DNA of 64,000 nucleotides from positions 1 through 64,000 of the forward strand of contig NZ_NUGT01000021.1 in NCBI RefSeq assembly GCF_002574545.1, given 5' to 3'. Below, in pieces: positions 1 to 64,000 of the stretch (position 1 is the stretch's first letter; each line of letters opens with the position of its first letter). The notes beneath the pieces were generated by a model, which searched no databases, was not told the origin of the DNA, and saw nothing but the letters and a program-made list of their open reading frames with translations. Source of the DNA: Bacillus sp. AFS055030. Lineage in GTDB: Bacteria; Bacillota; Bacilli; Bacillales; Bacillaceae_G. Made by a program: the position numbers and the translations under genes.

Positions 1-7
1 ACAAAAA

Positions 8-37
8 AACATCAGCTATTAGGCTGATTTTTTTTTG
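8..37 (+). terminator. Intrinsic terminator of a gene upstream of the window
   Basis: A 6-bp stem, ATCAGC (11-16) with GCTGAT (23-28), closes a 6-nt loop and is followed at once by eight T residues. It probably ends a plus-strand gene lying before the window. Confidence 0.75.
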
Positions 38-204
38 TATTTAAATTTGAAAATATTAACTCTTACCATAACTTTAACGACAAGTTTTATGAACACCAAC
101 AAGTTCACTTAAAAAATATTTAATAATGGAAACAATAATATTCATGCTGGGCAAACACCCTTAATTATAAATCTACATAACCTAGATTGAATGGAGGGAA
201 AAAT

Positions 205-1302
205 ATGAGAGGAAGAATACTCAATTATTATGCAGGTGGTAATACTGCAAAAGGGTTTTATAATCTCTATGACTCAGCTTTAGAGGATTTAGATAAATTA
301 TTCATTCTAAAAGGTGGTCCAGGTACAGGGAAATCAACTTTAATGAAAACAATTGGAGAATTGATTGTAAATAAGGGAATCGATATTGAATATTTACATT
401 GTTCTTCAGATACTAATTCAGTTGATGGCTTAATTATCCCGAAATTTCAAATAGGTATAGTGGACGGAACAGCGCCACATGTAATTGAACCAAAAGCTCC
501 AGGGGTTATTGAAGAATATGTGAATTTAGGAGTTGCTTGGAATTCTAAGAAATTGGCCGTGCACAAGGAAACCATACTATCACTAAATGATGAAATTTCT
601 AAGAAGTTTCAAAAAGCGTATGACACATTTGCGGCTTCCTTAAAGGCTCATGATGAAATTGAAGAGATTTATATATCGAATATGGACTTTTTAGAAGCTA
701 ATAAACTAACTGACGAATTGATAGCGCTATTTTATGGCAATGAAAGTAATACTGAAAAAGATTCCAAAGTAAAGCATAGATTTTTAGGTGCAGCAACTCC
801 AAGTGGTGCGGTTGATTATATTCAAAATTTAACAGAAGAAATCGAAAAGCGATATTTTATTAAAGGTAGAGCTGGTTCTGGGAAATCAACAATGTTAAAG
901 AAAATAGCAGCAGCAGGAGAAGAAAGAGGATATGATGTAGAGATTTATCATTGTGGATTTGATCCAAACAGTCTTGATATGGTAATTATACCTGAAAAAG
1001 GTATTGCAATTTTTGATAGTACAGCACCACATGAATATTTTCCTGATCGTGAAAATGATGAAATTATTGATATGTATGAAAGATGCATTACACCAGGAAC
1101 AGACGAGAAATACGCTACTGAAATAGAAAGAACAACGAATTCATATAAAGATAAAATGAAAGAAGCGATCTCTTATTTGGCTGAGGCTAAAGTTCTTAGA
1201 GACAAATTAGAAGCGATCTATGTTGGCGCTATGGACTTTACAAAAGTTGATAAGATTCAGTCAGAATTAATAGAGGAAATTGAAAGTATAATAAAAAATT
1301 AG
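205..1302 (+). CDS. Double P-loop ATPase-like protein of unknown role (PRK06851-type)
   Basis: The protein has 365 residues and two nucleotide-binding P-loops: GGPGTGKST at about residues 37-45 and GRAGSGKST at 221-229. The halves look like an internal duplication. Each P-loop is followed by a similar HC..D.NS.D motif, then a D.TAPH motif, and each half ends with a .MDF.....I..EL segment. I recognise this as a conserved Firmicutes family usually annotated only as ATPase or hypothetical protein; its substrate is not known to me. The start is ATG 205, because GGAGGG at 193-198 sits six bases upstream; a TTG at 187 lies before that ribosome binding site and is unlikely. It is a monocistronic gene with its own terminator. 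No signal peptide or membrane segment is visible, so it should be cytosolic. Confidence 0.8.
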   Translation: MRGRILNYYAGGNTAKGFYNLYDSALEDLDKLFILKGGPGTGKSTLMKTIGELIVNKGIDIEYLHCSSDTNSVDGLIIPKFQIGIVDGTAPHVIEPKAPGVIEEYVNLGVAWNSKKLAVHKETILSLNDEISKKFQKAYDTFAASLKAHDEIEEIYISNMDFLEANKLTDELIALFYGNESNTEKDSKVKHRFLGAATPSGAVDYIQNLTEEIEKRYFIKGRAGSGKSTMLKKIAAAGEERGYDVEIYHCGFDPNSLDMVIIPEKGIAIFDSTAPHEYFPDRENDEIIDMYERCITPGTDEKYATEIERTTNSYKDKMKEAISYLAEAKVLRDKLEAIYVGAMDFTKVDKIQSELIEEIESIIKN

Positions 1303-1316
1303 TATTATTTATTTTG

Positions 1317-1350
1317 AAAAAGGTGTATCTACGAAGGTACACCTTTTCTT
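1317..1350 (+). terminator. Intrinsic terminator of the P-loop gene
   Basis: AAAAGGTGTA (1318-1327) pairs with TACACCTTTT (1338-1347) around a 10-nt loop. The stem starts 15 bases after the stop codon and ends in a T-rich tract. Confidence 0.85.
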
Positions 1351-1789
1351 ATTTCTGAAGAAGAGATTTATTAGTTCTTTTTAATCATTTATTTCTACTT
1401 TATTCTAAACGTATATAGAATTAATTGAATTTTCTCTATATTTTCGCAAGTTCTGATTTAAAACATGCGATTGAACTAAAATAATACGACACGTTTTTAT
1501 TTATTTCATTTTATTATTCAAAGTTTCTACGTTTAAGAATAACCAATAATCATTTTTTTTGTTATTAATTGTAGAAAAATGTCAACTCAATTCGTAGGAA
1601 ATTCCCCCAATTTACTTCAGTATATGATGAATGTACATTTAGATTGTATTTATTTACTTACATAATGGTAAGGGCTTAAGTTTAAGCAATTTGATCATCC
1701 TAGATTTATTAAACTACTAACCTCTTAATCATAGTATTAAAGCAAATACATAATAGAAATATTACGTCCATAATAAGGAGAGGGATTTC
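1351..1789. other. AT-rich intergenic region, promoter region of the subtilase gene
   Basis: About 440 bases without a credible gene. The stretch is very AT-rich. I see no convincing sigma-A promoter, riboswitch or long inverted repeat. It must hold the promoter of the secreted protease that follows, whose ribosome binding site AAGGAGAGGG lies just before 1790. Confidence 0.5.
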
Positions 1790-4700
1790 ATGAAACTTCG
1801 TAAAATTTTACCGTTTAAGGTAATGTCCACAGTAGCAATCTCATCTTTGATTTTCTCATCATATACAGTACTTGCTGAAAAAAGTGATATAACAACTCAA
1901 GCGATAGAGGATCATGTTCCACAATTGCTAGATCAAAGTTCGAAAGGTAAAGTGGATTTATACAAAGATCATCAAAAGGAGGAGTCCGAGAAAACTTATA
2001 AACCTACTGATAAAGTTCGTTTTATAGTAGAAGTTGATCAACCTTCAACTTCTGAGACTTCAGCGTCAAAGAAAAAATCCTTATTTAAAGAAAAACAAAA
2101 TAAAGTAATTGAAGAAATTACAAAGAAAAATAGAGCTAAATCAAATTCACCTAAATTAAAGCAACGTTTCTTTGAAGGGTTTAATGGATTTAGTGTTGAG
2201 ACAGAGTATCAAAATTTGGATGAAATCAAGTCTACACCAGGTGTACTTAACGTAAGTGTTGCAAGAACATTCCATGAAACAATGGCAGCTAGTAAAGAGT
2301 TAGTACAAGCTCAAAAGGTTTGGAATCAATATGGCTACCAAGGAGAAGGTTTACTTGTTGCAGTTGTTGATTCTGGTATTGATTATACTCACAAGGACAT
2401 GACGCTAACTGAAAAGGGGAAGCAAAAAGAAAAGTTAACCCAAGCTGGTATAAAAACTAAATTAGACGGTACTTCTGTAAATGATGTTTGGTACACCGAT
2501 AAAGTACCAACAGGTTATGATTGGGCTGATCATGACACTGATATTATTCCTCGTGGTGATGGAAGTCCTCACGGTACGCATGTTGCAGGTACTATTGGTG
2601 CTAATGGTGACGAGGCAAATAGTGGTGTTCAAGGAATCGCTCCGGGGACTCAATTATTAGCTGAAAAAGTATTCTCCGATGTAGGTGGAGGTGCTTATGA
2701 AGATGATATCATAGCAGGAATAGAGCATGCAGTAACAATGGGTGCTGATGTTATCAATATGAGTTTAGGTGTTGATTCAGGATTTGTAGGTGAAGATTTT
2801 GATCCGGTTCAAAAAGCAATACGTGTAGCAACGGAACAAGGAACTTTAGTTGTAGTTGCTGCTGGAAACTCAGCTTACAGTACGAAACACAACTTATTAT
2901 ATCCTTCTGCTTATCAGCCATATGCTGAAAATCCAGATATTGGAACAGTAGGTGCACCTGGAGTAAGCCCTTTTGCTCTATCAGTTGCTTCTTATGAAAA
3001 TACAAAAGTGCACTTAAATACTTTAGGAGATGTTAATGGTTTTAAACTTCCTTTCCAAGACCAAACGCAATTTGCTCCATCAAAAAACTTTAAACTTTCT
3101 AGAAATTTAACGCCTAATCAAGAATATGAAATGGTATATGTAGGAGAAGGTTCGAAGCCTACTGATTTTACTAATAAAAACGTAGAAGGAAAAATCGTCG
3201 TAGCTAAAATGAATAACCAATATACATCGTATTCGTTTGTTCAATTTAATGCGGCAAAATATAAAGCAAAAGCTGTAATTGTCATTCCACCTAGTAATAT
3301 AGTAGATTATCCGATTTTAAGATTCAGCGAATTTTCAATTCCGGCTGCGACAACTGGTAAGGCTGTTGGTCAAGAATTAATAAATAAATTAGATAATAAT
3401 CAAATTGTAAAGATGAAGTTAGACGGAGATACATGGATTGATAATCCAGATCAAAATATGATGTCTGATTTTTCATCATATGGCGCGCCAAGTACATTAG
3501 ATTTTAAACCAGAAATCTCTGGTCCTGGGGGTAATATCTACTCAACTGTACCTGGAAATGATTATGAAGTGATGAGTGGTACGTCAATGGCAACACCTCA
3601 TGTAGCAGGTGGTTCGACACTAGTATTACAGTCTCTTTATGAAAAAGGATTACAACATTCAGAAGATACAGCTCTAAAGGCTAAAATTGCATTAATGAAT
3701 ACATCGAGTGTTGTGATGGACCCTAAAACAAATGGAGAAGTGCCATATTCACCACGCATTCAAGGTTCTGGTTTAATGCAAATTCAGAATGCAATTAAAA
3801 CACCCGTTATCGTAACAAGAAAAGATACTCCACTTGAGCAAGCAGGAGCAGTAGCGTTGAAAGAAATTAAAAACGATCGAGCGATTTTTAAATTAAATGT
3901 AGAATCTCTTGAAGCAAAGAATCCTAAAGAAGAATATGAGTACACAGTTAATGTAGACCTATTGACAGATGCAACTGAAACAAAACAATTTGACTTAGAT
4001 GGCGATGGAACTTTGGATTCAAAAGATTATTTAACATTAAATAGTAAAAAAATTGAAGGCGCATCAGTTTATGTAAATGATCAAAGGATATCTAGTACAG
4101 ATGGTGCTAAATTTAAAATTAAACCAGGACAAGAGAAAAACCTAACTGTAGAGATTCGTCTTCCTAGAACATTAAATGAAAATGCGTTTGTCGAAGGATT
4201 CGTAAGACTTGTTCCTAAAGATCAAACAAAAGCAGTACCTCTCACAATCCCATATATGGGCTTTAATGGTAGATGGGATGCGCCAAGAAATATCGATCCA
4301 CCTGCATGGGAAAAAGATGCATTTTTAGGTTATACAGCATTATGGGATGGAACATCAGAACGTTATCCAAAAGGATATAATTCAACAACGGGTACTTTTG
4401 ATCTTAACAAAATTGCTATTTCACCAAACTTCCATTTAAATGGAATTTATTCTTCATTTACAGCTTTAAGAAATTTAGCTAAAACTGAAATCTATATCGA
4501 AAATCAAAAAGGCAAAATGGTTAAATACCTTGGCGACTTTAGTGAATTTAATGGAACCCCATATAAATTTAGAAAAAATGTCATGTCATTTGGGGATACT
4601 AGCTACAACGAACTTTACGCTTGGAATATGACAGATGAAAATGGACAAGTTGTTCCTGATGGTGTTTATCATTACGTTATTCGTACAACTTTAGACTATC

Positions 4701-5296
4701 CAGGGGCAAAACCTCAAGAAGTAAAAATGCCAGTAAAAGTTGATTCGATTCTACCTAAAGTTACAGATATTAAGGTTACACCAAAAGATGGTGGGAAATA
4801 TGAAGTTTCATGGAAGGGTACTGATGATGAAACTGGTTATGCTGCTTCGGTTGTCTGGGTTAATGGGAATTACTATTCACCAGGCGCAGCGCAAACATTA
4901 CTAGTAAATGTTGAGCCAAAGAGTATTGTAATTGGTGGAGCTGACAACGCATTTAATCACTCTTATGCTACTTGGGGAGATCAAAGCTCCAAATATATGA
5001 GTGAATGGATGGTTCTGTCAAATGGTAGTATTTATCCTACTACAAACTTAAATAAAAACAGAGTAGCTTCAGTTGATTACTTTGCTCAAAACAGAGTAGA
5101 TTGGACATTTAATGTAAAAGATGTAAACGGAAATATTGTAGATACTTTTGGATTTAAAAATGAACGAGAAATTCATATAAAATGGTTCCCAAAAGCAGAT
5201 CTACCAAACGGCACATATTATATTTCTGCTGACGTAGTAACTAAAGATGGATTTAAAATAACATCAACTCCGACTAAAGTAACGGTTCTTCAATAA
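1790..5296 (+). CDS. Secreted S8 subtilase, Vpr-like
   Basis: This 1168-residue extracellular serine protease has an N-terminal signal peptide ending near VLA-E (about residue 29). An inhibitor-I9-like propeptide follows (about 70-160). The catalytic domain carries Asp194 (VVDSGID), His261 (HGTHVAG) and Ser599 (SGTSMATPHVAGG). The roughly 340-residue gap between His and Ser contains a protease-associated insert (about 420-540), as in Vpr-type and lactocepin-type subtilases. After Ser599 come Fn3-like and FlgD/Ig-like beta domains. No SLH, LPXTG or wall-binding repeats were seen, so release into the medium is likely. A second subtilase of the same architecture lies at 51115. The gene stands alone with a terminator directly downstream. 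Its exact substrate cannot be told. Confidence 0.9.
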   Translation: MKLRKILPFKVMSTVAISSLIFSSYTVLAEKSDITTQAIEDHVPQLLDQSSKGKVDLYKDHQKEESEKTYKPTDKVRFIVEVDQPSTSETSASKKKSLFKEKQNKVIEEITKKNRAKSNSPKLKQRFFEGFNGFSVETEYQNLDEIKSTPGVLNVSVARTFHETMAASKELVQAQKVWNQYGYQGEGLLVAVVDSGIDYTHKDMTLTEKGKQKEKLTQAGIKTKLDGTSVNDVWYTDKVPTGYDWADHDTDIIPRGDGSPHGTHVAGTIGANGDEANSGVQGIAPGTQLLAEKVFSDVGGGAYEDDIIAGIEHAVTMGADVINMSLGVDSGFVGEDFDPVQKAIRVATEQGTLVVVAAGNSAYSTKHNLLYPSAYQPYAENPDIGTVGAPGVSPFALSVASYENTKVHLNTLGDVNGFKLPFQDQTQFAPSKNFKLSRNLTPNQEYEMVYVGEGSKPTDFTNKNVEGKIVVAKMNNQYTSYSFVQFNAAKYKAKAVIVIPPSNIVDYPILRFSEFSIPAATTGKAVGQELINKLDNNQIVKMKLDGDTWIDNPDQNMMSDFSSYGAPSTLDFKPEISGPGGNIYSTVPGNDYEVMSGTSMATPHVAGGSTLVLQSLYEKGLQHSEDTALKAKIALMNTSSVVMDPKTNGEVPYSPRIQGSGLMQIQNAIKTPVIVTRKDTPLEQAGAVALKEIKNDRAIFKLNVESLEAKNPKEEYEYTVNVDLLTDATETKQFDLDGDGTLDSKDYLTLNSKKIEGASVYVNDQRISSTDGAKFKIKPGQEKNLTVEIRLPRTLNENAFVEGFVRLVPKDQTKAVPLTIPYMGFNGRWDAPRNIDPPAWEKDAFLGYTALWDGTSERYPKGYNSTTGTFDLNKIAISPNFHLNGIYSSFTALRNLAKTEIYIENQKGKMVKYLGDFSEFNGTPYKFRKNVMSFGDTSYNELYAWNMTDENGQVVPDGVYHYVIRTTLDYPGAKPQEVKMPVKVDSILPKVTDIKVTPKDGGKYEVSWKGTDDETGYAASVVWVNGNYYSPGAAQTLLVNVEPKSIVIGGADNAFNHSYATWGDQSSKYMSEWMVLSNGSIYPTTNLNKNRVASVDYFAQNRVDWTFNVKDVNGNIVDTFGFKNEREIHIKWFPKADLPNGTYYISADVVTKDGFKITSTPTKVTVLQ

Positions 5297-5310
5297 AAGT
5301 CAATAATTGA

Positions 5311-5355
5311 AAAAGCTATCTTTCCTATTTATGATAGGGATAGATAGCTTTTTGT
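5311..5355 (+). terminator. Intrinsic terminator of the subtilase gene
   Basis: AAAAGCTATC (5311-5320) pairs with GATAGCTTTT further on (about 5343-5352), with an inner TCCTAT/ATAGGGA stem, and the hairpin runs into a T-rich tail. It starts 15 bases after the stop codon. Confidence 0.85.
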
Positions 5356-5509
5356 TTTTCATTTCTTATTCGATAATTGAAATCCGAATAACAAATAAAA
5401 AAATTACAGTTGCTATCGGTAATTTAATAAAAGTAGGCATCATAGAATGTACAAAACTGAGTAAAACACGAACATTAAAATATTTTTTAAGAAAAACATT
5501 CATATTTTA

Positions 5510-5538
5510 TTGAAAAAAGAGTAATAAATTGATACTAT
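5510..5538 (+). promoter_or_regulatory. Sigma-A promoter of the pur operon
   Basis: TTGAAA (5510-5515) and TACTAT (5533-5538) are separated by 17 bases. Transcription would begin near 5545, just before the riboswitch aptamer, as expected for a riboswitch-controlled leader. Confidence 0.8.
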
Positions 5539-5555
5539 AGAGATAGGAATTTTAG

Positions 5556-5632
5556 CAAACCTCATATAAGTTTGGGAATATGGCCCAAAAGTTTCTACCT
5601 AGTAACCTTAAATTACTGGACTATGAGGGGAA
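5556..5632 (+). promoter_or_regulatory. Purine riboswitch, guanine class
   Basis: The aptamer shows all core segments: P1 CCTCATA (5560-5566) with TATGAGG (5622-5628), the GGGAATATGGC block, AGTTTCTACC and CCTTAAA. The specificity position is the C in GACTATGAG, which marks a guanine (or hypoxanthine) sensor rather than an adenine sensor. It lies in the leader of purE and is followed by a strong terminator, so ligand binding should stop transcription of the IMP operon. Confidence 0.95.
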
Positions 5633-5660
5633 GTTAATCACACGTGTACGTTATTAGTAT

Positions 5661-5719
5661 ACGCCTAAGTAGATTATCTTTCTCGCCATAGAGGGATATT
5701 TCTATTTAGGCGTTTTTTG
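5661..5719 (+). terminator. Riboswitch-controlled terminator in the pur leader
   Basis: ACGCCTAAGTAGA (5661-5673) pairs with TCTATTTAGGCGT (5701-5713) over 13 bp including one G-U, and a run of T follows. It is the expression platform of the purine riboswitch. Confidence 0.9.
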
Positions 5720-5774
5720 TTGGAAATTTATTGTAAAAAATAAAAAAATAGCGATAAACTTGGGGGAAAAGCAG

Positions 5775-6260
5775 ATGAAACCGGTAGTTGGTGTCATTAT
5801 GGGGAGTACAAGTGATTGGGAAACAATGAAAAATGCTTGTGATGTGTTAGATGAGCTAAATATTAGCTATGAGAAACGAGTTGTTTCGGCACATCGTACA
5901 CCAGATTTAATGTTTGAGTATGCAGAATCAGCTAGAGAACGTGGTATTAAAGTAATCATTGCAGGTGCGGGTGGTGCTGCTCACTTACCAGGAATGGTAG
6001 CAGCAAAAACGACACTTCCAGTAATTGGTGTACCAGTACAATCAAAAGCTTTAAATGGATTAGATTCATTATTATCAATTGTACAAATGCCAGGTGGAGT
6101 ACCTGTTGCAACTGTTGCAATTGGTAAAGCAGGTGCGACGAATGCAGGCTTACTTGCAGCTCAAGTATTAAGTATCCAAGATCAAGACGTTTATTTAGCA
6201 TTAGAAACTCGTCGTGAAAACACTACTAAACAAGTTCTAGAAAGTAGTGAATCATTATGA
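5775..6260 (+). CDS. purE: N5-carboxyaminoimidazole ribonucleotide mutase, PurE
   Basis: PurE moves the carboxylate of N5-CAIR to carbon 4 of the imidazole to give CAIR in IMP synthesis. The 161-residue length and the motifs GSTSDW near the N-terminus, [19 protein letters not shown] and GVPV match class I PurE. The start is ATG 5775 behind a GGGGG ribosome binding site at 5762-5766; the frame also has a TTG at 5760, but that precedes the ribosome binding site. It is the first gene of the twelve-gene operon and its stop overlaps purK by four bases. Confidence 0.97.
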
Positions 6261-7405
6261 ATAACAAAGTAATACTACCAGGACAAACAATAGGGATCAT
6301 CGGGGGAGGCCAACTTGGAAGAATGATGGCGCTTTCAGCGAAAGAAATGGGCTATAAAATAGCTGTTTTAGATCCTACTCCAAACTCACCTTGTGGGCAA
6401 GTATCTGATATAGAGATTACAGCTGAGTATTCTAATATAGAAGCAATTAAACAGCTTGCGAAAGTAAGTGATGTAATAACATATGAATTTGAAAATATTG
6501 ATGTAAATGCACTTGAGTATTTAGATGAACATTCCTATTTACCTCAAGGTAGTGAGTTATTAAAGCTAACAAGAAATAGATTAACTGAAAAAACTGCTAT
6601 TCAAAATTTAGGCATTAAGGTTGCTCCATTTCGATTAGTTGAAAATGAAGAACAATTTTCGGAAGCAGTTACGAATATAGGTTTACCAGCTGTGTTGAAA
6701 ACGACAACTGGTGGTTATGACGGAAAAGGGCAAGTTGTATTAAGATCTGAAGAAGACTTTGTTGAAGCGTTAGAACTTGTAAAAAAACAGCAATGTATTC
6801 TTGAGGGCTGGGTTCCTTTTGTAAAAGAATTGTCAATAATTGTCGCAAGAAATAGTAATGGAGAGGTTAGTACGTTTCCAATCGCAGAAAATGTTCATAT
6901 AAATCAAATTCTGCATACTTCATCTGTACCAGCAAATACCTCAAAATTAGTAATAGAAACAGCTGAGAACTATGCAAAAAAAGTAGCTAGCTCATTTCAT
7001 CTTGTAGGTGTATTAGCAATTGAGTTATTTGTAACAGAAGATGAGCAGGTTTATATTAATGAATTAGCTCCGCGTCCACATAATACAGGACATTATACGA
7101 TGGAGGCAGTTGAAACTTCACAGTTTAAGCAGCATATTCGAGCTGTTTGTAATTTACCATTAGGTAACACGGAATTACTAAAACCAGTTGTAATGGTGAA
7201 TATATTAGGTGAACATGTTGAAGATGTATTGAATGTAATGCAAAATGATAGTACATTAAATGTCCATCTTTATGGTAAAGAAGAAAGCAAAAAAGGCCGT
7301 AAAATGGGACATATTAATATAATGGCAGCATCAACAGAACTAGCGATGCAAAAAGTACAACAGTTAGGGATTTGGAATCAAAGCCCGGTGGAGGTAAAAA
7401 TATGA
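6257..7405 (+). CDS. purK: N5-carboxyaminoimidazole ribonucleotide synthase, PurK
   Basis: This ATP-grasp enzyme makes N5-CAIR from AIR, bicarbonate and ATP for PurE. The 382-residue protein begins with a [12 protein letters not shown] dinucleotide-like fold, has the ATP-grasp loop [11 protein letters not shown] and the metal-binding region [13 protein letters not shown]. It starts at an ATG sharing ATGA with the purE stop (6257-6260) and ends in an ATGA overlap with purB, so the three are translationally coupled. Confidence 0.97.
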
Positions 7406-8697
7406 TTGAACGTTATTCACGCCCAGAAATGGCAGCAATTTGGACAGAAGAAAACAAATTTAAAGCTTGGTTAGAAGTTGAAATCTTAGCATGTGAAGCA
7501 TGGGCTGAATTAGGAGATATTCCTAAAGAAGACGTAAAAGTGTTACGTGAAAAAGCTTCTTTCGATATAAATCGAATTTATGAAATTGAAAAAGAAACAC
7601 GTCATGATGTAGTTGCATTTACACGTGCAGTTTCTGAAACTCTAGGCGATGAGCGTAAATGGGTACATTATGGCTTAACTTCAACTGATGTAGTAGACAC
7701 AGCACTTTCATACTTATTACGTCAGGCAAATGACATCTTATTAAAAGATTTAGAGAACTTCATTGGAATTCTTGAAACGAAAGCTAAAGAACATAAGTAC
7801 ACAGTAATGATGGGACGTACTCACGGTGTACATGCAGAACCAACTACTTTTGGATTAAAACTTGCTTTATGGACTGAAGAAATGAAACGTAACTTAGAGC
7901 GATTCAAGAATGCGGTTGAATCAGTTCGAGTAGGTAAAATCTCAGGCGCAGTTGGAACATACGCGAATATTCCTCCTTTTGTTGAACAATATGTTTGTGA
8001 AAAGTTAGGGATTCAAGCAGCTCCAATTTCAACTCAAACTTTACAACGTGATCGTCATGCTCATTACATGGCAACACTATCTTTAATTGCAACTTCAATT
8101 GAAAAGTTTGCAACTGAAGTACGTGGATTACAAAAAAGTGAAACACGTGAAGTTGAAGAATTCTTTGCAAAAGGTCAAAAAGGTTCATCTGCAATGCCTC
8201 ATAAACGTAATCCAATCGGATCTGAAAATATGACAGGTTTAGCTCGTGTAATTAGAGGTCATATGGTAACGGCTTATGAAAATGTATCACTTTGGCATGA
8301 AAGAGATATCTCACATTCATCTGCGGAAAGAATTATCTTACCGGATGCAACAATACTTTTAAATTACATGTTAAATCGATTTGGAAATATTGTTAAAAAC
8401 CTTACAGTTTTCCCTGAGAATATGAAACGTAATATGGATCGTACTTACGGATTAATTTATTCTCAACGTGTACTACTTGCTTTAATTGAAAAAGGAATGT
8501 CACGTGAAGAAGCTTATGACACTGTTCAACCAAAAGCAATGGAAGCATGGGAAACTCAAGTACAGTTTAAAGAGCTTGTAGAAGCAGAAGAAAAAATTAC
8601 TTCTTTATTATCTCAAGAAGAAATTAATGATTGCTTTGACTACAGCTATCACTTAAGTCAAGTCGATACAATTTTTGAACGCTTAGGATTAAATTAA
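7402..8697 (+). CDS. purB: Adenylosuccinate lyase, PurB
   Basis: PurB removes fumarate from SAICAR and from adenylosuccinate, so it works both in IMP synthesis and in the AMP branch. The 431-residue protein starts [10 protein letters not shown], has the [11 protein letters not shown] segment, the [10 protein letters not shown] motif with a catalytic-type histidine, and the superfamily signature [11 protein letters not shown]. The start ATG 7402 overlaps the purK stop (ATGA) and is preceded by GGTGGAGGT; an in-frame TTG 30 bases upstream would lie before this site. A perfect hairpin separates it from purC. Confidence 0.97.
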
Positions 8698-8703
8698 TAA
8701 ATG

Positions 8704-8747
8704 ATTGTTTGGCTAAGATTAGAGAAATAAACTCTTAGCCAAACAAT
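8704..8747 (+). other. Perfect 15-bp hairpin between purB and purC, no U tract
   Basis: Bases 8704-8718 and 8733-8747 are exact reverse complements around a 14-nt loop. The following bases are not T-rich, so it is not a standard intrinsic terminator. It could be an RNA processing or stabilising element, or act as a weak attenuator inside the operon. Confidence 0.6.
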
Positions 8748-8814
8748 TCAAATAACTTAAAAAAGCATAAATTCTATTGGGTGTTTAAATGAGGATATGG
8801 GAGGCATTGTTAGC

Positions 8815-9537
8815 ATGGCAGAGCAAGTAATGTTGTATGAGGGAAAAGCAAAAAGAATTTTCTCAACTGAGAATCCTGAAATTGTAAGAGTTGTATACAA
8901 AGATTCAGCAACTGCATTTAACGGTGAAAAGAAAGCAGAGATTGCTGGAAAAGGTCGCTTGAATAATGCAATTACTAGTTTACTATTTTCAAAGTTAATG
9001 GAATCAGGTATTGCATCTCATTTCGTAGAAAAAACATCAGAACTTGAACAACTTGTAAAACGAGTAACAATTATACCAATTGAAGTAGTTGTTAGAAATA
9101 TCATTGCTGGTAGCTTATCGAAACGCATGGGATTAGATGAGGGAGTTAAGTTAGAAAAGCCAATCATTGAGTTTTATTACAAACGTGATGATTTAGGTGA
9201 TCCAATTATTAATGAAGATCATATCGCTGCACTTAAACTAGCAACACCAGAAGAACTTGAAACAATTAAAGAGATTGCTCTCCGTGTTAATGATGTACTA
9301 GTAGAACAGTTTGATGCATGTAATGTTCGATTAGTTGATTTTAAATTAGAGTTTGGCAAATTAAATGATGGAACAATTTTGTTAGCAGATGAGATTTCAC
9401 CAGATACTTGCCGATTATGGGATAAAGAGACAAACGCGAAATTTGATAAAGATGTATTCCGTAGAGATTTAGGTAACTTAACAGATGGATACGAAGAAAT
9501 TTTAAAACGCTTAGGGGGATTATCATGTTCAAAGTAA
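8815..9537 (+). CDS. purC: Phosphoribosylaminoimidazole-succinocarboxamide synthase, PurC
   Basis: PurC joins aspartate to CAIR with ATP to give SAICAR. The 240-residue protein shows LYEGKAKRIF, KDSATAFNGEKKAEI, VVVRNIIAGS and the ISPDTCRLWD signature near the C-terminus. ATG 8815 is chosen because GGGAGG at 8799-8804 is ten bases upstream; an earlier in-frame ATG at 8797 overlaps that site. The 3' end overlaps purS by 13 bases. Confidence 0.96.
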   Translation: MAEQVMLYEGKAKRIFSTENPEIVRVVYKDSATAFNGEKKAEIAGKGRLNNAITSLLFSKLMESGIASHFVEKTSELEQLVKRVTIIPIEVVVRNIIAGSLSKRMGLDEGVKLEKPIIEFYYKRDDLGDPIINEDHIAALKLATPEELETIKEIALRVNDVLVEQFDACNVRLVDFKLEFGKLNDGTILLADEISPDTCRLWDKETNAKFDKDVFRRDLGNLTDGYEEILKRLGGLSCSK

Positions 9538-9779
9538 GAGTATTCGTTACATTAAGAGAAAGTGTTTTAGATCCACAAGGAAATGCTGTTAAAAACGCAC
9601 TTCACAGCATGAATTTTAGCGAAGTTCAAGATGTTCGTATCGGTAAATATATGGAATTATTAATTGATAAAAATGTTGCAGATTTAGATACAACTGTAAA
9701 AGAAATGTGTGAAAAGTTATTAGCAAACATCGTAATTGAAGATTACCGTTATGAGGTAGAGGAGGTAGTCGCACAGTGA
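9525..9779 (+). CDS. purS: FGAM synthase small subunit, PurS
   Basis: PurS is the small structural subunit that joins PurL and PurQ in the Bacillus-type three-part FGAM synthase. The 84-residue length, the [19 protein letters not shown] start and the VEEVVAQ end fit the family. It starts inside the end of purC behind a GGGGG site and overlaps the GTG start of purQ by four bases, which supports tight stoichiometric coupling. Confidence 0.96.
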
Positions 9780-10459
9780 AGTTTGCAGTAATTGTGTTCC
9801 CGGGCTCAAATTGTGATGTTGATATGTATCATGCAATCAAAGATGAGTTAGGCGAAGAAGTAGAATACGTATGGCATGATTCAACGAATTTAGATGAATT
9901 TGATGGTATCTTATTACCAGGTGGCTTCTCATATGGAGATTACTTACGCTCTGGCGCAATTGCAGGCTTTGCCAACGTGATGGATGCCGTGAAGAAAGCT
10001 GCTGCTGAAGGTAAACCAGTATTTGGCGTTTGTAACGGATTCCAAATTCTAACTGAAGCAGGTCTACTACCAGGTACTCTTAGACGTAATGAGAAATTAA
10101 AATTTATGTGTAAGCCTGTTGAGCTAGTTGTTGAAAACAATGAATCAATGTTTACAACTGGTTATGAAAAAGGTCAAGTAATAACAGTACCAATCGCACA
10201 TGGTGAAGGAAATTACTATTGCGATCAAGAAACATATGAAGCACTTAAAAGTAATAATCAGATAATTTTCCGTTATCAAAATAATCCAAATGGTAGTTTA
10301 GATGATATCGCAGGAATTGTTAATGAAAAAGGAAATGTATTAGGAATGATGCCACACCCTGAGCGTGCAGTTGATGCATTATTAGGCTCAGCAGACGGAC
10401 TTCAACTATTTCGTTCAATTGTAAGAAACTGGAGGGAAAACCATGTCGTTACTTCTTGA
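9776..10459 (+). CDS. purQ: FGAM synthase glutaminase subunit, PurQ
   Basis: PurQ releases ammonia from glutamine and passes it to PurL for conversion of FGAR to FGAM. The 227-residue class I amidotransferase has [12 protein letters not shown], the nucleophile elbow FGVCNGFQ with the catalytic Cys, and MPHPERA with the catalytic His. The start is GTG 9776 inside the purS stop region, preceded by GAGGTAG. Its end overlaps purL by 17 bases. Confidence 0.97.
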
Positions 10460-12662
10460 GCCAAATCCAATTCAAATTGAAAATGATAGAATTTATGCCA
10501 CTATGGGCTTAACTGATGAAGAGTTTCAATTAATCAAATCAATTATTGGTCGCAATCCGAACTATACAGAGCTTGGATTATTCTCAGTAATGTGGTCAGA
10601 ACATTGTAGTTATAAAAACTCAAAGCCTTTATTACGCAAATTCCCTGTAAGTGGTGAACATGTTTTACAAGGACCAGGTGAAGGTGCGGGTATCGTTGAT
10701 ATTGGCGATGAGCAAGCTGTAGTATTTAAAATCGAAAGCCATAATCACCCTTCTGCAATTGAACCATACCAAGGTGCTGCAACTGGTGTAGGTGGAATTA
10801 TTCGTGACGTATTTTCAATGGGAGCACGTCCTGTTGCACTTCTAAATTCTTTACGCTTCGGTGAATTAGAAACGCCAAGAGTTAAGTATTTATTTGAAGA
10901 AGTAGTTGCAGGTATTGCTGGATATGGAAACTGTATTGGTATTCCAACAGTTGGTGGAGAAGTAAACTTCGATCCATGTTATGAAGGCAATCCTTTAGTA
11001 AATGCAATGTGTGTTGGATTAATTAATCATAAAGACATCAAAAAAGGTCAAGCGCATGGTGCTGGAAATACAGTAATGTATGTTGGTGCTTCAACTGGTC
11101 GTGATGGAATTCATGGTGCAACTTTTGCTTCTGAAGAGTTATCTGATGCATCTGATGAGAAACGTCCAGCGGTACAAGTAGGCGATCCATTTATGGAGAA
11201 GTTATTACTTGAAGCATGTTTAGAAGTAGTTCAAAATGACGCTCTTGTTGGTATTCAAGATATGGGTGCAGCTGGATTAACATCTTCATCTGCTGAAATG
11301 GCTTCAAAAGCTGGAATGGGAATTGAGATGAATCTTGATTTAGTTCCACAACGTGAAGCTGGTATGACAGCTTACGAAATGATGCTTTCAGAATCACAAG
11401 AACGTATGTTATTAGTTGTAGAAAAAGGCAGAGAGCAAGAAATCGTAGACTTATTTGAAAAGTATGATCTACATGCAGTATCTGTAGGCCGTGTTACTGA
11501 CGATAAGATGCTTCGCTTACTTCATAAAGGTGAGGTTGTAGCTGAATTACCTGTAGATGCTCTTGCTGAAGAGGCACCTGTATATCATAAACCATCAACT
11601 GAACCAGCATATTATGGTGAGTTCCAAGCGATGGAAAACTATATTCCTGAAATTAATGATTCAAAAGAAACGTTAAAACAATTACTTTCTCAACCTACAA
11701 TCGCAAGCAAAGAGTGGGTTTACGGTCAGTATGATTATATGGTTCGTACAAATACAGTAGTTGCTCCAGGTTCTGATGCTGCAGTAATCAGAATTCGTGA
11801 TACTAAAAAAGCTCTAGCAATGACAACTGACTGTAATGCACGCTACTTATATTTAGATCCTGAAGTTGGTGGGAAAATTGCAGTAGCAGAAGCAGCACGT
11901 AATGTAATTTGTTCAGGAGCACGTCCTCTTGCAATTACAGATTGCTTAAACTTCGGAAATCCTGAAAAACCTGAGATTTTCTGGCAGTTAGAAAAAGCAA
12001 CAGATGGTATGAGTGAAGCTTGTAATGTATTAAGTACTCCAGTAATCGGTGGTAACGTATCATTATATAACGAAACAAATGGTGAAGCAATTTACCCAAC
12101 TCCTGTAGTAGGTATGGTAGGTCTAATTGAAGATGTTGATCATATCACAACTCAAAACTTTAAAACTGCTGGCGATTTAATTTATGTAATCGGTAATGCA
12201 GAAGCTGAATTCGGTGGAAGTGAGCTTCAAAAATTATTAAATGGCAAAATCTTTGGTAAAGCACCAAGCATTGATTTAGCTGTTGAATCTAGTCGCCAAG
12301 AGCAAATTCTTGCTGCTATCCAAGCAGGTGTAGTTGCTTCAGCACATGATATTTCTGAAGGTGGTTTAGCTGTAGCGATTGCAGAAAGCACATTTGGTCC
12401 GTCAGAAGTGGGTGCAACTATTACAATCGAAGGAAATGAAGTTGTTTCATTATTTAGTGAAACTCAATCACGTTTCTTACTTTCAGTTAAACCTGAACAT
12501 AAAGAACAATTCGAAGCATTAGTAGATGCAAAGTTAATCGGTACAGTTACAGAAGAAACATCAGTAACAGTTCGTAATGAAAACAATGAAACAGTTCTTC
12601 ATGCTTCAGTTGAGGAACTGAAACAGTCTTGGAAAGAGGCGATCCCATGCTTGCTGAAATAA
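10443..12662 (+). CDS. purL: FGAM synthase large subunit, PurL
   Basis: PurL is the ATP-dependent synthetase subunit that turns FGAR plus PurQ-derived ammonia into FGAM. The 739-residue length is that of the small (Gram-positive) PurL. Visible motifs are the [11 protein letters not shown] block near the N-terminus, [34 protein letters not shown] and the second-half [11 protein letters not shown] and [13 protein letters not shown] segments of the duplicated AIRS-like fold. ATG 10443 has GGAGGG shortly upstream. The 3' end overlaps the beginning of purF by 16 bases. Confidence 0.97.
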
Positions 12663-14059
12663 AAGGACTAAACGAAGAGTGTGGAATATTTGGAATTTGG
12701 GGGCATACTGATGCTGCCCAAATCTCCTACTATGGTCTTCATAGTTTACAACATAGAGGCCAAGAAGGAGCTGGAATTGTTGTAACGAATGGAAATGAGC
12801 TTGAAGGTGCAAAAGGACTTGGTTTAATAACAGAAGTTTTCAGTAAAGGTCAATTAAATGATTTACACGGAAAAGCTGCTATTGGTCATGTTCGTTATGC
12901 AACTGCAGGCGGAGGCGGATATGAAAACGTTCAGCCTCTACTATTCCAATCGCATACTGGAAGCATAGCTCTTGCTCATAATGGTAATTTAGTAAATGCT
13001 TCAAGATTACGTAAAGATTTAGAGATGCAAGGAAGTATTTTTCAAACGACTTCTGATACTGAAGTACTTGCTCATTTAATTAAACGTAACGGTTCTGCTC
13101 CATTAAAGGATAGCATTAAAGCATCTTTAAATATGATCAAAGGAGCTTACGCTTACTTAGTTCTTACAAAAGATGCAATGTATGTTGCACTAGATCCTAA
13201 TGGCTTTAGACCATTGGCGTTAGCTAAACTAGGTGACGCTTATGTAGTAGCTTCAGAGACGTGCGCATTTGATGTAGTCGGAGCAAAATATATCCGAGAT
13301 ATTAATCCGGGAGAATTACTGATTATTTCAGACAAAGGAGTGGAAACTGATCAGTTTACTTCTTCAGTTAATCACACAATTTGTAGTATGGAATATATTT
13401 ATTTCTCTCGTCCTGATAGCAATATTGACAATATCAATGTTCATGCTGCACGTAAAAATATGGGGCGTGTATTAGCTAAAGAAGCTCCTGTTGAGGCAGA
13501 TGTAGTAATTGGTGTTCCTGATTCAAGTATTTCAGCAGCAGTTGGTTACGCAGAAGAATCTGGTATTCCATATGAACTTGGATTGATTAAAAATCGCTAT
13601 GTTGGTCGTACATTTATTCAACCTTCTCAAGAACTTAGAGAGCAAGGGGTTAAAATGAAACTTTCTCCAGTACGTTCGATCGTTGAGGGGAAACGTGTAG
13701 TAATGGTAGATGATTCAATCGTTCGTGGAACTACAAGCCGCCGAATCGTACAAATGTTACGTGATGCAGGTGCAAGTGAAGTTCATGTTCGTATTGGTGC
13801 ACCACCATTGAAAAATCCATGCTATTACGGTATTGACACTTCTACAAGAGAAGAGTTAATTGCAGCAACTAATACAATAGAAGAAATTTGCGAAGAAATT
13901 GGTGCAGATTCATTAGAATTTATTAGTCTAGAAGGATTACTAAATGCTATTGGTAGAAATCATGAGGGACCAAATAGAGGTCAATGTACTGCATGCTTTA
14001 CAGGGAAGTATCCAACAGTAATCTATGATGAAAATGAATTAGTACATTCTCATAATTAA
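12647..14059 (+). CDS. purF: Amidophosphoribosyltransferase, PurF
   Basis: PurF catalyses the first committed step, PRPP plus glutamine to phosphoribosylamine. The 470-residue protein begins with an 11-residue propeptide ending in EE before the N-terminal nucleophile Cys12 (CGIFGIWG), as in B. subtilis. Four cysteines suited to a 4Fe-4S cluster are present at 246 (ICSMEYIYF), 392 (PCYYGID), 447 and 450 (GQCTACF). The PRPP motif [13 protein letters not shown] is intact. The start is ATG 12647, with AAAGAGGC just upstream. A short GC-rich hairpin with four T residues lies between this gene and purM. Confidence 0.97.
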
Positions 14060-14065
14060 AAAAAT

Positions 14066-14095
14066 CGAGGCGGTGAGCAGTCGCCGCCTCTTTTC
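14066..14095 (+). terminator. GC-rich hairpin with short U tract between purF and purM
   Basis: GAGGCGG (14067-14073) pairs with CCGCCTC (14084-14090), and only TTTT follows. The rest of the operon continues downstream, so it may act as a partial terminator that lowers purMNHD expression or as a 3'-end stabiliser. Confidence 0.5.
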
Positions 14096-14136
14096 AATTG
14101 AATCTATTCATAAGGACTGAAAGGGGAAATCATCAC

Positions 14137-15174
14137 ATGGCGAATGCATATAAACAAGCTGGAGTAGATATCGAAGCTGGCTATGAAGCAGTGAACAGAA
14201 TGAAAAAACACGTTCAAAAAACAATGCGTCAAGAAGTTCTTGGTGGATTAGGCGGATTTGGAGGAATGTTTGATCTTTCCAAATTCAACTATAAAGAACC
14301 AGTTCTTGTATCAGGTACAGATGGAGTAGGAACAAAATTAAAATTAGCTTTCCAAATGGACCGTCACGATACGATTGGCATTGATGCAGTCGCGATGTGT
14401 GTGAATGATATTGTGGTTCAAGGTGCGGAGCCTTTATTTTTCCTAGATTACTTAGCAGTTGGCAAGGCTGTACCTGAACGAATTGAACAAATTGTAAAAG
14501 GTGTATCTGATGGTTGCGTTCAAGCAGGCTGCTCATTAGTTGGTGGAGAAACTGCAGAAATGCCTGGTATGTATCCAGAGGATGAATATGATATTGCTGG
14601 TTTTGCAGTAGGGATTGTTGACAAACCGAAGCTTGTAACAGGACAAAGCATTAAAGAAGGAGATATCTTACTAGGAATTTCATCAAATGGGATCCATAGT
14701 AATGGTTATTCTCTAGTTCGTAAGGTTTTATTAGAAAAAGGTGGCTTAACGCTTGATCAACACATTGAGAAATTAGGTCATACTTTAGGCGAAGAACTAC
14801 TTCGTCCAACTAAAATTTATGTAAAACCAATCTTAAATGTCCTTAAAAAGTTTGAAGTAAAAGGTATGGCACATATTACTGGTGGTGGGTTTATTGAAAA
14901 TATTCCTAGAATGCTACCAGAAGGAATTGGTGCAGAAATTGATTACGGTTCATGGCCAATCCAACCAATCTTTGATTTATTAGAAGAGATTGGTGAATTG
15001 AAGCGCGAAGAAATGTTTAATATTTTTAATATGGGAATTGGTATGGTTCTTGCTGTTAGTGAAGAGAACTTACATGACACGATTAAACTATTAGAAGAAG
15101 ACGGTGAAAAAGTATTTATTATCGGAAGAACAAAAGCAGGTGAAGGTGTAACCTTTGGTGGAGGTTCTCTGTAA
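14137..15174 (+). CDS. purM: Phosphoribosylformylglycinamidine cyclo-ligase, PurM
   Basis: PurM closes the imidazole ring, converting FGAM and ATP to AIR. The 345-residue protein begins [15 protein letters not shown] and shows [46 protein letters not shown] and [14 protein letters not shown], all characteristic. ATG 14137 follows AAGGGGA at 14121-14127; the frame is open further upstream to a TTG without a suitable site. The stop TAA shares one base with the ATG of purN. Confidence 0.97.
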
Positions 15175-15737
15175 TGAAGAAGATTGCCGTATTTGCTTCA
15201 GGTAATGGCAGTAACTTTCAAGCCATTCTTGATGCAACTCTAAACGGAGAAGTGAATGCTGAAGTGAAACTACTTGTTTGTGATCGTCCAAATGCATTTT
15301 GTATCGAACGAGCAAAGCAAGCAAATATTCCATCATTTATATTTTCAGCGAAAAACTATGAATCAAAAGAGCAGTATGAAGGTGAAATTATTGCTCATCT
15401 CAAAGAGTTAAATGTCGAATTTATCGTTTTAGCTGGCTATATGAGATTAATTGGTCCGACAATTTTAGACTCATTTCCTGGGAAAATTGTAAATATTCAT
15501 CCTTCATTTCTACCATTATTTCCTGGAAAAGACGCAATTGGTCAAGCTCTCCTAGCTGGTGTCGAATCGACTGGTGTAACGGTTCATTATGTCGATGAAG
15601 GTATGGATACTGGTCCAATTATTGCACAAGAAGAAATTCTGATTGAAAAGGGAGATTCTAAGGAGTCTCTTGAGAAGAAGGTTCATAGTGTCGAGCATGT
15701 TTTATATGTGCAAACACTAAAAAAATTGTTTAGTTAA
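15174..15737 (+). CDS. purN: Phosphoribosylglycinamide formyltransferase, PurN
   Basis: PurN formylates GAR with 10-formyl-tetrahydrofolate. The 187-residue protein has the N-terminal FASGNGSNFQAI substrate loop, the catalytic block AGYMRLIG, the NIHPSFLPLFPG motif containing the catalytic Asn and His, and GVTVHYVDEGMDTGPII with the catalytic Asp. It starts at ATG 15174, within the purM stop (TAATG). Confidence 0.97.
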   Translation: MKKIAVFASGNGSNFQAILDATLNGEVNAEVKLLVCDRPNAFCIERAKQANIPSFIFSAKNYESKEQYEGEIIAHLKELNVEFIVLAGYMRLIGPTILDSFPGKIVNIHPSFLPLFPGKDAIGQALLAGVESTGVTVHYVDEGMDTGPIIAQEEILIEKGDSKESLEKKVHSVEHVLYVQTLKKLFS

Positions 15738-15783
15738 CTAGATTAGAGAATAGCATGAAATCGATTAGTTGGGGGAATGGATC

Positions 15784-17319
15784 GTGAAAAAACGAGCTTT
15801 AGTTAGTGTTTCAGATAAACAAGGAATTATTGAATTCGTAAGTGGATTAATTAAACATGATTTTGAAGTTATTTCAACAGGTGGAACTTTTAATTTATTA
15901 AAAGATGCTGGATTAAATGTAATTGGTATTTCAGAAGTAACTAACTTTCCAGAAATTATGGACGGTCGTGTAAAAACATTACACCCTTCAATTCACGGAG
16001 GTTTACTAGGAGTTCGTTCAAATGAAGAACATATGCGTCAAATGAACGAGTTAGGTATTCAGCCAATCGATTTAGTTTGTGTAAATTTATATCCGTTTAA
16101 AGAAACAATCATGAAGCCTGATGTTACATTTGAAGATGCAATTGAAAATATCGATATCGGTGGACCTACAATGCTTCGTTCAGCAGCTAAAAACCATGAG
16201 TTTGTATCGGTAGTAGTTGACCCGACAGATTATGAAGTAATTTTAGCTGAGTTAGCTGAAAATAATACAGTTTCGATTGAAACGAACCGTCGATTAGCTG
16301 CTAAAGTTTTCCGTCACACTGCAGCTTATGATTCACTAATTTCTAATTATTTAACAGAGCAAGTAGGAGAAGAAAATCCTGAAAGCTATACTGTTACTTA
16401 CGAATTAAAACAATCTTTACGATATGGTGAAAATCCACACCAAAAAGCAACATTCTATCGTGCTCCAATGCCAACAGTTTCTTCTATTGCTTATGCGGAG
16501 CAATTACATGGTAAAGAGCTTTCTTATAATAATATTAATGACGCTAATGAAGCCTTAAATATTGTACGCGAATTCTCAAATCCGGCTGTTGTCGCTGTAA
16601 AACATATGAATCCTTGTGGAGTAGGAGAAGGAACGACAATTGAAGAAGCTTATGATCGTGCTTATACTGCTGATCCAGTTTCAATTTTTGGAGGAATTAT
16701 TGCGACAAACCGTGAAGTTGATGCTGCAACAGCTAAGAAAATGCACGAATTATTCTTAGAAATTATTATCGCTCCTTCATTCAGTGAAGAGGCTTTAGAA
16801 ATCTTAACTAGTAAAAAGAACTTACGTTTATTAACAGTAGACTTAGAAACTAAACCTACGTTTGCACCTAAATTAACGACAGTTCATGGTGGCTTATTAC
16901 GTCAAGATATGGATACGTTTGGATTAGATGATGCTCAAATTACAGTTCCTACAAAACGTCAACCAACTGAAGAAGAGTGGGAGAACTTAAAATTAGGCTG
17001 GAAAGTTGTAAAGCATGTTAAATCAAATGCAATTGTTTTAGCAAAAGATCATATGACAATCGGTGTTGGCGCAGGTCAAATGAATCGCGTTGGAGCTGCA
17101 AAAATTGCAATTGAACAAGCTGGCGAAAAATCAATTGGCTCAGCATTAGCTTCAGATGCATTTTTCCCTATGAATGACACAGTAGAAGCAGCGGCTAAAG
17201 CTGGTATTACTGCAATTATTCAACCAGGCGGATCAATCAAAGATGAAGATTCAATTAAAAAAGCTGATGAATATGGCATTGCAATGGTCTTTACAGGGGT
17301 TCGTCACTTTAAACATTAA
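15784..17319 (+). CDS. purH: AICAR transformylase / IMP cyclohydrolase, PurH
   Basis: This bifunctional enzyme performs the last two steps to IMP. The N-terminal MGS-like cyclohydrolase part includes [11 protein letters not shown] and [14 protein letters not shown]. The C-terminal transformylase contains [20 protein letters not shown] and [10 protein letters not shown] choose GTG 15784 (511 residues, like B. subtilis with 512), eight bases after GGGGG. The nearby ATG at 15777 is out of frame, and TTG 15769 lies before the ribosome binding site. About 46 bases separate purN from this start. Confidence 0.96.
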
Positions 17320-17326
17320 GAAATAA

Positions 17327-18604
<1,278 letters not shown>

Positions 18605-18610
18605 TAAGAT

Positions 18611-18646
18611 AAAGGTCGTCATTAATGTTCAATGGCGACCTTTTTT
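18611..18646 (+). terminator. Terminator of the pur operon
   Basis: AAAGGTCG (18611-18618) pairs with CGACCTTT, and an inner CATT/AATG pairing extends the stem. Six T residues follow. Confidence 0.9.
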
Positions 18647-18712
18647 CTTGTTGGAATAAGAACTGGTGTTCTGTTTTGTCTATACAATCTACTCCATTTT
18701 TGATAAACTACT

Positions 18713-18970
18713 CTATGAAGGTTGAATGTAATCTTCGAATGGATCTTCCTCGTTGTGTTTATCTGCCATAACCTTACATTTCTTACCTAGTGCAGTCATT
18801 GGGCAAAAACGTAATATTCCCTCTGCAACTTTCATGGCACCGATTATGATCAAAATAATGACAGAATTACTACATCTTCTGCGTGTAAGTTTAGCTGTGC
18901 CGTAAGCTAAGAGTGTAAAGCCAGCAGTTATACGTATAAGTGCATTGATTATGCTAATATTTGGTCTCAA
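18713..18970 (-). CDS. Small YgaP-like DUF2892 membrane protein
   Basis: The 85-residue protein begins MRPNISIINALIRITAGF and has two hydrophobic segments (about residues 8-25 and 37-52) around a basic linker. This is the pattern of the YgaP/DUF2892 inner-membrane family, whose function is unknown. The start is TTG 18970 on the minus strand, preceded by GGGGAG at good spacing. The C-terminal tail is charged (DKHNEEDPFEDY). It is the only gene on this strand between purD and pcrB, a position I recall for a homologue in the B. cereus group. Confidence 0.8.
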   Translation of the reverse strand: MRPNISIINALIRITAGFTLLAYGTAKLTRRRCSNSVIILIIIGAMKVAEGILRFCPMTALGKKCKVMADKHNEEDPFEDYIQPS

Positions 18971-19028
18971 CAGTAACTCCCCTTATAATAAGTATCAGTG
19001 ACTACATCACTCTTTACCATTTTTCCCT

Positions 19029-19060
19029 CTAATTGTTTCATTATCATAGGAAACAATTAG
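19029..19060. other. 11-bp perfect inverted repeat in a divergent intergenic region
   Basis: CTAATTGTTTC (19029-19039) and GAAACAATTAG (19050-19060) are exact reverse complements with a 10-nt spacer. No T run follows on the plus strand. It lies between the divergent small membrane protein gene and pcrB and could be an operator or a small hairpin. Confidence 0.5.
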
Positions 19061-19089
19061 TATTAGTTACTTAAAATGGGGACGTAGGG

Positions 19090-19118
19090 TTACTTTTCCT
19101 TTTTAAGTAAGATACAAT
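19090..19118 (+). promoter_or_regulatory. Possible sigma-A promoter for pcrB-pcrA-ligA
   Basis: TACAAT (19113-19118) is a good -10 box and is 17 bases from TTACTT (19090-19095), which is a weak -35. It lies about 75 bases before pcrB. Confidence 0.4.
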
Positions 19119-19191
19119 ACATTTATATTTTTGATAAAAATACTTAATAGATATAGATAAATTAATGAAAAAAACAATTTCGGAGGACAAA

Positions 19192-19889
19192 ATGTACGAT
19201 TATTCACAATGGAATCACATATTTAAATTAGATCCAAACAAAGAAATCACTGATGATGATTTAGAAAAAATTTGTGAATCAGGAACGGATGCAATTTTAG
19301 TTGGTGGAACGGACGGTGTAACGTTAGATGCTACGATATCACTTCTTGTTAGAATAAGACGTTACGCAGTACCATGTATTTTAGAAGTATCAAATCTAGA
19401 AGCCGTAACTCCTGGTTATGATTTTTATTTTATCCCGACAGTATTAAATAGCAATGACCCAAAGTGGATTGTCGGAATGCATCAACAGGCAATGAAAGAA
19501 TTCGCACATTTAGTTCATGCTGAAGAATTGGTAATGGAAGGTTATTGCATATTAAATGAAAATTGTAAGGCCGCAAAGCAGACAAGTGCAGTGACAGATC
19601 TTTCAATCGAAGATATTGTCGCTTATGCGGAAGTTTCTGAGCAATTATTAAAATTACCGATATTTTATTTAGAATATAGCGGCATCTATGGTTCACCACA
19701 GGTGGTAGAAGAAGTATCAAAAGTATTAAACAATACGAAATTATTCTATGGTGGAGGAATTTCATCAGCTCAACAAGCAATTGAGATGAAGCAATTTGCT
19801 GATACGATTGTTGTTGGGAACATTATCTATGATAACTTACAAGAGGCTTTACTTACTGTGAAAGCTGTGAGAGAAGGAGCGACGAAGTA

Positions 19890-19890
<1 letters not shown>
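19192..19890 (+). CDS. pcrB: Heptaprenylglyceryl phosphate synthase, PcrB
   Basis: PcrB joins sn-glycerol-1-phosphate to heptaprenyl diphosphate to make an archaeal-type ether lipid precursor. The 232-residue TIM-barrel protein starts [17 protein letters not shown], has [39 protein letters not shown] and [13 protein letters not shown] (the phosphate-binding end). ATG 19192 is chosen because GGAGG at 19182-19186 is five bases upstream; the frame extends 27 bases further to another ATG without a good site. Its stop overlaps the pcrA start by one base. Confidence 0.95.
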
Positions 19891-24084
<4,194 letters not shown>

Positions 24085-24158
24085 TAAATTCAATCAATTA
24101 GAGGGCGGATTAATGAGGTATTAGTTCGTTCGCTTAATAAGTAGAAGGTGTGAGTTAG

Positions 24159-25361
24159 ATGAAAAAACCATTAGGAATGCTCCTATGTTGTTTTTCGCTC
24201 ATCTTATCTGGCTGTTCATTATCAATAAAGAATGAAGATAAGGTTGTACAAGAGGGCAGTAACAAAAAAGGGGAAGACGCAATCATACCCCGTTATTCAA
24301 TTTCAAATGATTACTACAAGACAATACTTCCGTTTAAGCCGAGTAATACAAGGGGTGCTGTCGTTGCAAATATTGATAATAGACTAGATATTAGTGAATT
24401 TGAATTAGGTTTAATGCGAATTGTACAAGAGCAATATTCAACAAAAGATTACTTGTATCAAGAAGGACAATTATTAAGTAAAAAAACAGTGGAATCTTGG
24501 CTAAAAAGGAAGTACACTCCATCACAATTTAAACAAAAACAAGATGCACTTGTAAAAGCAAATTTAAAAAAGAATTCGATTACAAATGATGGTTTGAATC
24601 CAATTCAAACAGACACAAAAAATCTTACTGAAGATGAAAAGGCTAAACAAGCTCCGATTTTTTTAAATTCTATTTTAGAGCAGGATTATCTAAAAAAGGA
24701 TGGGAAAGAAGTTAAAGTTGAGGGAGTAGCAATTGGTTTAGCAATGAACTCTGTTTATTATTATCAAGAGGAACATGGCTATCCAAGAGAGCTTAAAATT
24801 CCTCAAGATGAAATGATTAAACAAGGTAAAGCGATCGCTCAAGAAATTTTGACGCGAGTTCGAAAAATGGACGAATTTAAAGATATACCGATTACATTTG
24901 CTATTTTCCGTCAGCAAAGTCAATCATCTGTAGTACCTGGAAACTATGTTGCTATGACTTCAGTTTCCGGAAATGACTTTTCGATTAGTAATTGGGATAA
25001 AATTAATGAGAAGTACTATTTATTCCCTTCAGCTGCTGCAACTGCAGATCACCGAGATGATGCGATGAAAATGGTTAACTTTAAATCCGATATAGAAAAT
25101 TATTTTCCGAATTATACAGGTGTTGTAGGCACTGGTTTTTATAAGGATAATGAATTAATACAACTAAAAATTGATATACCTATGCAGTTTTATGGTAAGG
25201 CAGAAGTCATAGCTTTTACGCAATATGTAGCGGGACTTATGATGGACCATTTCCCTTCATACTTAAAGGTTGAGACGAATATATTCTCAACAAATGGACA
25301 GGAAGCACTTATCGTAAAAGAAGTAGATGCTAAAGAACCTAGTGTGCATATTTATAACTAA
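24159..25361 (+). CDS. camS: CamS family lipoprotein
   Basis: This 400-residue lipoprotein has a type II signal peptide whose lipobox LSGC puts the lipidated cysteine at residue 19. In enterococci and staphylococci, CamS homologues are the source of sex-pheromone peptides cut from the signal peptide; the role of the mature protein is uncertain. The position after ligA is conserved in Bacillaceae. ATG 24159 is preceded by AAGGTG. A terminator follows directly, so camS ends the pcrB-pcrA-ligA-camS group. Confidence 0.9.
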   Translation: MKKPLGMLLCCFSLILSGCSLSIKNEDKVVQEGSNKKGEDAIIPRYSISNDYYKTILPFKPSNTRGAVVANIDNRLDISEFELGLMRIVQEQYSTKDYLYQEGQLLSKKTVESWLKRKYTPSQFKQKQDALVKANLKKNSITNDGLNPIQTDTKNLTEDEKAKQAPIFLNSILEQDYLKKDGKEVKVEGVAIGLAMNSVYYYQEEHGYPRELKIPQDEMIKQGKAIAQEILTRVRKMDEFKDIPITFAIFRQQSQSSVVPGNYVAMTSVSGNDFSISNWDKINEKYYLFPSAAATADHRDDAMKMVNFKSDIENYFPNYTGVVGTGFYKDNELIQLKIDIPMQFYGKAEVIAFTQYVAGLMMDHFPSYLKVETNIFSTNGQEALIVKEVDAKEPSVHIYN

Positions 25362-25389
25362 AAGGAAGAGGACAACTCTTCCTTTTTTC
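25361..25389 (+). terminator. Terminator after camS
   Basis: AAAGGAAGAG (25361-25370) pairs with CTCTTCCTTT (25376-25385) around a 5-nt loop, then further T residues. Confidence 0.9.
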
Positions 25390-25563
25390 TATGTTACGGA
25401 AGAATCTGTAAGCGTTTCATATTTGAAGAAAATATAGGAATATTGTATTATGTAAATGTGAGTTTTTTATACAGTAGATAATTCTACTAGCAATTGACTG
25501 AAAACACTGATAGAAAAACGGTTACAGTTATTGCTATTTTCAAACTAAAGGGGGATTTATTCA

Positions 25564-27111
25564 ATGGTTATACCTTACAAACATGAGCCATTTACTAACT
25601 TTGGCTTAGAGGAAAATCAAGAACAATACAAACAAGGATTAGCACTAGTTTCATCATATTTAGGTGAAAAATATCCACTAATCATTGGTGGAGAGCGTAT
25701 CTTTACAGAAGAACAAATCGTATCTGTAAATCCTTCAAATCACAAAGAAGTTATTGGTTCTGTATCTAAAGCAAGCCGTGAATTAGCTGAAAAAGCTATG
25801 CAAGTTGCTGATACAACTTTTAATACATGGAGAAAAGTTAAGCCTGAAGTTCGTGCTGACATCTTATTCCGTGCGGCTGCAATTATTCGTCGTCGTAAAC
25901 ACGAATTCTCAGCTTTATTAACGAAAGAAGCTGGTAAACCTTGGAATGAAGCTGATGCTGATACAGCTGAAGCAATTGATTTCTTAGAGTTCTATGCTCG
26001 TCAAATGTTACAATTAAAAGACGGAATTCCTGTTGAAAGCCGTCCTGGTGAATATAACCGTTTCAACTACATTCCATTAGGAGTTGGTGTTGTAATCTCT
26101 CCTTGGAACTTCCCATTTGCAATTATGGCTGGAACAACTGTAGCTGCTGTAGTAACAGGTAACACTGTACTATTAAAACCAGCAAGTACAACTCCAGTAG
26201 TTGCTTACAAATTCTTAGAAGTATTAGAAGAAGCTGGATTACCTGCTGGAGTAGTAAACTTCGTACCAGGTAGTGGTGCTGAAGTAGGAGATTACTTAGT
26301 TGATCACCCACGCACTCGTTTCATCAGCTTTACTGGTTCTAAAGAAGTAGGTATCCGTATTTATGAGCGCGCTGCAAAAGTTAACCCAGGTCAAATCTGG
26401 TTAAAACGTGTTATCGCTGAAATGGGCGGTAAAGACACAATCGTAGTTGATAAAGAAGCTGATTTAGAATTAGCTGCTAAATCAATCGTTACATCTGCAT
26501 TCGGATTCTCTGGTCAAAAATGTTCAGCATGTTCTCGTGCAGTAATTCACCAAGATGTGTATGATCAAGTTCTTGCTCGTGCAATCGAATTAACAAACGA
26601 ATTAACTGTAGGAAACCCAGAAGATCGTTCAACTTACATGGGTCCAGTTAATGACCAAGCTGCATTCAATAAAGTAATGAGCTACGTTCAAATCGGACGT
26701 GAAGAAGGCCGTGTAGTAACAGGTGGAGAAGGAGACGATTCTACTGGTTGGTTCATCAAACCAACAATCGTTGCTGACGTTGCTGAAGATTCTCGTTTAA
26801 TGAAAGAAGAAATCTTTGGACCAGTTGTAGCATTCTGCAAAGCTAATGACTTTGATCATGCTTTAGAAATTGCTAACAACACTGAATACGGTTTAACAGG
26901 TGCTGTTATCTCTAACAACCGTGCAAACATCGAAAAAGCACGTGAAGATTTCCACGCTGGTAACTTATACTTCAACCGTGGATGTACTGGTGCAATCGTT
27001 GGTTACCAACCATTTGGTGGATTCAACATGTCAGGTACTGACTCTAAAGCAGGTGGACCAGACTACCTAGTTCTTCACATGCAAGGTAAAACAACTTCAG
27101 AAATGCTTTAA
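25564..27111 (+). CDS. pruA: L-glutamate gamma-semialdehyde dehydrogenase (RocA/PruA)
   Basis: This NAD-dependent aldehyde dehydrogenase oxidises P5C/glutamate semialdehyde to glutamate in proline and arginine breakdown. The 515-residue protein closely follows B. subtilis RocA. It shows [11 protein letters not shown], the general-base Glu286 in IAEMGGKD, the nucleophile Cys320 in GQKCSACSR and the C-terminal [23 protein letters not shown] (partial) signature region. ATG 25564 follows AAAGGGGGAT at good spacing. Codon choice is more optimised than in neighbouring genes (GCT, GTA, AAC rich), which suggests high expression. It is monocistronic, with terminators on both sides. Confidence 0.96.
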
Positions 27112-27150
27112 TTAATAGAGTAAAGGTTTGTTTTAGACATCCTTTATATA

Positions 27151-27195
27151 GAAGAAACCCCACAGAGAATATTCATTCTTTGTGGGGTTTTCTTT
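27151..27195 (+). terminator. Terminator after pruA
   Basis: AAACCCCACA (27156-27165) pairs with TGTGGGGTTT (27181-27190), extended inward by AGAAT/ATTCT-type pairs, and T residues follow. Confidence 0.9.
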
Positions 27196-27344
27196 GTATT
27201 TATTTGCTATTATGATCAATTAAAAAAAGAGCGTATGAATTTTATGCTTTTCTTCTTATTTCACTACTTCACTATCTAAACCTTTCCTTATATTATTATG
27301 CTATAATTTTATCATAACGATTGAGAACAGAGAGAAGGGATACC

Positions 27345-27869
27345 ATGCAAATTTTACAGAGAATTATTCAATTAGTAGATTCAATACCATTAGGAACTCG
27401 TGATGATTGGGACTCTTATTTTTTAGGACAAGCATTTATAACTTCTCTTCGTTCAACTTGCGGAAGTAGAAGGGTAGGAGCAGTTATTGTTAGTGATAAT
27501 CGAATAATTGCTTCTGGGTATAATGGATATCCAAAAGGAGCTAAGCATTGTATTGATGGGGGGTGTCCTCGCTTTGCTGCTCGTCAAGAAGGTTTAATAG
27601 ATAGTGGTAAATACTCAGATCAGTATCCTTGTGATGCTTTCCATGCTGAAGAAAATGCAATTTATCAATTAGTACAATCCGGAATTCAAAAAACGAAAGG
27701 TGATAAATGGACAATCTATTGTACAACTGCACCGTGTCGAGCTTGTGCAAAAATGATAAATGGAGCGGGGATTACTAGAGTTGTCTATAATGTAGGCTAT
27801 CCGGATGATTATTCAATTGAGTATTTTAAAAAATATGGAATTGAACTGACAAGAATCCCTGCCGAATAA
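27345..27869 (+). CDS. dCMP-deaminase family protein (ComEB-like)
   Basis: This 174-residue zinc-dependent deaminase has the HAEENAI motif with the zinc His and catalytic Glu, and PCRACAKMI with the two zinc cysteines. The upstream SRRVGAVIVSDNRIIASGYNG and GGCPRFAARQEG segments are typical of deoxycytidylate deaminases, which make dUMP for thymidylate synthesis. ATG 27345 follows AGAAGGGAT; the frame is open to an earlier TTG that has no ribosome binding site. A TATAAT box at 27302-27307 may be its -10, but no good -35 was seen. It could also be a paralogue acting on a related nucleotide. Confidence 0.85.
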   Translation: MQILQRIIQLVDSIPLGTRDDWDSYFLGQAFITSLRSTCGSRRVGAVIVSDNRIIASGYNGYPKGAKHCIDGGCPRFAARQEGLIDSGKYSDQYPCDAFHAEENAIYQLVQSGIQKTKGDKWTIYCTTAPCRACAKMINGAGITRVVYNVGYPDDYSIEYFKKYGIELTRIPAE

Positions 27870-27918
27870 ATTTTAGTCCAAATTTAAACAAACGTTTGAT
27901 TATATGTAGGAATGTGTG

Positions 27919-28049
27919 TACAGACTGTTTGAAAGCGAATGTCTTTCGAGGTTCATTTAATCTAATAAAAGCGAAGTTATCCTATACGATCATTTAGCTT
28001 CAATTAGGTGAAGTAACGAAGAAAGAGACCGTTTGGCGGACAGTCTGTA
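27919..28049 (+). ncRNA. Possible structured RNA element upstream of gatCAB
   Basis: TACAGACTGT (27919-27928) and ACAGTCTGTA (28040-28049) form a perfect 10-bp closing stem. Inside are at least two further hairpins, GAAAG/CTTTC (27931-27946 region) and CTTCA/TGAAG (27999-28014 region). That is a multibranched layout of about 130 nt. No known riboswitch, T-box or 6S pattern was recognised, and no U tract follows. It may be a leader, an independent small RNA or chance. A possible promoter for gatC lies after it, so it may not be part of the gat transcript. Confidence 0.35.
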
Positions 28050-28077
28050 ATTATTTTACTTGTATTTAAGTGGAATG

Positions 28078-28107
28078 TTGCCCGACACATGGGAAATTTG
28101 GTATTAT
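28078..28107 (+). promoter_or_regulatory. Possible sigma-A promoter for gatCAB
   Basis: TTGCCC (28078-28083) and TATTAT (28102-28107) are 18 bases apart, about 45 bases before gatC. The -35 is weak at its 3' half. Confidence 0.4.
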
Positions 28108-28150
28108 CAGTATATTGTATGTTGTGCGAATAATATGGAGGTGCAAATAA

Positions 28151-28441
28151 ATGTCAAAGATTACAATGGAGCAAGTTAAGCACGTTGCTCATTTAGCGCG
28201 TTTAGCGGTTACTGAGGAAGAAGCTGAGAAGTTTTCTAAACAGCTTGGAGCAATTTTAGATTTTGCTGAGCAGTTAGGTGAACTTGATACAACAAATGTA
28301 AAACCAACTACACATGTCCTAAAAATGCGTAATGTATTACGTAAAGATGAGCCAGGTAAAGGTTTACCAATAGAAGAGGTACTGAAGAATGCACCAGACC
28401 ACAAAGATGGACAAGTTAAAGTACCGTCAATATTGGATTAA
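28151..28441 (+). CDS. gatC: Asp/Glu-tRNA amidotransferase subunit C
   Basis: GatC is the 96-residue belt subunit of the GatCAB complex, which converts Glu-tRNA(Gln) (and Asp-tRNA(Asn)) to the amidated form. It shows [20 protein letters not shown] at the start and the usual [12 protein letters not shown] and LRKDEPG segments. ATG 28151 follows GGAGG. It is the first gene of the gatCAB operon, 14 bases before the gatA start. Confidence 0.96.
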
Positions 28442-28455
28442 GGGGGGAAATGAGA

Positions 28456-29910
28456 GTGTCATTATTTGAATATACAGTTTCAGAATTACATAGCAAATTA
28501 AAATCAAAAGAGATTAAAGTAGAAGAATTAGTAAATGAATCTTATGAGCGAATCGCAGCAGTTGATGGTGAAGTAAAATCATTTTTAACTTTAAATGAAG
28601 AGCAAGCACGCCTTCAAGCAAAAGCACTTGATGAAAAGCCTTGGGATGAGTCCCGTGGAATTCTTTCTGGTATGCCTATTGGTGTAAAAGATAATATCGT
28701 TACAAAGGGTCTTCGAACTACTTGTGCGAGTAAAATTCTTGAGAACTTCAATCCAATATACGATGCGACAGTTGTAACGAAATTAGCACAAGCTGAAAGC
28801 ATTACGATCGGAAAATTAAATATGGATGAATTTGCAATGGGTTCATCTAATGAAAATTCTGCGTTCGGTGGTACTCGTAATCCTTGGAATACGGAATACG
28901 TACCAGGCGGAAGTAGCGGTGGGTCTGCAGCTTCAGTTGCTGCTGGAGAGGTATTATTCTCTTTAGGCTCTGATACAGGTGGATCAATCCGTCAACCAGC
29001 TTCATTTTGTGGAGTTGTTGGTTTAAAACCTACATATGGTCGTGTATCTCGTTCTGGTTTAGTAGCATTCGCTTCTTCTTTAGATCAAATTGGCCCAATT
29101 ACTAGAAATGTAGAAGATAATGCTTTGTTATTACAAGCAATTTCAGGATTAGATGCAAATGACTCAACTTCAGCAAATGTAGAAGTCCCTTCATTCGCTA
29201 AGGCGTTAACAGGTGATGTAAAAGGTCTTCGTATCGCTGTACCGAAAGAATATTTAGGTGAAGGCGTTGGAGAAGAAGCTCGTGCATCTGTTATGGCTGC
29301 TTTAAATTTATTAGAAAGCTTAGGTGCTACATGGGAAGAGGTTTCATTACCACATTCTAAATATGCATTAGCGACATATTATTTAATTTCTTCATCTGAA
29401 GCATCTGCTAACTTAGCTCGTTTCGATGGTATTCGTTACGGTCATCGTGCAGCTGATGTAGAAAACTTAATTGATCTTTATAAGAAAACAAGAGCTGAAG
29501 GCTTCGGAGACGAAGTAAAACGTCGTATCATGTTAGGTACTTATGCATTAAGTTCTGGTTACTATGATGCTTACTATAAAAAAGCTCAACAAGTTCGTAC
29601 TTTAATAAAAGAAGATTTCGAGAAAGTATTTGAAAACTATGATGTTATTATTGGCCCAACTACACCAACTCCTGCATTTAAAGTAGGCGAAAAAGTAAGT
29701 GACCCAATGACAATGTACGCAAATGATATTTTAACGATTCCTATTAACTTAGCGGGTGTACCTGCGATTTCTGTTCCTTGTGGTTTCCATAATGGTCTTC
29801 CATTAGGATTACAAATTATCGGTAAACATTTTGATGAGTCTACAATTTACAGAGTTGCCCATGCATACGAGCAAGCAACTGACTTTACAAAACAAAGACC
29901 ACAACTATAA
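28456..29910 (+). CDS. gatA: Glutamyl-tRNA(Gln) amidotransferase subunit A
   Basis: GatA is the amidase subunit that hydrolyses glutamine for GatB. The 484-residue protein has the amidase-signature Ser-cisSer-Lys parts: GVKDNIV with Lys, [10 protein letters not shown] and [17 protein letters not shown] choose GTG 28456, eight bases from the GGGGGG site at 28442-28447. The in-frame ATG at 28450 is only two bases from that site. The resulting N-terminus, (M)SLFEYT, matches the family pattern MSLF. Confidence 0.96.
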
Positions 29911-29925
29911 GGAGGCGCGGGAAAG

Positions 29926-31356
29926 ATGAATTTTGAAACGATAATCGGTTTAGAAGTACACGTAGAATTAAAAACAAAATCAAAAATCTTCTCACCAAGC
30001 CCTAATGCGTTTGGTGCAGAACCAAATACAAACACTGGTGTAATTGATTTAGGTTATCCAGGTGTGTTACCAGTATTAAATGAAGAAGCTGTAAACTTTG
30101 GTATGAAGGCAGCAATGGCATTAAATTGTGAAATTGCAACTGAAACAAAGTTTGACCGTAAAAACTACTTCTATCCTGATAATCCAAAAGCTTACCAAAT
30201 CTCTCAATTTGATAAGCCGATTGGTGAAAATGGATGGATTGAAATAGAAGTTGGTGGCAAAAAGAAACGAATCGGTATTACTCGCGTTCATTTAGAAGAG
30301 GATGCTGGAAAGTTAAATCATACAGATGAAGGATATTCATTAGTAGACTTTAACCGTCAAGGAACTCCATTAATTGAGATCGTTTCTGAACCGGATATGA
30401 GAACTCCTGAAGAAGCTTATGCATATTTAGAAAAACTTAAGTCAATTATTCAATTCAGTGGCGTATCTGATGTAAAAATGGAAGAAGGATCACTTCGTTG
30501 TGATGCTAATATTTCATTACGTCCATTTGGACAAGAGGAATTCGGTACAAAAGCCGAATTAAAGAACTTAAACTCATTTGCTTTCGTTCAAAAAGGGCTA
30601 GAGCACGAGCAAGTTCGCCAAGAAAAAGTATTATTATCTGGTGGAGTAATCCAACAAGAAACACGTCGTTACGATGAAGCTACAAAGACTACAATCTTAA
30701 TGCGTGTTAAAGAAGGATCGGATGATTACCGTTACTTCCCAGAACCAGACTTAGTTGAACTTTACATTGATGATGAGTGGAAAGAACGTGTTCGTAAAAG
30801 TATTCCAGAGCTTCCAGATGCTCGTCAAAAACGCTATGTAGAGCAATTAGGTTTACCAGCATACGATGCAATGGTATTAACTTTAACAAAAGAAATGTCT
30901 GATTTCTTCGATGAAACAGTAAATAATGGTGCAGATGCAAAATTAGCATCTAACTGGTTAATGGGTGAAGTTTCTGCATACTTAAATAAATCACAAAAAG
31001 AACTGCATGAAGTTGCTTTAACGCCTGAGAACTTATCTAGTATGCTTAAATTAATAACAGACGGTACAATCTCTTCTAAGATTGCGAAAAAAGTATTCAT
31101 TGAATTAATCGAAAACGGCGGAGACGCAAATGAAATTGTAAAAGCAAAAGGTTTAGTACAATTATCTGATGAAGGCGCTCTTCGTAAAATCGTTATCGAA
31201 ACACTTGATGCGAACCCGCAATCAATTGAAGACTTTAAAAATGGTAAGGACCGAGCTATTGGTTTCCTTGTTGGTCAAATGATGAAAGCGACTAAAGGCC
31301 AAGCAAATCCACCACTATTAAATAAGATCTTAATGGAAGAAATTCAAAAAAGATAA
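29926..31356 (+). CDS. gatB: Glutamyl-tRNA(Gln) amidotransferase subunit B
   Basis: GatB binds the misacylated tRNA, activates its side chain with ATP and transfers ammonia from GatA. The 476-residue protein begins [20 protein letters not shown] and has [40 protein letters not shown] and the C-terminal YqeY-like tail ending in [12 protein letters not shown]. An AAGGAGGC site lies a few bases before ATG 29926. It is the last gene of the operon, followed by a strong terminator. Confidence 0.97.
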
Positions 31357-31366
31357 GATTTTCAAT

Positions 31367-31402
31367 AAAAAAACTACGAACTATAAAGCTCGTAGTTTTT
31401 TT
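31367..31402. terminator. Bidirectional terminator between gatB and the transporter remnant
   Basis: AAACTACGA (31371-31379) pairs with TCGTAGTTT (31390-31398). T runs lie on both strands, so it can stop transcription of gatB and of the minus-strand gene. Confidence 0.9.
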
Positions 31403-31415
31403 GTACTGTTTGAGA

Positions 31416-31883
31416 TTAAAATGACTCAATAATATGGTTGGCTTGCTGGTGCATACAAAAAGAAATCCACTTTACCGTTGGGTCGTTATATAATCCTGAT
31501 ATATGTATTAATAAAGAAAAAAATCCAGCACCTAGTATATTTCCAATGTAAGTAATAAGCCACAAATTTAATACCTCTAGCCAATTCATTTTTCCTCTAA
31601 CGGCAATATAGGCAAAATAAAATATGTTACCTATAAATAAGTCAGCACCACCGTATGCAATTAGAAGAATGGCGACAGTGATTGTTATTACAGCCATCGG
31701 GTAAGCAAAAGGTGTATACGCGGCATGAAAGAAATTACTTGATTTAAATGCCACTATAACTCCGAAGCCTATAAACATACTAGCCATTATAGCTCTTAAT
31801 AAAAAACGCAAAACACTATCTCGATAAATCTTTAACTTTTTTAGAGCAAAATACTCTACATTCACGAACGGTTTGTTTCCCAT
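31416..31883 (-). pseudogene. Formate/nitrite transporter family protein, 3'-truncated
   Basis: The frame encodes 155 residues beginning MGNKPFVNVEYFALKKLKIYR. It matches the first half of FNT-family channels: a membrane segment with RAIMASMFIGFGVIVAFK, a second hydrophobic stretch, then a GGADLFIGN motif and WLITYIGNILGAGFF. FNT proteins normally have about 260-280 residues and six helices; here the last two to three helices are missing. Only about 13 bases separate the stop from a bidirectional terminator and about 60 from gatB, so there is no room for the lost 3' part, and deletion is more likely than a frameshift. The start ATG 31883 has AAGGA upstream at a long spacing. It could be a shortened but expressed protein; I favour a decayed gene. 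Confidence 0.65.
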
Positions 31884-32157
31884 CTCATTATCAATCCTTA
31901 ATTCTACTTTAATGTATTTATCATCAATATGTACTATAATGATTAAGTTGTTCAAAACCATTGAAAAATATAGCTAAGAAACGAATGTAATATAAATTTA
32001 ATATAATATAATATTACTTTTCAATCTCGGTTTTCTGGGTTTGAACATGCTTTAGATAGGTAAAAATAGATAAGTAAATGGAAAAAGTTTACTATAAAAA
32101 CTTTTTAGGTTAGGATATAAGTTAGAGAACTTAAATAAATAAGTAGGATGGTTAATG

Positions 32158-33039
32158 ATGAAACGTGCTAGAATAATCTACAACCCTACTTCTGGTCGCG
32201 AAATTTTCAAGAAAAAGCTTCCCGATGTTTTGGAATTGTTCGAGCAAGCGGGCTATGAAACTTCTTGTCATGCAACAACCGGTGCAGGAGATGCGACAAT
32301 CGCAGCAAGAGAAGCATGTGAACGAAAATTTGATTTAGTTGTAGCTTGCGGTGGAGATGGAACACTTAATGAAGTCATTAGTGGTTTGGCAGAACAAGAA
32401 TATCGACCAAAGTTAGGATTAATCCCAGTAGGGACAACAAATGATTTTGCTAGAGCAATCGGTGTGAATGTTTCAATTATGGAAGCAGCTGAAGTCATAA
32501 CAAATGGGCAAACTGTCCCCCTTGATATTGGAAGAGTTGATGATAAATATTTTGTAAATATTTTGGCTGCCGGTAAAATTACTGAATTAACATATGAAGT
32601 ACCTAGTAAACTAAAAACAATGTTAGGACAGCTTGCGTATTATTTAAAAGGTATTGAAATGTTACCAAGAGTTAAGCCTACACGATTAAAAATTGAGTAT
32701 GACGGAAAAATATTTGATGAAGAAGCATTTTTGTTCTTATTATCGAATACAAACTCTGTTGGTGGTTTTGAAAAAATTGCACCCGAGGCAAGCATTAATG
32801 ATGGACAATTTGACTTATTAGTATTAAAGAAATCAAATATAGCTGAAATCATTAAAGTATGTGCTCAGCTATTAAGAGGTCAGCATGTACAAAATGAACA
32901 TGTTCTTTATACTAGAGCAAGCCATTTGAAAATTATGTCTGATGAAAAACTACTATTAAATATTGATGGTGAGTATGGTGGAGAAACACCATGTACAGTC
33001 GATATGCTTTACAATCACCTAGAAATCTTTGTACCATAA
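32158..33039 (+). CDS. dgkB: Diacylglycerol kinase DgkB
   Basis: DgkB is the soluble lipid kinase that turns diacylglycerol, left over from lipoteichoic acid synthesis, back into phosphatidic acid. The 293-residue protein starts MKRARIIYNPTSGREIFKK and has the kinase glycine-rich motif CGGDGTLNEVISG, PVGTTNDFARA, LGQLAYYLKG and NSVGGFEKIAP, nearly as in B. subtilis YerQ. Two adjacent ATG codons (32155, 32158) follow AGGATGG; I take the second, matching the family N-terminus. A weak terminator follows. Confidence 0.95.
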   Translation: MKRARIIYNPTSGREIFKKKLPDVLELFEQAGYETSCHATTGAGDATIAAREACERKFDLVVACGGDGTLNEVISGLAEQEYRPKLGLIPVGTTNDFARAIGVNVSIMEAAEVITNGQTVPLDIGRVDDKYFVNILAAGKITELTYEVPSKLKTMLGQLAYYLKGIEMLPRVKPTRLKIEYDGKIFDEEAFLFLLSNTNSVGGFEKIAPEASINDGQFDLLVLKKSNIAEIIKVCAQLLRGQHVQNEHVLYTRASHLKIMSDEKLLLNIDGEYGGETPCTVDMLYNHLEIFVP

Positions 33040-33068
33040 TAAGTGAAATAGTAGTAAATACTAGAAAA

Positions 33069-33103
33069 AGTAACCACGGTAGTTAACGTGGTTATTTATT
33101 TTG
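33069..33103 (+). terminator. Terminator after dgkB
   Basis: TAACCACG (33071-33078) pairs with CGTGGTTA (33087-33094), followed by an imperfect T-rich tract. Confidence 0.75.
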
Positions 33104-33148
33104 TATAATGAAATGGTTTAATAAAAGGTTGAAAGGTAGGTAAGGGAC

Positions 33149-34531
33149 TTGTCGAAAAGAGTATTACCTGTAGAAAAGAATCAATTTATAGATGTTGAAT
33201 TTATCGATTTAACTCATGAGGGACATGGAGTTGCAAAGGTAGATGGATATCCGATCTTTGTACCAAATGCACTTCCAGGTGAAAAGGCACAAATTAAGGT
33301 GCTAAAAACAAGCAAAGGCTTTGGTTTCGGTAAAATTATCGAATTCCAAAAAGAAAGTGATGTTCGAGTAGAACCAATCTGTTCGATTTACAATCAGTGT
33401 GGAGGCTGTCAAACTCAACATATGAGCTATGAAGGCCAGCTTGAAGCAAAACATAAACAAGTTGTAGAAGTTGTAAAACGAATTGGGAAACTTGATGATG
33501 TAATAATCCATCCGGTATTAGGAATGGAAAATCCATGGAGTTACCGTAACAAAGCACAAGTTCCAGTAGGAGAACTTGAAGGTGGACTAGTAGTTGGTTT
33601 CTATCAAAAAAGAAGCCATGAAATTATTCCAATGAATGAATGCTACATTCAAGGAAAAGAAAATGATGAAATGATACAAGCTGTTAAAGATCTTTGTGAT
33701 GAATTAAAAATAGAGCCATACGATGAAATTAACCATAAAGGTCAGTTACGTCATATCATGGCACGTTACGGATACTATACAAATGAATCAATGTTAGTTC
33801 TTGTTACTAATAAAGTAAACTTTGCTCAAAAAGATGAATTAATAGCTAGAATTGTTAAGAAATATCCGACAATTACGAGCATTATTCAAAACGTAAATAA
33901 TGAAAAAACAAATGTGATTCTTGGAAATCAAACAATTGTATTATACGGAAGTGAAACAATCAAAGATAAAATTGGAAATATTACTTTCGAAATTTCAGCA
34001 CGATCATTTTATCAAGTAAATCCTACACAAACTAAGGTTTTATATGATAAAACACTCGAGTATACAGACTTAAACGGTAGTGAAACCGTTATAGATGCAT
34101 ATTGTGGAATCGGATCAATATCTTTATTTTTAGCACAAAAGGCTAAAAAGGTTTATGGTGTAGAAATTGTACCTGAAGCCATTGAAGATGCGAAACGAAA
34201 TGCAATGATTAATGAAATGACAAATGTTGAATTTGAAGTAGGGAAAGCTGAAGAGGTTATTCCTAATTGGTACAAGCAAGGAATTACAGCTGATGTATTA
34301 GTAGTAGACCCTCCAAGAAAGGGTTGTGACGAGGCTTTATTAAATACAATCATTGATATGAAGCCAAGCAAAGTAGTTTATGTTTCATGTAATCCTGCTA
34401 CATTAGCAAGAGACTTAAGAGTTCTTGAAGACGGCGGATATAAAACAGTAGAAATACAGCCGGTAGATATGTTCCCACATACAAATCACGTTGAAGCTGT
34501 CGCGAAATTAGTACTTAAGGAAGGGAATTAA
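33149..34531 (+). CDS. rlmCD: 23S rRNA (uracil-C5)-methyltransferase RlmCD
   Basis: The enzyme methylates 23S rRNA uridines (747 and 1939 in E. coli numbering) using SAM. The 460-residue protein has an N-terminal TRAM domain ([18 protein letters not shown]) and a 4Fe-4S cluster set of Cys78, Cys84, Cys87 and Cys165. It also has the SAM-binding [28 protein letters not shown] and the catalytic nucleophile Cys414 in [13 protein letters not shown]. The start is TTG 33149, about eight bases after AAAGGTAGG. The gene follows dgkB as in B. subtilis and B. cereus. Confidence 0.95.
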
Positions 34532-34537
34532 TTTTCA

Positions 34538-34555
34538 TTACTAAGACTTTTAGTA
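34538..34555 (+). terminator. Weak hairpin after rlmCD
   Basis: TTACTAA (34538-34544) pairs with TTAGTAA (34549-34555). The stem is short and no U tract follows, so termination here is doubtful. Confidence 0.3.
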
Positions 34556-34601
34556 ACTTGAACAGTAGAATGCTGTTGGCCGGAGATAATAATTTTAATT
34601 T

Positions 34602-34631
34602 TGGGCTAAAAGGTTTGAATTTTTTAGCCCA
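34602..34631 (+). other. 10-bp perfect hairpin just before the dus ribosome binding site
   Basis: TGGGCTAAAA (34602-34611) and TTTTAGCCCA (34622-34631) are exact complements with a 10-nt loop. The GAGAGGA site of the next gene starts at 34633, directly after the stem. There is no U tract after it. It could influence translation or stabilise the 5' end. Confidence 0.5.
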
Positions 34632-34653
34632 TTGAGAGGATTTGAATTTAAAT

Positions 34654-35637
34654 ATGGCAGATAATTTTTGGCGTGATTTACCACGACCATTTTTTGTACT
34701 TGCACCGATGGAAGATGTGACAGACGTTGTTTTTCGCCATGTGGTGAGTAAAGCGGGTAGACCGGATGTATTTTTCACAGAGTTTACAAATTCCGATAGC
34801 TATTGTCATCCAGAGGGCATGAAAAGTGTGCGTGGCCGTTTGATTTTTACAGAAGATGAACAGCCAATAGTGGCACATATTTGGGGGGATAATCCTGAAT
34901 ATTTCCGTCAAATGAGTATTGGCATGGCAGAACTAGGATTTAAGGGAATCGATATTAATATGGGTTGCCCTGTACCGAATGTGGCATCAAGAGGGAAAGG
35001 GAGTGGACTTATTCTGCGCCCTGACGTTGCTGCAGAACTAATTCAAGCTGCAAAAGCAGGTGGACTTCCTGTTAGCGTGAAAACGCGACTCGGTTTTAAG
35101 GAGGTAAATGAGTGGGAGGAATGGTTAACGCATATTTTTAAACAAGATATTGCCAATCTTTCTATTCATTTACGTACAAGAGAAGAAATGAGTCAAGTAG
35201 ATGCACATTGGGAGCTAATTCCGGAAATTAAAAAATTACGTGACCGCATCGCACCGAATACGCTTCTAACAATTAATGGAGACATTCCTGATCGTCAAGT
35301 TGGCCTACAGCTTGCCGAAAAATATGGTATTGATGGTGTTATGATCGGCCGAGGCATTTTTAAAAATCCTTTTGCTTTTGAAAAAGAGCCAAAAGAGCAT
35401 AGTAGTAAAGAACAACTCGATCTTTTAAGACTACATCTTGATCTTCAAGATCAATATGCTGATGTATTGCCACGTTCAATCACAGGGCTTCATCGCTTTT
35501 TCAAAATTTATGTCAAAGGATTCCGCGGAGCTGGTGAACTAAGAAATCAATTGATGAACACGAAATCAACAGATGATGTACGTGTAATGCTTGATAACTT
35601 TGAGTCAAAGAATCTTGATGGAATCGCTGAATTGTAA
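34654..35637 (+). CDS. tRNA-dihydrouridine synthase
   Basis: This flavoenzyme reduces uridines to dihydrouridine in tRNA. The 327-residue TIM-barrel protein has the FMN site [15 protein letters not shown], the catalytic-cysteine region [20 protein letters not shown], the SVKTRLGF block and the phosphate-binding end [16 protein letters not shown]. The tail differs from DusB of the nusB type and resembles a B. cereus-group paralogue, so I give no symbol. Start choice is uncertain: ATG 34654 fits family N-termini but is 14 bases from GAGAGGA, while an in-frame TTG at 34642 is too close to it. Confidence 0.9.
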
Positions 35638-35687
35638 ACGTGACATCCGTTGTGTTGTCAATGATTATCCGTACATGTAAAGATGTT

Positions 35688-35746
35688 AAAAAAGTACTCT
35701 CTAGAGTAGACTCTTTAAAAGTCTAGCTATAGGGTACTTTTTTTAT
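35688..35746 (+). terminator. Terminator after the dihydrouridine synthase gene
   Basis: AAAAAAGTAC with GTACTTTTTTT forms the outer stem (starting at 35688), a TAGAC/GTCTA inner stem closes the loop, and seven T residues follow. Confidence 0.9.
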
Positions 35747-35965
35747 TATACAATCCTCAATCTTTTAGCTTGAATTTAGTTGTTCTTATTGAATAAGTGG
35801 TTTTTTTCCTTTACATGAAGAAAATATCCACCTAGTAAATGAGAAATGTTTACTTTACAATTAATGCAACTATAGATAATGAACATTTTTTAAATTGAGA
35901 AACGTTAAATAGAATGAATCGATAACTTAACATACGAAATCAACGAAAGGGAGGATAAACACATA

Positions 35966-36883
35966 ATGAATAGATTGATAATTGGAATGGATGGCGGAGG
36001 AACGAAAACGAGAGTTCTGGTCAAAGAACGACTAGATGGAGAAACGTTATTTGATCAAAATTTTGGCATGTCAAATTATAACAACATCGGTGTAGAAGGG
36101 CTTATACCAGTATTTAGTGAAATATATGAATCGCTATTTTCATATTTTGGAGAGCGTTTACAAAATGCGATTCTTGTACTAGGTTCTGCAGGAGTAGATC
36201 GTCCTAAAGATATTGATATTTATTTAGATGCATTAAAAGAAAGTGGTTTTACTTGCCAGCTAGAAGTAGTAAATGATGCGGAAATTGCTCTTGTTGGTGG
36301 CAACGGAGAAAGAAAAGATGCTTTGATAATTGCCGGAACAGGTTCGATAGTTATGGGAGTAGATTCAAAAGGAAATACACTACGCTCAGGAGGATGGGGC
36401 GGATTAATAAGTGATGAGGGTGGAGGTTTCCAGATTGGTTTACATGCAATTGCTGCTGTTTTGAACGAGTATGACAAAGTGATTGCTCCTACATCTTTTA
36501 CCGAAAAATTGCTCGCTCATTTTAAGTTGAATTCTCCGGAAGATTTTATGGATTTATTATACATGGAAGATACAATTCCGGTAGATAAGGTAGCTTCTTG
36601 TACCCCAATCGTTTTAGATGCATGGGTAAAAGGTGATGAAGCTGCCCGTTCAATTGTTGAAGGTCAACTAGATAAGTTGGTTCGTTTAGTGATTGGAATT
36701 AGTAGACAAATGGGTTCAATTAATTTCCGCCTATCTGTGGCCGGAAGTTTGCTGACGAAATCAGCTGAGTATTTCGATGCATTAAAAGAAAAGTTAAGTG
36801 TGGCTTTACCTCAAGTTGAACTTTCTGCACCTCTTTATGATCCAGTTTTCGGTGCCATCATTATTGGCGAGAAATACAAGTAA
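35966..36883 (+). CDS. BadF/BadG-type amino-sugar kinase (GlcNAc/MurNAc kinase-like)
   Basis: The 305-residue protein is a sugar kinase of the ASKHA fold. It has the phosphate loop GMDGGGTKTRVLV near residue 6, VLGSAGVDRP, the conserved NDAEIALVGG, the adenosine motif IIAGTGSIVMG and SDEGGGFQIG. In this family NagK-like enzymes and the clostridial MurK phosphorylate GlcNAc and MurNAc at O-6. The neighbour at 36913 is MupG-like, which releases free amino sugar, so such a kinase would be the logical next step. GGGAGG at 35949-35954 precedes ATG 35966. It is the first gene of a four-gene operon. The exact sugar is inferred. Confidence 0.8.
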   Translation: MNRLIIGMDGGGTKTRVLVKERLDGETLFDQNFGMSNYNNIGVEGLIPVFSEIYESLFSYFGERLQNAILVLGSAGVDRPKDIDIYLDALKESGFTCQLEVVNDAEIALVGGNGERKDALIIAGTGSIVMGVDSKGNTLRSGGWGGLISDEGGGFQIGLHAIAAVLNEYDKVIAPTSFTEKLLAHFKLNSPEDFMDLLYMEDTIPVDKVASCTPIVLDAWVKGDEAARSIVEGQLDKLVRLVIGISRQMGSINFRLSVAGSLLTKSAEYFDALKEKLSVALPQVELSAPLYDPVFGAIIIGEKYK

Positions 36884-36912
36884 TTCAAAATAAAAATAGT
36901 AAGGAATGGCGA

Positions 36913-38046
36913 TTGAATATGCGTGAAATAGGAATTAGTGTGTATCCCAACTTTTATCCTTTAGATCAAATTAAAGATTATTTAGCAAAGGCTAGTTCAT
37001 TAGGTTTTAAAAAAGTATTTGTTTCGCTGATTTTAAATAATCATGGTTTCGAAGGTGCACTAAATGTAAATGCGGAAACTTGGAATGAATTATTTTGTTA
37101 CTGCAAAGAACTTAATATGACTGTGTCAGCTGATATGAATGATGAAGTTTTCAATGAGTTGGGTTGTACATTAACCGACCTTACAGTGTTACAAAATATG
37201 GGCATCACAAGACTCCGAATTGATGGAGGATTTACGAGTGAAGAAGTTGCACTTCTTTCAAAAAATAAACAAGGGATTCAAATAGAAGTAAATGCTTCAA
37301 TGTCCTCTTCTGATAATCAAAATGGAAACGCTTTACGGGAATGTCGCGAGTTTTTAGAAACAATAGAAAGAGAAGGAAATATTGAACAATTAACAGCTTG
37401 CCATAATTTTTTTCCTCTACCAGATACAGCACTGTCTTTAGAAGACTTACGCTCAATTAACAATCTGTTTGCTTTATTCGGTGTGCCAGTCGGAGGATTT
37501 GTCGCTTCGCAGCTTTCGCCAAAGGATTTACACCACTTAGGTCATGGAGTTTGTACAATTGAAAAACACCGTTTCTTGCCTAGCCATATTGCCATGCTAG
37601 AGTTATTTGCAAATGGTTTTAATGATGTATTAATTGGTGACTCATTTGCAGATTTTACAGAGCTCAAAGAAATGGCTAGATGCTACAAACAAGATTATAT
37701 AGAAATTCCAGTTGTTTTTAATCAATATGTACCAGAGCAAACAAAGTTGAAAATAAGCGAGCAGGTTCTTATTTCAAGAGTTGATCAGCCGGCAAATCTC
37801 ATTCGTGCAACTGATACTAGGGGAATGAAAGTACCTCATTGCTATTGTGCACCAAGAGAGAAATATACAGTTTCTATTTTAAATAATCGAAGTGCACAAT
37901 ATGAGGGAGAGGTACAAATTTCATTAAAAGATTTAGGACAATCCGTTGAACATAATGTCATTGGATTTGTTCATCCTTTTGCATACGATTTAATGCCGTA
38001 TCTTTTAGCCGGCAAAAATAAATTTCGATTAGTTGAATATAAGTAA
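36913..38046 (+). CDS. mupG: MupG-like 6-phospho-N-acetylmuramidase (DUF871)
   Basis: MupG-type enzymes split MurNAc-6-phosphate-GlcNAc inside the cell during peptidoglycan recycling. The 377-residue protein has the N-terminal TIM-barrel of this family (REIGISVYPNFYPLDQIKDYL, then MTVSADMND and LRIDGGF) and a C-terminal small beta domain starting near residue 260 (IEIPVVFNQYVPEQTK, then CAPREKYTVSILNNRS). The segment TACHNFFPLPDTALS (about residues 160-174) is a family hallmark. The start may be TTG 36913, seven bases from AAGGA, or ATG 36919. It lies 29 bases after the kinase gene. The substrate is taken from the characterised staphylococcal enzyme and could differ. Confidence 0.85.
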   Translation: MNMREIGISVYPNFYPLDQIKDYLAKASSLGFKKVFVSLILNNHGFEGALNVNAETWNELFCYCKELNMTVSADMNDEVFNELGCTLTDLTVLQNMGITRLRIDGGFTSEEVALLSKNKQGIQIEVNASMSSSDNQNGNALRECREFLETIEREGNIEQLTACHNFFPLPDTALSLEDLRSINNLFALFGVPVGGFVASQLSPKDLHHLGHGVCTIEKHRFLPSHIAMLELFANGFNDVLIGDSFADFTELKEMARCYKQDYIEIPVVFNQYVPEQTKLKISEQVLISRVDQPANLIRATDTRGMKVPHCYCAPREKYTVSILNNRSAQYEGEVQISLKDLGQSVEHNVIGFVHPFAYDLMPYLLAGKNKFRLVEYK

Positions 38047-38072
38047 AAAATTTATATAGTCGAGGTATCAGA

Positions 38073-39440
38073 ATGGTAAAAAGTGCAGTAATTCTTGCAG
38101 CAGGCAAAGGGAGTAAAATGAATCCTTTTAGCGCAGTTCGCTCCAAAACAGCAATAAAAATCGCTGGTAAGCCATTAATTCGTTATAATATTGAATCCAT
38201 TGTAGCAATGGGAATAGAAGACATTGTTGTTGTTGTTAATGAGGAACATCAAAGAGAAATTGAGAATCTTCTATTCGACATAAAGAATGTTAAATTTGTA
38301 GTAGATCAATCAAATATAGGAAGTGCGGAAAGTTTAGTAAAAGGGGTTGAGAAACTTTCAAGTACTGAGGAGTTTCTCGTTCTTTACGGCGATACGATTG
38401 TCGAACGAAAGGATCTGGAGCAATTAGCTAGTTCCAACAAACCTACCGTTTTGTTGAAAAAATTAGAAGAGTCGTCAAGGAATTGGATCGGCGCGAGTAT
38501 AAAGGATGGATTTGTTCTGTCAATTGGAGCGCACTACCGTGGCGACAGTATTACCCATCAATTCGCAGGATTTCTTTTTGATGAGTTATTACTGGAAGAA
38601 GTGAAAAGAACGCCTGATTATTTTCCGAATGTAAAAGTAGGAGTGGGTGCTCCGAAAGAACAATACATCGAAGCTGCACTTCTAATATCACTTGAGAAAA
38701 CAAAATTACAAGCGATTGAGTGTAATGGCCATTTCTTTGATATAGATAAGCCATGGCATATGTTAGAAGCGAATGAATATATGGTGAATCATTTTTGTAA
38801 TGCATTAAAAGAAAACGACCTAGCGGAAGGTGCAACAATTTCTGAAAATGCAACCATTCATGGTCACGTAAAGCTTGGTAAGAATTCCTCAATTGGTGAT
38901 CGAGTTGTCATTCACGGTAACCTAATTGTAGGTGATCATACAATTATTGATAATGGTGCGATTCTTAATGGAAATGCGGTTATTGGTGATCATACTGCCA
39001 TTCGTAATTATTGTATGATTTATGATGGAGTTTCAATTGGGTCGCATTGTATATTCGACCATTGTGCAGAGTTCCTTGGCGGAATGGTAATGGATAAGGT
39101 ATATCTTTACCACTATGGCGAGTTTTATGGTGCAATAGGCAGTTATACGGATATCGGTGCAGCAACGGTTTGTGGAACATTACGCTTTGATGATGGGGAA
39201 ACTGAGCACATTGTAAATGGACGGAAAGAAATACCTTTACATTTTTCAAATGCAGCGTATCTTGGTGATTATTGTAGAACTGGTGTGAACACGATTATTA
39301 TGCCTGGATGTAAAATAGGTGCTTATAGCGTGTTAGGAGCAGGTGCAATCATCGATAAAGATATTGAACAAAATAGTCTTGTTTTCGTAAAACAAGATCT
39401 CGTTATAAAAAAATGGAGTGAAAAGAAGTACGGTTGGTAA
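38073..39440 (+). CDS. GlmU-like sugar-phosphate nucleotidyltransferase with left-handed beta helix
   Basis: The 455-residue protein has an N-terminal nucleotidyltransferase fold (VILAAGKGSKMNPF, SNIGSAESL, LVLYGDT) and a C-terminal hexapeptide-repeat beta helix from about residue 250 (repeats such as ATISENATIHGHVKLGKNSS). The layout recalls GlmU or archaeal sugar-1-phosphate nucleotidyltransferase/acetyltransferase proteins. The signature G-x-G-T/S-R-M has Lys15 in place of the usual catalytic Arg, so activity may differ. A second, true glmU is not in this window. It sits between mupG and the SIS gene. It might activate the amino-sugar-1-phosphate, or serve a different step; substrate unknown. 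Confidence 0.75.
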   Translation: MVKSAVILAAGKGSKMNPFSAVRSKTAIKIAGKPLIRYNIESIVAMGIEDIVVVVNEEHQREIENLLFDIKNVKFVVDQSNIGSAESLVKGVEKLSSTEEFLVLYGDTIVERKDLEQLASSNKPTVLLKKLEESSRNWIGASIKDGFVLSIGAHYRGDSITHQFAGFLFDELLLEEVKRTPDYFPNVKVGVGAPKEQYIEAALLISLEKTKLQAIECNGHFFDIDKPWHMLEANEYMVNHFCNALKENDLAEGATISENATIHGHVKLGKNSSIGDRVVIHGNLIVGDHTIIDNGAILNGNAVIGDHTAIRNYCMIYDGVSIGSHCIFDHCAEFLGGMVMDKVYLYHYGEFYGAIGSYTDIGAATVCGTLRFDDGETEHIVNGRKEIPLHFSNAAYLGDYCRTGVNTIIMPGCKIGAYSVLGAGAIIDKDIEQNSLVFVKQDLVIKKWSEKKYGW

Positions 39441-39473
39441 TTTTATTAAATCAATTAAAGAAGGTATTCATTT

Positions 39474-40190
39474 ATGGAGAATTATTTTAAGTATGTAATG
39501 GCAAATCTCGAAAAACTATATACGACACAGAATCAAAAAATAGATGAAGCGGCAACTTGTATTTTTGAAGCCATTCAAAATGGTGGTCGCTTCCTTGTTA
39601 CAGGTTCGGGTCATTCACATATGTTTGCTGAAGAATTTTATGTAAGAGCGGGTGGATTTGCGGAGGTCTCACCAATTTTGCCGAATGAGTTTTTTTTACA
39701 TGACCATCCATTAAAAAGTACTGTGATCGAACGATTAGAGGCTTATGCAAAGGTAATTTTCGATTTATACAAAATAAGCTCAAAAGATATTCTTGTGATT
39801 GCTTCCAATTCAGGGAGAAATGGAATGACGGTTGAACTTGCAAAAATGACACAGGAATGCGGTGCAAAGGTAATTGCTTTTACAAATCCAAATCATCCAG
39901 AAGGTTCTAAATCAAGACATAGTAGCGGAAAATACCTTTGCGATTTTAGTGATGTAGTCATAGATAATTGTACCGGACCTGGAGATGCTTCCTTTTATGT
40001 AGAAGAAGCAAATACAGGGATGGGGGCAACTTCAACAATGGCTGGAGCCTTTGTTGCGCAATCAATTTCTATATTATTAGCAAAAAAATATCATCAAGCT
40101 GGATTAAAACCACCTGTTTTTAAAAGTTCTAATGTAGATGGTGGAGATGAGTGGAATAAAGAATTATTTGCAAAATACTATGGTGTTTAA
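39474..40190 (+). CDS. SIS-domain sugar-phosphate binding protein (UPF0309-like)
   Basis: The 238-residue protein has one SIS domain: GGRFLVTGSGHSHMFAEEFY near residue 37, LVIASNSGRNGMTVELA and a C-terminal TSTMAGAFVAQSISILLA helix. It resembles the UPF0309 family of uncharacterised sugar isomerase-like proteins. It is not MurQ, which is longer and has a different SIS signature. As the last gene of the kinase-mupG-nucleotidyltransferase operon it may act as isomerase, deaminase-like enzyme or etherase on the phosphorylated amino sugar. ATG 39474 follows AAGAAGGT. Confidence 0.8.
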   Translation: MENYFKYVMANLEKLYTTQNQKIDEAATCIFEAIQNGGRFLVTGSGHSHMFAEEFYVRAGGFAEVSPILPNEFFLHDHPLKSTVIERLEAYAKVIFDLYKISSKDILVIASNSGRNGMTVELAKMTQECGAKVIAFTNPNHPEGSKSRHSSGKYLCDFSDVVIDNCTGPGDASFYVEEANTGMGATSTMAGAFVAQSISILLAKKYHQAGLKPPVFKSSNVDGGDEWNKELFAKYYGV

Positions 40191-40308
40191 TTTATGCTTT
40201 TTAATGTTTCTCAAAATTTAACAAAAAAATAAGATTAATCGACTACCCTTTAAGATCTTTGAATTTAAGAATCAAAAGGTATGCTTTTAAAATTCACTGA
40301 TTCGTTTT

Positions 40309-40338
40309 TGCGTTCCCAGTTTATGGGTGCGCTTTTTC
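40309..40338 (+). terminator. Terminator of the kinase-mupG operon
   Basis: GCG and CCCA (40310-40318) pair with TGGG and GCGC (40324-40332) around a small internal loop, followed by five T residues. It lies about 120 bases after the SIS gene. Confidence 0.65.
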
Positions 40339-40420
40339 GCGTTTGACAGATTAAAGTGCTAACCACGTCTTACAGAATTTCTAATACATTGTTAAGAAAT
40401 GCTTAACTCAATAAAATGCG

Positions 40421-40467
40421 GAATCCCTTATTTTTAGTACTTTTGTTGTAAGATAAGGATTTTTTTT
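40421..40467 (+). terminator. Second terminator-like hairpin before the PRD regulator
   Basis: AATCC-CTTAT (40422-40431) pairs with ATAAGGATT (about 40453-40461) with one bulged base, and eight T residues follow. It insulates the regulator gene from the upstream operon. Confidence 0.75.
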
Positions 40468-40551
40468 GTATTCAAAAAAATAAAAACGAATGTTGTTAGT
40501 AAAATGTTCCTGTATTTTATAGCAGGTCTTAGGTCGTATTATAACATTGGA

Positions 40552-40599
40552 AGTTCGCATGACTTATGAACTAGGCTTATTTGTTTTAAATTGCGAACT
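40552..40599 (+). promoter_or_regulatory. Inverted repeat AGTTCGCA/TGCGAACT upstream of the PRD regulator
   Basis: AGTTCGCA (40552-40559) and TGCGAACT (40592-40599) are exact reverse complements 32 bases apart, about 90 bases before the regulator start. It could be a split operator for the PRD protein or a leader hairpin. The remaining intergenic bases between 40191 and 40687 hold the two terminators listed and no gene. Confidence 0.45.
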
Positions 40600-40687
40600 A
40601 TTTTGGAAAAATTCAAACTGTTAAATAGATTTACTGGAAAGTAAACTTAAAATACTAGATTAGGCATCTAGGGTGGTGAGGTAATAT

Positions 40688-42628
40688 ATGCGAAGAGATT
40701 TAATTTTGCAATTTTTGTATCAAAAAGGAAAATCACTAACTTCACAAGAGCTTGAATCAGAATTCGCTATTTCAAATCGTACATTACGAAATGAATTAAA
40801 AGAACTAAACGCGATTGGAGAAAAGTCCGGATTTGTGATTCAGAAAAAACGTGGTGAGGGCTATTTACTTCATATCGAAAACCAAGAGTTGGTTCAAACG
40901 TATATGAATGAAATAGATGGAGCATTGGCACCAGATTTACCCCGTGTTCGAGTGAATAATATTATTATGCTTTTACTTCAAACAACAGAGTTTCAAACGA
41001 TCGATATGTTTGCTGATAGTCTAATGATTAGCAGATCGACAGTTTTTACCGACATGATTGAAGTTGAAAAGCAAGTAAGGATTTTTGATTTAAAAGTAGA
41101 AACAAAATCACGCTATGGGGTTCGTTTACTTGGGGATGAAACGAATTTTAGAAGAGCGTTTTCCTACTTCCTAAGTCAAAAAGAAACAGGATTGTTAAAA
41201 AAATCAAATTATCAAACTTTTGAGAAAGCGTTTCCATTTGAGGAAATTCGAGCTGTTTTGAGTGAAGAAGTACAGAATAATCAACTGAAATTAAGTTATT
41301 TTGCACTTGAGAATATTTTATTGCACATCCAAGTACTCTCTTTTCGAGTAACTCAACACAACTTTATCTTGCCTAATCAAGAAAAAAAATTAGATGTTTC
41401 TCTAATCAAACCATCGTTTATGAATATAGCAAAGAGAATTTGTGAAATTCTTTCTGAACTATATCATGTCGTATTACCAGAAAGTGAAATTATCTATTTA
41501 GCTGCACATATAAGTGGTAAATCGAGTGTTGACGATATTGAGGAACATGAAAAAAATGACTTGAAGCAAAAACTAACGAATTGTTTGGAAAGATTAGATC
41601 AAACATTTTTAACTCAGTTTTCAGGTGATCAGCAACTTTTAAATACGATGATCATGCACATGTATCCATTGTTAAGAAGATTATATTTCAATTTAAAGCT
41701 TACGAATCCATTGATAAATGATGTATATAGTAGGTATTCAGACGTGTTTATGATTGCCTTAAATTTTTCTGAAATGATTAAGGAAATTTGGGGATTCGAA
41801 CTTTCTAGTGATGAAATGGGTTACATTACAATGCATTTAGCAGCTCACGTAGAAAGGGAGAAACAAAAACAACTAAGTTCCTACAAAAAAATTCTACTAT
41901 CGTACGGATTGGGAGCGGGATCGGCCGATTTAATGAAAATGAAACTTGAAGCACTTTTTCAAGGGGCAAAGATTGATGTCGTTCTGTACAGCGAGCTTCA
42001 GTTAATAAATCTTGAAGAATATGATTTATTAGTTTCATCGACTTCGATTCCATTTGATACGATTTCGATTCCGTATATTCAAGTAGCACCAATACTTACT
42101 GAAACGGATGTTCAAAGAATTCGACGTGCGCTTACTAGATACCCGGCTAATAAAGTTAAAGAAGATGTACCAACACTTTTATCTTTATTTCATACAGATT
42201 TGTTTTATATAGAAGAAAGCAAAGAGTTGTTTGACTACAAAGCCTTTATTAAAGAAAAGGCAAAAAGAGTGGTTGAACTAGGATTTGCACCACCTAACTA
42301 TCCTGATTTAGTTGTCGACCGTGAAGAAAAAATATCGACGATACTACAAAACGGAATTGCAGCGCCACATGCATTGAAAATGGTTGCGATCCAAGATTCA
42401 ATCAGTGTGGTGATCTTTAAAAACCCACCGATAATCGATGGAAAAGTTGTACAAATCCTATTTTTAATTAATCTTCGTGCCGGAGACTTGTTTTTACACA
42501 AAGAGTTAAGTCGATTATTTTTACACTTAATGGATTACCCCGAGACGAAGCAGAAAGTATTAAAATCAAACAATTTCAACGATTTTCAATATGAAATCTC
42601 TAAAATCTTGTTTCAGTATGGTTCGTAA
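40688..42628 (+). CDS. PRD-containing transcription regulator, LicR/ManR-type
   Basis: The 646-residue protein has two N-terminal helix-turn-helix parts (LTSQELESEFAISNRTLRNEL and a Mga-like region about 95-150) and two PTS regulation domains. PRD1 is around residues 190-300 with YLAAHISG; PRD2 is around 310-410 with YITMHLAAHVER. A degenerate EIIB-like region (about 410-490) and a C-terminal EIIA-like domain with the phospho-His motif GIAAPHA follow. Such proteins activate PTS operons when phosphorylated according to sugar supply. The EIIB-like loop reads SYGLGAGSADL and lacks the usual phosphorylated Cys. It likely controls the PTS operon downstream. GGTGAGG precedes ATG 40688. Confidence 0.9.
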   Translation: MRRDLILQFLYQKGKSLTSQELESEFAISNRTLRNELKELNAIGEKSGFVIQKKRGEGYLLHIENQELVQTYMNEIDGALAPDLPRVRVNNIIMLLLQTTEFQTIDMFADSLMISRSTVFTDMIEVEKQVRIFDLKVETKSRYGVRLLGDETNFRRAFSYFLSQKETGLLKKSNYQTFEKAFPFEEIRAVLSEEVQNNQLKLSYFALENILLHIQVLSFRVTQHNFILPNQEKKLDVSLIKPSFMNIAKRICEILSELYHVVLPESEIIYLAAHISGKSSVDDIEEHEKNDLKQKLTNCLERLDQTFLTQFSGDQQLLNTMIMHMYPLLRRLYFNLKLTNPLINDVYSRYSDVFMIALNFSEMIKEIWGFELSSDEMGYITMHLAAHVEREKQKQLSSYKKILLSYGLGAGSADLMKMKLEALFQGAKIDVVLYSELQLINLEEYDLLVSSTSIPFDTISIPYIQVAPILTETDVQRIRRALTRYPANKVKEDVPTLLSLFHTDLFYIEESKELFDYKAFIKEKAKRVVELGFAPPNYPDLVVDREEKISTILQNGIAAPHALKMVAIQDSISVVIFKNPPIIDGKVVQILFLINLRAGDLFLHKELSRLFLHLMDYPETKQKVLKSNNFNDFQYEISKILFQYGS

Positions 42629-42726
42629 TGAAGTAGCGATCATTCTAAAAAAATCAACCTAGTGGGATGGTCGCAATCATATGCGAATCAACATTCATAT
42701 TATCATTTGGCTTTTGTAGATAATGT

Positions 42727-42740
42727 TGAAAACGGTTACT
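42727..42740 (+). promoter_or_regulatory. Catabolite-responsive element (cre) upstream of the secreted protein
   Basis: The 14 bases TGAAAACGGTTACT match the CcpA consensus TGWAANCGNTNWCA at 13 of 14 positions. The site lies 40 bases before the start of the secreted-protein/PTS operon, which suggests carbon catabolite control. Confidence 0.65.
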
Positions 42741-42780
42741 CACAAAAAATAATAAAATAAATTATTTCGGAGGAAGATTA

Positions 42781-45700
42781 ATGAAAAGAAATAAATGGTT
42801 TTTGGGTAGAGCTTTACCAGCATCAGTATTAGTAGCTTCAATGTTTGCAGGTAGTTTTAATAGTGTAGTAGTTAAAGCTGCTCCTACTGTTTCAACTCAA
42901 TCTACTGTAGCTCCAATTTCAACCGGAACTAAGATTTATATGACAACGACAGAGATCACTCATGCAAAACCAGCTAATTTAGATACAACAAAGCCAGTAA
43001 AATGGACAACATCTGATCCATATGTTGCATATGTTGATATGATTGGAAACGCGAAAGGAGATTATAGCGGAAAAATTTTAGGGATATCTGGTGGTACGGC
43101 AAGAATCACTGGTACCGGAGTAGATACGAATGGTAATGCAACAACTGTGAATATTACTGTTACTGTAAGTGAGACACAGTCATCTACTAATCTTGAAAAA
43201 GTTGTTTACTATTATAACGCTGGGGATTCAAATATTCCAGCAGCACTAAAAGATTCAAAATGGGAAACAACAAATATTCCTACCGCACCATCAGGAGCTA
43301 AATTCCCATCTAAGAACTATGTTGGCTACGTTAATGGAGAAAATGACGTAAAATGGTTGATTTCTAAAGATACTTTAATCAAGTCAAACGATAAAATTAT
43401 TCTTGGTGACGAAAAACCTCATGGCGTAATTACTGGTATCGTATCGGATGCAATTACACTTTACGATCCAAACTTAGCACCAGCAGATCAAATTCAGTAT
43501 CTACAAGGTGGAAGATATATTCCTCAAACTGGTGGATCTTCAGGTTCTGGTACTAATAATTCAGGTGCAGCTGCAACTTATAACGCCAAAGAAGTGATTA
43601 CAAACATTATGCCAGATGGAAATAATGGACTTTGGGTTCTAGGTGAAAAAGGTAATGCAACGCATATCGTTAGAAAACAAATGTCGCTAATGGGTAAATC
43701 GTTATTACAAACCGAGGTTTCTAGAAACTACACGGATCGATTTGGATTCCAATCTGGGAATATGAGATTCAATTCACAAGCGGATATGATTAAAGCGCTT
43801 ATGACTGCTGATAAAGATGCAGGCAGAGGCAACTACGATACAGATAATGATGGTCTTTGGACGACAATGTATGCTTCTGGAGAAATCTGGAGATACAACT
43901 ACATGAAAGAAAACTTTGGAGAATCTGATGCTAGAACAAAAGACGCAAAAGCATCTGCTATTCGTGCAGTTGAATCAATCGTAACGCTTGGTTATGTATC
44001 TGGTACCCAATTAAAAGTTACATCTAAAAACAATGTAAATGACTATGTGTATGTTGTTAACTCTTATGGTGGAAACGTATCAACAATCGAAGAAGCAAAA
44101 GCATGGCTAGCTGAAAACGAAGGGAAGCCAGTTTATGTTGATGAAAACGGTAAGTATACATTAGATCACACAAAAAAACCTGCTGCATCTGGTTTCTTTG
44201 CAAGGTCATATAAAGTTAACACAAGTAACAATGGTGCAACAACTCCAGAAGCTGAAACTTGGGATAATGCATGGATAAAAAAGAAGGTTGGACAAACAAC
44301 AGATATAAATGGAAAAACAGTTTACTACAATGTCGCAGGAGCTTTCAAAAATGGAACTAATCCTGCTCTTAAAGCTTATGACACAGTTGCTGTACCTCCA
44401 CGTTTAACAAATATATTTGCAAGCCAAAATGAAGGTTTAGATGCTGATACAAAAGCTTTAGACTCAAATAAAGTCGTTTACAAAGCAACAACTTCTACTG
44501 ATGAATTAGTAGGTCATTATTTTACGCTTGATTTAGCATATAAAGCGTTCAAAGATGAAGATCCAGAACTAGCAGCGTTAATCAAAAATAATATGATTAA
44601 CCATACAAATGCATTAATTCTAAATAACTATTTCCAATTGACTGTAAATGGCGAGAATCCAACTGAATCTCGTTTTGATGAGGGAACGATTCGTGGAAAT
44701 GGATTAAATGTTCCAAATGCTCCAACTAGATGGGCAAATTTGAATCCGGAATACCTTGATGGTAATAAAGATGCATGGGGAAGAGACGCAGACTATGAAG
44801 ATGGTCCATTAAATGCACAATTACTTTTACAAGCACTTGCAGTCGCAAAAGATTTTGGCGGGTATACATCTAAAGAAAAAGAACTCCTTAAAGCTCAGGG
44901 CATAGATGTTGTTGAACCACTAGATTTTGCAAACGAATACAAAGTAATGAATGGCCAAAAGGCTACAAAAAAAGCTAATGAACACAATGATTTTGAAGTA
45001 AGATACCCAAAAACACACAACTCGAAATCGATGCTTGATATGTCATTGCAATATCTTGCAAGATACTTTGGTATTGCTGCTCATAACGGAGATGATATTG
45101 GTGTTAGCGGTGTAACTCATGAATCATACATGAACTATTCTGACGAAGAAGAAGAAGCACTAGCTTATTACACATTATCTCACCATGCTGATCAGTTTAA
45201 CGGAGACGAAATCTTAGAAGGTATGAATCAATGGTGGACAAATGAAAAGAGAGAGAAAAACCCATTTATGACAACTTTCTATGCAGCTTCTCTAGGTGCA
45301 TTGAAAGCTAAAGGGATTGATATCGGAAATGCACAAGTTGACCTTGCTGGTTCAGAGTGGCAAATGTCTCGCATCCCTAACAATTTCATGAACTTTGATG
45401 TATTATCAGCAAACAGAAATGACGTAACACATGTAGCGCCGAATCTTATGGTTGATCAATTAATTCCACGTGATGAAGTTATGATGTCTAAGTACAACAC
45501 GAATATTTTCGGAACGATGGATCGTAGAACGATTGACTCTGGTAACAGTTTAACAATGGAATCTTCAACTGTAATCTCAATGCCATACTGGATCACTCAA
45601 AATCCTGAGGATGTTGCTTATGTAGAAAAGTTAGGTTCAAAAGTGACTAAACCTGTAAATAAAGGTACAGAAAGCTTAAGTTATCCAACGAACATTGCAA

Positions 45701-46407
45701 AGATGAATCCTCATGCGAAATATAATGAAGACACACATACATTTACGATTAATGTTGGTGAATCGGTTAGACTTGATGCAAAAACAACTGGCTATACTCG
45801 AAATGTGTCTTGGGCAACGGATGCTTGGGATCAAGCAGGATACAAAAATGGATTACCATCACAAATCAATGCCAAACCAGATGTATCACAAGTGATTGAC
45901 CTAAGAAATATAGCAACTTATGGTGATGAAGGTAATGTAAAACCAACCGACTTAAGTGTAAATGGCGAGTACTATGGGGCATACGCAACAGGCTTAAAAC
46001 CAGGAACTTGTACGGTATCGGCATATGTTATTGATGGTTTCTTTAGAACACCGAAAAAAATCACTTATACAATCAATGTTGTTGATCCGATGAAATCAAC
46101 TGGTAAAATTGCTCCTACAAAGTTGGACAAGAACTCTTTTGCATATCCAAGCTGGTTAAAAAATGCAATGGCTGAAAAAGGATTAAATACAGATGGAAAC
46201 AAATTTATAGAAGTTAGTTACGAATCATCATCTCCAGACGATGTAGCTGTTGATGCGGATGGAAAAGTAACATATAAAACAAATAAATCAGCTACTATCA
46301 CTGCGACGGTTGTATACTCTGCAATGACATTGAATGGAGATCCACAATTTGCAAATGATAGTCACGTGATGACGTTTGTACGCACAGTATCTAAGGATGC
46401 TAAATAA
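42781..46407 (+). CDS. Large secreted protein of unknown enzymatic type in a PTS operon
   Basis: The 1208-residue protein has a signal peptide ending near VVVKA-A (about residue 33). A BIG2/Ig-like domain follows (about 45-130, WTTSDPYVAYVDMIG and TVNITVTV). Then comes a propeller-like stretch ending in GNNGLWVLGEKGNATHIVRK (about 280-300). The central part (about 300-880) is helix-rich and contains TDNDGLWTTMYASGEIWRY, SGFFARSY and several Trp/Tyr-rich segments. It reminds me of an (alpha/alpha) barrel as found in secreted glycosidases and lyases, but I cannot assign a family. The tail (about 950-1208) is all-beta with another Ig-like repeat. No wall anchor or SLH was seen. Its position between a PRD regulator and PTS genes suggests that it processes the glycan whose fragments the PTS imports. 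CGGAGGA precedes the ATG. Confidence 0.75.
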   Translation: MKRNKWFLGRALPASVLVASMFAGSFNSVVVKAAPTVSTQSTVAPISTGTKIYMTTTEITHAKPANLDTTKPVKWTTSDPYVAYVDMIGNAKGDYSGKILGISGGTARITGTGVDTNGNATTVNITVTVSETQSSTNLEKVVYYYNAGDSNIPAALKDSKWETTNIPTAPSGAKFPSKNYVGYVNGENDVKWLISKDTLIKSNDKIILGDEKPHGVITGIVSDAITLYDPNLAPADQIQYLQGGRYIPQTGGSSGSGTNNSGAAATYNAKEVITNIMPDGNNGLWVLGEKGNATHIVRKQMSLMGKSLLQTEVSRNYTDRFGFQSGNMRFNSQADMIKALMTADKDAGRGNYDTDNDGLWTTMYASGEIWRYNYMKENFGESDARTKDAKASAIRAVESIVTLGYVSGTQLKVTSKNNVNDYVYVVNSYGGNVSTIEEAKAWLAENEGKPVYVDENGKYTLDHTKKPAASGFFARSYKVNTSNNGATTPEAETWDNAWIKKKVGQTTDINGKTVYYNVAGAFKNGTNPALKAYDTVAVPPRLTNIFASQNEGLDADTKALDSNKVVYKATTSTDELVGHYFTLDLAYKAFKDEDPELAALIKNNMINHTNALILNNYFQLTVNGENPTESRFDEGTIRGNGLNVPNAPTRWANLNPEYLDGNKDAWGRDADYEDGPLNAQLLLQALAVAKDFGGYTSKEKELLKAQGIDVVEPLDFANEYKVMNGQKATKKANEHNDFEVRYPKTHNSKSMLDMSLQYLARYFGIAAHNGDDIGVSGVTHESYMNYSDEEEEALAYYTLSHHADQFNGDEILEGMNQWWTNEKREKNPFMTTFYAASLGALKAKGIDIGNAQVDLAGSEWQMSRIPNNFMNFDVLSANRNDVTHVAPNLMVDQLIPRDEVMMSKYNTNIFGTMDRRTIDSGNSLTMESSTVISMPYWITQNPEDVAYVEKLGSKVTKPVNKGTESLSYPTNIAKMNPHAKYNEDTHTFTINVGESVRLDAKTTGYTRNVSWATDAWDQAGYKNGLPSQINAKPDVSQVIDLRNIATYGDEGNVKPTDLSVNGEYYGAYATGLKPGTCTVSAYVIDGFFRTPKKITYTINVVDPMKSTGKIAPTKLDKNSFAYPSWLKNAMAEKGLNTDGNKFIEVSYESSSPDDVAVDADGKVTYKTNKSATITATVVYSAMTLNGDPQFANDSHVMTFVRTVSKDAK

Positions 46408-46468
46408 AAGTATCTGTTATTAAATTCAAACATTAAAGATTATTTACTAAAAGAAATAAATTCTAAAA

Positions 46469-46508
46469 GGATCTTGGTATATGGGAAATTCATGATTTAC
46501 CAAGATCC
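46469..46508 (+). other. 11-bp perfect hairpin between the secreted protein and EIIC genes
   Basis: GGATCTTGGTA (46469-46479) and TACCAAGATCC (46498-46508) are exact complements around an 18-nt loop. No U tract follows and the EIIC gene starts 26 bases later. It may be a processing or stabilising element allowing different levels of the two products. Confidence 0.55.
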
Positions 46509-46534
46509 GAATTCCTTAGAGAGGGGATAACGAA

Positions 46535-47839
46535 ATGAACAGTAAATTTTTTGAAAAAAAATTCTTACCGATCGCTTCGAAAATAGGTAATCAAAGACAC
46601 TTACTTGCTTTGCGTGACGGTATTATGTTTGCCATGCCACTAATGATCATTGGTTCATTTTTCATTATCGTAGCTTGGTTAGAAGCAGAGTGGTACCAAA
46701 ACTTTATGTCAAAAGTGTTTGGCGAAAATTGGAATGCTTTTGGAGATATCGTTTATAACGGTTCAATGGGGATTATCGCTTTAGTTGCAGTATTTGGCGT
46801 AGCTTATTCCTTAGCAAGTAGTTATAAGGTCGACAAAAAGAATATTGATGGAGTTCCAGCTGGAGTATTAGCATTAGCAAGTTATTTAATTGTTAATATT
46901 ATGAGCACTTTCAAAGATGGTAAGGAAACTGTATCTGCATGGTCACCTGATCTATTTGGTGCACAATACTTGTTTGTTGGATTAATCATTGCCATTATTA
47001 CTGCTGAAATATATCGTTACTTCTTACAAAAGAAGATCATCATTACGTTACCAGATACTGTACCGCCAACAGTTTCACGTTCATTTACGGCGCTTATTCC
47101 TGGTTTTGTGATTATCCTTTTCTTCTTACTAGTTCGATACGGATTTAGTCATACTGGATGGGGAGATTTTGCAACGTTTGTTCATAAAGTTGTAACACAA
47201 CCATTTACAATTTTAGGTTCAACTTATATTGGTACACTTGTCGCTTGTTTAATGGAACATCTTTTATGGAGCTTTGGGATCCACGGTTCTTCGATTATCA
47301 CATCTGTTATGGAACCAATTTGGATTACAAATGCTGATGCGAACTTGGCAGCAGTTAAAGCAGGTAAAGAATTACCACATATTATTACGTATACATTCTA
47401 TGAGAATGGGATCTGGATGGGTGGATCTGGAGCTACTTTACCAGTAGCAATCTATATGACATTTTTAGCGAAGTCAAAACTTCTTAAGAAGGTAGGACGT
47501 CTAGCGATTGGACCATCGATCTTTAACGTAAATGAGCCAATTATGTTTGGTGTTCCAATTGTTTTAAATCCATTTTTAATGATTCCTTATATTCTAGCGC
47601 CAGTAGCAGTGTTAACAGTGACTTACTTTGGTACGGCAATGGGAATATTCCCACATACGACTGGAACGATTATCCCGTGGACAACCCCATATTTCATAAG
47701 TGGTTATTTAATGACGGGTGGTAAGATTATGGGTGTAGTCATGCAATTAGTAGCTTTTGCAGTGGCTTCGGCAATTTGGTTCCCATTCATTAGAATGTGG
47801 GATAAGAAAAATTTAGAATTAGAGAATACTAGTAAATAA
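46535..47839 (+). CDS. PTS EIIC, Lac family (cellobiose/diacetylchitobiose type)
   Basis: The 434-residue integral membrane protein is the sugar-translocating subunit of a phosphotransferase system. It opens with the cytosolic FFEKKFLPIASKIGNQRHLLALRDGIMFAMPLMIIGS pattern typical of CelB/ChbC (quoted here in part: GNQRHLLALRDG). It has about ten hydrophobic segments, the LLWSFGIHGSSII region and NVNEPIMFGVPIVLNP near the sugar site. GAGAGGGG precedes ATG 46535. Its EIIB and EIIA partners are separate genes downstream. The family transports beta-linked disaccharides such as cellobiose or chitobiose; the actual sugar is unknown. Confidence 0.92.
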   Translation: MNSKFFEKKFLPIASKIGNQRHLLALRDGIMFAMPLMIIGSFFIIVAWLEAEWYQNFMSKVFGENWNAFGDIVYNGSMGIIALVAVFGVAYSLASSYKVDKKNIDGVPAGVLALASYLIVNIMSTFKDGKETVSAWSPDLFGAQYLFVGLIIAIITAEIYRYFLQKKIIITLPDTVPPTVSRSFTALIPGFVIILFFLLVRYGFSHTGWGDFATFVHKVVTQPFTILGSTYIGTLVACLMEHLLWSFGIHGSSIITSVMEPIWITNADANLAAVKAGKELPHIITYTFYENGIWMGGSGATLPVAIYMTFLAKSKLLKKVGRLAIGPSIFNVNEPIMFGVPIVLNPFLMIPYILAPVAVLTVTYFGTAMGIFPHTTGTIIPWTTPYFISGYLMTGGKIMGVVMQLVAFAVASAIWFPFIRMWDKKNLELENTSK

Positions 47840-47888
47840 TTCGACAGCAATTAAATGGATAATTGATTAGAAGAAGGGACTAAAACTT

Positions 47889-48404
47889 ATGGAAAATCGA
47901 CAAAAAATACTAACTTCGTTTCGATTAAAAAGAATCGGTGCCTTTGCCATTGATGCAATAATTGTTTCAATCATCTTGTCAATTGTGTATCGAATCACGG
48001 GACTTCCAAACTTTCCAGGGGTCTTAGCAAATATGATTGAGCTTCAAAAATCAACTGCTAGTCAAGATGCAACTGTAAAGGTAATGGCTCTTTTTAATGA
48101 AGCATTTCTACAATCGCTTATCATCTATTTTTGTTATGAAGTTGCTACAACTCTATTATTGAGAGGGTCAACAATTGGAAAGATGATCTTTCGATTAAAA
48201 TTAACACGCATTAATAACAATAAGGGAAAGCTTCCTTATATATTTCTAGTGATTGTTAGAAGTTTCTTTAAATTTTTGACGATGTTTATTTTTCAAGGTA
48301 TCCCTTTCTTCTTATCCGTTATTAGCATGTTTGCTAATCAAAAATCATTGGCTGTACACGATCGAATTGGTCGATTTGTCGTTATGAATAAAAAGGAAGC
48401 ATAA
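47889..48404 (+). CDS. RDD family membrane protein
   Basis: The 171-residue protein carries the RDD signature: RLKRIGAFAIDAIIVSIILS near the start (R and D of the motif), a central TTLLLRGSTIGKMIFRLKL segment and the final AVHDRIGRFVVM. Three to four hydrophobic segments are visible. RDD proteins are small membrane proteins; some are linked to ion transport, but most are uncharacterised. It sits between EIIC and EIIB, 49 bases after EIIC, in an otherwise standard PTS operon, so a role as accessory or stabiliser of this transporter is an inference. Confidence 0.85.
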   Translation: MENRQKILTSFRLKRIGAFAIDAIIVSIILSIVYRITGLPNFPGVLANMIELQKSTASQDATVKVMALFNEAFLQSLIIYFCYEVATTLLLRGSTIGKMIFRLKLTRINNNKGKLPYIFLVIVRSFFKFLTMFIFQGIPFFLSVISMFANQKSLAVHDRIGRFVVMNKKEA

Positions 48405-48432
48405 AAACTTACTAAAGAAAGAGGAAATCATC

Positions 48433-48741
48433 ATGAATATCTTACTTTGCTGTGCTGCAGGCATGTCAACAAGTCTAATCGTTTCTAAAATGGAAAAAGT
48501 TGCGGAATCAAAAGGTATTTCAGCACGTATATGGGCAGTTTCTGAATCAGTTGTTCGCTCAGAAATCGAAGAAGCTGATGTGTTATTGTTAGGTCCACAA
48601 GTACGTTTCCTTTTAGAAGAAATGGAAGAAATCTGTGAAGAGAAAAACATTCCAGTTGAAGTAATTAATATGATGAATTATGGCATGTGCGATGGTGAAG
48701 CGATTTTAGAGCAAGCGATCAGTTTAATTGAAAATAAGTAG
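48433..48741 (+). CDS. PTS EIIB, Lac family
   Basis: The 102-residue cytosolic subunit takes the phosphate from EIIA and passes it to the sugar during transport. The N-terminus MNILLCCAAGMSTSLIV holds the phosphorylated cysteine, probably Cys7, and the VLLLGPQVRFLLEEM segment is typical of CelA/ChbB. GAGG lies before ATG 48433. Unlike the chb operon order, here EIIC comes first. Confidence 0.93.
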   Translation: MNILLCCAAGMSTSLIVSKMEKVAESKGISARIWAVSESVVRSEIEEADVLLLGPQVRFLLEEMEEICEEKNIPVEVINMMNYGMCDGEAILEQAISLIENK

Positions 48742-48887
48742 TAACTGTCAAAGAATTGACTCTTTTCAATCTTTGCCCAAGAAAAATATGATAAATACCT
48801 TAAAGGTTTATACATTTTAAAATTAATAACCGTGGGAATATGACGATAAAAAAATTTTATGAATAAAAAAGAGAGGAGGTCAGTTTT

Positions 48888-49199
48888 ATGGTAAAAAATG
48901 AAACAGAAATTTTCACACTGATCCTTCACGGTGGAAATGGTCGAAGTGCTGCAATGGAAGCGATTCAAGCAGCAAAAAAACAAGACTTCGATTTGGCTCG
49001 CAAGAAATTGAAAGAATCAGGTGATGCTTTAAATGAGGCACATCATATTCAAACAACACTTATTCAGTCAGAGATCGGTGGTACTCCAACTGAGATTTCA
49101 CTTTTAATGATCCATGCCCAAGATCACTTAATGAATGCAATGACTGTAAAAGACTTGGCAAAAGAGTTCGTTGACATGTATGAAAGGGGCCTAAAGTAA
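48888..49199 (+). CDS. PTS EIIA, Lac family
   Basis: The 103-residue helical subunit receives phosphate from HPr. The conserved [11 protein letters not shown] motif near residue 76 contains the phosphorylated histidine, and [15 protein letters not shown] at the start and the [13 protein letters not shown] region complete the three-helix pattern. GAGAGGAGG lies eight bases before the ATG, a very strong site. Its stop TAA shares a base with the ATG of the GH4 gene. About 145 bases without a gene separate it from EIIB. Confidence 0.93.
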
Positions 49200-50515
49200 T
49201 GTCAAAGAAATTTAAAATCGTTACAATAGGTGGAGGCTCAAGTTATACGCCAGAATTGGTTGAGGGAATCATTAAGCGCTATGAACAAATCCCAGTAACT
49301 GAGCTGTGGCTTGTTGATGTCGAAGCTGGACGAGAAAAATTAGAAACAGTTGGTGCACTAGCAAAGCGTATGGTCAAAAAAGCTGGAGTACCAATGGAAA
49401 TTCATCTTTCGTATGATCGCCGTGAGGCCTTAAGGGATGCTGATTTTGTTACAACACAGCTTCGTGTTGGACAACTAGCTGCACGTGCACTTGATGAAAG
49501 AATTCCGCTAAAACATGGCGTAATCGGACAAGAAACAAATGGTGCAGGTGGATTGTTTAAAGCCTTACGTACAATTCCAGTTATTTTGGATATTTGTAAA
49601 GAAGTGGAAGAGCTATGTCCAAATGCTTGGATTCTTAACTTTACAAACCCTGCCGGAATGGTAACAGAGGCAGCATTAAGATATTCAAATATTAAGAGAT
49701 TTATTGGTCTTTGCAATATACCGATTGGAATGGAAATGGGTGTTGCAAAACTATTAAATGTAGATCATTCACGTGTACGTATTGATTTTGCAGGTTTAAA
49801 TCATATGGTATATGGTATAGAGGTTTATTTAGATGGAGTTAGTGTAAAAGAACAAGTACTTGAAATGATTATGGATCCTGCGAATGCTAGTTTTGTAAAA
49901 AATATAGATGCTGAAGAATGGGCACCTGAATTCTTAAAAGCAGTCAATGTCATTCCTTGTTCATATCATCATTACTATTACAAAACATCGGAAATGCTTG
50001 AAAGAGCATTAAAGGATTTTGAATCGAATGAAACGCGTGCAGAAGTCGTGCAAAAAATTGAAGCTTCTCTTTTTGAAAAATATAAAGATGAAGCGCTAGA
50101 TATAAAACCACCTGAATTAGAAAAACGCGGTGGAGCTTACTATTCTGATGCGGCTTGTCGTTTAATTTCATCAATTTATAATGATACGAGAGATATCCAA
50201 CCATTAAATACAATGAACAAGGGAGCAATCTCGGGCTTACCGTATGACGGGGCAGTAGAAGTTAGCTGTGTTATTACAAAAGATGGTCCTATTCCACTAA
50301 CAATCGGGGAATTACCAGTGCCAGTTCGAGGATTAATTCAAACGATTAAATCTTTCGAACAGACAGCAATCGAGGCTGCTGTAGAAGGAAGTCGTGAAAA
50401 AGCAATTCTTGCCTTAACGATTAACCCGCTTGTAGCTAACGATAAAGTAGCTGTAGCCATCGTTGATGAAATGCTAGAAGCGCATAAAGAATATTTACCG
50501 AGATTTTATAAATAG
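49199..50515 (+). CDS. 6-phospho-beta-glucosidase, GH4 family
   Basis: This 438-residue NAD- and metal-dependent glycosidase hydrolyses phosphorylated disaccharides through an oxidation-elimination mechanism. It has the NAD loop VTIGGGSSYTPELVEG near residue 7. The metal-binding residues are Cys172 (GLCNIPIGM) and His202 (GLNHMVYG), and GQETNGAGGLFKALRTIP is typical of LicH/CelF/ChbF. The one-base overlap with EIIA couples it to the transporter, so its substrate should be the PTS product, for example cellobiose-6-phosphate or chitobiose-6-phosphate. Which of these, or a less common sugar, cannot be told from sequence. Confidence 0.92.
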   Translation: MSKKFKIVTIGGGSSYTPELVEGIIKRYEQIPVTELWLVDVEAGREKLETVGALAKRMVKKAGVPMEIHLSYDRREALRDADFVTTQLRVGQLAARALDERIPLKHGVIGQETNGAGGLFKALRTIPVILDICKEVEELCPNAWILNFTNPAGMVTEAALRYSNIKRFIGLCNIPIGMEMGVAKLLNVDHSRVRIDFAGLNHMVYGIEVYLDGVSVKEQVLEMIMDPANASFVKNIDAEEWAPEFLKAVNVIPCSYHHYYYKTSEMLERALKDFESNETRAEVVQKIEASLFEKYKDEALDIKPPELEKRGGAYYSDAACRLISSIYNDTRDIQPLNTMNKGAISGLPYDGAVEVSCVITKDGPIPLTIGELPVPVRGLIQTIKSFEQTAIEAAVEGSREKAILALTINPLVANDKVAVAIVDEMLEAHKEYLPRFYK

Positions 50516-50526
50516 GAAATATGTTT

Positions 50527-50566
50527 ACGGCAGCAAATCCTTTAGGATGCTGCCTTTTATATTTTT
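50527..50566 (+). terminator. Terminator of the PTS-GH4 operon
   Basis: GGCAGC (50529-50534) pairs with GCTGCC (50549-50554); an inner ATCC/GGAT stem closes a TTTA loop, and a T-rich tract follows. Confidence 0.9.
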
Positions 50567-51114
50567 ATAAAGATATTCTGATATTTTAATAGAACCACTA
50601 CCTAGTCTAGGACTAGCCTAAACAATTGTCGAATAATCAATACAAAAGTCTTAGTAAGGATTTTTTCATCATAAAACATTTTATGATGATCTATCTAGAT
50701 GATAAATATATCTAGAACTTTATAACTATAAAAAAATGCTCCAAAACGATAAATTAATACATAAAATTACATAATTTTATTAAAAACGCAAAGAAACTTT
50801 AAAGATTTTAAAATATTTGGAATTTTATGAAGGAATTTTGACTCAAAAAAAGAATTAGTTAATTTATCTATTATTCCTTAAAAACTTTATTAAAAATTAT
50901 TTAGAAAGTATAGGCATTAATAGGTTCAAAAAAGATGAAAGGAGATATTAGGGGGCCATCTGTGTAAAGTTTTTGAGGTAATTTGGCATGTTCTTTATTG
51001 AGAAAAGAATTTGTCGATAATCCTCGAATTGCTGAATTAAAAAACAGGGGAAGTTTTTTAAGAAAGTATGTACTAATTTATTTTATTTAAAATTATCTTG
51101 GAGGGAACGGAGAA
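50567..51114. other. AT-rich intergenic region before the second subtilase
   Basis: About 550 bases with no credible gene. The main visible structure is a 24-bp palindrome at 50666-50689. A GGAGGGAACGG ribosome binding site lies just before 51115. No clear sigma-A promoter could be picked. Confidence 0.5.
50666..50689. promoter_or_regulatory. 24-bp palindrome, possible operator
   Basis: TCATCATAAAA (50666-50676) and TTTTATGATGA (50679-50689) are exact reverse complements separated by CA. The arms are too close for a good RNA hairpin loop, so a protein-binding site is more likely. It lies about 430 bases before the subtilase start, so its target is uncertain. Confidence 0.45.
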
Positions 51115-54100
51115 ATGAATAATAAAAAGAATCGTAAAATTACTACATATGCATTAGCATCTGCTCTTGCTCTTTCTAATTTTGCATTTGTTTCACCAAC
51201 TTCAGCAAAATCTTACCGACCAGGTGATTTAGCATCTAAGTTGGAGCAAATTAAACAATCACAAAATAAAAATAAAGTATCTGAAGCGAAAGCAAAATTA
51301 AAAGCTTCAGATAAAGTACGTGTCATTGTTGAATTAGAAGGGCAGTCACCAATTGAATACGCAACTAAACAAGGTAAATTGTTTAAGGACTTGTCTCAAA
51401 GTCAAAAGTCTAGTCTATATGCAAAAGTTGATAGCCAACAAAGTTCGGTAAAATCAAAATTAAAATCAAAAGGTATTAACATTAATTATAAAAAACATTT
51501 TACAACTGCATTTAACGGTTTCAGTGGTGTAGTTGAATTTAGTGATGTAGCAAAAATTGAAGCTACTTCAGGTGTAAAAAACGTTTATTTAGCAAATGAA
51601 TACAATCGTCCTACATCTGAACCAACTACACCAGATATGACGAAGAGTCATCAATTTATCCAGTCTAAAGAAACTTGGAAAGACACTGGATTTGATGGTA
51701 AAGGTATGGTTATCTCTATTATCGATACAGGGATTGACCCTACACATCGTGACTTTAAATTAACTGATCCTACAAAAGAGGACTTAACAAAAGATTCTGT
51801 GGCTAAAATTGTAAAAGATAAAGCTTTACCAGGTAAATTCTACACTGATAAGGTTCCTTATGGTTATAACTACTATGACCAAAATGATATCGTTACAGAC
51901 CTTGGACCAGGTGCTTCAATGCATGGTATGCACGTAGCAGGTACTACAGCTGCTAACGGTGACGAAGCAAACGGTGGTATTAAAGGGGTTGCACCAGAAG
52001 CGCAAGTTCTTGCGATGAAGGTATTCAGTAATGACCCAAGCTATCCATCTACATGGTCTGATATTTATCTTGCAGCAATTGATGATTCTATTAAACTAGG
52101 AGCAGATGTACTAAACATGAGTCTTGGTTCTGTAGCATCTTCTTATGAGCCAAATAGTGCAGAAGATCTTGCAATTACTCGTGCAGTTGACAACGGTATC
52201 GTCTGTGCTGTTTCTTCTGGTAACTCAAACCATATTGGTTATGGCTGGGGAGATCCTCTATCACAAAACCCTGATATCGGTGTAACTGGAGCTCCAGGTC
52301 TTAATAAAGACACGATCTCAGTAGCTGCTTCTGGAAATGAAGCTTATCTTTATGAACATGCGATCACTGTGGATGGTAATAATGATCTTACTGTTATTGG
52401 TAAGGGAATCGATGCTTGGAAGAATTTATCAGATAAATTCGGTGGAAATATTCCAGTTGTAAATCTAGGTAAGAACGCTGATGGAAGCTACAAACTAGGT
52501 GGTCAGGATGATTATAAAGGCGTAGATGTTAAAGGGAAAATCGTATTAGTCGCACGTGGTACGTATACTTTTGCTGATAAAACGAAATATGCCTCTCAAG
52601 CTGGTGCTGCTGGTATTATCGTTTGGAACGCTACAGCTGGTGCTCAATACGCTGACCAAGGCGGATGGGAAGTACCAATGATGCTTGTTAACTCAAAAGC
52701 AGATGGTGAAGCGTTAGCGAATGCGATTAATGGTTCAGGAACAATTCATGTTAACCAAACAGCAAAAAATGAAAGTCCAGAAATGGGTCGTATGACTGCA
52801 TTTACTTCATGGGGAGTTACACCTAGTCTTGAGTTAAAACCTGAAATTACAGCTCCTGGTGGAAATATTTATTCAACCGTTAATAATAATCAATATGAAG
52901 TAATGAGTGGTACTTCAATGGCAGCTCCACACGTAGCTGGTGGTTCTGCATTAGTACAAGAGTACTTGAAAAGTGATAAACGTTTCAGTTCGTTAAGCTT
53001 AAGTCAACGTACTCACTTAGCAAAAGTATTACTAATGAATACTGCAAAAGTTATTAATGACTTAGATGGTCATCCATTCTCACCACGCCGTCAAGGTGCA
53101 GGTATGATGCAAATTGAAAATGCAGTTACAACACCAGTTTACTTCTACAGTAAGGCAACAGGTGAAGCGAAATATGAATTGAAGGATTTCCAATCTAAAC
53201 AAGTATCGATGACGTTCACTGCAAAAAATATTTCTGATAAAGATGCTGAATATAAAGTTGATGCAAATGCGTTAACAGATGAATTCTATCAAACTGCTGA
53301 CGTTGATCGTAATGCGCTTCAAACAGGTGCATTAAAAGGTGCAAAAATAGATGCTCCTAAAACAATTAAAGTACCAGCGGGTCAATCTGTTGATTTCACT
53401 GTGAAAATTGATTTAACTAATGCAAAAATTCCTGGATTCGATAAAGCTGGTAAAGAAATTCTAGCAGATCTTCATGACAATATTTTCGTTGAAGGTTCTG
53501 TAAATCTTATCGGTACAAACGGTAATCCAAATTTAACGGCTCCATACGTAGGCTTCTACGGTAAGTGGGACAGTCTGCCAATCGTTGATGGATTCAAAGA
53601 TCTTGGTGAAACTCGTTACTTTGATTTAGCAAGAGCTTATAAAGGTGCACATGACATGGCATCTGATTACGATAGTACATTCTGGGAAGCTGCGCCTGGA
53701 AAGAATGGAGAGAAATATTACGCATTTTCACCAAATGACGACAATAATGGTGATGATATCAATGCGCTTCCATCATTCCTAAGAAATGCATCAGAAGTAC
53801 AATATAACATCCTTGACAAAAACAATAAATTCCTTCGCCGTTTAAGTGCTCAATCGGATGTGACTAAAAATAACTTTAACAATGGTAGAGGCGAAATCAT
53901 GAAGGATAGCGAGTCTACTATTTGGGATGGTAAAGTGAATGGGCAAGTTATGCCAGACGGTTTATACTATTACGAGATTAAATCTGTAATTGGCTATAAT
54001 AATGCAAAGTGGCAGTCTAAAAAGATTCCAGTATATATTGATACTAAAGCTCCAAGTGTTAAAGCAACTTATGATCCAGATAAGAAAATTGTATCTTGGA

Positions 54101-55563
54101 AAGGTTCGGATGATGCATCAGGAGTGCAAGTATACGGTATTTTCGTAAATGGTAAATTAGAAGGCGTAACTGATAATACACAAACTTCTTTTGATCTTTC
54201 TAAAGCTCCTGCTAAAGCTATAGTAGAAGTACTTGCTTTGGACTATGCAGGTAACGCGGCAGAAGATGTTGCAACGATTGGTGACGTGGATCTTCCGCTA
54301 GTATATATCACTGACGGATCAAAAGATTCTACAGGTGAATATATTCCAAACTCACCAGAACCATGGGGAGCTTACAGTGATAACACAGTTCCAGTTAAAG
54401 GTTTCGTAACAGATGATATTGGTATTAAAACTGTTAAGGTTAATGGTAAAGAAGTACCGGTTGATTTTGATTCTAAGACTGGACACTACAACTATTCAAC
54501 AACTGTAACATTTGACAAAGATGGTCCATTCACTGTTCAAGTAGAAGCAACAGATTATGCAAACAAAAAATTCTCAGTTGCGCGTCATATTTATGTTGAT
54601 ACTCACGAGGCAGAAATTAATGTACTAAATGCTCCTACTCGTGTGGATAAAAAAGTAGATAAAGTTACATTTAAAGTAAATTTAAAAGATAACTACAGCT
54701 ACTTAAACTTCTTCGTTGGTGAAAACCATGAATTTGAAGTTCCATTAATTAGCCCAGTGGATGTTGTAAAACCATTAAACAAAGATTATGAAGTAACTGT
54801 ACCGTTAAAAGAAGGAAAAAATACAATTACGTTAAGAGCGACTGACCTTGCTGGTAATGAAACAGTGAAGACAGTAGTAATTAATCGTGCAGATGCTGCA
54901 ATTAAAACTGGTTGGGTTTTAGAAAACGGCAAAAAATACTACTACAATAGCAAAGGTGTTAAAGTAACTGGATGGGCTACAATCAGTGGTAAAAAATATT
55001 ACTTCGATAATAACGGAGTAATGAAAACAAGCTGGTTAACTTACAATGGTAAGAAGTATTACTTCGATAAATATGGAGTAATGAAAACAAGCTGGTTAGA
55101 ATTAAATGGTAAGAAGTATTACTTCGATAAATATGGAGTAATGAAAACAAGTTGGTTGGAATTAAATGGTAAGAAGTATTACTTCGATAAGTATGGAGTA
55201 ATGAAGAAAAGCTGGTTAGTATTAGGAAATAAACACTATTACTTTGATAAATACGGAGTAATGAAAAAGAGCTGGTTAGTATTAGGAAATAAACACTATT
55301 ACTTTGATAAATACGGAGTAATGAAAACTAGTTGGTTAGTATTAGGGAATAAACATTATTACTTTGATAAATATGGAGTAATGAAAACTGGTTGGTTAGT
55401 ATTAGGAAATAAACACTACTACTTCGAATCAAATGGAGTAATGTTTAGTAATGGTTGGAAAAAAATAAATGGTAAATATTATTACTTCAACAAATCCGGA
55501 GTAATGGCTGTAAATACTACAATCGGTAAATATAAAGTTGGAAAAGACGGAGCAAGAAAGTAA
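51115..55563 (+). CDS. Secreted S8 subtilase with C-terminal wall/glucan-binding repeats
   Basis: This 1482-residue extracellular protease has a signal peptide ending near TSA-K (about residue 31) and an I9-like propeptide (about 70-165). The catalytic residues are Asp204 (IIDTGID), His270 (MHGMHVAG) and Ser601 (SGTSMAAPHVAGG), with a protease-associated domain inserted between His and Ser. Fn3-like, FlgD/Ig-like and bacterial Ig-type domains follow. Residues from about 1265 on are nine or so repeats of 20 residues of the GW..NGKKYYFDKYGVMKT type, like choline- or glucan-binding repeats, which would hold the enzyme on the cell wall or a glycan. Its core resembles the protease at 1790, which lacks the repeats. 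It is monocistronic, with its own terminator. Confidence 0.93.
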   Translation: MNNKKNRKITTYALASALALSNFAFVSPTSAKSYRPGDLASKLEQIKQSQNKNKVSEAKAKLKASDKVRVIVELEGQSPIEYATKQGKLFKDLSQSQKSSLYAKVDSQQSSVKSKLKSKGININYKKHFTTAFNGFSGVVEFSDVAKIEATSGVKNVYLANEYNRPTSEPTTPDMTKSHQFIQSKETWKDTGFDGKGMVISIIDTGIDPTHRDFKLTDPTKEDLTKDSVAKIVKDKALPGKFYTDKVPYGYNYYDQNDIVTDLGPGASMHGMHVAGTTAANGDEANGGIKGVAPEAQVLAMKVFSNDPSYPSTWSDIYLAAIDDSIKLGADVLNMSLGSVASSYEPNSAEDLAITRAVDNGIVCAVSSGNSNHIGYGWGDPLSQNPDIGVTGAPGLNKDTISVAASGNEAYLYEHAITVDGNNDLTVIGKGIDAWKNLSDKFGGNIPVVNLGKNADGSYKLGGQDDYKGVDVKGKIVLVARGTYTFADKTKYASQAGAAGIIVWNATAGAQYADQGGWEVPMMLVNSKADGEALANAINGSGTIHVNQTAKNESPEMGRMTAFTSWGVTPSLELKPEITAPGGNIYSTVNNNQYEVMSGTSMAAPHVAGGSALVQEYLKSDKRFSSLSLSQRTHLAKVLLMNTAKVINDLDGHPFSPRRQGAGMMQIENAVTTPVYFYSKATGEAKYELKDFQSKQVSMTFTAKNISDKDAEYKVDANALTDEFYQTADVDRNALQTGALKGAKIDAPKTIKVPAGQSVDFTVKIDLTNAKIPGFDKAGKEILADLHDNIFVEGSVNLIGTNGNPNLTAPYVGFYGKWDSLPIVDGFKDLGETRYFDLARAYKGAHDMASDYDSTFWEAAPGKNGEKYYAFSPNDDNNGDDINALPSFLRNASEVQYNILDKNNKFLRRLSAQSDVTKNNFNNGRGEIMKDSESTIWDGKVNGQVMPDGLYYYEIKSVIGYNNAKWQSKKIPVYIDTKAPSVKATYDPDKKIVSWKGSDDASGVQVYGIFVNGKLEGVTDNTQTSFDLSKAPAKAIVEVLALDYAGNAAEDVATIGDVDLPLVYITDGSKDSTGEYIPNSPEPWGAYSDNTVPVKGFVTDDIGIKTVKVNGKEVPVDFDSKTGHYNYSTTVTFDKDGPFTVQVEATDYANKKFSVARHIYVDTHEAEINVLNAPTRVDKKVDKVTFKVNLKDNYSYLNFFVGENHEFEVPLISPVDVVKPLNKDYEVTVPLKEGKNTITLRATDLAGNETVKTVVINRADAAIKTGWVLENGKKYYYNSKGVKVTGWATISGKKYYFDNNGVMKTSWLTYNGKKYYFDKYGVMKTSWLELNGKKYYFDKYGVMKTSWLELNGKKYYFDKYGVMKKSWLVLGNKHYYFDKYGVMKKSWLVLGNKHYYFDKYGVMKTSWLVLGNKHYYFDKYGVMKTGWLVLGNKHYYFESNGVMFSNGWKKINGKYYYFNKSGVMAVNTTIGKYKVGKDGARK
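55021..55440 (+). repeat. 60-bp tandem repeats in the subtilase 3' end
   Basis: Seven consecutive units of exactly 60 bases, each beginning ATGAAAA or ATGAAGA and ending TATGGAGTA, TACGGAGTA or AATGGAGTA. They fall into two subtypes: units 1-3 encode a NGKKYYFD version and units 4-7 a GNKHYYFD version, suggesting recent block duplication. More diverged units lie on both sides (54961-55020 and 55441-55500). Confidence 0.95.
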
Positions 55564-55603
55564 GATTTTTGATTTAATAGCTTACTAGATTTAGAAAAAT
55601 TTT

Positions 55604-55646
55604 TTAGCACGTATTCGATTTGAAAAATCGGATACGTGCTTTTTTG
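55604..55646 (+). terminator. Terminator after the second subtilase
   Basis: AGCACGTAT (55606-55614) pairs with ATACGTGCT (55632-55640), extended by CGATT/AATCG, followed by six T residues. Confidence 0.92.
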
Positions 55647-55692
55647 ATATGTAAAAGTGGGAACACAGCCTATTTTTCTGGGGGGGTTCTCA

Positions 55693-55733
55693 TAAAAAAG
55701 CCACAAGGAAAACCAATTTCCTTGTGACTTTTT
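55693..55733. terminator. Bidirectional terminator serving the permease gene
   Basis: CACAAGGAAA (55702-55711) pairs with TTTCCTTGTG (55717-55726), with A and T runs on the two sides. On the minus strand it follows the permease stop within 20 bases. Confidence 0.88.
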
Positions 55734-55742
55734 AATACTACT

Positions 55743-57161
55743 TTAACTTATTTTCGTTTTATTATTGTTATCTGTTATCCCAAGTGTACTTCTTTTCTTA
55801 CCGTATAAACCATAAACAAGAAGTCCTATAGCCATCCAAACGATAAAACGAATAAATGTAATACTTGGAAGACTAGCGATTAGATAAGCAGAAAAACCAA
55901 TTCCAATTAATGGAATAATTGGTACTAATGGTGTTTTGAATCCTCTTTTTAAATCAGGACGTTTTATACGTAATACAATAATAGAAGAACAAATTAAAAT
56001 AAACGCTGTTAACGTTCCGATATTAACTAGTTCTGCAACTTCGTTAATTGGCGTAACACCAGCTACAAAAGCTGTAATTAAACCAATTAATAAAGTAGGA
56101 CGATAAGGTGTTTTATATTTAGGGTGCAATTTTGTAAACCATTTTGGTAATAAACCATCTCTGCTCATTGAGAACCAAATACGTGATCCAGCAAGCATAA
56201 ATGAGAACAATACTGATAGAATCCCTGTAATTGCAGCGGCAGAAATGATTAACGTAATCCACTTCATACCAATATTACTAAAAGCTTTTGCTACAGGTGC
56301 TGCGTTATTAAGTGTTTCATACGGAGCCATACCTGTAATAATAAGTGACATTGCAACATACAAACATAAAGCGACAGCTAATGATATGATAACTGCAAGT
56401 GGTAAATCACGTTGCGGTCTTTTTGCTTCTTCAGCTGCTGTAGTTAATGTGTCATATCCGAATACAGCAAAGAATACTAGAGCTGCACCACTCATTACGC
56501 CATGAAAACCAAAAGGCATGAATGGGTGCCAGTTAGCTGTATTTATATGAAAACTTCCAACGCCAATAACTAAAAGTATAATACCTAATTTGATGATAAC
56601 CATTAATGAATTAAATTTAGAACCCATTTCAGTTCCTAATGTAAGTAAGCCAGCAATTCCAAGACTAACTAAAACGGCAATTAAGTCAACTTTGTGACCT
56701 GCTCCAGTACCAGGCGCACCTTGTGCCCATACAGGAAGGTGAACTCCCATTTGTAATAAAAACTCTTGCATGTAGCCAGACCATCCAATGGCTACTACTG
56801 CAACAACTAAAGCATACTCGAGTAACAAATCCCACCCGATTAACCAAGCTGTACCTTCTCCTAAAACAGCATAGCTGTAAGTATAAGCACTTCCGGCTAC
56901 CGGTATTAATCCAGCAAATTCTGCATAACACAATGCAGCTGCTGCGCTAGCTAAACCAGCAATAATAAACGATAAAAGAACTGCCGGACCAGCATGTTCA
57001 GCTGCTGCTACACCGGTTAATACGAAGATACCTACACCAATGATCCCGCCTAAACCAATGGCAGTCAGTTGCCATAAACCTAGAACACGGTTAAGTCCGG
57101 TATTTTTAGCCCCATCCTGTTGAAGCTGTTCAATCGACTTTTTCCTGAAAAAAGCATTCAT
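55743..57161 (-). CDS. APC-family amino acid permease (cationic amino acid type)
   Basis: The 472-residue integral membrane protein has about twelve hydrophobic segments. It begins with the CAT-type pattern LNRVLGLWQLTAIGLGGIIG, where GGIIGVGIFVLTG is the substrate-binding loop of APC transporters. It includes FAVFGYDTLTTAAEEAKRPQRDLP and ends with a charged cytosolic tail. It resembles Bacillus YfnA/YkbA-like permeases. The minus-strand ATG at 57161 is preceded by AAGGGGGAG. It is monocistronic. The specific amino acid is not known. Confidence 0.9.
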   Translation of the reverse strand: MNAFFRKKSIEQLQQDGAKNTGLNRVLGLWQLTAIGLGGIIGVGIFVLTGVAAAEHAGPAVLLSFIIAGLASAAAALCYAEFAGLIPVAGSAYTYSYAVLGEGTAWLIGWDLLLEYALVVAVVAIGWSGYMQEFLLQMGVHLPVWAQGAPGTGAGHKVDLIAVLVSLGIAGLLTLGTEMGSKFNSLMVIIKLGIILLVIGVGSFHINTANWHPFMPFGFHGVMSGAALVFFAVFGYDTLTTAAEEAKRPQRDLPLAVIISLAVALCLYVAMSLIITGMAPYETLNNAAPVAKAFSNIGMKWITLIISAAAITGILSVLFSFMLAGSRIWFSMSRDGLLPKWFTKLHPKYKTPYRPTLLIGLITAFVAGVTPINEVAELVNIGTLTAFILICSSIIVLRIKRPDLKRGFKTPLVPIIPLIGIGFSAYLIASLPSITFIRFIVWMAIGLLVYGLYGKKRSTLGITDNNNKTKIS

Positions 57162-57774
57162 CCAAAAACTCCCCCTTTTTTAAGAATAATCTGTATTTTT
57201 AGTAAATAAATACACACTGTTTAAAATAGTGCGTAGTAACTAATCAATTTGCAATGGAAGAGTTTTATCATTTCTCAAATTTAAGTAAGCGTTTACTAAT
57301 GCATATAAAAAATAGTAGTAGACTTAAATAGTAAGAGAATTATTCTTTTCTTCAAAGATTTTTTTGTATTGTAACATAGTTCGATATTACTATGCAATAA
57401 TAGTATGAATGTTTTAAATAGTATACATTGAGCTAATAAAATATAAATTTTAAATTAAATTAATAAAAAGTATGTGCGAAATTACATAGATATATCAAGG
57501 GATTCTATGCCTTTTTTAGTAGTCTTTCTTTCTAGTAAAACTTATTATAAAGAAGCTAAAATTATTTTTCGAAATAGAATTTAGAATATTCTGAAATAAT
57601 TTTCCTACTCGGATTATACTTTAGTAGATAAATAAACGGCTTATTAAAAAAAAGATATTAAATATTTATGATTTTCTAAAAAATCTCCTTGAAACCCTTT
57701 TTAAAACAATAGACAATAGACATAGGAGAAGTCGTAATAAGTTTTTGGCAAGATAAGGAAGGGGCAAAAGTTTT
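57162..57774. other. Divergent intergenic region between permease and adaptor genes
   Basis: About 610 bases, very AT-rich, with no credible gene. A cre-like palindrome is at 57284-57297 and a weak sigma-A promoter for the plus-strand gene (TTGAAA 57689-57694, GACAAT 57712-57717, 17-base spacer) is possible. No riboswitch was recognised. Confidence 0.45.
57284..57297. promoter_or_regulatory. cre-like palindrome upstream of the permease
   Basis: AGTAAGCGTTTACT matches the CcpA consensus except at the first and last base, and its core GTAAGCGTTTAC is nearly symmetric. It lies about 125 bases before the minus-strand permease start. Confidence 0.4.
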
Positions 57775-59025
57775 ATGGAAACGGCGAAAAGAATTTACGA
57801 AGAAAAAGAACGAGTAATTACGCCACGTCAGAAGAAATTTATTGTAATGGGGATCATTGTTCTTTTAATCGTTTCTGTGGTTCTTAGCGTAGCGGTAGTA
57901 GAAATTAAAAAGAGTAAATCTAAAACATTACAGTTTATCAGTCCAACCGTAAAAAGTTTTACGAAAACTGAAACTGTGTCTGGTCATGTAGTACAAAGTC
58001 ATACGGAAACAATTTACGTAAATCCAACAAAAGGTTCGATCAATGAGATTTTTGTTAAAGAAGGTGATACTGTCACGAAAGGGCAAAAACTCTTTTCTTA
58101 TGAAGATCCAACTATAGCAGCTGAAATAGGACAAGCAGAAGTAAATAAGAAACTAGCAGAAACAACTGTCACACAGAAAAACGACCAAATTTCATCATTA
58201 GAAAAAGATATTCAAAATGCTATTTTAGCGTCAACATCTAATTCAACTGATGCAACTAATCCAGATAGTAATGTGACAAATACAACAAATACACTGGAGA
58301 TTCAGTCTTTGCAAGTTGAACTTAATTCTGCAAAGGAAGAGCTAAATGCTGCACAGCTAAAAGTAGAAAAATATACACTTGAAGCTGAACAGCTAAAAGC
58401 ACAACAAGAATCATTAACTGTAAACAGTAATAATGATGGGGTAGTACTTAACTTGAATAAAAGTATCGGACAAGGTTTTAAAGCAACAGATAAACAGCAA
58501 ATCTCAATAATGCAAATTGCTTCAAACGAACCATTCCAAATTGAAGGAAAGCTAACTGAGAAAGAGAAAGCAAAAGTTGAACCAGGCCAAGCAATTAAAG
58601 TCAGTTCAAAAGTTGTTGCTAATAAGAGCTGGAAAGGAAGTATTTCAGAGGTAAGTAACTATCCTATGAATAATCCTTCCACTAATCAAGATAAGAAATC
58701 AACAAAAGAAGCAATACCTTATTACTCTTTTAGAGCAACACTAGATTCACAAGAAAAACTATATCCTGGTTACGAAACAAATCTTGAAATAGTAGTACAA
58801 TCAAAGGATTTGTTAGCAGTACCTGCGACGAGCGTTAAAGGGTCAGGAAAATCAAAATATGTTTATGTACTTAAAAAAGGAACTATTTATAAGAAGAATG
58901 TAAAAACTGGCCAAAAACAAGGGAAATATGTTGCCATTCTTAAAGGATTAAAGGAAGGGGACAAAGTAGGTAAAAATCCTTCCTGGACTGTCCGCCCTGG
59001 AACTAAAATTGATTTAAAAAAGTAG
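57775..59025 (+). CDS. HlyD/MacA-like membrane fusion (adaptor) protein
   Basis: The 416-residue protein has one N-terminal membrane anchor (about residues 24-47), a lipoyl-like half starting near VNPTKGSINEIFVKEGDTVTKGQ, a coiled coil rich in Glu, Lys and Gln (about 120-220), the second lipoyl half (VNSNNDGVVLNLNKS) and C-terminal beta-barrel domains. This is the adaptor subunit of MacAB/YknXYZ-type exporters. Normally an ABC ATPase and a permease gene follow; here a hairpin terminator follows at once and no partner is near, so it is an orphan or works with a distant transporter. AAGGGG precedes ATG 57775. Confidence 0.85.
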   Translation: METAKRIYEEKERVITPRQKKFIVMGIIVLLIVSVVLSVAVVEIKKSKSKTLQFISPTVKSFTKTETVSGHVVQSHTETIYVNPTKGSINEIFVKEGDTVTKGQKLFSYEDPTIAAEIGQAEVNKKLAETTVTQKNDQISSLEKDIQNAILASTSNSTDATNPDSNVTNTTNTLEIQSLQVELNSAKEELNAAQLKVEKYTLEAEQLKAQQESLTVNSNNDGVVLNLNKSIGQGFKATDKQQISIMQIASNEPFQIEGKLTEKEKAKVEPGQAIKVSSKVVANKSWKGSISEVSNYPMNNPSTNQDKKSTKEAIPYYSFRATLDSQEKLYPGYETNLEIVVQSKDLLAVPATSVKGSGKSKYVYVLKKGTIYKKNVKTGQKQGKYVAILKGLKEGDKVGKNPSWTVRPGTKIDLKK

Positions 59026-59030
59026 TTGAA

Positions 59031-59085
59031 TAGATGATCACTATAGGGAAAGGATTTTGCGATAGTGATCGTCTATTAATTTTCA
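59031..59085 (+). terminator. Terminator-like hairpin after the adaptor gene
   Basis: TAGATGATCACTAT (59031-59044) pairs with ATAGTGATCGTCTA (59062-59075) over 14 bp with one G-U pair, followed by a loose T-rich stretch. Confidence 0.65.
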
Positions 59086-59098
59086 TAGAAACAAAGGT

Positions 59099-59149
59099 AA
59101 AAAAGGCATCTAAAAAAGTCAGGTTACCTGACACTAGATGCCTTTTTAA
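59099..59149. terminator. Bidirectional terminator between adaptor and MFS genes
   Basis: AAAAGGCATCTA (59101-59112) pairs with TAGATGCCTTTT (59135-59146), with an inner GTCAGGT/ACCTGAC stem. T runs lie on both strands, so it can end both convergent genes. Confidence 0.9.
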
Positions 59150-59225
59150 TATGAAAATAGTATAGTCAAAGTTAGTAATTCCCCCAGGTCATACCTTTAA
59201 AGCGTTTTCAAAATAATGAATTGAT

Positions 59226-60518
59226 TTAAGCATTAATTTTTTGTGGAGGTAATGGAACAGCGCGTAGTTCTGTTGCTTCTTCCTTAATAGAAAATAAATA
59301 AGCGATTAATCCTAAAAGAGCCGTAATAATCAGCATAAAAATGGAAGTTGTGAAGTCGCCACCTGATGAGTCACGCAACCATCCCATAATATAACTAGAA
59401 AAACCACCCATTAGATTTGTAAATCCGATTAATCCTGCAGCCCGTCCAGCTGTTTCCTGTGTAGAGTATTTTACTAAGAACATATTACTTAAATGGAAAA
59501 CACCACCTTGGCAACCCATAGCTAGCCCCATACAAACGCCTGCTAAAATCGGGTTTGGAACAAGTACTGCAGTTATTAAGAATAGTATCGTTAGTGAAAA
59601 TAATATTGTTGCCATTAGACTTGGGCGTCTTGTTTTATCAGCAAGAAAACCACATGCGAGAACAAATCCAAGTGCAAATAACCACGATAAGGAAGTAATG
59701 CTTGTCATACCTTCGCGCTCAAAACCTTTTGCCTCAATCAAGTATGTTGGCAACCAAATGCTGATCCCAAAGAAAAGGAAAGAGCAGACTAACATCCCAA
59801 ACCATACAATCCAAAAACGATAATCTTGAATAAAATTCTTATTTCCATTCGAACTGCTAACTTTTTCTTCTGTAGGATCAGAATGGTTAATTAACGCTAA
59901 CTCTTCGTTACTTACCCAAGGATGTTCTGCAGGTGTATTTCTTGTAAGAAAAATAAACATCGGGATATTAATTAATAAGTTAAAACCAGCGAGCATAAAG
60001 AAGGCAGCTTGCCAGTGAATTGATGAAATAACAAGTACTAAAATAATTGCCCCTATTGCTGGTCCTAAATAGTTACCTGTAAGCCAAGAAGCTTGAGCAC
60101 GCCCTAGCTCACGTTTGTTGAACCAAGCAGAAATAAATTTCCCCGAAACAGGAATCATCATCCCTTCCCCAAATCCAAGAATAATTCGACTAATAATAAA
60201 TGCTTCATATGTAGTGGAGAGACCAGATGAAAACATAGTAAGAGACCAAACAAATAATCCAGCTATGGCCGTTTTTCTCGCACCAAACTTATCAATAATG
60301 AATCCCCAAAATAGATTCGAAACCCCATATGCAATCGTAAAAACAAATGAAAGAAGACCAATTTTTGCATTTTTGTCAACACCAGTCATACCGAGTGCTT
60401 TCAAAAACTCTGGGTCTGTTTGTATGACAGAAATGCCAACTTTATCAATTTGTCCAAAGAACCAAAAGAAAAAGATTGGTAAAGCAATAAAAATCCATCT
60501 TTTTTGTTTATGTAGCAT
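59226..60518 (-). CDS. MFS transporter, organic anion (ACS/phthalate-permease-like) type
   Basis: The 430-residue membrane protein has about twelve hydrophobic segments and begins MLHKQKRWIFIALPIFFFWFFGQIDK. The loop after segment 2, GFIIDKFGARKTAIAG, is the MFS signature, and GFGEGMMIPVSGKFISAWF is typical of the anion:cation symporter family that takes up aromatic or sugar acids. The minus-strand ATG 60518 has AGGAGAGAG upstream; the frame is open further but without a site. Its promoter region shares an operator-like dyad with the hydrolase and cupin genes, so it probably imports the substrate of that pathway. Confidence 0.87.
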   Translation of the reverse strand: MLHKQKRWIFIALPIFFFWFFGQIDKVGISVIQTDPEFLKALGMTGVDKNAKIGLLSFVFTIAYGVSNLFWGFIIDKFGARKTAIAGLFVWSLTMFSSGLSTTYEAFIISRIILGFGEGMMIPVSGKFISAWFNKRELGRAQASWLTGNYLGPAIGAIILVLVISSIHWQAAFFMLAGFNLLINIPMFIFLTRNTPAEHPWVSNEELALINHSDPTEEKVSSSNGNKNFIQDYRFWIVWFGMLVCSFLFFGISIWLPTYLIEAKGFEREGMTSITSLSWLFALGFVLACGFLADKTRRPSLMATILFSLTILFLITAVLVPNPILAGVCMGLAMGCQGGVFHLSNMFLVKYSTQETAGRAAGLIGFTNLMGGFSSYIMGWLRDSSGGDFTTSIFMLIITALLGLIAYLFSIKEEATELRAVPLPPQKINA

Positions 60519-60689
60519 TAAAATTCTCTCTCCTTTTAATATCAAGTAATGGCGTTTAAAATTTGGAAGGAAAAAGCAGAAACTACGTTTACCTAATAGG
60601 TATTGAAGTTCAAATAATCTGTTTTGATACTTCAAGTTTTAACTTTGGCTCAACTTGAACGATCCACTCCTTTCAATAAAAGTGTTAAT

Positions 60690-60712
60690 GTTTTAAATAT
60701 AAAACACTGTTT
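60690..60712 (-). promoter_or_regulatory. Putative IclR operator in the MFS leader
   Basis: GTTTTAAATATAAAAC (60690-60705) is one of three copies of GTTTTNNATATAAAAC in this cluster. It is followed on the plus strand by an overlapping AAACA-C-TGTTT dyad (60702-60712). It lies downstream of the predicted minus-strand promoter. Confidence 0.65.
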
Positions 60713-60738
60713 CGTAATTTAACGATGAAACTCTTTTA

Positions 60739-60767
60739 AAGATAAAATAGTTAGAAAAGTTTGTCAA
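60739..60767 (-). promoter_or_regulatory. Probable sigma-A promoter of the MFS gene
   Basis: On the minus strand TTGACA (60767 to 60762) and TATCTT (60744 to 60739) are 17 bases apart. Transcription would start near 60732, about 20 bases before the putative operator. Confidence 0.6.
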
Positions 60768-60852
60768 TTGTGATTTTGCAGAAAAATTTTCCAGTTATTA
60801 TGTTTCGATAGTATAATCATGTATTTATCAACCCTTTGAAAAAATAGTATTA

Positions 60853-60881
60853 TTGACAATAAATTCTGACAAATCTATAAT
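60853..60881 (+). promoter_or_regulatory. Consensus sigma-A promoter of the hydrolase-IclR operon
   Basis: TTGACA (60853-60858) and TATAAT (60876-60881) match the consensus perfectly with a 17-base spacer. Such a strong promoter would need repression, and a dyad starts only nine bases downstream of the -10. Confidence 0.85.
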
Positions 60882-60889
60882 TCAAGTGG

Positions 60890-60921
60890 AAAACATGTTT
60901 TTTATATAAAACATTATGTTT
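60890..60921 (+). promoter_or_regulatory. Putative IclR operator at the hydrolase promoter
   Basis: The region holds GTTTTTTATATAAAAC (60897-60912), flanked by overlapping dyads AAAACATGTTTT (60890-60901) and AAACATTATGTTT (60909-60921). It covers the predicted transcription start, the position expected for a repressor. Confidence 0.7.
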
Positions 60922-60971
60922 GTTGATATTTAGGTTTTGAAAGATCGAAAATAGAGTGGAGGGTAATACGG

Positions 60972-61778
60972 ATGCCAATAAGTCATTTAAAAGAGTTATC
61001 GATTCATTATAAAGAATCAGGTGAAGGACAAGCACTTGTCATTTTACATGGATTGGGAAACAATTCTCAGTCATGGAAGCATCAATTAAGTGAATTGAAG
61101 GAACAGTATAGAGTAATTGTTTGGGATGCGCCAGGTTATGGTGGGAGTTCTGATCTACAAAAGGAGTTCCGTGAATTTTCCGAGTTTGCTAATGTTCTTA
61201 AAGAGTTTTTGGATAGTCTAGGACTAGATTCTATCTATTTACTAGGTCATTCAATGGGATCAGCAATTGCAATTGATTTTACGAGCCGTTTTCCACATAT
61301 GGTCGATGCGTTAATTATTTCAGATGCAACACGTGGAGCAGCTGGGTTAAGTAGAGAAGAAAACGAGATAAAACTTCAAAATAGGTTAAACTCCATTGAA
61401 AATCTACAACCAAGTGAATTAGCAAGAAAAAGAGTAAAAGCATTACTTGCGCCAAATGCATCGGCCGAGGTGATAAAAGAGGCTGAGCGTATCATGTCAC
61501 AAGTACGTCTATCTGGTTACCGTTCTGTTTCCTACTCTTTATCAAACTTAAACCAAATGGAGATTCTTCCTTCAATATCTGTTCCAACACTTGTTATGTG
61601 CGGGGAGTTAGATCAAGTAACCCCAGTAAGTGAATCACAAATATTTCATGAGTTGATTCCGAATTCGGAATTTGTTATTGTACCAAATACAGGCCATTTA
61701 TGCTATCAAGAAGATCCTAAACTATTTAATCAATCCGTGTTAAACTTTTTAAAGAAACAACCGATTAGTCAAAAATAG
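60972..61778 (+). CDS. Alpha/beta hydrolase (enol-lactonase / meta-cleavage hydrolase-like)
   Basis: The 268-residue cytosolic enzyme has the fold's oxyanion motif VILHGLGNN, nucleophile Ser94 in LGHSMGS, acid Asp214 in GELDQVTP and His242 in NTGHLCYQ. The pattern is that of 3-oxoadipate enol-lactonases and meta-cleavage product hydrolases. Neighbours include an IclR regulator and an extradiol-type VOC protein, so a ring-cleavage pathway is plausible, but the substrate is not shown. GGAGGG precedes ATG 60972. The regulator gene follows 33 bases later, probably in the same transcript. Confidence 0.82.
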   Translation: MPISHLKELSIHYKESGEGQALVILHGLGNNSQSWKHQLSELKEQYRVIVWDAPGYGGSSDLQKEFREFSEFANVLKEFLDSLGLDSIYLLGHSMGSAIAIDFTSRFPHMVDALIISDATRGAAGLSREENEIKLQNRLNSIENLQPSELARKRVKALLAPNASAEVIKEAERIMSQVRLSGYRSVSYSLSNLNQMEILPSISVPTLVMCGELDQVTPVSESQIFHELIPNSEFVIVPNTGHLCYQEDPKLFNQSVLNFLKKQPISQK

Positions 61779-61811
61779 AATTGAATCTATGTATTAGGAG
61801 AGGTTTGCTCG

Positions 61812-62615
61812 ATGGATAATGTAGAAAAAGAAAAATATAGCGCCAATTCTTTAGTTAGAGGATTAGAAATTATTAAGCTTTTTAATGAGGAACATCCTAG
61901 TTTGTCACTTTCAGAGATTGCAAAAAAGTTAGGGGTAAGCAGAACAGTACCTTATCGATTACTTTATACACTGCAGTCGATTGGATACTTAACACAGGAT
62001 GAAAATACGAAGCAATATTCGTTAACGCCTAAAGTTCTTGAATTAGGTTTTAGTTATATAAATAGTTTGAAAGTACCTGAAATAGCACAACCATATATGG
62101 AATCATTACGTGATGAAATAGGTGCTTCATGTCATTTGTCAATTTTAGATGGGCATGAAGTAGTGTATGTGGGGAGTGCTCCTGTTAGAGGGGTATCAGC
62201 AGTCAATGTAAATATTGGTTTAAGACTACCAGCTCATGCAACAGCAAATGGAAAGCTACTTCTTGCATACGAGCCAAAGGAAAGTCTTATGCAACTGTTC
62301 CAAGTTACAAATTTAACGCCATATACAGATAAAACGTTAACAACGCCTGGAGAGTTTATGGACCAATTAGAAAAAATACGCCAAAATGGCTACTCGATGA
62401 CAAGTGGAGAATTTCATCAAGGTATTCATTCAATCGCTGCACCAATCTACGGTAGAACAGGAAAAGTATTAGCAGCATTGAATATCGTAGCGACTGAAAT
62501 ATCATATCAAGAAGATTACATGAATAAAGTTGCATTACCTAAACTTCTAGATGTCTCTGTTTTATTATCAAACTATATGGGTTACAACGGCAGAGTTCCA
62601 AATCAGGTTAAATAG
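61812..62615 (+). CDS. IclR family transcription regulator
   Basis: The 267-residue protein has an N-terminal winged helix-turn-helix (LVRGLEIIKLFNEEHPSLSL, then SEIAKKLGVSRTVPYRLLYTL, about residues 11-55). A C-terminal effector domain contains HLSILDGHEVVYVG, LRLPAHATANGKLLLA and HSIAAPIYGRTGKVLAALN. IclR proteins usually control nearby aromatic or sugar acid catabolic genes in response to a pathway metabolite. Three promoters here carry a common dyad that is the likely binding site, including the one driving this operon, which implies autoregulation. AGGAGAGG precedes ATG 61812. Confidence 0.92.
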   Translation: MDNVEKEKYSANSLVRGLEIIKLFNEEHPSLSLSEIAKKLGVSRTVPYRLLYTLQSIGYLTQDENTKQYSLTPKVLELGFSYINSLKVPEIAQPYMESLRDEIGASCHLSILDGHEVVYVGSAPVRGVSAVNVNIGLRLPAHATANGKLLLAYEPKESLMQLFQVTNLTPYTDKTLTTPGEFMDQLEKIRQNGYSMTSGEFHQGIHSIAAPIYGRTGKVLAALNIVATEISYQEDYMNKVALPKLLDVSVLLSNYMGYNGRVPNQVK

Positions 62616-62626
62616 TTCAAGTTAAA

Positions 62627-62664
62627 AATATGGATTCCCATACTAAGGGAATTCATATTTTTTT
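62627..62664 (+). terminator. Terminator after the IclR gene
   Basis: AATATGGATTCCC (62627-62639) pairs with GGGAATTCATATT (62647-62659) over 13 bp with one G-U pair, followed by seven T residues. Confidence 0.92.
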
Positions 62665-62751
62665 GTAAAAAAAACTAGCTATAAACGCTGAAAATACAAT
62701 GTTTTTTTATATTTTACTTTTATGACATATCTAAATTTTCTAAAAACTATG

Positions 62752-62780
62752 TTGACACAGGAGATAATCCATCCTAGAAT
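62752..62780 (+). promoter_or_regulatory. Sigma-A promoter of the cupin gene
   Basis: TTGACA (62752-62757) and TAGAAT (62775-62780) with a 17-base spacer. The putative operator begins 13 bases after the -10 box. Confidence 0.8.
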
Positions 62781-62792
62781 TATTTTATAGAT

Positions 62793-62816
62793 AAAACACT
62801 GTTTTGTATATAAAAC
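62793..62816 (+). promoter_or_regulatory. Putative IclR operator at the cupin promoter
   Basis: AAAACACTGTTTT (62793-62805) overlaps GTTTTGTATATAAAAC (62801-62816), the third copy of the 16-bp dyad. Its place just after the transcription start mirrors the hydrolase promoter. Confidence 0.7.
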
Positions 62817-62883
62817 AAACAAAAGGTTAAATACAAAACATTTTTTTAAAAAAAGGAACAACAATACAAGGAGGATTTTTAAA

Positions 62884-63417
62884 ATGACAAATGAAACTTT
62901 TTCAGTTGAAGAATTTGAAAAGAAGTACGTGGCTCGATTAGAAGATCGTACGCTAGATTGGAATGTTTTAAAATTTCAAGAGGAAATTGATCCAAGATAT
63001 AAGCGTGCTCAAATGCGATACATTGGACGTGGGGCGACAGCGAATAATGATTCAAATGTTATTACAGCAGAGCATTTTACATTAAGTACAATGGTTCTGC
63101 CTCCTGGTTGCATTGGACCTTTACATCTTCACGATGATGTAGAAGAAGTATTTTTTATTCTTGAAGGAGAGGTTACTGCTTTAATTCAAGAAGTTGGTAA
63201 AGATGAAGTACATGAAATTAAATTAAAAGCTAGAGATTGTATCAGTTCTCCTCCTGGCATTCATCGAGGTATTAGAAATGATGGTGATACTGAAGCACGT
63301 ATGTTAGTTATGCTTGGTGCAGTGAAACCAAACCTTCCAACCTATCCAGAAGGTAGCGCGCTTGAAGAACTTCGTAAACAACGTGCTAAAGAGAGAGAAG
63401 CAATCATTAAAGGTTAA
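62884..63417 (+). CDS. Cupin-domain protein
   Basis: The 177-residue protein has a single cupin barrel in its C-terminal two thirds. The first metal motif is GPLHLHDDVEEVFFILEG (about residues 78-95) and the second lies around SPPGIHRGIRN with the conserved His. A charged N-terminal segment (about 1-50) precedes it and a Lys/Glu-rich tail ends it. Such stand-alone cupins in aromatic pathways may be dioxygenases, isomerases or decarboxylases. AAGGAGG precedes ATG 62884. It has its own promoter with the shared operator and a terminator behind it. Confidence 0.85.
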   Translation: MTNETFSVEEFEKKYVARLEDRTLDWNVLKFQEEIDPRYKRAQMRYIGRGATANNDSNVITAEHFTLSTMVLPPGCIGPLHLHDDVEEVFFILEGEVTALIQEVGKDEVHEIKLKARDCISSPPGIHRGIRNDGDTEARMLVMLGAVKPNLPTYPEGSALEELRKQRAKEREAIIKG

Positions 63418-63429
63418 TGAAAAAAATCA

Positions 63430-63473
63430 AAAAAGGTCAGCTGCATTTTGAATAAATTGTAGCTGCCTTTTTC
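63430..63473 (+). terminator. Terminator after the cupin gene
   Basis: GG-CAGCTGC (63435-63444, one bulged T) pairs with GTAGCTGCC (63459-63467), then five T residues. Confidence 0.75.
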
Positions 63474-63489
63474 AATAGAGTTGATAAAA

Positions 63490-63503
63490 GAAAGCGCTTT
63501 ATA
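63490..63503 (+). promoter_or_regulatory. cre-like element before the VOC gene
   Basis: The bases around the perfect 10-bp palindrome AAAGCGCTTT (63491-63500) fit the CcpA-site core, but the outer positions deviate. It lies 25-40 bases before the next start. Confidence 0.35.
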
Positions 63504-63526
63504 TAGGTGAATGGGAGGGATTGTTG

Positions 63527-64000
63527 ATGCTAGGAATTACTCATTTAAGACATATAAGTTTGATTACACCAAACTTCGATGAGCAAGTGAACTTTTACGA
63601 AAAGGTTTGGGGTTTAGATCGTGTAAATGTTTCAGATGACAATATTGCATATTTTCGAGGAGCGGGACCTGAGCATCATATACTAAGTCTTCGAAAGGGA
63701 GATAAATGCGGTTTGCATCATATCGCATTTGGAATGGTTGATAAAAATGCAGTTGATCGCGCGGCTGAAATTTTACATTCAAAAGGCGTACATATTGTAA
63801 AAGAGCCAGGTTATTTAGATGAAGCTGGTGGAGGATATGGACTTCAATTTGTTGATCCAGAAAACCGTGTAATCGAACTTTCAGCTTGGGTAGAGGTGCA
63901 AACATCGATTTGGACTAATAAAAACGTTGATCCTGTGAAATTAAACCATGTAGTGATGAATACAAAAGATTTAGATATGATCGTGGAGTTTTATACTGAT
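63527..64000 (+). CDS. VOC-family extradiol-dioxygenase-like protein, 3' end outside the window
   Basis: The open frame runs 158 codons to the window edge without a stop, so the gene is partial. The first module (residues 1-about 125) starts MLGITHLRHISLITPNFDEQ and ends near LQFVDPENRVIELSAW. A second module begins with KLNHVVMNTKDLDMIVEFYT. This two-module layout is that of type I extradiol (catechol 2,3-dioxygenase-type) enzymes, where the His of the second module (LNHVV) is an iron ligand. GGGAGGG precedes ATG 63527. It fits the ring-cleavage reading of this cluster, though VOC proteins also include lyases and isomerases. Confidence 0.8.
   Translation, partial: MLGITHLRHISLITPNFDEQVNFYEKVWGLDRVNVSDDNIAYFRGAGPEHHILSLRKGDKCGLHHIAFGMVDKNAVDRAAEILHSKGVHIVKEPGYLDEAGGGYGLQFVDPENRVIELSAWVEVQTSIWTNKNVDPVKLNHVVMNTKDLDMIVEFYTD

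Follow-up and report, generated by a model that had tools for sequence, protein, structure and literature searches.

Gene content and layout of the locus

The window analyzed here is a 64,000-nucleotide stretch of DNA from Bacillus sp. AFS055030, a genome of the Gottfriedia type. Between positions 35966 and 50515 it carries eleven intact open reading frames, all on the + strand, in the order sugar kinase, MupG, nucleotidyltransferase (NTP), SIS-domain protein, PRD regulator, a large secreted protein (BIG), IIC, RDD, IIB, IIA, and GH4. An earlier note on this DNA had described a nine-gene neighborhood ending at 50566; the genes that it named are intact where it placed them and have family matches in Pfam and NCBIfam, but eleven genes are counted, and its end lies 51 bases past that of GH4 at 50515. 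Families were assigned with Pfam and NCBIfam, and BIG alone of the eleven is without a match over cut-off. The successive intergenic gaps of 29, 26, 33, 497, 152, 127, 49, 28, 146, and −1 bases make more than one transcription unit likely. The G+C content of the cassette is 35.5%, versus 35.0% for the remainder of the window.

The first gene (35966–36883, +) encodes a BadF/NagK-family sugar kinase of 305 residues (PF01869, 92 bits) that scores 83 bits with the NagK model NF046058, far under its cut-off of 370. Its best solved relative is 8zo3, named as an N-acetylmuramic acid/N-acetylglucosamine kinase (161 bits). The kinase contains AGTGS followed by GGWGG; judged by eye against the available text of PMC10465942, GGWGG may correspond to the segment that has a small residue at the lactyl-contact position in MurK/NagK kinases. 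It is followed by a MupG-type GH170 6-phospho-glycosidase (36913–38046, +; 377 residues), whose listed start is a TTG with an ATG two codons on, and in which both PF19200 (188 bits, cut-off 24) and PF05913 (50 bits, cut-off 24.4) exceed the Pfam cut-off; its best solved relative is 1x7f (125 bits). The third gene (38073–39440, +) encodes a GlmU-like sugar-1-phosphate nucleotidyltransferase of 455 residues with a left-handed β-helix domain, which falls below the curated cut-off of TIGR03992 (183 versus 292 bits) and has 2ggo and 5z09 as best solved relatives. Arginine is usual in the GxGTRM motif of nucleotidyltransferases, and the classical motif is not found in NTP, where lysine replaces it in nine of nine aligned sequences.

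The fourth gene (39474–40190, +) encodes a 238-residue SIS-domain protein of the UPF0309/NagS type (NF002805, 270 bits, cut-off 135), with 3cvj and 9eol (SCO4393) as solved relatives. It belongs to the same protein family as NagS, the GlcNAc-6-phosphate dehydratase of Streptomyces, as described in the available text of PMC12680351, which relates this SIS family to MurQ and reports other distant NagS homologues to be inactive. The window protein is itself distant from NagS (126 bits). It retains eight of the nine side chains mutated in NagS (H53, S54, R64, S91, E94, S119, S121, D179, and N228); all four that are reported as essential are among those kept, and a threonine takes the place of S91. 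Among eleven contexts of SIS relatives read, part of the 57 non-cassette places listed, five have nagA and/or nagB nearby. The gene order NTP-SIS-nagA occurs in L036. SIS and NTP genes also adjoin in three other genomes (G028, G298, and G364), and an Enterococcus plasmid carries the two a short distance apart.

Downstream of SIS, a terminator-like hairpin (40310–40332, +; GCGTTCCCA...TGGGTGCGC, then TTTTT) has a similar form, judged by eye, in an alignment of 11 loci and is absent from the list of the consensus scan; it likely marks the end of the first operon. A non-coding block conserved by eye in the 11 aligned loci (40588–40660, +) lies upstream of the PRD gene and is a candidate operator/promoter. 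Upstream of BIG, a site resembling a catabolite-repression element (cre) at positions 42726–42740 (+) matches a cre consensus exactly, and a relaxed form of the motif precedes BIG in 8 of 14 loci. A further hairpin between BIG and IIC (46469–46508, +), which is not followed by a T-run, looks nearly the same in 10 of the 11 loci when compared by eye, with one of its ten pairs changed on both sides, and could possibly be an mRNA processing or stability element.

The second operon opens with a MtlR/LicR-type PRD transcription activator of 646 residues (40688–42628, +), comprising a helix-turn-helix (PF08279), a Mga-like domain (PF05043), two PRDs (PF00874), and an EIIA domain (PF00359). LicR-type activators also have an EIIB-type domain according to the available text of PMC10864463, but Pfam does not report one in this protein. 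The PTS components are of the lactose/cellobiose family: IIC (46535–47839, +; 434 residues; TIGR00359, 458 bits, cut-off 434), IIB (48433–48741, +; 102 residues; PF02302, 84 bits), and IIA (48888–49199, +; 103 residues; PF02255, 128 bits), with an RDD-family membrane protein of 171 residues (47889–48404, +; PF06271, 57 bits) between IIC and IIB. With PRK10297, the model for diacetylchitobiose IIC, the protein scores 222 bits, well short of the cut-off of 760. The nearest solved relative of IIC is 3qnq (403 bits), the Bacillus cereus transporter ChbC for diacetylchitobiose; since this is the sole solved relative at that threshold, it does not fix the specificity of IIC.

The last gene (49199–50515, +) encodes a GH4 6-phospho-β-glucosidase of 438 residues with both its N- and C-terminal domains over cut-off (PF02056, 243 bits; PF11975, 205 bits) and with 1s6y (666 bits) and 5c3m (665 bits) as best solved relatives. 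GH4 enzymes carry a Cys/His metal site and a CN(I/V)P motif, and CNIP is present at residue 172 and LNH at residue 200. In a tree, the enzyme groups with those of the lic type. A LicR-type PRD activator is found near IIB, IIC, IIA, and GH4, as in lic/cel sets, with the BIG and RDD genes interposed.

BIG (42781–46407, +) is a protein of 1208 residues with a signal peptide by eye, Ig-like ends, and a largely helical core. No Pfam or NCBIfam family exceeds its cut-off, a weak Big_2 match being the only one, and neither GH9 nor any other (α/α)6 glycosidase family is matched by sequence in these collections; no convincing solved relative was found by sequence. The core shows a weak fold resemblance to GH9-type (α/α)6 enzymes, and peptidoglycan-hydrolase and chitinase domains are absent in domain searches. 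SLH domains on the BIG protein of one locus (L032) and on the neighbor of a BIG-like protein in a distant genome (G314) point to an extracellular site. In G314, the BIG-like protein accompanies GH4, a BadF kinase, and ABC importer genes, the importer being assigned partly by eye and its binding protein scoring under cut-off.

Conservation of the cassette and related clusters

All eleven genes occur in the same order in 13 of the 15 BIG loci fetched, which is more than a chance neighborhood would give. The other two, from Paenibacillus, retain BIG and an NTP relative, in both cases less than 7 kb apart, and no PTS match was found at either. BIG and NTP are concordant in all 19 genomes of the family, 12 having both and 7 neither, although the genomes counted are related to one another and represent fewer independent events than rows. 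The flanks vary: trmA/dus lies upstream in six loci (L019, L022, L023, L024, L027, and L030), an SDR-like gene, identified by eye, lies downstream in three (L021, L025, and L031), in L026 nagB starts some 95 bases after the end of GH4, and L020 and L028 have other genes in this position. These observations support the conclusion that the two operons are one conserved block; the outcome that the earlier note set against its idea, operons that never co-occur in other genomes, did not arise.

The 190 genomes contain 31 MupG places, 10 of which have a GH4 gene no more than 15 kb away. The nine outside the window all include IIB and IIC, and this cluster of MupG, lactose/cellobiose PTS, and GH4, found in other Bacilli, also contains a BadF kinase in seven of nine cases and MurQ in five (L057 and L061–L064, of which L062–L064 belong to one genus). 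It occurs once elsewhere in the source genome, which has two MurQ genes outside the cassette, one with its own MupG, PTS, GH4, and kinase. In a search whose control responded in 12 of 14 genomes, the MurQ model TIGR00274 exceeds its cut-off only at C77 and C8, and the window SIS gene is unlisted at E 0.001. In a small tree of 11 sequences, the window MupG forms a clade separate from the MurQ-linked MupGs. The cassette has no MurR/RpiR regulator, and the PRD activator stands in its place.

A putative glycan-utilization pathway

Gene content, family assignments, gene order, and conservation as a block are observed directly; the functional steps are inferred from them. The eleven genes probably form one cassette for a β-linked, amino-sugar-containing glycan. 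BIG would be exported and would depolymerize, or aid in depolymerizing, such a glycan outside the cell. The cellobiose/diacetylchitobiose-type PTS would import the disaccharide and phosphorylate it at C6, a role suggested by the closeness of IIC to 3qnq. Two unlike intracellular 6-phospho-glycosidases may then cleave the disaccharide phosphate: GH4, whose NAD-dependent chemistry requires a free C3-OH, would act where the phosphorylated sugar has one, and MupG where that sugar is of the MurNAc or GlcNAc type. The kinase would phosphorylate the free amino sugar released, and SIS and NTP would process amino-sugar phosphate toward NagA/NagB or the nucleotide-sugar pool. The PRD activator presumably senses PTS phosphorylation, and CcpA may repress the second operon via the cre site.

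That the genes act as one unit is argued by the order kept at 13 of 15 loci even though the neighboring genes differ, and by the joint presence or absence of BIG and NTP. An amino sugar in the glycan is suggested by the MurNAc/GlcNAc kinase relative of the first gene, the SIS relatives near nagA/nagB, nagB after the L026 cassette, the NTP-SIS-nagA order in L036, and the retained NagS side chains. Precedent comes from the 10 MupG places with GH4. Further support lies in the gene company of the BIG-like protein in G314. The parts fit the route proposed in the earlier note, which leads from an external glycan to a phosphorylated monosaccharide. A bolder form of this reading, rather unlikely, is that BIG founds a new family of secreted glycosidases or lyases, that the cassette serves a hetero-disaccharide glycan unrecognized as bacterial food, that GH4 and MupG split two possible phospho-disaccharides, and that SIS and NTP form an uncharacterized amino-sugar phosphate route replacing MurQ or NagA/NagB; given their adjacency in G028, G298, and G364 and proximity on the Enterococcus plasmid, the pair would then be a general module.

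The cassette could alternatively recycle peptidoglycan turnover products: MurNAc-GlcNAc released by secretion or autolysis would enter through the PTS, MupG would yield MurNAc-6P and GlcNAc, the kinase would act on GlcNAc, and SIS would stand in for MurQ. MupG of Staphylococcus aureus does so with MurP according to the available text of PMC6262408, MurQ is a relative of the SIS family, and a cluster of MurR, MurQ, IIB, IIC, GH4, IIA, MupG, and BadF kinase recurs, so that the same tool set pairs with MurQ elsewhere. This reading is nevertheless unlikely, as the cassette lacks MurQ and the genome's two MurQ genes lie elsewhere, TIGR00274 does not list the SIS gene at E 0.001, a PRD activator stands where MurR would be expected, the window MupG falls outside the MurQ-linked clade in the small tree, and BIG shows no peptidoglycan-hydrolase domain. 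MurNAc as the substrate, to which the MurNAc-type genes of the earlier note point, is not supported: the cassette lacks MurQ, two MurQ genes lie elsewhere in the genome, and SIS is of the UPF0309/NagS type, relatives of which occur in nag operons.

A chitin-type route, in which BIG or another enzyme would produce N,N′-diacetylchitobiose for import by IIC, cleavage by the GH170 enzyme MupG, and completion by the kinase and nag enzymes, draws on 3qnq, on nagB after one cassette, and on the chb cluster of Lacticaseibacillus paracasei, which pairs a cellobiose-type PTS with the GH170 enzyme ChbE, thought to split the phosphorylated disaccharide (available text of PMC12791066). We regard it as quite improbable: BIG lacks a chitinase domain, IIC passes the cellobiose model and falls short of PRK10297, 3qnq leaves specificity unfixed, GH4 groups with lic-type enzymes, and a need for NTP is not evident. 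Two adjacent but functionally separate operons, a lic/cel β-glucoside set with a secreted glucanase beside an amino-sugar salvage set making nucleotide sugar, would agree with the terminator-like hairpin and 497-base gap, with the placement of both the cre site and the PRD gene at the second operon, and with G028, where the two sets are on separate contigs and a BIG match is not listed. The eleven-gene block amid different flanks, the concordance of BIG and NTP and their proximity in Paenibacillus at loci that gave no PTS match, and the BIG-like protein with GH4 and BadF kinase in G314 make this very unlikely.

The locus offers a ready test of the function of GH170 and UPF0309 SIS proteins outside Staphylococcus and Streptomyces and of the target of BIG; because the cassette is conserved and its import step clear, the substrate should be findable by growth and metabolite assays. 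The recurrent pairing of MupG, GH4, and a cellobiose-type PTS also suggests that some Bacilli genes now read as cellobiose/6-phospho-β-glucosidase operons serve wall or chitin sugars.

Comparison with known systems

The recurrent cluster in Bacilli resembles the cassette in its kinds of enzyme (MupG, GH4, lactose/cellobiose PTS, and BadF kinase) but is built from other subfamilies (L057 and window proteins are 28% identical for MupG, 28% for the kinase, 37% for IIC, and 66% for GH4), has MurQ in five of nine cases in place of SIS and NTP, and gave no BIG match. The view of the earlier note that the locus matches neither the murQ-murP-nagZ set nor the chb operon is correct only in part. The PRD activator, IIB/IIC/IIA, and GH4 make up a lic/cel-type set, and MupG with PTS and GH4 is found again in other Bacilli and once more in the source genome; in the cassette, SIS and NTP occupy the place that MurQ has in this cluster. 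The PTS domains of MurP are of the glucose type. The S. aureus mupG-murQ-murP-murR set, in the available text of PMC6262408, likewise couples PTS disaccharide import to an intracellular GH170 cut of the 6-phosphate, with MurP uniting IIB and IIC in one protein and with MurQ and MurR present, whereas the cassette has a lactose/cellobiose-type PTS, GH4, kinase, SIS and NTP, PRD activator, and BIG.

The L. paracasei chb cluster likewise combines cellobiose-type IIC/IIA/IIB with a GH170 enzyme that serves a disaccharide containing an amino sugar; in the available text of PMC12791066, GH4, SIS, NTP, and a secreted protein are missing from the genes that it lists, a kinase is not encoded, and ChbD (DUF3284) and its own regulator are present. 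The window GH4 is 71% identical to that of an IIB-IIC-IIA-GH4 set in the same genome, whereas the window IIC shares only 43–44% identity with the IICs of lic type that were read (L059 and L068). The licBCAH/licR and cel operons, as covered in the available text of PMC10864463, share with the cassette a PRD-type activator, IIB, IIC, IIA, a 6-phospho-β-glucosidase, and catabolite control, but lack MupG, kinase, SIS, NTP, and BIG, and the cassette differs further by its inserted RDD gene.

Organization and conservation of the cassette

The cassette consists of eleven intact open reading frames, all on the plus strand of the window (35966–50515). By Pfam and NCBIfam assignment, the first four encode a BadF/NagK-family kinase, MupG (GH170), a GlmU-like nucleotidyltransferase with a left-handed β-helix (NTP), and a SIS protein of subfamily NF002805 (SIS), and are spaced by 29, 26, and 33 bases. 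The last seven encode a PRD regulator, the secreted protein BIG, a cellobiose-family IIC, an RDD protein, IIB, IIA, and GH4, with spacings after SIS of 497, 152, 127, 49, 28, 146, and −1 bases. A scan of genome contigs with exact short peptides, which reaches close relatives only, returned 15 distinct loci with BIG, the nearest named ones being Gottfriedia and Bacillus sp. records, which marks the window's genome as one of Gottfriedia type. All eleven genes stand in the same order and on the same strand in 13 of the 15, so the two operons that the earlier note had joined into one pathway do co-occur outside their own genome. All 13 other full cassettes likewise have the gene for the RDD-family membrane protein (47889–48404) within their PTS operon. 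We conclude with high confidence that the cassette is a single conserved unit.

Among 19 genomes of the family, BIG and NTP are both present in the same 12 and both absent from the same 7; the counted genomes are interrelated and partly the same strains (probably, by identity and spacing, for example loci L018/L019/L020 and genomes G006, G015, and G010), so the rows are not independent events. In the class sample of 398 Bacilli genomes, BIG (E 1e-8) occurs in two, its own and the distant G314, NTP (E 1e-60) in five, and SIS (E 1e-30) in 53, at 59 places; in the phylum sample BIG occurs in 1 of 378 genomes, its own. No BIG match was found in the plasmid collection, and recent import of the cassette was rejected on base composition (35.5% G+C versus 35.0% in the rest of the window).

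Both exceptions to the eleven-gene order, L029 and L032, are Paenibacillus loci. BIG lies behind SLH domains in L032, and by eye in L029; an NTP relative (47% in L029, 45% in L032) is encoded on the opposite strand less than 7 kb from BIG. PTS and SIS matches were not found in these two loci, which carry ABC-transporter and oxidoreductase genes (named by eye; the oxidoreductase model matches in L029 are under cut-off). In G028, an 84% complete genome, MupG, NTP, and SIS are consecutive on one contig and an IIB-IIC-IIA-GH4 set, its GH4 79% identical, lies on another; no BIG match is listed for this 84% complete genome. Because the halves stand separately there, the cassette may have arisen when two older modules fused.

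The upstream flank is trmA and dus in six loci. Downstream lies an SDR-like gene in L021, L025, and L031, other genes in L020 and L028, and nagB in L026 (TIGR00502, 310 bits). In the window, the gene directly downstream encodes a very large S8-type subtilase (51115–55563) with a PA domain, an Fn3-like domain, and eight choline-binding-type repeats. We left it out of the cassette on the basis of its matches: in a comparison showing matches that cover >30% of the query, near full-length matches adjoin the cassette in 5 of 15 loci (L018, L019, L022, L024, and L030), partial matches of 26–35% occur in L021, L025, and L031, and none are listed in the remaining loci.

The secreted protein, transport, and control

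BIG has no Pfam or NCBIfam family over cut-off, and its sequence comparison with solved structures gave a single row at E 0.59, which was disregarded. A GH9-like identity is not claimed, as the fold-match lists also contain unrelated proteins. The window copy stops at 1208 residues; relatives in L018, L019, L020, L022, L026, and L028 run ~160–310 residues further, in a variable tail (compared with window 46380–46540) that in L018 includes repeat and Fn3 domains. A shorter relative of 855 residues is encoded elsewhere in the window's own genome (L042; G000:C16, 9510–12637), adjoining a 181-residue secreted-looking protein; by eye, the latter is similar to the C-terminal region of an SLH protein from G314.

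IIC has 3qnq as its nearest solved relative (403 bits) and scores over the cellobiose model cut-off and below that of the diacetylchitobiose model PRK10297 (222 versus 760 bits). The PRD regulator shows HTH, Mga-like, two PRD, and EIIA domains in Pfam; by this predicted content it has most of the MtlR/LicR plan, as set out in the pertinent passages of PMC10864463, with the EIIB-type domain absent from its Pfam matches. A cre-like site lies at 42726–42740, one of 4 matches in the window versus 1.42 expected (4 of 100 shuffles give at least as many), and a relaxed form precedes BIG in 8 of 14 loci. A hairpin with a T-run follows SIS (40310–40332) and is not in the standard terminator scan, which gave no excess over shuffles (6 versus 7.4). 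Since the promoter scan likewise gave no excess (66 versus 62.0), we claim no promoter. Known RNA families yielded only two snoRNA rows in the locus, far below gathering score and taken as chance. Between BIG and IIC, a hairpin without a T-run (46469–46508) is conserved; only 1 of its 10 pairs is changed on both sides, so no covariation is claimed. It is possibly a differential-expression element.

Kinase, glycosidases, SIS, and NTP

The nearest solved relative of the kinase, 8zo3, is named an N-acetylmuramic acid/N-acetylglucosamine kinase. Small residues near the lactyl group are linked to MurNAc acceptance by kinases in the relevant part of PMC10465942, and the window kinase has GGWGG at this site by eye. 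GH4 matches two 6-phospho-β-glucosidases, 1s6y (666 bits) and 5c3m (665 bits). GH4 chemistry oxidizes C3 and should not act on phosphorylated MurNAc, the C3 of which bears a lactyl ether. MupG is described as needing no NAD in the section of PMC6262408 concerned. For these reasons, GH4 and MupG would complement each other as glycosidases.

A MurQ identity for SIS was rejected by a MurQ model search. Among solved structures it is nearest to 3cvj and to 9eol (SCO4393/NagS), and eight of the nine side chains mutated in NagS are identical in SIS, including His53, Arg64, Glu94, and Asp179, with Ser91 replaced by Thr. These four are termed essential in the mutational part of PMC12680351, which among the matches listed was the only paper on point in our literature search on UPF0309/SIS. 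The reaction of SIS is not fixed by these residues, because homologues of 25.7–35.7% identity from three genera were without the NagS activity in the assays described there. Leaving aside the cassette and G028, SIS occurs at 57 places, of which we read 11 (L035, L036, L038, L039, L040, and L043–L048). Five of these (L036, L039, L043, L045, and L046) have nagA and/or nagB nearby, with a GlcNAc-type PTS in L043 and L045, and neither nag gene was seen by eye in the ORF lists of the other six.

NTP adjoins SIS in four of the five NTP-positive genomes at E 1e-60 (G000, G028, G298, and G364); the exception is G192, where each is encoded on a separate contig. On the E. faecalis plasmid LR962301 (L058, 6367–9353), SIS and NTP flank a GntR-like gene, and the pair may be mobile. 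By eye, these three genes sit between transposase-like genes, and genes at 10499–13036 of L058 presumably resemble a bacitracin-resistance set. The usual nucleotidyltransferase motif has an Arg where all nine aligned NTP relatives have Lys, and in the alignment the plasmid copy has lost further nucleotide-site residues, which makes catalysis doubtful in some members.

MupG, GH4, and PTS genes beyond the cassette

Searches of 190 sampled Bacilli genomes gave 31 MupG places (E 1e-20), spread over 25 genomes, and 53 genomes with GH4 (E 1e-120). Ten of the 31 MupG places, the window included, have a GH4 gene within 15 kb. The other nine (L057 and L060–L067), read by tblastn at E 1e-5, contain IIB and IIC in 9/9, IIA in 8/9, a BadF kinase in 7/9, and MurQ in 5/9 (L057 and L061–L064, with L062–L064 from one genus). 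L057, in the window's own genome (G000:C8:32000-51000, 3097–11067), has a single run of genes for MupG, IIB, IIC, GH4, IIA, a BadF kinase, MurQ, and a regulator of the RpiR type. On these proximity counts, the set of MupG, GH4, and a lactose/cellobiose PTS recurs as a unit, in most cases together with a BadF kinase and often joined by MurQ. The earlier statement that the locus matches no known set therefore holds only in part. Our literature search for MupG with GH4 and MurQ returned only PMC6262408 as naming both MupG and GH4; one for Gottfriedia and peptidoglycan gave nothing on point by title and abstract.

Small midpoint-rooted trees (16 GH4, 11 MupG, 11 IIC, and 8 kinase sequences, with 2–4 of 14 cassettes each) place the window GH4 among ordinary lic-type GH4s, with support of 0.96–1.0, and apart from those linked to MurQ. 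For MupG, the window protein makes up a separate clade with its L026 and G028 counterparts; the kinase is joined to the G314 kinase (0.95), and IIC stands apart from both the lic and the MurQ-linked types, which join each other (1.0). These groupings suggest that the cassette was assembled separately from the MurQ-linked cluster. With moderate confidence, we propose that it serves a β-glycan containing an amino sugar. The cassette is a variant of the loci that pair a PTS with a phospho-glycosidase for sugar utilization, and it includes one secreted protein without an assigned family.
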